DNA from: Bacillota bacterium
Lineage (GTDB): Bacteria > Bacillota > Negativicutes > Sporomusales > CTSoil-080
DNA length: 36,246 nucleotides
NCBI GenBank assembly: GCA_017889725.1
Contig: JAGGAE010000012.1
Coordinates: forward strand, 1-36,246
Direction of reading: 5' to 3'
Within the stretch, counting starts at the first letter, position 1. Each line of letters begins with the position of its first letter. The notes beneath the pieces are model-generated. The model was not told the origin of the DNA and made no database searches. It worked only from the letters and a program-made list of their open reading frames with translations. The translations under genes and the position numbers were made by a program. Below, piece after piece: positions 1 through 36,246 of this stretch.

Positions 1-710
1 TCCTGAATATCGACATCGGTAACTTGGGCTTCGAACTCTACCTGACCGCCAAGCGCAATAATACGCTCGCGTATTTTTATTACGACTTGCCTAAGCTTAT
101 CCGTGCCTACATGAGGCTTGTGGAGATATTTTATTTCAGGCGGCGCACCAGCGGCGACAAACGCCTCCAACACCTGAGACATGCGCGGATCATTTACCCT
201 GGTGGTAAGTTTACCGTCGGAAAATGTGCCCGCCCCGCCTTCACCAAATTGCACATTGGATACCGGATCAAATTCGCCGGTTTGCCAGAACCGGGCAACG
301 TCTTTACTGCGCCTGTCCACATCCCGCCCCCGTTCCAGCACCAAAGGACGATACCCATACTCGGCCAGCCTGAGGGCCGCAAAAAGTCCGGCCGGGCCAG
401 CCCCCACTACCACCGGAGGATGATCCAGTCCGACTCCCCCCCGATCCAGGTCGGGCAAAGGTTCCTCATTTTTTTGTCGAACATCCCTGTCACCCTTGAG
501 CCGGGAAAGAACTTGGCCTTCCGCCAACTTTACCTCAACATCCAGCGTATAAACAAAGCTAATATTATTTTTTCGGCGGGCGTCAACCGCCCTCCGGACA
601 ATAGTAACCTCCGCCACCGAAGAAAGCGGCAGCTTCAACCTTTTGGCCGCAATCTGCGATAAAGGCATATCTTCCTGTACGGGGACCCGCATATTAGTAA
701 TTCTCAGCAA
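1..710 (-). CDS. FAD-dependent dehydrogenase of the COG2509 family, C-terminal part outside the window
   Basis: I translated this gene from the reverse strand; it is open from a TTG at 710 to the window edge (about 236 residues visible). An AGGAGA ribosome site at 720–725 lies 9 bases before the TTG, and the protein begins LLRITNMRVPV, as COG2509 proteins do. After an N-terminal domain of about 95 residues comes a Rossmann dinucleotide site, VVVGAGPAG (residues 100–108), followed by VLERG and the family-like segment FGEGGAGTFSDGKL. Members are predicted cytosolic flavoproteins of unknown substrate. The ribosome site overlaps the cdaR stop codon, so it is probably the third gene of the cdaA–cdaR operon. 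The catalytic C-terminal half is not visible. The family call is firm; the role is unknown. Confidence 0.85.
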   Translation of the reverse strand, partial: MLRITNMRVPVQEDMPLSQIAAKRLKLPLSSVAEVTIVRRAVDARRKNNISFVYTLDVEVKLAEGQVLSRLKGDRDVRQKNEEPLPDLDRGGVGLDHPPVVVGAGPAGLFAALRLAEYGYRPLVLERGRDVDRRSKDVARFWQTGEFDPVSNVQFGEGGAGTFSDGKLTTRVNDPRMSQVLEAFVAAGAPPEIKYLHKPHVGTDKLRQVVIKIRERIIALGGQVEFEAQVTDVDIQ

Positions 711-724
711 ACAAAATCTTCTCC

Positions 725-1648
725 TTAATGCCCGGAGTTTACGTGAATTTCAACAAAGACCGATTTTTGCAGCGCCGTTATCCCGTCTTTGAATTGCAGC
801 TTACTTTCTTTTTCGGTATTCGCACTCACATCCGATACGTTGACAGGCTCTGTATATATAAAATCAACATTGGCCAATGCAGCCGGAGCCCCGGTTATCT
901 CTATCTGAGCCGGTTTGATAATAATTTTCTCTAATGATAACCCATTTGCCAGTCGGCCATACATAACAGGTTTGATTTCTACCAGCTTTTTTCCTAATCC
1001 TACGGACAACTTCGCTGAAACCGCTACTTTTTCCGGTGTTATTGTCACACCACTTATGTCACGTCCGTCTTTTCCCAGGAGAATTGGAACAATCTCAACC
1101 GAAAGGCTGTCGGTTTTCCCAGACAAATCCAGTGGCAAAATCACTTTCTCAACCGCAGCCACTATGTGGCGCGGCCCTTCCAGTGTGATATGTTCCGGGT
1201 CAGCAACCACCTTTTCTAAAAGTAGCCCCGGTGCCAATTCGCCGGAAAACTTAACTTCAACAGGCAATTTACGGCTAACCATTTCCACTAGGCTGACCTG
1301 CACCCGCTCAGGCGACGCTTCAACCAATTCAGTGTTCGTCGGCAATTCTGCATGTACGTTTACGGTATGTTGGCCTTCCGCCATACCTTTCATATCCGCA
1401 TAGGCTTTGATATCTTTTGCCTGTAAGGCGGCTAGGACGCTGCGCGTACCGCGTATTTTAATTCTAACGGTTTCGGTAGCATCATGTACGACAAGGGATG
1501 TAGCAACATTGCGTACTTCCATCGGCACAGAAAATACCGCTTCAATCGGCGGATTTTGCTCATTGCCTACATATACCCACAAAGCAAACGCAAATAGAAG
1601 CGCTAATATTCTCGCTGTGAGGTGGCTGACACGACCTTGTTTCATCAT
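725..1648 (-). CDS. cdaR: CdaR (YbbR-domain) regulator of the diadenylate cyclase
   Basis: The protein has 307 residues: one N-terminal membrane segment (about residues 12–28, LALLFAFALWVYV) followed by tandem extracytoplasmic YbbR repeats of roughly 80 residues, seen in the recurring pattern of a short hydrophobic strand then 'V..SLV' or 'VSAKL'. In Firmicutes, CdaR binds the membrane cyclase CdaA and tunes cyclic di-AMP output. The ATG at 1648 overlaps the cdaA stop by four bases (ATGA), with GGAGG five bases upstream; a second ATG follows directly. Translational coupling to cdaA is therefore likely. The gene is intact, although its partner cdaA is damaged here. glmM, the usual next gene, is not in the window; a COG2509 flavoprotein gene follows instead. 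Confidence 0.92.
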   Translation of the reverse strand: MMKQGRVSHLTARILALLFAFALWVYVGNEQNPPIEAVFSVPMEVRNVATSLVVHDATETVRIKIRGTRSVLAALQAKDIKAYADMKGMAEGQHTVNVHAELPTNTELVEASPERVQVSLVEMVSRKLPVEVKFSGELAPGLLLEKVVADPEHITLEGPRHIVAAVEKVILPLDLSGKTDSLSVEIVPILLGKDGRDISGVTITPEKVAVSAKLSVGLGKKLVEIKPVMYGRLANGLSLEKIIIKPAQIEITGAPAALANVDFIYTEPVNVSDVSANTEKESKLQFKDGITALQKSVFVEIHVNSGH

Positions 1649-2342
1649 GACAACCTCCGGTTAAAAAAGTCGCTAAAGGTGGATGGCTTGGTTGTATAAA
1701 GCGGCTGCAAATAGTCCTTTAGTCCTTGCGGTTCAATATAGCGCTCCAGGAAGCCGCCAACGGCTATGGAAATAATGCCGGTCTCTTCGCTGACCACTAT
1801 CACCAGGGCATCCGCCTGTTCACTTAACCCCAGAGCCGCCCGATGCCGGGTGCCCAGTTCTTTGCCCAGAGTACGGGCATCCGAAAGAGGCAAAATACAA
1901 CCTGCAGCCATAATCCGGTTGGCCCGGATGAGTACGGCCCCGTCATGCAGCGGGGAATTAGGTACGAATATATTGTTCAACAATTCGTTAGATACTAAAC
2001 CATCAATGCGTGTTCCCGTCTCTGCATAGTCGTTTAAACCGGTTTCCCGTTCAAATACAATAATCGCCCCGGTTTTATTCTTAGCAAGGGCTGAAATACA
2101 ACCGGCAGGGCAACTAAAACTACAGTCATCGTCTTCTGCAGCAACCAGTTAATGACGTTCAGACTCAGCCATTTACTGATAAGCGTCGCTACCAGCAGCA
2201 CAATAAGGCCCTTTAAGAGAGCCACGGCCCGCGTATCCCGAATCATAATATATATTTTATATAAAACCGTTGCTACAATTAATATATCAATAATATCAAG
2301 CCAGCCGATGATTGACATAATCCCCTGTATTTGTTGCAGCAT
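1645..2342 (-). pseudogene. cdaA: Diadenylate cyclase CdaA, broken by an internal deletion with frameshift
   Basis: CdaA (DisA_N domain) joins two ATP into cyclic di-AMP, which controls potassium balance and cell-wall homeostasis. The N-terminal part, from ATG 2342 (GAGGAG seven bases upstream), has three membrane helices (about residues 9–34, 40–60, 64–83) and ends VALPVVFQ, where the frame is lost near 2090 and runs into a stop at 2034. The catalytic part resumes in another frame with ALAKNKTGAIIVFERETG and keeps the DGA (PLHDGAVL) and RHR (GTRHRAALG) motifs, ending at the TGA that overlaps cdaR. About 37 residues that normally link helix 3 to the cyclase fold, starting ELRRALE in relatives, are absent. 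As written it cannot encode a working enzyme. An assembly error is more likely than a real null. Confidence 0.85.
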
Positions 2343-2389
2343 ATCTCTTCTCCTCGGCACATACTAGATAGAACTATTCTACCCAAAAA

Positions 2390-2420
2390 GAGGAAAAACC
2401 TTTTCACAATGTTTTTCCTC
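2390..2420 (-). terminator. Hairpin terminator upstream of cdaA
   Basis: A perfect 9-bp stem (GAGGAAAAA at 2390–2398 with TTTTTCCTC at 2412–2420) has a 13-base loop. Read on the minus strand it is followed by TTTTT (2385–2389), as expected for a factor-independent terminator. It lies between ilvE and cdaA and would separate the two transcripts. The AT-rich stem makes its strength uncertain. Confidence 0.55.
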
Positions 2421-2440
2421 AAAAAAATAACTGCAAACTT

Positions 2441-2491
2441 AAAGGAAAAAGACTTGACCTTAAGGAAAAAGACTTGACCTTGAGCCAAGTC
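2441..2491 (-). terminator. ilvE terminator with a duplicated 3' half
   Basis: Just after the ilvE stop, the minus strand folds GACTTG (2486–2491) against CAAGTC (2471–2476), followed by TTTTTCC, a typical factor-independent terminator. The 3' arm plus T-run is repeated: positions 2442–2460 and 2462–2480 are an identical 19-base tandem repeat (20-base period). The 5' arm can thus pair with either copy of CAAGTC. Confidence 0.6.
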
Positions 2492-2504
2492 TATCTATCC
2501 ATGC

Positions 2505-3464
2505 CTAAATTTTGGCCACTGTTTCCAACCAGCCGAAAGTATCTTTTACTTTACCATACTGCAAACCAGTGACATAGTCAAATAGTTTTTGGGCCAGCGG
2601 TCCAGTCTTGTTATCATTTATAACGATATTATTGCCCTTCCAGGACAGTTCTCCAACCGGTGATATAACCGCAGCCGTACCTGATCCGAAGACTTCTTCC
2701 AATATACTACCGGTCAATGCCGGAGTAATCAGTTCTCCATTAATTTTGAAGAAAATATTCATGGTTCCTACTTCTTCAATATATTTACGTTCTACGGCAT
2801 CCAGCCACAACACCTGGGTAAAACCTTCTTTTTTAGCTTCGACCTGAGCTCTAAGACTGGCAGCATAATTGGCCGGGGTTTTCGCTTCGCCTAAACCGCC
2901 GTGCACAGCCCGGACAAATTTGTCCTCAACCCGAATGCTGACCGGGTCAAATCCGCCGGAATAGTAGGCTCCCGATGGCGACAAAATAATGGCCAACTTA
3001 TAGGTATCGGAAACCTTAACCCCTACATAGGGATCAGTAGCAAAAATAAACGGACGGATATAAAGGGAAGTCCCAAAAGCGTCCGGCACCCAAACTTTGT
3101 CAAGTTGGATGAGTTTTTTCAGGCCTTCGTATACCATCTTGATATCTACCTGCGGAATACACAAGATCTCCGCTGACCGGTTAAAGCGGTTCAAGTAGTC
3201 TTGCGAACGGAACAGAGTAATTTCATTATCGGCAGTCCGAAAAGCTTTCATGCCTTCAAATATGGCCTGTCCGTAATGCAGTACCATAGCTGACGGAAAC
3301 ATACAAAACTCATCGTACGGAATAATGCTGGGGTTATGCCAACCCTTTCCTGTTTCATAATCCATCACAAACATATGATCGGCAAAAATATGGCCGAAGC
3401 CCAAACCTGCCGCGTCGGGAATAGTTCTCGGTTTCTCTGTGCGAGAAACTTTAATTTCTGACAT
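2505..3464 (-). CDS. ilvE: Branched-chain amino acid aminotransferase (class IV), with in-frame internal deletion
   Basis: This PLP enzyme exchanges amino groups between glutamate and the keto-acids of leucine, isoleucine and valine in the cytosol. The start is ATG 3464, six bases after GGGGGC; the frame is open further upstream but without a ribosome site. Group-II BCAT features include FADHMF near the N-terminus, AIFEGMKAFR, the PLP-lysine region GEAKTPANYAASL and the C-terminal FGSGTAAVISPVGE. The 319 residues are short for a family of about 350–360: GSIL runs straight into EEVFGSG near 2700, where relatives carry some 35 more residues (TRDSV to the end of the EVxxA helix). The frame is kept, but the active-site domain would be incomplete. 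The gene has its own promoter inside the end of argH. Confidence 0.9.
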   Translation of the reverse strand: MSEIKVSRTEKPRTIPDAAGLGFGHIFADHMFVMDYETGKGWHNPSIIPYDEFCMFPSAMVLHYGQAIFEGMKAFRTADNEITLFRSQDYLNRFNRSAEILCIPQVDIKMVYEGLKKLIQLDKVWVPDAFGTSLYIRPFIFATDPYVGVKVSDTYKLAIILSPSGAYYSGGFDPVSIRVEDKFVRAVHGGLGEAKTPANYAASLRAQVEAKKEGFTQVLWLDAVERKYIEEVGTMNIFFKINGELITPALTGSILEEVFGSGTAAVISPVGELSWKGNNIVINDNKTGPLAQKLFDYVTGLQYGKVKDTFGWLETVAKI

Positions 3465-3531
3465 CGTTAAGCCCCCTTCATAAACAAGCACCTGGCGCAA
3501 ACGCGTCATTTTGTGGTATAGCTTACCAAGG

Positions 3532-3561
3532 ATTATAGTACATTTTTTCGATAAGTGTCAA
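3532..3561 (-). promoter_or_regulatory. Sigma-A-type promoter of ilvE
   Basis: On the minus strand TTGACA (3556–3561) and TATAAT (3532–3537) are separated by 18 bases, a perfect match to both consensus hexamers. The promoter sits in the last codons of argH; the -10 box contains the argH TAA stop. Transcription would start near 3525, leaving a leader of about 60 bases before ilvE. Confidence 0.75.
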
Positions 3562-4874
3562 GCACAGAATGTTGTTCTTCCAAGGACTTTTGCCCCCGTA
3601 CAAGAGCCATTGCCACTTGCTTGGGCGACGTACCGCCATAGGAGTTTCTTGCGGCAACGCAAGTCTCAATGGTGATAGCCTCTAGGATGTCATCAGAAAA
3701 TAGCGGTGAAAACTGCTTAAACTCTTCTAAGGATAAGTCGGTAAGCGTTTTATCCTGTTCTATACAATAGCGCACGCTTTTCCCCACAACTTCATGCGCT
3801 TGCCTGAACGGCAATCCCTTTTTAACCAGGTAATCTGCCATATCGGTGGCATTGGAAAAATCGTGGCGAAGAGTATTTAGCATTCTCTTTCCGTTGACCT
3901 TCATCCCCCTGAGCATCCCCGCATAAATCAAGAGGCTGAATTTCACGGTATCGATGGTATCGAACAGTCCTTCCTTATCTTCCTGCAAATCTTTATTATA
4001 GGCCAGAGGCAAGCCTTTGGCGACTGTGAGCAGAGCCATTTGATTGCCAAAAACCCGTCCGGTTTTTCCCCTCACAAGTTCCGCCACATCCGGATTTTTC
4101 TTCTGCGGCATAATGCTCGATCCGGTACAATGAGCGTCGTCCAGTTCGATAAACTGGAATTCGGCGGAAGACCACAGGATAATTTCTTCACTTAACCGGC
4201 TGAGGTGCATCATCAATATGGAGGAAAACGACATAAATTCCAGCATATAGTCCCGGTCACTGACCGCGTCCAGACTGTTGTCATATACTGCGCCGAAGTT
4301 AAGCTGTTCGGCTACAAAATGCCGTTAACCGTCCGAAATCACGGACAAGCATAAAGAAATACGCCAGCATATGATGGGCGAAAAGTATGGGCTGCGCCCG
4401 CTGCAGATGGGTGTATCCAGGCATAATAATATCCTGATGCTTTTGAGCGGTTTCCAGCAACGCTTTTTCGAGATCGGCCAAAAGCGCACCGATAGCAACG
4501 AGTTCGCGTTTCATATACATATGGGTATCCAAAGCGACCTGATCGTTCCGGCTACGAGCGGTATGGAGTTTACCGCCTACGGGGCCAATACGTTCGGTCA
4601 GCCTCTTTTCAATGTTCATATGGATATCTTCCAAGCCAATCTCAAAGTTGAAATTGCCTGCCTCGATATCCGCTTGTATCCCCTTCAGCCCGTCAATAAT
4701 AAGGTGGGCTTCCTCTTCTGTAAGGATGCCGCATTTGGCCAGCATGCGGGCATGAGCGACGCTTCCGGCAACGTCTTCTTTATACAGACGATTATCAAAA
4801 GAAATGGAGGAGGTAAACTCCTCCACCATTATGTCGGTACTTTTGGCAAATCTGCCGCCCCACAACTTACTCAT
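3533..4874 (-). pseudogene. argH: Argininosuccinate lyase, broken by an internal deletion with frameshift
   Basis: ArgH splits argininosuccinate into arginine and fumarate, the last arginine step. It starts at ATG 4874 (MSKLWGGRF), overlapping the end of argG by 8 bases, with AAGGGG upstream. The N-terminal part holds [11 protein letters not shown] and [10 protein letters not shown]. It loses frame after RDFGRLT near 4324 and meets a stop at 4299. The C-terminal part restarts in another frame as [21 protein letters not shown] and keeps the signature [13 protein letters not shown]. About 25 residues are absent, including the GAGALAGTTFPID segment conserved in the family. Both halves are otherwise normal and lack decay, which argues for a sequence or assembly error. 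Confidence 0.88.
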
Positions 4875-6084
4875 GCGTTTTCGCCCCTTGCTGCATAAGC
4901 GCCCGAATTTTGAGCGGCAATCCAAACAGGTTGATAAAGCCTTCCGCATCCTGCTGGTTGTAAACTTCATCCCGGCCAAAGGTAACAAAGCCTTCATGAT
5001 AGAGCGAATACGGCGATTTGGCTCCGGCGCTCATGATATTGCCTTTGTATAATTTAAGCCGCACAGTACCACTTACGGTAGCCTGAGTGGTATTAACGAA
5101 AGAATCAAGCGCTTCCCTCAGCGGGGAGAACCACATGCCGTCATAAACAAGTTCCGCATACCGAACGGCAATTTGTTCTTTGAAGTGCATAGTCGCCCGA
5201 TCCAAGGTTAAGTATTCCAGCTCTCTATGGGCAAAGTAAATGATAGCTCCACCTGGATTCTCGTATACGCCTCTGGACTTCATACCTACCAAGCGGTTTT
5301 CAACAATATCAACTATACCAATGCCGTTAGCCGCACCCAAGGCATTGAGTTTTTCCAAAAGAGGCACTGCATCCATTTTTTGACCGTCAACAGCTACAGG
5401 AATTCCTTTTTCAAATTGAATTTCCACATAAGTAGGAGTATCCGGCGCCTGTTCCGGCGTTTTGGTTACCATGTATACATCATCTTTTGGCGCATTCCAG
5501 GGATCTTCCAGGTCTGCTCCTTCATGACTTAAGTGCCAAATATTGCGATCCATGCTATAGGGCCGTTTTTTGGTAACAGGCACGGGAATGTTATGCTTTT
5601 CCGCATAATCAATGGCATCTTCCCGTGATTTAATATCCCACTGCCGCCAAGGAGCAATAATTTTTAAATGCGGAGCCAGGGCTTTAACAGTCAGCTCAAA
5701 CCGTACCTGGTCATTGCCCTTGCCGGTAGCTCCGTGTGCAATGGCGTCAGCGCCTTCTTTTTCCGCTATTTCAACTAAGGCCTTGGCAATAACCGGTCTG
5801 GCAAATGAAGTACCTAAGAGGTATTTTCCTTCGTATATTGCCCCGGCTTTCACCACCTGCCAAACGTAATCTTCCACAAATTCCTTTGTCAGATCCTGAA
5901 TATACACTTTGCTGGCCCCGGACTTTAAGGCTTTGTCATGGACAGGTTCCAGTTCTTCCCCTTGCCCTACATCGGCGCACATCGCAATAACTTCGCAATG
6001 ATAATTTTCCTTTAACCAGGGAATTATGACAGACGTATCCAACCCTCCGGAGTAGGCTAAAACCACTTTTTTTATATCGCTCAT
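4867..6084 (-). CDS. argG: Argininosuccinate synthase
   Basis: ArgG condenses citrulline and aspartate with ATP to give argininosuccinate, the penultimate arginine step. The 405-residue protein is full length, with the N-type ATP pyrophosphatase P-loop YSGGLDTS (residues 11–18), then [22 protein letters not shown] and the C-terminal REVYE-like [12 protein letters not shown] strong AAGGAGGAAG ribosome site precedes ATG 6084. It lies 13 bases after argF and its end overlaps argH, so it is an internal gene of the argCJBDFGH operon. No anomaly is visible. Confidence 0.97.
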
Positions 6085-6097
6085 AATAACTTCCTCC

Positions 6098-7027
6098 TTA
6101 TACTCCGCCCATTACCAGGGCCAAAATTGCTTTTTGAACATGCAGGCGGTTTTCGGCTTCATCAAACACTACCGACTGCGGTCCTTCGATAACTTCTTCG
6201 GTGATTTCCTCATCCCGGTGGGCTGGCAGACAGTGCATAACAATAGCCCCCGGTTTAGCAAGCTTCATAACGCCGCTATTGATCTGGAACCCGGCGAAAT
6301 CCTGCTGCCGTTTGACCTGTTCACTTTCCTGCCCCATGCTGGCCCAAACATCGGTATATACCACGTCCGCGTCGCTTACCGCTGCCGAAATACGGTGATT
6401 AAGCGTTATTGTACTGCCAGTCAAGGCCGCGTCCTTTTCCGCCGCAGCGACAATAGCCGCATCCGGTTCATACCCCGGCGGCGTGGCGACGGCTATGTGC
6501 ATACCTACTTTGGCACATACCTGAATCAAAGAGTTAGCCATGTTATTGCCATCCCCGATATAGGTGAGTTTCCGACCTTTTAATTCTCCCTGATGCTCAA
6601 TAGCGGTAAACAAGTCGGCTAAAACCTGACAGGGATGAAGTAAATCAGTTAACCCGTTAATTATAGGGATATCGGCATATTTCGCCAGTTCTTCCACTTC
6701 CGCATGGGAATAGGTCCGGATCATAATGGCATCCAGATACCGCGACAATACCCGCGCGGTGTCTTTTATCGGTTCACCCCGGCCAATTTGCAGGTCGCTG
6801 GCCCCCAAAAACAAAGCCTGCCCCCCAAGCTGGCCCATACCGACTTCGAAGGAAACCCGAGTTCTGGTTGAAGCTTTTTGGAAAATCATCCCCAAGGTTT
6901 TTCCTTCCAGGAGGCGATGCGGTTCCCCTCTTTTGACTTTGTCCTTTAAATCTTTTGCTACCGCAAAGATTTTATGTATTTCCTCCAAGGATAATTGCTG
7001 AATGGATAACAAATCTTTTCCCTTCAC
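6098..7027 (-). CDS. argF: Ornithine carbamoyltransferase
   Basis: ArgF transfers the carbamoyl group of carbamoyl phosphate to ornithine, making citrulline. I chose GTG 7027 ([11 protein letters not shown]), eight bases after GGAGG; an in-frame ATG at 7042 overlaps that ribosome site and is unlikely. The 309-residue protein contains the carbamoyl-phosphate site STRTR (residues 53–57), HPCQ (131–134) and the ornithine/catalytic HCLPAHR near the C-terminus. These mark an anabolic-type OTC of normal length. It is placed between argD and argG in the operon. Confidence 0.96.
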
Positions 7028-7084
7028 CCATAAAACCTCCAAATATTATGCCTGCTACTCACTATCTATATAATACCAAGCTGG

Positions 7085-8275
7085 CTAAAACTTGGCCAGC
7101 ACCGAATCCAACACCGATACCATTTCATCGACATGTGTTTTTTGAATGGTAAGCGGCGGTACAAAACGTAGTACGTCTCCGGCGGTACAGTTGATGATAA
7201 TCCCTTTGTCCATACATTGATTGACGATGTCTTTTCCCGGTTTGGTTAACTTCATACCAACCATAAGGCCTAAGCCCCTTACCTCCGTAACAAGCGCCGG
7301 ATATTTTGCTTGCAGTTTGCGTAAGGTTTGCAGCAGGTATTGCCCCATACTTTCGGCATTATCGAGCAGCCGCTCTTCGGCGATGATATCCAGTACCGCG
7401 TTAGCGGCAGCCGTTGCCAGCGCGTTGCCGCCAAAGGTGGTACCATGATCGCCGGGAGCAAAAACTGACGCCACTTTTTCCGTTGCCAGAAAAGCTCCTA
7501 TCGGTACTCCACCGCCTAACCCCTTGGCCATGGTAACAATATCCGGTTTTAGTTTGGTATGCTGAAAAGCAAACAATTTGCCAGTACGTCCCATTCCGGT
7601 CTGAATTTCATCCAATACTAATAACGCTCCGCGGGACCGACAGATTTCTCCGGCTTTTTCCAGATAACCCGCATCCGGAATGTTAACTCCACCTTCTCCT
7701 TGAATGGGTTCCAGTATCACGGCACAGGTTTTATCCGTCACCTGTTTCTCCAAGGCGTCAATATCGTTATAAGGGATGTACCGGAAGCCTTGCGGCAAGG
7801 GTTCATACCCTTTTTGATATTTCGGCTGGGCTGTCGCCGTCAGCGTAGCTAGTGTTCTTCCATGAAAACAATTCTCCGTAGTTATAATTTCAACCCGGTC
7901 CGGGTTTAAGGTTTTTCCATATTTACGTGCTAATTTTATAGCCCCTTCGTTTGCCTCAGCCCCGCTATTGGCAAAAAATACGCGGTCGAGACCGCTTAAC
8001 TGCGCCAGCGTTTTGGCCAAAGTAGTTTGCGGGATGGTATGGTACAGGTTGGATACATGAATGAGTTTCGCTGCCTGCTCCGCAATGGCTGCTACCAGCT
8101 TCTTGTGGCCGTGTCCGACTACGTTAACGGCTATACCTGCAAGAAAATCCAGATACTTTTTGCCATTCGCATCGTACACATAGGGACCTTCCCCCTTGGT
8201 CAATACCAGAGGATACCGGGAAAATACCGGCATGTAATATTTTTTATCTGTTTCCATCACCTGGTTTGCATCCAT
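7085..8275 (-). CDS. argD: Acetylornithine aminotransferase
   Basis: ArgD is a PLP class-III aminotransferase that converts N-acetylglutamate semialdehyde to N-acetylornithine with glutamate as donor. The 396-residue protein has the phosphate-binding NSGAEANEGAIKLAR (residues 103–117), EPIQGEGG, the cofactor aspartate in LDEIQTGMGR (D222) and the Schiff-base lysine in MAKGLGGG (K251). ATG 8275 starts one base after the argB stop; an AAAGGAG lies inside the end of argB, so translation is coupled. Related GABA or succinylornithine aminotransferases look similar, but the operon settles the role. Confidence 0.96.
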   Translation of the reverse strand: MDANQVMETDKKYYMPVFSRYPLVLTKGEGPYVYDANGKKYLDFLAGIAVNVVGHGHKKLVAAIAEQAAKLIHVSNLYHTIPQTTLAKTLAQLSGLDRVFFANSGAEANEGAIKLARKYGKTLNPDRVEIITTENCFHGRTLATLTATAQPKYQKGYEPLPQGFRYIPYNDIDALEKQVTDKTCAVILEPIQGEGGVNIPDAGYLEKAGEICRSRGALLVLDEIQTGMGRTGKLFAFQHTKLKPDIVTMAKGLGGGVPIGAFLATEKVASVFAPGDHGTTFGGNALATAAANAVLDIIAEERLLDNAESMGQYLLQTLRKLQAKYPALVTEVRGLGLMVGMKLTKPGKDIVNQCMDKGIIINCTAGDVLRFVPPLTIQKTHVDEMVSVLDSVLAKF

Positions 8276-8276
8276 T

Positions 8277-9170
8277 TCAGTCCATCTCCTTTACCACTTC
8301 GGTACCAATTCCGGTGTCAGTGAATATTTCCAGCAGCAAAGAATGCGGCTGCCTGCCATCAACAATATGCGTTTTTGCCGCCCCGCCTGATAACGCGCGG
8401 ATACAGGCTTCTACCTTGGGAATCATTCCCCCGTCAATGCTGCCCTCTTTTATCATTTTTTGTGCTTCAGAAAAGGTCAGTGTAGAAATAAAGGTATTTT
8501 TATCGTGATAGTCATGGTAAATGCCTTCTACATCGGTAAGAAGTACCAGTTTTTCCGCTTTGAGCGCGCCGGCAATTTCTCCGGCTACATAGTCCGCATT
8601 AATATTATAGCTTTCGCCCGCCTCGCCTACCCCGATGGGAGCTATGACCGGAATATAGTCGGAGTCGATCATGCTGTGTAGAATGCCGGGATTTACTTGT
8701 GTAACATCCCCGACAAACCCGATGTCAACCTCTTTCACCGTATCTTGTTCGTGTACCTTTGCCAAATGCTTGGCAGCCACCAATAAACTGGCGTCTTTTC
8801 CATTCAGCCCGACAGCTTTTGCCCCATACTGGTTTAATAGGCCGACGATTTCCGTATTGATTTTACCGACCAGCACCATTTCAGCCACGGCTACTGTTTC
8901 GGCGTCTGTTACTCTAAGCCCACTGACAAAATCGGATTTTTTGCCCATTTGCTGAAGCATAGCTGTGATTTCCGGCCCCCCGCCATGCACAACTACCGGG
9001 CGTAATCCAATGTATTTCATCAGAATAATATCCTGAATCACACTGCGCTTTAGTTCATTATTGATCATAGCGTTGCCGCCGTATTTAATTACTACTGTTT
9101 TGCCGCCGAACTTTTGAATGTAGGGCAGCGCTTCAATAAGCACTGTCGCTTTTTCTACCGTTTTGAGCAT
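8277..9170 (-). CDS. argB: Acetylglutamate kinase
   Basis: ArgB phosphorylates N-acetylglutamate with ATP. The start is ATG 9170 (MLKTVEKATVLIEALPYI), preceded by AGGGAG; a longer open frame upstream has no support. The 297-residue protein shows the amino-acid-kinase motifs IKYGGNAM (residues 28–35) and VHGGGPEI (61–68), and LTDVEGI in the ATP half. The N-terminal helix KATVLIEALPYIQKF resembles that of hexameric, arginine-inhibited NAGKs, so feedback control by arginine is likely (inference). It abuts argD. Confidence 0.96.
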   Translation of the reverse strand: MLKTVEKATVLIEALPYIQKFGGKTVVIKYGGNAMINNELKRSVIQDIILMKYIGLRPVVVHGGGPEITAMLQQMGKKSDFVSGLRVTDAETVAVAEMVLVGKINTEIVGLLNQYGAKAVGLNGKDASLLVAAKHLAKVHEQDTVKEVDIGFVGDVTQVNPGILHSMIDSDYIPVIAPIGVGEAGESYNINADYVAGEIAGALKAEKLVLLTDVEGIYHDYHDKNTFISTLTFSEAQKMIKEGSIDGGMIPKVEACIRALSGGAAKTHIVDGRQPHSLLLEIFTDTGIGTEVVKEMD

Positions 9171-9195
9171 GGCTAAGACTCCCTTCTTACCGTAA

Positions 9196-10404
9196 TCAGG
9201 TGCTATAATCGGCGTTAATTTTGACGTATTCATAAGAAAAATCACAAGTCCAGACAGTAGCTTGTGCCGTCCCCTGCCCAAGCTGGATTTCCACATTGAT
9301 ATCCCGCTCTTTCATAACCTCTTGTAAAGCGTGAATGTCCGGTTTTGCGTCAACACCGTCTTTGACAATGGTAATGCCGCCAAGAGCCAGCGTAGTTTTA
9401 TTTTGATCCACCTCGGCACCAGAGTAACCGACAGCGCATAATATACGTCCCCAGTTCGGATCTTGACCAAAAAAGGCAGTTTTTACAAGCGGCGACTTCG
9501 CCACCGACATCGCGGCCTTTTTCGCATCCTGAAAGCTGGCAGCGCCTTTCACTTGAATCTCAAGGAATTTGGTAGCTCCTTCCCCGTCCTGCACTACCTG
9601 TTTCGCCAAATAGATGCAAACCTCTTTTAATGCCGCTACGAATTCTTTATAGACGCTAGTTTTGGTCGAGTCAATCACTTTATTCGTTGCCTGACCGCTG
9701 GCCATTACGCTAATCATATCGTTGGTACTGGTATCGCCGTCTACGGTAATCATATGGAAGGACACGTCTACACACTCTTGGAGAGCTGCCTTAAGAACTG
9801 CCGGGCTGATTGCCGCATCGGTAGTAATAAAACACAGCATAGTCGCCATATTGGGATGAATCATGCCTGCGCCTTTCGCAATACCGGCAATGCGGGCTTT
9901 TGTGCCGTCCAAGTCAAATTCAAACGCACATTCTTTAGTAAAGGTGTCTGTGGTCATAATCCCTTTTATGGCTTTACTATGTCCGTCTTTTGAAAGCGCC
10001 GTAGACGCTTTTTTTATTCCGGCCGTAACTTTATCCATCGGCAAGTTGACACCAATAATTCCAGTGGAAGCCACCAATACATCATTGAATTCGACACCAA
10101 GCGCTTCAGCGGCCACGGTCGCCATAGTTTTTGCATCGGCCAGGCCCTGTTCTCCCGTTGATGCATTCGCACAGCCAGAGTTCACTACAGCCGCCCTGAG
10201 CCAACCGTTCTCCACGGCCTGCCGCGATACAAGAACAGGAGCCGCCGCCATGGCGTTCGTGGTAAACATCGCCGCCGCTGCCGCCGGGACTTCACTAAAA
10301 ATAATGGTAACATCTTCTTTGCCGCTTTTCTTTATGCCGGCTTTTACTCCGGCTGCTGTAAACCCTTGCGGTGCACAGACACCGCCGGTAATATTCTTCA
10401 TCAT
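9196..10404 (-). CDS. argJ: Glutamate N-acetyltransferase / amino-acid acetyltransferase
   Basis: ArgJ recycles the acetyl group from acetylornithine to glutamate and, in bifunctional forms, also uses acetyl-CoA to start the pathway. The 402-residue precursor contains the self-cleavage and nucleophile site GMIHPNMATML, with Thr188 as the predicted N-terminal nucleophile of the beta chain, and the VNSGCANA oxyanion region (residues 74–81). The end, VKINADYST, resembles the family's conserved C-terminus. ATG 10404 (followed by a second ATG) has GGAGGAGAA upstream. No argA-like gene or argE is visible, which fits the cyclic pathway. Bifunctionality cannot be told from sequence alone. Confidence 0.95.
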   Translation of the reverse strand: MMKNITGGVCAPQGFTAAGVKAGIKKSGKEDVTIIFSEVPAAAAAMFTTNAMAAAPVLVSRQAVENGWLRAAVVNSGCANASTGEQGLADAKTMATVAAEALGVEFNDVLVASTGIIGVNLPMDKVTAGIKKASTALSKDGHSKAIKGIMTTDTFTKECAFEFDLDGTKARIAGIAKGAGMIHPNMATMLCFITTDAAISPAVLKAALQECVDVSFHMITVDGDTSTNDMISVMASGQATNKVIDSTKTSVYKEFVAALKEVCIYLAKQVVQDGEGATKFLEIQVKGAASFQDAKKAAMSVAKSPLVKTAFFGQDPNWGRILCAVGYSGAEVDQNKTTLALGGITIVKDGVDAKPDIHALQEVMKERDINVEIQLGQGTAQATVWTCDFSYEYVKINADYST

Positions 10405-10445
10405 GCTCGTTCTCCTCCATAAAATGATAGATTTCGGTTTCTAAC

Positions 10446-11320
10446 TCACGGATAGAGCGGTGCTTGCATCAATCCGGTTTTTTCATCCAGGCCAAACAAT
10501 ATATTCAAGTTTTGTACCGCTTGCCCGGCCGCCCCTTTTACCAGGTTATCGATGGCGGCTACCGCAACAACGCGTCCTGCCCGGCTGTCTATATGCCAGC
10601 CAATATCACAGAAATTAGATCCTCTGGTGTTTTTCGTAGCAGGATACCCGCCTTGGCCTAAAAGCCGGATAAAATATTCATCGCCATAGCTTTCTTCATA
10701 CGCCTGGGTAACAACTTCAGCTGTAGTCCCAGCTGTAAGCGTTCCATAACAGGTACTAAGAATTCCCCGGGTCATGGGAATGAGATGGGGTGAAAAGGTA
10801 ACGACCACTTCGGCTCCCGCCTGTTCGCTGAGTTTTTCTTCTATCTCCGGCGTATGACGGTGACCGCCGATATTGTATGGCCGTACATTCTCAAAGGTTT
10901 CACTAAAATGGTTGGTCAGACTCAGCCCCCGCCCTGCTCCTATACGGAAGGAGCATCGGTATGTGTATGTTCTACCTTGTACCATTTCTGATACACTTCA
11001 GTATCATTAAACCGGTAATCTGCCCCTAAATCGATAACCTTAGTACCGGCAGCCAATAATGTTTTACCGGCAGCCATAGCGTGCCCGTGGGGCAGGGCTA
11101 AAAAAACAACGTCGCTTTCAGCGGCGATTTGCTCCAGCTGCCGCATGCTTGATAAGGGTTTGCTGTAGTGATGATTAAGGTGAGGATAGACATTGTTTAT
11201 GCTTTCACCGGTTTGGTTTTCCGATGTAATATGCGCAATTTCAACTGCCGGATGGACCGCCAAAATGCGGAGCAATTCTTCCCCCGTATACCCTGTAGCC
11301 CCAATAATGCTTACCTTCAT
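10446..11320 (-). pseudogene. argC: N-acetyl-gamma-glutamyl-phosphate reductase, broken by an internal deletion with frameshift
   Basis: ArgC reduces N-acetylglutamyl phosphate with NADPH. The N-terminal part, from ATG 11320 (GGAGG upstream), has the Rossmann motif GATGYTGEELLRIL and continues to WYKVEHTHTDAPSV, where the frame meets a stop at 10940. The C-terminal part is in another frame from GAGRGLSLTNHFSE through GSNFCDIG to PLYP and is normal. About 50 residues are absent between them, normally carrying YGLPE, the catalytic cysteine motif NPGCYPT and VDAKSGVSGAG. The product could not be active. It is the first gene of the arginine operon, so an assembly error is more credible than a natural mutation. 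Confidence 0.88.
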
Positions 11321-11340
11321 TTGTCAGCCTCCTTTGCGTT

Positions 11341-11375
11341 TTTATAATTATACATCTTTATGTATAAAAATTCAA
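11341..11375 (-). promoter_or_regulatory. argC operon promoter overlapped by two ARG boxes
   Basis: On the minus strand TTGAAT (11370–11375) and TATAAT (11347–11352) are 17 bases apart, a strong sigma-A-type promoter for the arginine operon. Two palindromic sites resembling the ArgR/AhrC half-site pattern TGAAT-N4-ATTCA overlap it: 11361–11374 (TGTATAAAAATTCA, 9 of 10 fixed positions) covers the -35 side, and 11341–11354 (7 of 10) covers the -10 box. Their centres are 20 bases apart, about two helical turns, as in known double ARG boxes. Arginine-dependent repression by ArgR is inferred. Confidence 0.7.
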
Positions 11376-11452
11376 TACATATTTGCACTTTCTTCCTTCA
11401 AAATAGAATTTTGTTTTTTCACAATTTTCCGTTTCTGTATAATTCCCCAACC

Positions 11453-11492
11453 AGAAAGAATAAAAACCGCTAATGCGGTTTTTATTCTTTCT
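11453..11492 (-). terminator. Terminator of the cwlD–amr operon
   Basis: A perfect 18-bp stem (11453–11470 with 11475–11492) encloses a TAAT loop, with a core of AAAAACCGC/GCGGTTTTT. It follows the amrS stop by 22 bases and precedes the argC promoter on the same strand. The symmetrical A/T flanks would allow termination in either direction. Confidence 0.85.
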
Positions 11493-11514
11493 ACTATATC
11501 GTTTTAACACTAAA

Positions 11515-12507
11515 TTAGAAAGCCGTAGTACCAACAACGGCAATGGATTCTCCGCAAGTTGGGCACTGGTTATTGCCGGTCAGATAGCTTCGGGCATGCA
11601 TCCGGTCAATGACCAGCGTTTCGCATTGCGGACAAAAGGTATTGGCTCCTTGTTTGCCGGTGTTTCCCAGATAGACATAATTCAAATGCTTTTTTGCGGC
11701 TTGATACGCCGCTTCCAGTGTGCTATGCGGTGTTGGCGGAATATCCATTTTATAGTTGGGAAAGTAGCGGGAAAAGTGAAGAGGTATATCCCGGTCAAGC
11801 TCTGCCAGCCATTTTGCCAGATCTTCCAGTTCCGACAAGTTATCATTATGTCCTGGGATAACTAAGCAGGTGATTTCTACATGGGCGGCGCGTACTGCCA
11901 ACTCGACGGTTTGTTTAACGGCACTGAGCCAGCCGGAGCAAAGGTCTGAATAAAAGGTTTCATTAAAGGCTTTAACATCTATGTTGAATGCATCTATATA
12001 AGGCATAAGTTCTAAGAGTGGTTCCTTATTGAGAAAGCCGTTGGTTACCAGCACATTCTTGAAACCTCTTTGCTTAACCTCTTTCGCCGTTTCCAGCACA
12101 AATTCATACCATACCCCCGGCTCCGAATAGGTATAGGCCACACCGATATTCCGCTTGTCCACCCGCTGCGCCTGTTCTGCCACTTCCTTCGGTGACAAAG
12201 GCACTGTGGATGGCTTTTGCTGGGCTATGTGCCAATTTTGGCAAAACCGGCAGGTAAAATTACAGCCCCAACTTCCTAATGACAAAATCCAACTTCCAGG
12301 ATAGAAATGATACAAGGGTTTCTTTTCTATCGGATCTATCGCGCTCGACGTACATTCACCATAATTCTCTGCGTACAGAATACCTCCCTGATTGGTTCGT
12401 GTCCGGCAAAATCCGTTTTTCCCTTCACCGATAGAGCAATCGCGCGGACAGAGACGGCAAACTGTCATCCCTTGTTCTTTAGCTTCAAAATATCTGGCCT
12501 CCAGCAA
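11515..12507 (-). CDS. amrS: AmmeMemoRadiSam system radical SAM enzyme
   Basis: This 330-residue radical SAM protein carries the 4Fe-4S motif CNFTCRFC (Cys82, Cys86, Cys89), an N-terminal cysteine cluster CRLCPRDC with a further cysteine at 34, and a C-terminal zinc ribbon CPQC...CPTC. The family is encoded with Memo-like and AMMECR1-like proteins across prokaryotes; its substrate is not established to my knowledge. The start is TTG 12507, seven bases after GAGGTG; it sits 12 bases after amrA. The PflA-like core and the IDVKAF and PGHND segments fit family members well. It is intact and ends the operon. Confidence 0.9.
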   Translation of the reverse strand: MLEARYFEAKEQGMTVCRLCPRDCSIGEGKNGFCRTRTNQGGILYAENYGECTSSAIDPIEKKPLYHFYPGSWILSLGSWGCNFTCRFCQNWHIAQQKPSTVPLSPKEVAEQAQRVDKRNIGVAYTYSEPGVWYEFVLETAKEVKQRGFKNVLVTNGFLNKEPLLELMPYIDAFNIDVKAFNETFYSDLCSGWLSAVKQTVELAVRAAHVEITCLVIPGHNDNLSELEDLAKWLAELDRDIPLHFSRYFPNYKMDIPPTPHSTLEAAYQAAKKHLNYVYLGNTGKQGANTFCPQCETLVIDRMHARSYLTGNNQCPTCGESIAVVGTTAF

Positions 12508-12519
12508 CCCCCATCACCT

Positions 12520-13041
12520 CTATGTATACCTTGTTACCCGAAACCGGTAAAGTTCAACGCTTTCGTGGGGGCCAATCCCCGCTTTTTGTTTGGCTATACT
12601 AACCTGCTGGTCTACTGTGTCTACCCCTTCTAAATCCGGCAATAGCAGCCCCGACCTTCTTCCACTCCGAACGATGACTCCGTACACCTTAGGGTCAAGT
12701 TCTTGGTGAGATTGTACAGGTTCAGGCTCGCCTAATATGTCAACAGAAATTGTGATCTCGTCTAATTCTTCCGCTCTAACCGGATTAAACCGGGGATCAA
12801 CCGTTGCCGCTTTGACCGCATTATGAATGATTTCATCGGCAACTGTAGGCTGCGTGGACTGTATAGTTCCAATGCATCCCCGCAACTCTCCGCCTTTTTT
12901 AAGCGACACAAACGTTCCGGCCTGCCCCTCTAAAACTGGGTCACTGTAATCGCCGGATAACAGGGTACCCTTAGTTACATAGTGTTCCAAACTTCTCCGG
13001 GCTAAGGCCACCGGTACACTATTCTCACTCACTGTCTTCAC
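12520..13041 (-). CDS. amrA: AMMECR1-domain protein of the AmmeMemoRadiSam system
   Basis: The protein (about 170 residues) has the AMMECR1 hallmark LRGCIGT (LKKGGELRGCIGTIQ, residues 47–61), then DPRFNPV and the family-like ISVDILGEPEPV. GTG 13041 or GTG 13032 could start it; AAGAAGG is better spaced for 13032. Either way it overlaps the end of amrB (17 or 8 bases), so translation is probably coupled. AMMECR1 proteins are cytosolic with no settled biochemical role. Full length, no anomaly. Confidence 0.9.
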   Translation of the reverse strand: MKTVSENSVPVALARRSLEHYVTKGTLLSGDYSDPVLEGQAGTFVSLKKGGELRGCIGTIQSTQPTVADEIIHNAVKAATVDPRFNPVRAEELDEITISVDILGEPEPVQSHQELDPKVYGVIVRSGRRSGLLLPDLEGVDTVDQQVSIAKQKAGIGPHESVELYRFRVTRYT

Positions 13042-13766
13042 CTTCTTGCATCATACATAATATGACTCCATACCCTACACCGAACGGTCCTTCGTAGGAT
13101 AACATTTTCACTTTGCTGTGCAGCCCTCCTAAGACCCCCATCATAAAGGCCGAAGGCCTAAGACCGCATTCACCGGCTTCCTCTACTAACTCAGCATCCA
13201 TATTCAAGATGGCCTTGGCATCCATAGCAACAATCTTTTCCAGCAGCAATTTATCAAATTCCGTCCCCCGCGGGCTATAACCAGCCGGAGCTTCCGGCGT
13301 CAGCCTGTGTGATAAATCGCCCGAGGCGATGACTGCCACCTTTTTATCAACTAAGCCGATAGCTGCCTGTACTGCCTTTCCAAACGTATACATTTCCTCA
13401 TACGGTAAGAACCCTACCGTGACATGAACCAGCTGTCCTCTAAAACCTGCCTCGTGAAGATAGTACAGCGGCACCATTGCTCCGTGGTCCAGTTCCATGG
13501 AAAACCGGTAGGTGTTGGCTACTTCATCCGTTATTTCCATAGTATTAATACCCAAATGTTCCGCTTTGCGTAATATATGCCTGACAAGCTGGCCGTCCGT
13601 CTCATACCCCAGCAAGCACCGTTTGGACACCTAGCTTTTTCACTGTTTCAGCTACTTGCTGTGCCGCACTGATAGTGGCCTGGACTTTTTTACACTCCTC
13701 CCGCCCCACCTCAGGCACCATAATCGGTGGATGCGGCATCAATGCACAAACCACTAAATTTTTCAC
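13025..13766 (-). pseudogene. amrB: Memo-like protein of the AmmeMemoRadiSam system, broken by an internal deletion with frameshift
   Basis: The N-terminal 54 residues, from GTG 13766 (AGGAG seven bases upstream), read MKNLVVCALMPHPPIMVPEVG, typical of Memo/LigB-fold AmrB, then reach an in-frame TGA at 13602 after GVQTVLAGV. The rest is in another frame, from YETDGQLVRHILRKAEHLGI through SGDLSHRLTPEAP (conserved histidine site) to the end. About 35–40 residues are missing between 'QTV' and 'YETDG', including the SPHGP motif expected there. LigB-fold members bind metal through such histidines, so the product would be inactive. Both halves are otherwise normal. Confidence 0.83.
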
Positions 13767-13786
13767 ATCACCACTCCTCTCAGCGG

Positions 13787-14506
13787 TTATCTTGCCACGG
13801 AATGACTAAAATGATACGCCAATGCTTTCGCAATATGCTCCACAAGATTCTTCTGGTATGTCGGATTGGCTAGTAGGTCCGCCTCCCTCGGATTACTTAA
13901 AAAACCTGTCTCTACCAAAATTCCGGGAACATCAATATTTTTCAATATCAGAATATTTAAATCCTTCCTAGCCTGACGTTTATTCCCGGGCGGGAAATTT
14001 CTAAGAGACTGTTGCACAATCTCAGCTATATCTATATTTTGCTGTAGCTTGGGATTATAGTAGACCTCCGCCCCAAACCATTCCTTACCTCGTATAGCAT
14101 TAGTATGAAGGCTAACGAATAGGTCGGCACCAGACTGATTGATAATGCTAACGCGCTTCAGAAGGTCGTTTCTTTTCCCGCCTTTTCCCCTAGTGTAATA
14201 ATCTATATCGCAGTCCCTGGTAAGCACAACATTCGCGCCATACGTCTTTAACACTTGTGCCAAAGAAACCGCTAATTCCAAAGTAATATCTTTTTCAATC
14301 TGCCCGTTATACCGAGCCCCGCTGTCAATTCCGCCATGCCCCGGGTCAATAGCAATGGTTCTGCCGGAAAGCACCGACAGGTCCACACCTTCCACTTCCT
14401 CTATCGTAGGCTTACTTTCGGCCCATAGACGAACGCCAAGCACAACCAACATGCTAACAGCCAGTACCAGGCGTAGGCTCTTCTTTTTTAATCGCACAAT
14501 GAACAT
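13787..14506 (-). CDS. cwlD: N-acetylmuramoyl-L-alanine amidase CwlD (spore cortex)
   Basis: CwlD is a zinc amidase that, with PdaA, produces muramic-delta-lactam in the spore cortex, which is needed for germination. The 239-residue protein has an N-terminal membrane anchor (about residues 9–28) and an Amidase_3 domain: IAIDPGHGG (zinc His57), the glutamate in QIEKDITLE (about 71), SLHTNA (second His) and the catalytic VETGFLSN. The length matches CwlD (about 237). ATG 14506 follows GGGGGATATAAGAA. The amr genes start 20 bases downstream, suggesting one transcript. A general autolytic amidase is the alternative, but length and a lone domain favour CwlD, implying an endospore former. Confidence 0.85.
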   Translation of the reverse strand: MFIVRLKKKSLRLVLAVSMLVVLGVRLWAESKPTIEEVEGVDLSVLSGRTIAIDPGHGGIDSGARYNGQIEKDITLELAVSLAQVLKTYGANVVLTRDCDIDYYTRGKGGKRNDLLKRVSIINQSGADLFVSLHTNAIRGKEWFGAEVYYNPKLQQNIDIAEIVQQSLRNFPPGNKRQARKDLNILILKNIDVPGILVETGFLSNPREADLLANPTYQKNLVEHIAKALAYHFSHSVAR

Positions 14507-14583
14507 TTCTTATATCCCCCAAATGTGTATTCTCAAAAACCATATGCGATTATCGTAAAAGGTATGTCGCAAGCTTAGCCATC

Positions 14584-14612
14584 TGGTCAAATTATTGTAT
14601 GTAGGGTAAAAT
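14584..14612 (+). promoter_or_regulatory. Candidate promoter of the glycosyltransferase gene
   Basis: TGGTCA (14584–14589) and TAAAAT (14607–14612) are spaced by 17 bases, 4 of 6 and 5 of 6 consensus matches, placing a start near 14619 and the AAGGGGG ribosome site shortly after. It lies in the 137-base divergent region between cwlD and this gene. I found no convincing sigma-G or sigma-A site for cwlD on the other strand. Confidence 0.4.
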
Positions 14613-14643
14613 GATGGTAGAGTTTACATTAAAGGGGGTACCT

Positions 14644-15393
14644 ATGCGTTTAGGCAAATTTTTACTTTTACTTTTTTTAGTTTTTGGTGCTGCCTTTTAC
14701 TGGGCTGACAGTAATGTTAAACAAACTCCATCATCATCTGCCATAAGCATAGATGATGATGCCTCCTTTTTTCACAGAGTATACCGCGTCTTTGCCTTAA
14801 AAAAAGAGATAAATGCTAAAGTAAGTAAGGTAAACTATACTCGGATTAAGGACATACCTTTGGTGCTTCAGCAATCGATTATTGCAGTGGAAGACAACCG
14901 GTTTTATCATCATTACGGTTTTGACATTGAAGGAATTCTCCGTGCCATGTTGGTAAATCTTCAACGCGGCGAAGTTGAAGAAGGCGGCAGCACAATCACC
15001 CAGCAATTGGTCAAGAACCTCTTTCTTACCCATGAACGAACCTGGGGCCGTAAATTAGAAGAAGTGATCCTTTCTATCGACATGGAATTACGCTACTCTA
15101 AAGAAGAGATTCTGGAGCTATACCTTAACTCCATTTATTTTGGCTCAGGGGCAACGGGCATTGCCGATGCGGCAAAAATTTATTTTGATAAGCCCCCTTC
15201 TGAGCTTAACCTAGCAGAAAGCACTATGTTAGCCGGACTTCCCAACGCGCCCTCTCTATATTCACCCTACGTTGATTTCGCTGCGGCCAAACAGCGGCAA
15301 GCCGTGGTTTTATCTGTTTTGGTCAAACACGGATACATAGGCCCAAGTACCGCAGACGAGGCAAAAACAGCTCGTCTTAGACTGGCTAAGTAA
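14644..15393 (+). CDS. Monofunctional biosynthetic peptidoglycan glycosyltransferase (GT51)
   Basis: The 249-residue protein polymerises lipid II into glycan strands outside the membrane. It has an N-terminal anchor (about residues 5–20) and a GT51 domain with the catalytic-glutamate motif EDNRFYHHYGFD (83–94), GGSTITQQLVKNL (114–126), RKLEE, ELYLNSIYFG and LNLAESTMLAGLPNAPS. No penicillin-binding transpeptidase domain follows; the gene ends at the point where the GT domain normally ends, so it resembles MtgA or SgtB rather than a truncated class-A PBP. I chose ATG 14644 with AAGGGGG four bases before it, over an unsupported ATG at 14611. It is the only intact plus-strand gene. A long hairpin follows directly. 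Confidence 0.9.
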   Translation: MRLGKFLLLLFLVFGAAFYWADSNVKQTPSSSAISIDDDASFFHRVYRVFALKKEINAKVSKVNYTRIKDIPLVLQQSIIAVEDNRFYHHYGFDIEGILRAMLVNLQRGEVEEGGSTITQQLVKNLFLTHERTWGRKLEEVILSIDMELRYSKEEILELYLNSIYFGSGATGIADAAKIYFDKPPSELNLAESTMLAGLPNAPSLYSPYVDFAAAKQRQAVVLSVLVKHGYIGPSTADEAKTARLRLAK

Positions 15394-15395
15394 CG

Positions 15396-15445
15396 ATTAC
15401 TAGAAGGGGGGGCAACCCGTACAGGTTGTCCCCCCTTCTAGTAAT
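15396..15445 (+). terminator. Long perfect hairpin after the glycosyltransferase gene
   Basis: Two 22-base arms (15396–15417 and 15424–15445) pair fully except for one G·U, with a 6-base CGTACA loop and a run of G pairs in the stem. It begins two bases after the stop codon. The expected T-run is only TTT (15445–15447) before unrelated sequence, so termination could be weak, or the T-run may have been lost at a sequence junction. Confidence 0.65.
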
Positions 15446-15451
15446 TTCAGG

Positions 15452-15814
15452 ATGCTGGCCTATGGTATCTATATAATGTTCGTAGTAACTGCAATGGACG
15501 CGATTGGTTCAGCTTTTCAATTTTGGATTTATCCCATCAAATTATTTCCTGTAGTTCCTGATTCAGTGGGTATTGATTGGGGGTTTTTAGCGGTCGGGCA
15601 CATGCTGATATACCAGTACTTTCCACGGTGGAAATCATTTATTATTGTCGAGATTAGCTTTGCCGCTTTCCTGGCATTTATAGGTGAACCGCTTGCTGAG
15701 TGGTGCGGATTCTATTTTGTATTGCATTGGTATCACACCTGGTCGTTCCCCATTTATGTTATGAAAGCTGTTATTGGGAAATGGTTAATGGAAAAACTTA
15801 TATTGCGTAAATAG
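15452..15814 (+). pseudogene. CBO0543-like membrane protein, probably missing its N-terminus
   Basis: The frame encodes 120 hydrophobic residues with about four membrane segments. The central GHMLIYQYFPRWKSFI, the segment AFIGEPLAEWCGFY and the end WYHTWSFPIYVMK resemble the CBO0543 family of small integral membrane proteins found in spore formers; their function is unknown. Family members are, as I recall, about 160 residues, so one N-terminal helix or more seems absent. The first ATG (15452) has no ribosome site; the frame is open back to a stop at 15401–15403, through the preceding hairpin. I read it as a 5'-truncated gene, or a victim of the same sequence loss seen in neighbouring genes. 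The family call is from memory. Confidence 0.55.
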
Positions 15815-15947
15815 GCAATATTGGGATACCGTTTTATCGGTAAAAGAGCCTGTTCCTAAAAACTAGCCCAACTGCTGATTATTTGGAACACAAAATGCGA
15901 CTAGCTTCTTGATACGTTTCAAAATTAGAATTGTAACCTAAATAAAA

Positions 15948-15995
15948 AAGCTACCGCTAGAAAAACTTTGTTATCAGTTTTTCCAGTGGTAGCTT
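15948..15995 (-). terminator. Terminator-like hairpin, minus orientation
   Basis: A 19-base stem (15948–15966 with 15977–15995) has one G·U and one mismatch, a 10-base loop and, on the minus strand, six T in a row after the stem. There is no intact minus-strand gene directly upstream, so the transcript it would end is unknown. Confidence 0.55.
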
Positions 15996-16002
15996 CAGAG
16001 GC

Positions 16003-16029
16003 AAAAAAAGCACCTTACAAAGGTAAGGT
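16003..16029 (-). terminator. Short terminator-like hairpin, minus orientation
   Basis: ACCTTAC (16012–16018) pairs with GTAAGGT (16023–16029) around a 4-base loop, followed on the minus strand by GC and seven T (16003–16009). It would serve a transcript from 16030–16200 or back up the rpsI terminator. Confidence 0.5.
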
Positions 16030-16200
16030 AAAGTGAAAAGTGTGTTGTATATTTTTATAATACCTTATTATTGTTACATTTTTGTTACGAATTCTTTACT
16101 ATTTTGAATATTTTTGTGTAAGGTGACAAACGGAATTGTTGTGCTTTCAAATTACAAAAGAAGTCCCTGATCTCCCACTTAAAAGCTTTATTATTTTAAA

Positions 16201-16231
16201 AACCCGCACAAACTTTGCGTTTGCGCGGGTT
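16201..16231 (-). terminator. rplM–rpsI terminator
   Basis: The arms 16201–16212 and 16220–16231 pair at 11 of 12 positions (core AACCCGC/GCGGGTT) with a 7-base loop. On the minus strand the stem is followed by a short T-run and AT-rich DNA. It lies 15 bases after the rpsI stop. Confidence 0.8.
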
Positions 16232-16246
16232 TTGTTGTTGGTAATA

Positions 16247-16592
16247 TTAACGTTTTGAGAACTGAGAAGCTTTACGGGCTTTTTTGAGGCCGTATTTCCG
16301 ACGTTCTTTTTCACGCGGGTCACGGGTCAAAAGACGCCCGCGCAATACCATGACGAACAGCACCTGCCTGTCCGGTAGGACCGCCACCTTGTACCTTCGC
16401 CAAAACATCATATTTGCCAAGTGTATCGGTAACGTTGAGCGGTTGTTTTACAATCAGCTCTAACGTTTTTAAACCAAAGTACTTGTCCAGAGGGCGATCG
16501 TTGACAATGATGTTGCCCTCGCCCGGAACCAAACGAACTCTGGCAACCGAGGTTTTTCTGCGGCCTGTGCCGTAGTAGTTAACCAATGCCAT
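16247..16592 (-). pseudogene. rpsI: 30S ribosomal protein S9, with a short internal deletion and frameshift
   Basis: S9 contacts 16S rRNA near the P site. From ATG 16592 the frame reads [21 protein letters not shown] through [18 protein letters not shown], then shifts near 16334 and hits a stop at 16320–16322. The C-terminus continues in another frame, [28 protein letters not shown], ending at 16247 with the universal SKR tail. About 15 residues (LL-DPEYRPALKKAG in relatives) are missing. S9 is needed for growth, so a true mutation this severe is improbable. It follows rplM by 23 bases, as in most bacteria. Confidence 0.9.
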
Positions 16593-16615
16593 ATACTTGT
16601 TCCTCCTTCCGGTAA

Positions 16616-17053
16616 TTATCGAACGTTAATTTCGAGTATTTCTGGTTGCTGTGCATCATGCGGATGGGTTGATCCGCGATATACTTTCAGCTTGCGGTAC
16701 ATTTGACGACCCAGGCTGTTTTTCGGCAGCATGCCTTTTACAGCAATTTCCAACAGTCTTTCCGGTCTTTCGGCAAGCATTTTACCAGCGGTAGTAAAGG
16801 TGGTACCGCCTGGATACCCGGAATGACGGAAGTAGGTTTTCTGTACCAATTTTTTACCTGTCAAATGAACTTTAGCGGCATTTATAATGATCACATGATC
16901 GCCGGTGTCCACATGAGGGGTATATGTCGGTTTATGTTTACCGCGCAGAATTTTAGCAACTTCAGCAGCAAGTCTACCAAGTGTTTTGCCTTCTGCGTCA
17001 ACAACGTACCATTTACGTTCTATATTGGCTTGATTAGCCATAAACGTTTTCAT
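16616..17053 (-). CDS. rplM: 50S ribosomal protein L13
   Basis: L13 is an early-assembly 23S rRNA-binding protein. The 145-residue sequence is complete: [48 protein letters not shown] and the [14 protein letters not shown] tail. ATG 17053 follows AGGAGGGAT; a second in-frame ATG (17041, [11 protein letters not shown]) lacks a ribosome site. It has its own promoter and structured leader, and is co-transcribed with rpsI. Confidence 0.97.
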
Positions 17054-17092
17054 TCGATATCCCTCCTTGTTGCAAGCGTATATTACAATATT

Positions 17093-17135
17093 ATTTTGGC
17101 CTTTATTCCGGGGCTAATGGAATATATGGCAAAAT
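17093..17135 (-). ncRNA. Structured 5' leader of rplM–rpsI, candidate L13 leader
   Basis: In the transcribed strand an outer stem ATTTTGCC (17128–17135) pairs with GGCCAAAAT (17093–17101, one bulge), enclosing an inner stem TATTCC (17119–17124) with GGAATA (17104–17109). The fold starts a few bases after the predicted start site. Firmicutes are known to carry an autoregulatory L13 leader before rplM; position and form agree, but the match to that family's consensus was not tested. Confidence 0.5.
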
Positions 17136-17146
17136 CTCACGAAGAT

Positions 17147-17175
17147 ATTGTATTAAAAAGAGAAGTCAATGTCAA
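17147..17175 (-). promoter_or_regulatory. Sigma-A-type promoter of rplM–rpsI
   Basis: On the minus strand a consensus TTGACA (17170–17175) and TACAAT (17147–17152, 5 of 6) are separated by 17 bases. Transcription would start near 17140, giving a leader of about 87 bases ahead of rplM. This separates rplM–rpsI from truA. Confidence 0.75.
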
Positions 17176-17220
17176 GGGATTTCCCTTGTCTTATCATATT
17201 TTTTCTTCAAACCGGTTTAA

Positions 17221-17958
17221 TTAGTAAAAGATTTCTTTTAAGTATAACCCTTGCGGCGGTGCAGTTATTCCAGCCTGAGCACGATTACAGCCTTGCAAAA
17301 TATTCCGAAAATCAGATACGGTCTTTTTTCCCGTACCGACATCTACCAAAGTTCCTACTATGTTACGAACCATGTGGTAGAGAAACCCGGTCCCCTGTAT
17401 TTGAATTTCAATTATTTCGTGATCTTGCCTGCAGTTTGCCGCCAACATTGTGCGTACTGGGCTAATGGGAGGACCACCTGCGCCGCGAAATGCCGAAAAA
17501 TCGTGCTCGCCGATAACAGCTTGTATAGCCTCATGCATGAGAAGAACGTCCAAATTCTTCCTAATGTGCCAGACATAGTTACGCTGAAAAGGGTTTGGCA
17601 GAGGACTCACGTAAAGACGGTATTGATAAATTTTACTTTTGGCAGAGTAACGGGCATGGAAATCGTCCTCAACCTCTTCTGCCTTGGTAATGACAATATC
17701 TCCCGGCAGCACGCTTTTGGCCGCGTAAGGAACTTTTTCGGTGGGTATAGAACCATAGATAACAAATGAAATAACTTGCCGGTAAGCGTGGACTCCGGCA
17801 TCCGTGCGTGCCGCTCCAAATACTGTTATCGGATGCCCAAATATTTTCCCAAGCTTTTCCTCTAGTACCTCCTGCACGGTAATGGCATTAGCCTGTCGTT
17901 GAAATCCGTGGTAGGCAGTACCGTCATAGGCAACCGTTAGCTTTAGTTTGCGACCCAT
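17221..17958 (-). CDS. truA: tRNA pseudouridine(38-40) synthase TruA
   Basis: TruA isomerises uridines 38–40 in the anticodon stem of many tRNAs. The 245-residue protein starts at ATG 17958 (MGRKLKLTVAYDGTAYHGFQRQ) with GGTGG upstream, inside the end of ecfT. It contains the catalytic aspartate in GAARTDAGVHA (Asp53), then DDFHARYSAKSK and GTGFLYHMVRN. Full length. The order ecfA1-ecfA2-ecfT-truA-rplM-rpsI is standard in Firmicutes. Confidence 0.96.
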   Translation of the reverse strand: MGRKLKLTVAYDGTAYHGFQRQANAITVQEVLEEKLGKIFGHPITVFGAARTDAGVHAYRQVISFVIYGSIPTEKVPYAAKSVLPGDIVITKAEEVEDDFHARYSAKSKIYQYRLYVSPLPNPFQRNYVWHIRKNLDVLLMHEAIQAVIGEHDFSAFRGAGGPPISPVRTMLAANCRQDHEIIEIQIQGTGFLYHMVRNIVGTLVDVGTGKKTVSDFRNILQGCNRAQAGITAPPQGLYLKEIFY

Positions 17959-18746
17959 CGTAAACCACCAACACACGCTATAACTATAAGGGCTACAACA
18001 AACGCCAGCCAGTCTCGCATATGATACTTGAGTTCTTTCATACGGGTCCGGTTTTCACCGCCCCGGTAACAGCGCGCCTCCATGGCTACTGCTAATTCAT
18101 CAGCCCGTCGAAAGGCGCTTATGAATAAGGGTACCAATAAAGGGACCATATTTTTGACTCGCTGCAATATGTTGCCATGGATAAAATCTGCCCCTCTCGC
18201 GGTTTGCGCCTTCATAATACGGTCGGTTTCTTCCAGCAGGGTAGGTATAAACCGGAGGGCAATGGTCATCATCATAGCAATTTCATGGGCCGGTAAGCCA
18301 ATGCGCCGAAACGGGCTTAATAGGTGTTCCACCCCGTCCGTCAATACGAGAGGAGATGTAGTAAGAGTGAGTATGGAAGCGATAATAATGAGTAATACCA
18401 GCCGGACCGTCATGAACAAAGCCTGCTGGAGCCCTTCCATCGTTGCGGTGAGTGGTCCTATGTTCAGGATTACCGTCCCTGGTGTAGAAAATATATGAAC
18501 GCTGACGGTAAGCAGGATTAAGAGCCACAAAGGTTTTATCGAACGGGCTATATGCTTAATCGGCACTCCCGCTTTACTTATGATAAATCCGCTAAATAGT
18601 ATAAGCAGTCCGTACGAAGAATAATTGCCTGCCAGAAATATTCCACCGAAAAACAGCAACGTAATGAATATTTTTATACGTGGATCCAATCTGTGAATAA
18701 TTGAATTTCCTGGAAAATATTGTCCAAGGGTGATATCCGTCAGCAT
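17943..18746 (-). CDS. ecfT: ECF transporter transmembrane component EcfT
   Basis: EcfT is the membrane scaffold that links the two ATPases to interchangeable substrate-binding S proteins for vitamins and metals. The 267-residue protein has the usual five or so membrane helices (for example LWLLILLTVSVHIF, VRLVLLIIIASILTL, WLAFVVALIVIACV) and the two coupling motifs, AQTARGAD and AMEARCYRGG, which dock in the ATPases. ATG 18746 begins directly after the ecfA2 stop. No S-component gene is present here, as expected for a shared (group II) module. Confidence 0.93.
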   Translation of the reverse strand: MLTDITLGQYFPGNSIIHRLDPRIKIFITLLFFGGIFLAGNYSSYGLLILFSGFIISKAGVPIKHIARSIKPLWLLILLTVSVHIFSTPGTVILNIGPLTATMEGLQQALFMTVRLVLLIIIASILTLTTSPLVLTDGVEHLLSPFRRIGLPAHEIAMMMTIALRFIPTLLEETDRIMKAQTARGADFIHGNILQRVKNMVPLLVPLFISAFRRADELAVAMEARCYRGGENRTRMKELKYHMRDWLAFVVALIVIACVGGLRWVAN

Positions 18747-19607
18747 TTACCTTTTTCGCCCCCTTGCCGCCAAAATGGCATCTGTTGCTGCTTCTGGTGT
18801 AAGAGGCATACCTTCGACGGTTAGCCCCCGTTCCGACAGTTCGGCTAACAATGTGCATACACTTGGAACATCGACACCGGCGACAGCAAGTTTTTCTCGT
18901 CCATGGCGAAATACTTCCTGGGGTGGTCCATCCAGGCCGATCATTCCGTCATTCATTACGATCAGCCTGTCGGCCAGTTTAGCCACTTCCTCCATGCTAT
19001 GAGACACAAGTATAACAGTGGTTTCCGTGGTTTTGTGCAACTCGAGAATTTGCTCCAGTATTTCTTCCCGCCCGCGCGGGTCGAGTCCGGCAGATGGTTC
19101 ATCCAAAATCAAGTATTCTGGTTCCAAAGCTATGACTCCAGCTATGGCAACCCGCCGCATCTGTCCACCGCTAAGCTGAAAAGGAGATCGTTTGCCAAAG
19201 GCTTCCCTATCAAGCCCGACGAACTGTAAGGCGCTGGTCACTCTTCGTTCTACTTCCTCGGAACTAAGCCCAAGATTGCGCGGACCAAAAGCAATGTCTT
19301 CATAGATGGTTTCTTCGAAAAGCTGGTGTTCAGGATATTGAAAGACCATCCCCACTTTTCGCCGTGCGTTCCGTGCAGGCATCCCTTTTGCGTTAAGATC
19401 TATACCTTCCACCGAAACCGTTCCCTGGCTAGGTTTTAATATTCCATTCATATGTTGGACCAAGGTAGATTTACCTGAGCCCGTATGACCTATAATCCCA
19501 ACAAATTCGCCTTGTTTAATTTCAAGGTTTATATTTTTTAACGCTGTTTGTTCAAACGGTGTTCCGGCCATATAGACATAGTTAACATCAGTAAATACTA
19601 TGGACAT
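18747..19607 (-). CDS. ecfA2: ECF transporter ATPase EcfA2
   Basis: The 286-residue ABC ATPase has Walker A GHTGSGKST (residues 40–48), the Q-loop FQYPEHQLFEETI, signature LSGGQMRRVAIAG, Walker B LILDEPSAGLDP and the switch histidine in LVSHSMEE. FQYPEHQLF and the SGGQMRR signature are typical of EcfA2 (EcfA'). ATG 19607 was chosen, four bases after GGAGG; it overlaps ecfA1 by 10 bases. The partner ATPase is ecfA1; together they energise vitamin uptake. Confidence 0.93.
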   Translation of the reverse strand: MSIVFTDVNYVYMAGTPFEQTALKNINLEIKQGEFVGIIGHTGSGKSTLVQHMNGILKPSQGTVSVEGIDLNAKGMPARNARRKVGMVFQYPEHQLFEETIYEDIAFGPRNLGLSSEEVERRVTSALQFVGLDREAFGKRSPFQLSGGQMRRVAIAGVIALEPEYLILDEPSAGLDPRGREEILEQILELHKTTETTVILVSHSMEEVAKLADRLIVMNDGMIGLDGPPQEVFRHGREKLAVAGVDVPSVCTLLAELSERGLTVEGMPLTPEAATDAILAARGRKR

Positions 19608-20428
19608 AGCGCCTCCGCCAGCTCCTTGTTCGTTATAATCGTGTCTGGTAAAGACAGTCCTTTTTCCCGTAACCTCCATGCAACATCAGCGGCTACAGGA
19701 ACATCCAATCCTAGTGTTTTTAGACGCTCAACCTGACTGAATACCTCAACAGGTGTGCCTTGAAGCGCCAGGCTTCCCTGATTTACTACCACAACTCTAT
19801 GGGCATATACCGCTTCTTCCATAGCGTGTGTAATGTAAACGATGGTCATTCCTTTTTCGTTTAGGTTCTGTACTGTTTTCAGAACCTCTTTTCTGCCTAC
19901 AGGGTCGAGCATAGCCGTAGGCTCGTCCAACACCAGGCACTTTGGCCGCATAGCAAGCATCCCCGCTATAGCTATTCTCTGTTTTTGCCCCCCGCTTAAA
20001 CGATGCGGCGGGTGAAGCCGGTACTCCGTCATGTCGACCAATTGCAGGGCTTCATCCACCCTCCGTACGATTTCTGACGGTTCCACTCCCAGGTTTTCCG
20101 GTCCAAAAGCAACGTCTTCTTCAACGACAGCAGCCACTAATTGATTATCCGGATTTTGAAATACCATGCCCACGGTTTGACGGATTTGCCATAGGTAGGT
20201 TTCGGAATCCGTTGGGTGTCCGTTTACTAAACATTGGCCTGCTGTAGGTTGCAAGAGTCCGTTAAAGTGTTTGGCCAACGTTGATTTCCCTGATCCATTG
20301 GTGCCGATAATAGCAACAAATTCGCCGCTATGTATGGTAAGTGTAATATCTTTGAGGGCCGTTACTATTTCCCCGTCAGGACCGACATAACTATGCCCCA
20401 AATTTACAGTTTTAATCAATTCTTCCAT
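19598..20428 (-). CDS. ecfA1: ECF transporter ATPase EcfA1
   Basis: The 276-residue ABC ATPase has Walker A GTNGSGKST (42–50), Q-loop FQNPDNQLVAAVVEEDVAFG, signature LSGGQKQRIAIAG, Walker B LVLDEPTAMLDP and ITHAMEEA. FQNPDNQ and SGGQKQR distinguish it from EcfA2. ATG 20428 lies six bases after AAGGAG; an upstream TTG at 20443 overlaps that site. It is the first gene of the ecf–truA run and follows rplQ by about 160 bases of hairpin-rich DNA, so read-through from the alpha operon or an unseen promoter must drive it. Confidence 0.93.
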   Translation of the reverse strand: MEELIKTVNLGHSYVGPDGEIVTALKDITLTIHSGEFVAIIGTNGSGKSTLAKHFNGLLQPTAGQCLVNGHPTDSETYLWQIRQTVGMVFQNPDNQLVAAVVEEDVAFGPENLGVEPSEIVRRVDEALQLVDMTEYRLHPPHRLSGGQKQRIAIAGMLAMRPKCLVLDEPTAMLDPVGRKEVLKTVQNLNEKGMTIVYITHAMEEAVYAHRVVVVNQGSLALQGTPVEVFSQVERLKTLGLDVPVAADVAWRLREKGLSLPDTIITNKELAEALCP

Positions 20429-20478
20429 GTCTGACTCCTTCAATTTGATCGCAGGGGATGCTCAGTCATGTTTTTTTA

Positions 20479-20515
20479 CGCCCTATAGCAGGATAGGGCG
20501 ACCTTGAGGTCGCCC
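20479..20515. repeat. Overlapping, mutually exclusive palindromes between rplQ and ecfA1
   Basis: Two perfect 8-bp stems share five bases: CGCCCTAT/ATAGGGCG (20479–20486 with 20493–20500) and GGGCGACC/GGTCGCCC (20496–20503 with 20508–20515). Only one can form at a time. No T-run follows either, so neither is a standard terminator. The 10-mer GGTCGCCCCA at its end recurs in the tuf–rpsJ gap. Confidence 0.5.
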
Positions 20516-20586
20516 CAGACTAAAAACAATATAAATGAAAACCAGGCGACCCGCCAGAATACCTGTCTTTGCCACCTGGGTCAAAA

Positions 20587-20925
20587 CTAAACTAACTCCA
20601 GAATCACCATAGGAGCAGCATCGCCGCGGCGTGGCCCTAATTTTAATATTCTGGTATAACCACCCTGACGAGTCGCATATTTCGGTGCAACTTCATCAAA
20701 TAATTTTGCGGTAACTTTTTCATCCACAATATACGATAACACTTGGCGACGTGCATGCAAATCGCCCCGTTTAGCCAATGTAATCATTTTTGCGGCTAAT
20801 CCACTGACTTCCTTAGCTTTTGCCTCAGTTGTCTCAATACGCTCATGCGCAAAGAAGGAAGTCAACAAGCTGCGAAATAGTGCTTTGCGGGCACTGCTGT
20901 CGCGGCCCAATTTGCGGTAAAACAT
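20587..20925 (-). CDS. rplQ: 50S ribosomal protein L17
   Basis: L17 lines the peptide exit tunnel of the large subunit. The 112-residue protein is complete: [36 protein letters not shown] and the C-terminal [31 protein letters not shown] precedes ATG 20925. It is the last gene of the alpha operon, 16 bases after rpoA. Confidence 0.97.
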
Positions 20926-20941
20926 AAATTACCCTCCCCTC

Positions 20942-21901
20942 TTACTCCTCGTTTTCGGCCAGTGACAAGCCTAGTTCTTCCAGTTTCTTCTTGACTTCGT
21001 CAAGCGACTTACGACCTAGGTTGCGCACTTTCATCATGTCATCTTCACTTTTTTGAACCAGTTCAGCAACAGTATTAATACTGGCACGTTTTAAGCAGTT
21101 GTAGGAACGAACGGACAGTTCTAAATCTTCAATGGTCATTTCCATGGATTTGACGCCTTCTTCTTCCACTACTTCTGCAAAGGTACCATCAGTTATATCG
21201 TCTTCAGTAAAGTTGCCAACCATATTCTGGAATAGCTTCAGGTGAGCAACCAGTACACTGGCCGCTCTACTGACCGCTTCTTCAGGACGAATGCTGCCGT
21301 TGGTCCAAACTTCAAGTGTAAGTTTGTCATAGTCAGTTACATTGCCGACCCGGGTGTCAGTTACACTGTAGTTTACCCGAAGTATCGGCGAAAAGATTGA
21401 ATCGATAGGTATTACACCTATAACGTGGTCAGGCTTTTTGTTTTTATCGGCGGAAACATAGCCCCGTCCGCGTTCTACTGTCAGTTCCATGCTGAGAGTT
21501 GCGCCGGTATCCAGGGTTGCAATGTGCAACTCTGGGTTAAGCACTTCCACGTCGCCATCACCGACAATATCACCGGCAGTGACTGCTCCTTCACCGCTTG
21601 CATCTATACGTACCGTTTTGGCTTCATCGCCATTCATGGTAAGATAGAGCTCTTTTAAGTTCAAAATAATATCGGTGACGTCTTCCCGAACCCCGGAAAT
21701 AGTAGAGAATTCGTGAAGCACGCCGTCAATACGAACCGAGGTTACAGCAGCCCCCGGCAAGGATGATAAGAGTATCCGCCGCAAGCTATTACCCAAGGTA
21801 ATACCGTATCCGCGTTCTAGCGGTTCACATATAAACTTACCGTAACGGTTGTCTTCACTAATTTCCACTATTTCGATTTTCGGTTTTTCGATCTCGATCA
21901 T
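20942..21901 (-). CDS. rpoA: DNA-directed RNA polymerase subunit alpha
   Basis: Alpha dimerises to nucleate RNA polymerase assembly, and its C-terminal domain binds UP elements and activators. I chose ATG 21901 ([11 protein letters not shown]), with GAGGAGGG upstream, giving 319 residues. The N-terminal domain shows [21 protein letters not shown] and HEFSTISGV; the C-terminal helix-hairpin domain shows [17 protein letters not shown] and [21 protein letters not shown]. Complete. Confidence 0.97.
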
Positions 21902-21966
21902 CCGGAAAAAACCCTCCTCTTTGCGCAAGCTAAAAAAGTTACGCCGCTTCCATTGTTGAGGGCAGA

Positions 21967-22599
21967 TTAACGAGAGTACAATTCAACAATGAAGTGTTCT
22001 TGAATCGGAACATCAATTTCCTCCCGAGCAGGAAAACGCACTACTTTACCAGTAGCGTCCTGCGGCGACAATTCCAGCCACGCCGGAACAGTTTTGGTAG
22101 CCAAGGCTTCCAAATTTTCTTTCAAGAGTGGTGATTCTTTGCTGCCCTCTTTTACTTGAATTACAGCATCTGGCTTAACCAAGTAAGACGGAATATCTAC
22201 CCGATGGCCATTTACCATGAAATGACCATGCCGTACCAATTGTCTTGCCTGAGTGCGGCTTGATGCAAACCCGAGCCGGAATACTACGTTGTCCAACCTT
22301 CTTTCTAACATTACAAGAAGGTTTTCCCCGGTAATCCCTTTTTGACGGTCAGCTTTTTCAAAGTATGCGTGGAACTGACGTTCTAAAACGCCATACATAC
22401 GGCGAGCTTTTTGCTTCTCGCGAAGCTGAATTCCGTACTCAGATACTTTCTTTCGAGCCTGTTTTTGCCCATGCTGCCCCGGAGCATAACTGCGGCGGGA
22501 GAAAGAGCATTTATCGCTGTAACATCTATCGCCTTTTAGGTACAATTTAGCACCTTCGCGGCGGCATTGTCGGCAAACCGAACCTACATATCTTGCCAT
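21967..22599 (-). CDS. rpsD: 30S ribosomal protein S4 (zinc-binding form)
   Basis: S4 is a primary 16S rRNA-binding protein and a translational regulator in many bacteria. The 210-residue protein has four N-terminal cysteines, CRQC (9–12) and, further on, CYSDKC, forming a zinc site (C+ form). It then shows [10 protein letters not shown], the S4 RNA-binding domain [21 protein letters not shown], and [14 protein letters not shown] precedes ATG 22599. Complete; between rpsK and rpoA as usual. Confidence 0.97.
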
Positions 22600-22624
22600 T
22601 CTCGTCTAACACCTCCCGAAATCC

Positions 22625-23017
22625 TTATACTCTTCTACGTTTAGGCGGACGGCAGCCATTGTGAGGAATGGGTGTAACGTCCTTAATAAGATTTACTTCC
22701 AACCCAGCCGCTTGGAGCGACCGAATAGCTGCTTCCCGTCCAGCTCCCGGGCCTTTTACAAATACTTCGATTTGTTTCATGCCATGTTCCATAGCTGCTT
22801 TTGCAGCTTGTTCCGCTGCCATTTGAGCTGCGAAAGGGGTGCTTTTTCGTGAGCCTTTAAAGCCCATACCACCAGCACTGGCCCAGGAAATAGCGTTGCC
22901 CTTAGAGTCAGTGATAGTAACAATGGTGTTGTTAAAAGTTGAACGAATATGAGCGACGCCATACTCGACGTTTTTACGTTCGCGACGTTTGGGTCTAACG
23001 GCTTTCTTTGTTGCCAA
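22625..23017 (-). CDS. rpsK: 30S ribosomal protein S11
   Basis: S11 forms part of the mRNA exit platform of the small subunit. The 130-residue protein is complete, with [39 protein letters not shown] and the C-terminal [18 protein letters not shown]. The start is an unusual TTG (23017), with GGAGGG well placed 7 bases upstream. Confidence 0.97.
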
Positions 23018-23030
23018 GCTTTATCCCTCC

Positions 23031-23402
23031 CTACTTTTTCCGTTTCGCACCGACCGTTTTCTTCGGTCCTTTACGTGTACGGGCATTGGTCTTAGTTTTT
23101 TGTCCCCGGACCGGTAACCCCATCCGGTGGCGTTTTCCGCGGTAAGAACCAATCTCAATCAAACGTTTAATGTTGAGTGATTCTTCACGACGAAGGTCGC
23201 CTTCTGTCTTATAATTCTTATCAATATTTTCCCTGATTTTGGAAACTTCTTCCTCGGTCAGATCACGTACTCGCGTTTCGGGATTAATTCCGGTAGCAGC
23301 CAAAACTTCTTTGGAAAGAGTAAGGCCTATACCAAAAATGTATGTCAATGCAATTTCTACCCGTTTATCGCGCGGTAAATCAACTCCGGCTATACGTGCC
23401 AT
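23031..23402 (-). CDS. rpsM: 30S ribosomal protein S13
   Basis: S13 sits in the head of the 30S subunit and contacts P-site tRNA and the 50S subunit. The 123-residue sequence is complete, [26 protein letters not shown] through [14 protein letters not shown] and the basic tail [13 protein letters not shown] 23402 follows GGAGG by ten bases; the gene lies 14 bases after rpmJ. Confidence 0.97.
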
Positions 23403-23416
23403 TCAGCATGCACCTC

Positions 23417-23530
23417 CTAACCTTGTTTCTGTTTATGTTTTGGATTCTCGCAAATCACCATTACGTTACCATGACGCTTGATAATTTTGCACTTCTCGCA
23501 TATGGTTTTGACCGACGGTCTAACCTTCAT
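23417..23530 (-). CDS. rpmJ: 50S ribosomal protein L36
   Basis: I translated this short gene directly: 37 residues, [20 protein letters not shown] followed by the end [18 protein letters not shown] counted from the shared histidine. The cysteines (two in CEKC, one in ICENP) and the late histidine form the zinc ribbon of the C+ type L36. AGGAGG precedes ATG 23530. Position between infA and rpsM is the standard one. Confidence 0.96.
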
Positions 23531-23559
23531 GTTTAAACCTCCTTAAATCCCGCGAAACC

Positions 23560-23778
23560 CTATTTATAACGGTAGGTAATACGGCCGCGTTTCAAATCAT
23601 AAGGCGTCAGTTCAATAAGCACTTTATCACCCGGTAAAATCCGTATAAAGTGCATCCGAATTTTACCAGATATATGGGCCATTACGACATGCCCGTTATC
23701 CAGTTTAACTTGAAACATTGCATTTGGCAACGCTTCAACAACAATTCCTTCTACTTCAATAACATCTTGTTTGGACAT
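23560..23778 (-). CDS. infA: Translation initiation factor IF-1
   Basis: IF-1 binds the 30S A site during initiation. The 72-residue OB-fold protein runs [20 protein letters not shown] to the end [16 protein letters not shown] 23778 has GGAGGG upstream; a longer frame that begins at 23820 lacks a site and overlaps the preceding gene. Complete. Confidence 0.97.
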
Positions 23779-23804
23779 GAGACTCCCTCCTCGTCCGCAT
23801 CTCA

Positions 23805-24080
23805 CTACTCTCCGGTGCACTCACAGGCTCTGAGTGCCTGACGAATGTCTTCATCAGTAACCTTCGCGCCAACCGTGAGTTTTTCTGCGACACTTTTATC
23901 AATTAACTCTAGGACACTGATGTGCCGGATATTTTTCATTTTGGGCTTGGCGATTCTGCGCTTCCGTCCATCCGCCAACCATACTCCATTGGGGACTTTT
24001 AGCCCTACAACAAGATAAGTGTTTCCCTTATCCCGCCCGGCGTTAGCACGTACCACCTGTCCTACGCTTACAACATCCAC
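23805..24080 (-). CDS. KOW-domain RNA-binding protein (L14e-like)
   Basis: This 91-residue protein begins with a KOW motif, [23 protein letters not shown], followed by [18 protein letters not shown] and a C-terminal acidic/cysteine tail ending CECTGE. Firmicutes often encode such an L14e/L6e-like protein between map and infA; it is thought to bind RNA or the ribosome, with no firm role. The start is GTG 24080, seven bases after AGGGGG. It lies 11 bases after map, in the middle of the spc–alpha run. Confidence 0.85.
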
Positions 24081-24091
24081 AGGCGCGCCCC

Positions 24092-25500
<1,409 letters not shown>

Positions 25501-26757
25501 CTACTTCATAAACCCTTGATAATGGCGCATCAGGATTAGCGATTCGATTTGTTTCATTGTATCGAGCGCTACACCTACCACAATCAAAAGTGCGGTACCT
25601 CCGAAATATATCCCTTGAATATTGGTTACCCACACAATTAAATTAGGCATTATCGCAATCAGCGCCAGGAATATTGCCCCTGCAAGGGTTATACGGGTCA
25701 TAACGCGATCTAGATAATCAGCGGTAGGTTTACCTGGTCTAAGGCCTGGGATGAACCCGCCGTATTTTTTCATATTCTCTGCCATATCCGATATGTTTAA
25801 GGTAACCGCAGTGTAGAAGTACGTGAAAAAGATAATGAGTAGCGCATACAAAATTGTATTAAGCGCTGTACCCCACGCAAACCACTCTGCCAAAGTTTTG
25901 ACCCAACTGACATTTATAAACTGAGCCATGGTTACCGGAAACATGAGCACGGATGACGCAAAGATTATTGGAATAACACCCGCTTGGTTAACCTTCAGCG
26001 GGATGTGTGAAGTATGGCCGCCATACATCTTGCGTCCAACCACACGTTTAGCATACTGTACAGGTATCTTGCGCTGGCCTTGCTGTATCGCAATTACGAA
26101 TACGATCATGGCCACAGCAATGATAAAGAATAAAACGATATTAAAGATATTAACCGTACCGGCACTGAGATATTTGTACATTACCATCAAACCGTCCGGC
26201 AATCTTGATACTATACCGGCAAAAATAATCAATGATATACCATTGCCGATACCCTTATCGGTAATCTGTTCCCCTAACCACATCAGGAAGGTGGTACCTG
26301 CCGTCAGTGTCAAAGCAATAAGCAACATCGAACCAATGCTCTGGTTGAGAAGCGCTGATCTAAGGCCAAAGGCCATGCCAATCGCCTGAATAAAGCCCAA
26401 GAGTACCGTGCCGTAGCGGATAATCTGGGTGATCTTTTTCCGTCCCTCTTCGCCCTCTTTAGACCACTGTTCAAGCTTCGGCACAACTACAGTGAGTAGC
26501 TGCATAATAATTGAAGCATTGATATACGGGGTAATACTCATTGCAAACACTGAGAACTTGCTTAGTGCGCCACCGGAAATTAAGTCCATCAATCCAAATA
26601 AATTGCCTGATGTAAATAATTGTTCGATTGCTGCGGCATTAACCCCAGGCACTGGAATATGTGTTCCGGCCCTAAACACTAAAAACATAATCAAGGTGAA
26701 CACGATTTTTTGCCTGAGCTCAGTAATCTTGAGTACATTCGACAGGGCTGAAAGCAC
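25501..26757 (-). CDS. secY: Protein translocase subunit SecY
   Basis: SecY is the channel for protein export across the cytoplasmic membrane. The 418-residue protein has ten membrane helices, the plug region after PGVNAAAIE, the signature-like FSVFAMSITPYINASIIMQL and the loop KKYGGFIPGLRPGKPT. The start is GTG 26757, directly after the rplO stop; the GAGGTG ribosome site lies within rplO. Complete. Confidence 0.97.
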   Translation of the reverse strand: MLSALSNVLKITELRQKIVFTLIMFLVFRAGTHIPVPGVNAAAIEQLFTSGNLFGLMDLISGGALSKFSVFAMSITPYINASIIMQLLTVVVPKLEQWSKEGEEGRKKITQIIRYGTVLLGFIQAIGMAFGLRSALLNQSIGSMLLIALTLTAGTTFLMWLGEQITDKGIGNGISLIIFAGIVSRLPDGLMVMYKYLSAGTVNIFNIVLFFIIAVAMIVFVIAIQQGQRKIPVQYAKRVVGRKMYGGHTSHIPLKVNQAGVIPIIFASSVLMFPVTMAQFINVSWVKTLAEWFAWGTALNTILYALLIIFFTYFYTAVTLNISDMAENMKKYGGFIPGLRPGKPTADYLDRVMTRITLAGAIFLALIAIMPNLIVWVTNIQGIYFGGTALLIVVGVALDTMKQIESLILMRHYQGFMK

Positions 26758-27198
26758 TTAGATCACCTCAACTTTACCGCCAGCTGCTTCAATTTTTGCC
26801 GCAGCCGACTTGCTAAAACCACTCGCTATAACGGTAAGCGACTTTTCCAGTTCGCCGCAGCCGAGAATGCGAATGCCATCGCGCACATTCTTGATTACAC
26901 CTGATTCGATCAAAAGAACAGGATCTACAACAGTGCCGTTTTCAAACCGGTTGAGTTCACGCACATTGATTTCGGTATATTCTTTTGCGAACTTATTGTA
27001 AAAGCCACGTTTCGGCAGACGACGGTAAAGTGGCATCTGACCGCCTTCAAATCCCGGACGTACACCGCCACCCGCACGGGCGTTCTGACCTTTATGACCC
27101 TTGCCTGCTGTTTTACCCAGGCCCGATCCAAGTCCTCTACCTACGCGGGTGCTTTTTTTCTTAGATCCGGGTGCCGGAGCTAATTCGTGCAATTTCAT
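26758..27198 (-). CDS. rplO: 50S ribosomal protein L15
   Basis: L15 binds 23S rRNA late in assembly. The 146-residue protein begins [22 protein letters not shown] with the glycine-rich [16 protein letters not shown] region and ends [18 protein letters not shown] 27198 follows AAGGAGG. It abuts secY and follows rpmD by 18 bases. Confidence 0.97.
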
Positions 27199-27216
27199 AT
27201 TAGCACCTCCTTAAAA

Positions 27217-27402
27217 CTAGTCTTGTACTTCAGTCACAGTGACAAGATGCTCCACCTTATGGATCATACCTCTTATCGGCTGAGTATCATCCTGAACAAT
27301 CGAGCTATTTACTTTACCCAATCCCAGAGCCTTTACAGTGGCCCGCTGGTCTTCTGGTCTGCCAATTAAGCTTCTGGTAAGAGTAATTTTTAACTTTGCC
27401 AT
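27217..27402 (-). CDS. rpmD: 50S ribosomal protein L30
   Basis: L30 is a small 23S rRNA-binding protein. The 61 residues, [20 protein letters not shown] to [12 protein letters not shown], include the family pattern [29 protein letters not shown] precedes ATG 27402. It lies between rpsE and rplO, as in other bacteria. Confidence 0.97.
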
Positions 27403-27415
27403 TTCTTTCTCCTCC

Positions 27416-27916
27416 TTAGCCCAATAGTTCCTGAACGGTTTTGCCGCGAAGTTCAGCTACACGTTCTGCTCGCTTCAACTGATCAAGCCCTTTTAAGGTT
27501 GCCCGAACCATGTTGTTGGCGTTTGAAGAACCAAGGGATTTAGTGAGAATATCATGGACACCGGCAAGTTCAAGTACAGCACGTACCGGACCACCGGCAA
27601 TAACACCAGTACCTTCAGAAGCCGGTTTCAGCAGTACCCGTCCAGCACCAAAAATTCCTGTAATCTGATGCGGAATAGTCGTTCCGACAAGTGGAACAAC
27701 GATTAGATTTTTCTTTGCATCTTCCACGCCTTTACGAATGGCCTCAGGCACTTCAGACGCTTTGCCTAATCCCATGCCAACATGTCCGTTACCGTCTCCG
27801 ACAACAACCAACGCGCTAAACGAGAAGCGGCGACCGCCTTTTACTACTTTGGCAACCCGATTTATAAAAACAACTTTTTCTTTAAGGTCAAGATGCGAAT
27901 ACTCAATTTTGGCCAT
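27416..27916 (-). CDS. rpsE: 30S ribosomal protein S5
   Basis: S5 helps control decoding accuracy and mRNA unwinding. I chose ATG 27916 ([20 protein letters not shown]), preceded by AAAGGAGG; the open frame extends 32 codons upstream into rplR without a site. The 166-residue protein has [21 protein letters not shown], the [10 protein letters not shown] region and [20 protein letters not shown]. Complete. Confidence 0.97.
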
Positions 27917-27932
27917 TGATTTCCCTCCTTTT

Positions 27933-28301
27933 CTAAAATTCGAGGCCCGCTTCCCGCGCTCCTTCAGCAAGAGCAGCCACTCTACCGTGATATATATAAC
28001 CGCCACGATCAAATACTACTTGCTTGATTCCCTTTGCAGCGGCTTTCTTCGCTACAGCAGTGCCTACGGCCTTAGCAGCGCTAATGTTGCCGCCGTACTC
28101 TACTGCTTCACGAACATCTTTATCTAACGTGCTGGCCGCTACTAGCGTAGTTCCGGTCGAATCATCAATAATCTGCACGTACATATGTTTTAAACTGCGA
28201 AACACGTTAAGACGCGGTCTTTCAACCGTACCAGCCACCTTATTACGTAGCCTGAAATGGCGTTTTTTTCTTGCAAAATTCTTGTTTGCTTTACGCAGCA
28301 A
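27933..28301 (-). CDS. rplR: 50S ribosomal protein L18
   Basis: L18 binds 5S rRNA together with L5 and L25. The likely start is TTG 28301 ([15 protein letters not shown]), eight bases after AAGGAG; GTG 28310 overlaps that site. The 122-residue protein has [20 protein letters not shown] and [24 protein letters not shown]. Complete; 23 bases after rplF. Confidence 0.96.
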
Positions 28302-28324
28302 GGTATTCACTCCTTTCTAGCAGT

Positions 28325-28876
28325 TTACTTCTTACCTTTACCGCCGGCTTTACCAACTTTGCGACGAACCACTTCGCCCTCATACTTAATACCTTTACCT
28401 TTGTACGGTTCAGGTTCACGATAGGAACGAATTTTCGCAGCAAGTGCGCCGACCGCTTCTTTATCAATGCCCGAAACAATAATTTTGTTTGGAGCAGGTA
28501 CATCTAAAGCCAATCCTGTAGGCGGCTCTACTTCTACCGGATGAGAAAAACCAAGAGTCAAGTTAACCTTATTGCCAGCTTTTGCCGCACGATAGCCAAC
28601 TCCGGCGATTTCCAAAGTTTTAGTGAAGCCTTGGGAAACACCGATAACCATATTGGCAATCAAGGTTCGGGTTAAACCGTGCATCGCTCTATGTTCTTTT
28701 TCATCAGTAGGGCGGGTCACTACAACAGTATTATCCTCAAGCTTTATCAGCATATCTTTGGACACTGTACGGTTGAGTTCGCCTTTTGGGCCCTTTACAG
28801 ATACCACATTACCGTCGCCAATGGTGACAGTTACGCCAGCCGGAACAGCAATCGGCATCCTACCGATTCTCGACAT
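28325..28876 (-). CDS. rplF: 50S ribosomal protein L6
   Basis: L6 lies near the sarcin-ricin loop and factor-binding site. The 183-residue protein shows [15 protein letters not shown] at its start, [15 protein letters not shown] and the C-terminal [20 protein letters not shown] with [17 protein letters not shown] precedes ATG 28876. Complete. Confidence 0.97.
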
Positions 28877-28902
28877 GATTCTACCTCCTAGTCAAAACCT
28901 TA

Positions 28903-29301
28903 TTACCAGACGTACGCGATAACTTCGCCGCCAAGACCTTCTCGACGAGCTTGCTTATCGCTCATAATACCCTTGGAAGTCGAAATAATTGCGATACCAA
29001 GACCACCAAGTACTCGCGGCAATTGGTCTTTTTTCGCATAAACCCTTAACCCCGGTTTGGAGATCCTTTTGATACCGGTGATAACTTTCTCACGGTTAGA
29101 GCCATATTTTAACCCTACCCGCAACACACCCTGCTTACTATCAGCAACCATTTCATAATCCTTTATAAAGCCTTCGATTTTAAGGATATCGGCAATGGAC
29201 TGCTTTATCTTCGATGCAGGAATTTCGACTTTATCATGATAAACCGAGTTTGCGTTGCGAATACGCGTCAGCATATCGGCAATCGGATCGGTCATTACCA
29301 T
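28903..29301 (-). CDS. rpsH: 30S ribosomal protein S8
   Basis: S8 binds the central domain of 16S rRNA and often represses spc-operon translation. The 132-residue protein, [18 protein letters not shown] to [19 protein letters not shown], carries the [13 protein letters not shown] signature. ATG 29301 has AAAGGGGG upstream. Complete. Confidence 0.97.
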
Positions 29302-29329
29302 TAGACATAACCCCCTTTCGGTAATTCTA

Positions 29330-29515
29330 CTACCAACTAGCCTTAGTTACTCCAGGAATTGCACCTTGATAGCTCAGTTTCCTGAAGCATATACGGCACA
29401 TTTCGAATTTACGCATATAACCGTGCGGCCGGCCGCAAATTTTGCACCGATTATAGTGGCGCACCTTAAATTTGGGCTCAGCCTTCCATTTTTCAACCAG
29501 CGCCTTTTTGGCCAC
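29330..29515 (-). CDS. rpsZ: 30S ribosomal protein S14, type Z (zinc-binding)
   Basis: The 61-residue zinc form of S14 has CKIC and CRIC, two CxxC pairs 12 residues apart ([14 protein letters not shown]), that hold zinc. It starts at GTG 29515 after GGAGGG. S14 sits in the head of the 30S subunit. The single zinc form in the spc operon is typical of anaerobic Firmicutes; the zinc-free paralogue is not in this window. Confidence 0.96.
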
Positions 29516-29531
29516 AGGTGTCCCTCCTTTT

Positions 29532-30071
29532 TTACGCGCTAAATGGCATTCCCATCAGCTTCAAAAGTTCCCTGGCTTCTTCATCGGAATTAGCCGTGGT
29601 AACGATGACAATGTCCATGCCGCGAATTTTATCTACCTTGTCGTACTCAATTTCCGGAAAAATCAGTTGTTCTTTAATCCCCAGTGTATAGTTGCCACGG
29701 CCGTCGAAAGCCTGCGGGTTTACGCCACGGAAGTCACGTACACGGGGAAGAGATACGTTGAGAAGCTTATCAAGGAATTGATACATCCGTTCACCACGCA
29801 GGGTAACTTTTGTACCAATCGGCATACCTTCACGAATCTTGAAGGACGCGATCGACTTTTTGGCTCTGGTTACAACCGGACGTTGACCGGCAATCATAGT
29901 TAAATCATTTACTGCAGCGTCGAGAACTTTGGGGTTGCCAACAGCCTCACCTACACCCATGTTTATAACTACTTTTTCTACTTTAGGAATCTGCATTACA
30001 TTCTTGTAACCGAACTTTTCCATCATAGCCGGAGCTACTTCATTTAAAAATTTATCCTTTAATCTAGCCAT
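29532..30071 (-). CDS. rplE: 50S ribosomal protein L5
   Basis: L5 binds 5S rRNA and contacts P-site tRNA. The 179-residue protein has [20 protein letters not shown]-like N-terminal sequence ([19 protein letters not shown]), [27 protein letters not shown] and the C-terminal [16 protein letters not shown] 30071 follows AAAGGAGG. Complete. Confidence 0.97.
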
Positions 30072-30096
30072 AGAGCGTTACCTCCTTTCTGCGCGA

Positions 30097-30435
30097 TTAC
30101 TTGTCTTTGTCAACAACTTCGCCGCATTTTTTACAAGCGCGGGCGATTTTACCACTAGCAAGAACCGATTTCTTAATACGGGTGGGCTTATCGCAAGCCG
30201 GGCAAATCAACATAGCTTTTGCTGAGCATAAAGGAGCTTCTTTTACCAAAATTCCGCCTTGCGGGGACTTCTGGGTTGGTTTCGCATGACGCTTAACCTT
30301 GTTGACTCCTTCAACAACGATTTTGCCTTTCTTCGGCAGTGCTTCTATAATCTTGCCTTTTTTGCCTTTATCCTTACCGGACAATATAACAACTGTATCG
30401 CCTTTTTTGACGTGCAGTTTATTAGTCTCGGACAT
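30097..30435 (-). CDS. rplX: 50S ribosomal protein L24
   Basis: L24 starts 50S assembly and lies at the tunnel exit. I chose ATG 30435 ([20 protein letters not shown]), with AAGGAGG about 11 bases upstream; GTG 30447 overlaps it. The 112-residue protein has the KOW motif [15 protein letters not shown] and a C-terminal four-cysteine zinc-like pattern, CPAC and CKKC. Complete. Confidence 0.96.
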
Positions 30436-30459
30436 GCTGTAGGACACCTCCTTTTACAC

Positions 30460-30828
30460 CTAGATTACTTCCGGTGCCAACGAAATGATCTTCATGAAGT
30501 CTTTTTCACGCAATTCACGGGCAACTGGCCCAAAAATACGCGTGCCACGTGGGCTCTTGTCTTCCTTTATAATCACCGCGGCATTTTCATCAAAACGAAT
30601 ATATGAGCCGTCCACACGGCGCAAGCCTTTGCGCGTACGAACCACAACCGCTTTTACCACGTCACCTTTTTTTACCACTCCACCTGGGCTGGCATCTTTT
30701 ACCGCCGCTACAATAATATCGCCAATATTGGCATACCGGCGATACGAACCGCCAAGCACCCTGATGCACAGGACCTGCTTAGCTCCGGTATTGTCAGCAA
30801 TATTAAGGATGGTTTCTTGTTGGATCAT
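30460..30828 (-). CDS. rplN: 50S ribosomal protein L14
   Basis: L14 forms part of the inter-subunit bridge. The 122 residues [20 protein letters not shown] to ISLAPEVI show the family signatures [16 protein letters not shown] and [24 protein letters not shown] precedes ATG 30828. Complete and in standard order between rpsQ and rplX. Confidence 0.97.
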
Positions 30829-30878
30829 CGCTTATCCCTCCTTCGCACACAGAGAATAGAAAGCCGTTCTTCGCCTAA

Positions 30879-31136
30879 TTACTTGGCTCGTTCTATGACT
30901 TCCACAACCCGCCAGCGTTTGTCTTTCGACAACGGCCGGGTTTCCATTATCTTTACAGTATCACCCACATGAGAGTCATTATTTTCATCATGGGCTTTAA
31001 ACCGATCGGTCATCTTTACGGACTTATTATAAAGCGAATGCCGCTCCAGACGTTCTACTGCAACAACGACTGTTTTTTGCATTTTATCGCTAACAACTTT
31101 ACCGATTCGAACTTTGCGCTCGTTTCTTTCCGTCAC
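30879..31136 (-). CDS. rpsQ: 30S ribosomal protein S17
   Basis: S17 binds 16S rRNA early in assembly. GTG 31136 ([19 protein letters not shown]) is preferred: GGAGGG lies about 11 bases upstream, while a frame start at 31175 has no site. The 85-residue OB-fold protein has [16 protein letters not shown] and [20 protein letters not shown]. Complete. Confidence 0.95.
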
Positions 31137-31199
31137 CTTGTACCAGCCCTCCTTCCGGTTCGTCTTATCAAGCAATTTATCATGGCGTACAGTTTAGCA

Positions 31200-31406
31200 T
31201 TAAGCTTGTTTTGCTTGCTGCACTTCACGTTCACGCTGAATAGTCTTTATGCGGGCGATTGATTTCTTGACTTCCTTAATCCGCATGGGATTTTCCAGTT
31301 GACCGGTAGCAAGCTGAAACCTAAGGTTAAACAACTCGTCCTTTAGTCCTGATAATTTCTGGTCAAGTTCGGCAGCGCTCATGTCGCGGATGTCTTTAAC
31401 CTTCAT
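31200..31406 (-). CDS. rpmC: 50S ribosomal protein L29
   Basis: L29 lies at the tunnel exit and docks trigger factor and SRP. The start ATG 31406 gives 68 residues, [20 protein letters not shown], the [16 protein letters not shown] signature and a charged tail. It overlaps the end of rplP by 11 bases and its ribosome site is weak (GGGTGAAG), so translation is probably coupled to rplP. Confidence 0.95.
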
Positions 31407-31848
31407 CTGCTTCACCCACTTCTTCCTGAACTTTCGGCAGTTCATCACGTTTGACGAACTTAGTTTTGATCGGCAATTTGTGAGCAGCCAAACGCATAGC
31501 TTCTTTAGCTACTTCTTCAGGCACGCCTGCCAATTCGAACATTACACGGCCCGGTTTAACTACTGCCACCCAGTATTCAGGCGAACCTTTACCACTACCC
31601 ATACGAGTTTCAGCAGGTTTTGCAGTAATCGGTTTATCCGGGAATATTTTAATCCAAACTTGGCCGCCACGTTTAATGTAACGAGTCATAGCAATACGGG
31701 CTGCTTCGATTTGGCGATTGGTGATCCAAGCTGGCTCAAGAGCCGCTAAGCCGAATTCACCATGGCTAACGGTGTTTCCGCGTTGTGCTTTACCGGTCAT
31801 GCGACCGCGAAATTGCTTGCGGTGTTTCACCCGCTTCGGTATAAGCAT
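31396..31848 (-). CDS. rplP: 50S ribosomal protein L16
   Basis: L16 helps shape the A site of the large subunit. The 150-residue protein shows [20 protein letters not shown], the RPYXK-like stretch [19 protein letters not shown] and [24 protein letters not shown] 31848 shares one base with the rpsC stop (TAATG), implying coupled translation. Complete. Confidence 0.97.
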
Positions 31849-32534
31849 TATTCCTCGCTCCCTTCACTAGCGACGGCAGCGTGTTTAGCAGGCTCAACCT
31901 TTTTAGCTTCAGGTAATACCTCACCTTTATAAATCCAAACCTTTACTCCGATAAGGCCATAGGTGGTGTGAGCTTCTGCTGTGCCATAGTCGATGTCGGC
32001 CCGCAAAGTATGCAGCGGAATACTGCCTTCACGCGCGCTTTCGCTACGTGCAATTTCAGCGCCGCCTAAACGGCCGCCTACCATAATTTTAATTCCTTTA
32101 GCACCCATTCTGATGGTACGGCCAATGGATTGTTTCATCGCCCGACGGAAAGCAATCCGTCGTTCCAGTTGTGCGGCGACATTTTCTGCAACCAAGGTTG
32201 CATCCATTTCAGCCTGCTTTACTTCAGCAATGCTAACGTCAATCACTTTATCTGAAAGCTTTTTGAGATCGTTTTTAAGGGATTCAATTCCTGAACCGCC
32301 CCGTCCGATAACCATACCTGGTTTTGCGGTATGAATAGTGACTTTAACACGATTGGCAGCGCGTTCTATCTCAATCCGGGCTATCCCGGCAGCAAACAGC
32401 TTTGCTTTCACAAATTTACGAATCTTGATGTCTTCGTGAAGGTTCTTAGCATAATCTTTATCAGCGAACCATTTTGCGTCCCAGCTTTTAATGATGCCAA
32501 TCCGAAGACCATGGGGATTTACTTTTTGACCCAC
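31848..32534 (-). CDS. rpsC: 30S ribosomal protein S3
   Basis: S3 forms part of the mRNA entry channel. The 228-residue protein starts at GTG 32534 (GGAGGG seven bases upstream), [20 protein letters not shown]. It has the KH domain around [18 protein letters not shown], then [24 protein letters not shown] and [12 protein letters not shown]-like [11 protein letters not shown] short tail rich in K, A and E ends the protein. Complete. Confidence 0.97.
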
Positions 32535-32553
32535 TTTTTTCCCTCCTTCGCCG

Positions 32554-32886
32554 TTATCTTTCTTTTACAACCAATGTAACGTGACTACTGCGTTTCAAGA
32601 TTTTAAACGCCTGCCCACGGGAACGCGGATGAATGCGTTTCAGGGTAGGGCCTTGATCGGCATAGGCAGCGGCTACAAATAATTTATCGGAATTCATATC
32701 AAAATTGTGCTCTGCATTGGCAACGGCTGACTTCAACACTTTTTCTACCACTTCTGACGCAGCTTTCGGCGTATACTTCAGAATAGCATATGCTTCGCCA
32801 ATGCTCTTACCGCGAATTAGATCAATAACAATACGCACTTTGCGCGGTGCAATCCGCACATATCTCGCAACTGCTTTAGCTTCCAT
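32554..32886 (-). CDS. rplV: 50S ribosomal protein L22
   Basis: L22 lines the exit tunnel and carries the macrolide-related loop. The 110-residue protein, [20 protein letters not shown], has SVANAEHN-like [30 protein letters not shown] and the end [16 protein letters not shown] precedes ATG 32886. Complete. Confidence 0.97.
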
Positions 32887-32907
32887 GTACGAACCTCCTC
32901 TCGGCTA

Positions 32908-33189
32908 CTATCTTAACGATGTTGACCTCTCCGTACCGCCGTGACCTTTATAGGTACGGGTCGGTGCGAACTCACCCAGTTTATGTCCAACCATATCTTC
33001 CGTCACATACACCGGAACATGCTTACGACCGTCATGCACAGCAATGGTATGTCCGACAAAGCTTGGGAGTATGGTGGAAGAACGCGACCAAGTCTTTACA
33101 ACCTTCTTCTCATTCTTAGCGTTCATAGCTTCTACTTTTTTCAGCAGGCTTTCATGAACAAATGGTCCCTTTTTTATCGATCTGGACAC
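32908..33189 (-). CDS. rpsS: 30S ribosomal protein S19
   Basis: S19 pairs with S13 in the head of the 30S subunit. The 93-residue protein starts at GTG 33189 (GGAGG upstream), [20 protein letters not shown], and has [26 protein letters not shown]-type signature and [15 protein letters not shown]. Complete. Confidence 0.97.
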
Positions 33190-33214
33190 CTTACAGGCCT
33201 CCTTTCCCTATCCC

Positions 33215-34042
33215 TTATTTCGTCCTTCTTTTAACAATCAACCTGTCAGAAGCCTTGCTACGGCGGGTCTTGGCACCCATAGCATGTTTACCCCATTTGG
33301 TAACCGGATGCTTACGGCCAACTGGCGACCTGCCTTCACCACCGCCATGCGGATGGTCAATCGGGTTCATCGCAACGCCGCGATTAGCAGGGCGTATACC
33401 CATCCAGCGCGAACGACCGGCTTTACCGATAGTGATATTTTCATGTTCAAGGTTTCCAACTTGGCCGATGGTTGCTCTACAATTCACATGTACTTTGCGA
33501 AGCTCGCCGGAAGGCAATCTGAGAAGAGCGTGTTCGCCTTCTTTTGCCATCAACTGAGCGGAAGCTCCGGCACTGCGTACCATTTGAGCACCTTTACCAA
33601 TTTTAAGCTCGATATTGTGAATCTGAGTACCAACCGGAATGTTTTTGAGCGGCAATGCATTCCCTACTTTAATATCCGATTCCGGACCACTTGTAACAAC
33701 ATCGCCCACTTTCAATCCGTTGGGAGCCAGTATATAGCGCTTTTCGCCGTCAGCATAATTAAGAAGAGCAATCCGTGCACTGCGGTTCGGATCATATTCG
33801 ACGCTGGCCACCTTTGCCGGGACTCCGTCCTTCATACGCTTAAAATCAATAATTCTATAGAGGCGCTTGTGTCCGCCGCCCTGATGCCGAACAGTCAGCC
33901 GTCCTTGCTGGTTACGACCAGCATGTTTTTGCAGGCGTTCGGTTAGAGAGCGTTCCGGTTTATCAGTAGTAATTTCATCGAAACTAGCTACCGTCATAAA
34001 CCGTCGTCCTGGCGCGTATGGTTTAAAGGTTTTTACTGCCAT
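33215..34042 (-). CDS. rplB: 50S ribosomal protein L2
   Basis: L2 is required for peptidyl transferase assembly and subunit joining. The 275-residue protein begins [18 protein letters not shown] and contains [18 protein letters not shown] and the conserved [18 protein letters not shown] that holds the essential histidine. GGAGGG precedes ATG 34042. Complete. Confidence 0.97.
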
Positions 34043-34066
34043 TTTTGTCCCTCCTTCAACCTGGTA

Positions 34067-34354
34067 TTATAATCCTTCGAAGAACTCAATGGTTTGGCCC
34101 GGAGCCAATTTTACAATGGCTTTTTTGTAATCCGGACGTTTCCCTTGGGTTCTTCCCATCCGCTTGGTTTTTCCCATGACGCGGATGGTATTTACGACAA
34201 GCACTTTCACTTTGAATATCTGCTCAACTGCTTGGCGAATTTCCACTTTATTGACCTTCAACGGCACAATAAAAGTGTATTTATTGTCCTGCATCATGCT
34301 GGTGGTCTTTTCAGTAATCAGAGGGCGGATAAGAATATCGCGCGCGTTAGACAT
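34067..34354 (-). CDS. rplW: 50S ribosomal protein L23
   Basis: L23 docks chaperones and SRP at the tunnel exit. The 95-residue protein has [40 protein letters not shown] and the basic loop [22 protein letters not shown] 34354 shares a base with the rplD stop (TAATG). Complete. Confidence 0.97.
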
Positions 34355-34980
34355 TACGCCAACACCTCCTCTATCTTGCTGACCGCATCCTTGGTAATAA
34401 GAACTTTGCCATGATACAAAAGATCATATACATTCAGTCCTTGAGAGGTAATATTCTTTACACCTGGAATATTGCGGGATGATTTATCAACATTGTCGAT
34501 GTATTCGGCAGTGATAATCAAAGCTTTCTCCCCGGAAACTTTCAGGCTGTCAAGCATTGAGACAACACTTTTCGTTTTCGGTTCGCTAAAGTTGATATCC
34601 TCCATTACCAGAAGTTCACCAGCCATTACTTTTGCGGACAAAGCAGACTTTAATGCCAGTCTGCGCGCTTTACGCGGCATTGAAAAAGCGTAGCTGCGCG
34701 GGTGCGGACCAAATACGGTACCGCCTCCCACCCAAAGTGGCGAACGAATGGTACCTGCACGGGCACGGCCAGTTCCTTTTTGTTTCCAAGGCTTTCTGCC
34801 CCCGCCGCGAACCATAGCTCTGGTTTTAGTAGCCGCAGTACCAAGACGCTGGCTGGCCAGCTGCATTACAACAGCTTGGTGAAGAACAGCTTCGTTGACG
34901 TCTGCGCCAAATACACTTTCGTTTAATTCTATCTCACCGGTAGTTTTGCCGGTGATATCATACACTGCTACTTTCGGCAT
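34354..34980 (-). CDS. rplD: 50S ribosomal protein L4
   Basis: L4 lines the exit tunnel; in some bacteria it represses its own operon. ATG 34980 ([20 protein letters not shown]) is chosen, ten bases after GGAGG; ATG 34986 (MHMPKV) is an alternative. The 208-residue protein shows [20 protein letters not shown] with [16 protein letters not shown] and [17 protein letters not shown]. Complete. Confidence 0.96.
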
Positions 34981-35016
34981 ATGCATACATCCTCCTTTCA
35001 CGATCCACTATCCGGA

Positions 35017-35658
35017 TCATTTCATCGGTTTAACAGTATTTCTTATTACTACCAAGCCGCCCTTAGGTCCGGGAATAGCACCTCTAACCAGGATAAGGTT
35101 CCGTTCAACATCTACCTTTACTACAGTTAAACGCTGTACGGTAACTTTATTGCCACCCATCCGACCTGGAAGCTTCTTACCTTTAAAGACCTTACCGCCG
35201 CCGCCGCTCATACGCGAACCGATAGTACCAGGTTCACGATGCGACTTGGAGCCGTGAGCCATTGGACCGCGTCTAAAATGATGGCGTTTAATGCCGCCGG
35301 CAAATCCTTTGCCTTTAGCAGTACCAGTTACATCAATCATTTCGCCTTCCGCGAATACATCGACGCCAATGCTGTCACCTACGTTATAGTCGGGTGCATC
35401 AGCTAACCGAAGTTCCCGGATGAACTTAACAGGTTTAGCACCTGTCTTGGCAAAATGTCCTTTCATCGGCTTGGTAACTTTTTTATCTTTAACAGTGCCA
35501 AACCCCAGCTGCACCGCATTATAGCCGTCGCTCTCGATAGTTTTATTCTGAAGTACAACGCTAGAACCGGCTTCAACAACCGTAACAGGTACGACTTCGC
35601 CTTGGGCGGTAAAAATTTGCGTCATACCAAGTTTTTTTCCTAAAATTCCTTTAGCCAC
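35017..35658 (-). CDS. rplC: 50S ribosomal protein L3
   Basis: L3 is an initiator of 50S assembly reaching the peptidyl transferase centre. GTG 35658 ([16 protein letters not shown]) is eight bases after AGGAGG; GTG 35667 overlaps that site. The 213-residue protein has the signature [23 protein letters not shown]-type core, [19 protein letters not shown] and [13 protein letters not shown]. Complete. Confidence 0.96.
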
Positions 35659-35673
35659 TACTGCCACCTCCTC

Positions 35674-35985
35674 TTACAGCTTGATCTCAATATCCACACC
35701 GGCCGGCAAGTCAAGACGCATTAGCGCATCAACTGTCTTCGGTGTCGGCTCAATGATGTCAATAAGGCGTTTGTGGGTACGCATTTCGAATTGCTCACGG
35801 GAATCCTTATTAACATGCGGTGAACGCAGGATAGTGAAAATATTCTTTTCGGTAGGAAGTGGAATGGGCCCGGAAACAAACGCTCCCGTCCTCTTCGCTG
35901 TATCCACAATTTTAACTGCACTCTGGTCGAGCGCCTTATGATCATATGCTTTTAAGCGAATTCTGATTTTCTGTTGCTTAGCCAT
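35674..35985 (-). CDS. rpsJ: 30S ribosomal protein S10
   Basis: S10 acts in the 30S head and, as NusE, in transcription antitermination. The 103-residue protein, [20 protein letters not shown] to [13 protein letters not shown], has the [20 protein letters not shown] signature region. AAGGAGG precedes ATG 35985. It heads the S10 run, 161 bases after tuf. Confidence 0.97.
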
Positions 35986-36098
35986 AGTATTTCCTCCTTA
36001 TCGCCCGGTTTCTTGAACTGGACATTCTCCATGGAAATTTCCCTCTATTTATTCAGGCAACCTTCCATGTCATCGCATCCATGCCTTTCATTTGGATA

Positions 36099-36123
36099 GG
36101 GGCGATGATTGGTCGCCCCATCC
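36099..36123. repeat. Palindrome in the tuf–rpsJ gap
   Basis: GGGGCGA (36099–36105) pairs with TCGCCCC (36113–36119), and the flanking GGAT (36094–36097) with ATCC (36120–36123), giving an 11-bp stem with one bulged A. No T-run follows on either strand, so it is not a standard terminator. Its GGTCGCCCCA recurs between rplQ and ecfA1. The rest of the gap (35986–36146) shows no clear promoter. Confidence 0.5.
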
Positions 36124-36146
36124 TCCTGAAATCATTCCGATTAAAA

Positions 36147-36246
36147 TTACTCGTTGATTGCGGTTACAACACCGGCGCCAACGGTACGGCCGCCTTCGCG
36201 GATAGCGAAACGCAGACCTTCTTCAATTGCGATCGGCGTAATCAGC
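36147..36246 (-). CDS. tuf: Elongation factor Tu, C-terminal end only
   Basis: The last 32 codons of a gene running off the right edge read [20 protein letters not shown] and continue [12 protein letters not shown] before a TAA at 36147–36149. This is the invariant C-terminal barrel end of EF-Tu (the [15 protein letters not shown] segment), which delivers aminoacyl-tRNA to the ribosome. tuf before rpsJ is the usual str–S10 junction. Confidence 0.95.

Follow-up and report, generated by a model that had tools for sequence, protein, structure and literature searches.

Is the promoter ahead of argC in this Bacillota bacterium also an arginine operator and, if so, which genes would it control and through which repressor? 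The locus was analysed within a stretch of 36,246 nucleotides, which we call the window. From the sequence evidence described below, the site is very probably an ArgR/AhrC feedback-repression operator of the ordinary kind, serving the argCJBDFGH operon of a Negativicutes bacterium.

The argC promoter, its ARG boxes and the operon

The promoter TTGAAT-N17-TATAAT, reported in a preliminary description of this DNA, is indeed found on the minus strand at 11375..11347, with 10/12 consensus matches in the promoter scan. The -35 hexamer TTGAAT lies at 11370..11375 and the -10 hexamer TATAAT at 11347..11352, i.e. the spacer is 17 nt long. The distance from the 3' end of the promoter (11347) to the A of the argC ATG (11320) is 27 nt, and a Shine-Dalgarno sequence, AAGGAGG, occupies 11328..11334 on the same strand. 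A transcription start near 11340 would give argC a leader of about 20 nt.

ARG boxes were scored using the published E. coli consensus, as quoted in the excerpt of PMC5291005, and the B. subtilis and Streptomyces consensus sequences were also tried. The upstream box (box 1, 11359..11376, minus strand) covers the -35 hexamer and is strong. It matches the E. coli consensus at 14/16 positions on the minus strand and at 15/16 on the plus strand, and the B. subtilis consensus at 16/18 on the plus strand, and it is the top single box of the window under both. The downstream box (box 2, 11339..11356, minus strand) covers the -10 hexamer and is weaker, with 12/16 matches to the E. coli consensus on both strands. 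In other words, at each element there is an 18-bp imperfect palindrome near TNTGAATWWWWATTCANW, close to it in box 1 (15/16) and at just 12/16 in box 2. The box centres are 20 bp apart, with 2 bp between the 18-bp boxes; this falls within the 20-21 bp, or about two helical turns, expected of tandem boxes, although it is not the exact 21 bp of E. coli. The operator therefore lies over the promoter of an arginine gene, one box per promoter element and 20 bp apart, as had been claimed. The extent first given, 11341-11375, located the site correctly but was slightly too narrow, the operator running over 11339..11376.

A divergent promoter on the plus strand, TTGTCA-N16-TATAAT (11321..11348), has 11/12 matches, which is above the 10/12 of the argC promoter. 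It was set aside because it reuses the palindromic TATAATTATA and because no plus-strand gene was seen among the open reading frames.

The genes that follow are all on the minus strand. NCBIfam calls argC (10446..11320, read as two ORFs, both pieces being called), argJ (9196..10404), argB (8277..9170, from the ATG at 9170), argD (7085..8275), argF (6098..7042) and argG (4867..6084), while argH (3533..4874, two ORFs) was identified from its sequence and from comparison with the congener, whose copy is intact. argC is split because about 160 bp that are present in the congener are absent here (160 bp, at 10940). Congener sequence is also missing from argH (74 bp at 4324), ilvE (114 bp at 2703), cdaA (118 bp at 2087), a Memo-like gene (101 bp at 13613) and rpsI (47 bp at 16335); some of the names among these gapped genes were read from the sequence. 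The fact that gaps are spread across several conserved genes suggests that the assembly is faulty, not that the operon has decayed, and the argC gap is probably an assembly artefact.

The seven genes argCJBDFGH are likely to form one transcription unit. This layout fits the earlier proposal that a single site governs seven genes, but the number is less secure at the downstream border. Between argH and ilvE, which NCBIfam calls downstream of the arg genes, the scans list just a weak terminator-like hairpin (3504..3488; 6409..6393 in the congener locus L035), so ilvE could be transcribed by read-through as an eighth gene. ilvE also has a promoter of its own at the end of argH, TTGACA-N18-TATAAT with 12/12 matches (3561..3532, minus strand), which is conserved in the congener (L035, 6464..6435), and downstream of the gene there is a hairpin with a T run (2492..2470; L035, 5286..5259). 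At the upstream border a 16-bp perfect inverted repeat with T/A runs (11455..11490) was read by eye and is absent from the scan; it is a possible bidirectional terminator, which would insulate the arg operon from the upstream radical-SAM-like gene.

Two other structures were seen in the window. Inside the start of argH lies a conserved hairpin of 10 pairs with T-rich sequence after it (4827..4803, minus strand; L035, 7804..7780), which perhaps reflects just protein conservation. The window's only Rfam match, an S10-Clostridia ribosomal protein leader (RF03136, 35998..36081, minus strand), heads the ribosomal operon.

Conservation and spacing of the element in relatives

Scoring of the site with ArgR/AhrC models, the check proposed in the preliminary description, gave a divided answer. 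The box pair ranks first in the window under all three consensus sequences, but it exceeds the shuffled sequences only under that of E. coli (27/32, against a maximum of 25 in 40 dinucleotide shuffles). With the B. subtilis consensus it scores 25 where the best shuffle reaches 26, and with the Streptomyces consensus both stand at 27, so that neither maximum is beaten and the window alone suggests an operator without proving it. The argC promoter by itself is also unremarkable, since 23 promoter-like sites occur in 10001..21000 as compared with 17.9 (sd 4.7) in shuffles. The footprint in the relatives is stronger evidence against chance than the shuffles of the window.

According to argJ, the closest relatives are two Bacillota MAGs (81 and 78% identity), followed by Negativicutes MAGs, Sporomusa, Pelosinus and Propionispora. 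Loci without an argC start were dropped (16/80 in one set; 3/30 in another, namely L010, L016 and L021). The 91 argC upstream regions that were kept yielded 80 unique ones, nearly all from Negativicutes; L147, L209 and L210 are not Negativicutes by title. The composite element is present at 20/24 or better in 68 of the 80 regions, our own window included, whereas none of 400 base-shuffled upstream regions reached this score (maximum 19). In the other 12 regions a convincing site is absent by this score.

The conservation of single positions was assessed on 72 of 83 sites, a set with laxer de-duplication that includes a few near-copies. The GTATAAT core of box 2 hardly varies across the aligned sites; the TATnCA columns of box 1 vary about as little as the -10 hexamer, and the TAT that follows the -10 is somewhat less constant. 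We note that this invariance arises partly by construction, i.e. the aligned sites were selected on a score covering the same columns, and 68/80 is therefore a fairer measure than the column counts.

Some loci carry additional repeated or conserved sequence nearby. Those of the Sporomusa type (L006, L012, L019 and others) have a further conserved TGTATACATGAATAC-like stretch just 5' of box 1, and in L064, L066 and L011 the stretch that separates the operator from the first arg gene has repeated G-rich units that include CAAGACTTGGC.

The spacing of the boxes takes two values. Among the 68 qualifying regions, window included, it is 21 bp in 54 and 20 bp in 14. In the alignments the promoter spacer tracks the box spacing wherever TTG starts the site, being 18 nt with 21 bp and 17 nt with 20 bp. 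A quick ArgJ tree was built from 67 of these 68 loci; among its 20-bp rows, L178 and L198 have atypical sites of unsure spacing. Parsimony on this tree gives 7 changes of the spacing label, at least 3 of which are forced by well-supported branches. A tentative interpretation, which we consider possible and would not put more strongly, is that a fused operator-promoter exists throughout the Negativicutes, in which box 1 is the -35 and box 2 the -10 element, and that its spacing has switched several times with the two functions coupled. In such a fused element a one-base change would alter the box spacing (20/21 bp) and the sigma spacer (17/18 nt) together, and operator strength and promoter strength would evolve together. 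The alternation between 20 and 21 bp in step with the promoter spacer is the sole part of these results that we would call new, and mildly so.

In the window's own family 20 bp appears to be the rule, since a symmetric 21-bp pattern, found at 8 places in the genomes G000, G001 and G002 (control 1), preceded no recognised arginine-biosynthesis gene there. ARG-like double boxes spaced at 21 bp (3 mismatches) were seen about 205 nt before a citrate-synthase-like gene, so named from its sequence, in both our genome and the congener (L243, 1501..1535, and L245).

Other genes preceded by the element, and the repressor

A search pattern derived from the argC sites was run over 41 genomes and all matches were inspected. 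There were 62 matches in 33 of the genomes, as compared with 6 for the reversed pattern. Arginine-biosynthesis genes follow 24 of them and amino-acid-binding lipoprotein genes 13, and the remaining 25 either lie before genes with no obvious part in arginine metabolism or coincide in part with a site that is in the tally already. The 24 consist of 11 heads of arg operons (10 argC, 1 argJ), 10 N-acetyltransferase genes, one argG, one argD-like gene and one type-2 argC, the last two being calls of a family search. Matches with at most 2 mismatches precede arginine or binding-protein genes in 22 of 24 cases. As the pattern was drawn from argC, the fair figure for a regulon omits the 11 operon heads, which gives 26/51 overall and 11/13 at no more than 2 mismatches. 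The element is both conserved and common to other arginine genes.

A few assignments in this tally need explanation. The site in G014 (L064), which lies 544 nt before argJ with a repeat array between, was counted with the arg operons; the site in G024 (L057) precedes an acetyltransferase gene but was matched on the other strand; in G034 two matches overlap at one place, one being tallied under argG and one under the rest; and L124, near a contig end, has no gene downstream in the matched direction. The binding proteins other than that of L034, the argG of L045, recN and the genes of the remaining 25 matches were named by reading their sequences.

In the organism's own genome there are two matches, the argC site with 0 mismatches and one located 29 nt before an amino-acid-binding-protein gene. 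The best NCBIfam matches of the binding protein fall below the cut-off; its nearest PDB matches are binding domains of a glutamine transporter and an ancestral reconstruction, with the arginine-binding ArtJ further down. The acetyltransferase gene matches NF005840 (PRK07757-type, related to amino-acid N-acetyltransferases). Two checks were independent of the argC-derived pattern. In the first, the regions 5' of 30 of the 37 matching acetyltransferase genes were scanned with the E. coli consensus and tested against base shuffles. A box pair with p<0.05, mostly at 20 bp, was present in 21 of the 30 loci, and 20 of these 21 pairs end 8-22 nt before the start. Our own genome has such a pair (p = 0.015, 21 bp), and the congener (p 0.06) is among the 9 non-significant loci. 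In the second, a symmetric double-box pattern free of promoter sequence was found at 10 places in G000, G001 and G002 (control 1), 7 of which precede argC (3), an argD-like gene (1), the PRK07757-type N-acetyltransferase (2) and a binding protein (1).

Individual matches elsewhere touch on other pathways. In L069 a carbamoyltransferase-like gene, read as pyrB, has a match with 2 mismatches about 515 nt in front of it, a possible link between arginine and pyrimidines. In L049 and L103 (G037 and the congener G002) matches with 2 and 3 mismatches precede the gene of a small ACT-domain-like protein, the domain being assigned by reading.

The preliminary description had regarded an argR gene in the genome as a check on its reading and the lack of one as a refutation. 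Formally the latter applies, in that neither PF01316 nor PF02863 found an argR in the organism's own 1.79-Mb MAG, but this assembly is 65% complete and the nearest relatives have a standard ArgR. The gene is present once each in the congener (G002) and in the other family member (G001), both near-complete genomes. Of 60 genomes of the class, 55 carry it, and ours is one of the five without it. The congener's ArgR passes TIGR01529 (154.6 bits, cut-off 130.45) but scores below threshold with the other listed ArgR models. Its helix-turn-helix stretch, VTQATVSRDIKEL, recurs without change in 1f9n, an arginine repressor/activator in the PDB. In the congener, argR (L037, 7867..8319) sits between a methyltransferase-like gene and recN (neighbour names read from the sequence). 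A recN protein query had no match in our genome, in a search run without its own positive control. DNA of the congener's argR region gave a single 40-base match, inside an ORF read as miaB, which is uninformative at such divergence. Given the 65% completeness and that recN is also unmatched, the MAG probably just fails to cover the argR locus.

Alternative readings, repression and known systems

ARG boxes and sigma-70 hexamers share words such as TTG-N-AT and TATAAT-like sequences, so it is conceivable that the site is an ordinary strong AT-rich promoter with an accidental likeness to ARG boxes. Box 2 is mostly the -10 hexamer plus TTAT-like sequence, and the pair stays within the shuffle range for two of the three consensus sequences. 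However, the TATnCA of box 1, which is outside both hexamers, is nearly invariant over the 72 aligned, score-preselected sites, and the TAT 3' of the -10 is well kept among the same preselected sites. Accident would also have to account for the contrast between 68/80 real and 0/400 shuffled regions and for the arginine and binding-protein genes at 7 of the 10 places of the promoter-free pattern, and we consider it very improbable. Alternatively, the operator may be real in the lineage but a relic in a species that has lost argR. The lack of argR in the assembly and the deletions in argC, argH and ilvE would agree with such a loss, but the incompleteness of the MAG extends to recN (in the search without a positive control), both other family members carry argR in near-complete genomes, the argC site is intact and is accompanied by a second site before the binding-protein gene, and the similar gaps in rpsI and cdaA point to the assembly. 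A relic is scarcely to be expected under these circumstances. The reading as an ArgR-type operator, on the other hand, is well supported by the footprint in most relatives, by the element at other arginine genes and by the presence of ArgR in the nearest relatives.

ArgR is a hexamer. When arginine is plentiful, arginine-loaded ArgR would occupy both ARG boxes; with the -35 hexamer inside box 1 and the -10 inside box 2, there should be no room for RNA polymerase beside the bound repressor, and initiation would stop. When arginine is scarce, the repressor would leave and the near-consensus promoter would fire. We infer the binding of arginine-loaded ArgR at this site, the presence of ArgR in the organism, the role of arginine as co-repressor and the exclusion mode. 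The tight repression predicted in the preliminary description is likewise conjectural, and the downstream box is weak. Exclusion is suggested by the overlap of boxes and promoter and by precedent in E. coli, where, in the excerpts of the respective papers, ArgR and polymerase are described as mutually exclusive at carP2 (PMC6245113) and artJ (PMC6640053). ArgR could also bind here and repress by another route, such as a block of the open complex or DNA bending. According to PMC6640053, ArgR excludes polymerase at artJ but acts in another way at hisJ, so the repression mode is promoter-specific, and box 2 is weak in our case. Nevertheless, both hexamers are inside boxes here, and the mutual exclusion at carP2 is reported (PMC6245113) for boxes that overlap the -35 partly. 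We regard a route other than polymerase exclusion as unlikely. Control of argC by an RNA leader (T-box, riboswitch or attenuator) was considered separately; there is no Rfam match there at gathering thresholds, and the predicted leader, about 20 nt long, could not accommodate such a structure, so this reading was rejected.

If the operator reading is right, textbook ArgR control is extended to the Negativicutes by sequence evidence from many genera, and the likely regulon members can be named, i.e. the argC operon, the PRK07757-type acetyltransferase and the amino-acid-binding protein. The operators with 20 and 21 bp make up a natural series for asking how spacing sets repression. A search of a literature collection on Negativicutes, on Veillonella, Selenomonas, Sporomusa and Pelosinus, and on the comparative genomics of Firmicutes returned no paper on the ArgR regulon of Negativicutes among the matches listed; the one paper found for Negativicutes by name deals with histidine.

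The comparison with known systems is drawn from excerpts of the papers cited. The site resembles E. coli carAB P2 and artJ in having tandem 18-bp ARG boxes over a promoter, which arginine-bound ArgR represses there (PMC6245113, PMC6640053). In E. coli, however, the boxes are separated by 3 bp (21 bp centre-to-centre) and lie over the -35, whereas here 2 bp separate them (20 bp) and each hexamer has its own box. The Listeria monocytogenes argCJBDF and argGH operons are also similar, with ARG boxes by which a Gram-positive ArgR represses the arg operons (PMC5291005). The differences are that the biosynthesis genes of L. monocytogenes are in two operons and that binding was observed there by EMSA, while the site described here is predicted from sequence. 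The ArgR regulon of Clostridium acetobutylicum, as far as the excerpt of PMC3828012 describes it, likewise has ARG-type sites in front of its arg biosynthesis operons and, by prediction, in front of a gene for an amino-acid-binding protein, and an ArgR operon without an identifiable site of its own. There the arg genes are distributed over several operons, whereas in the present case a single site heads argCJBDFGH.
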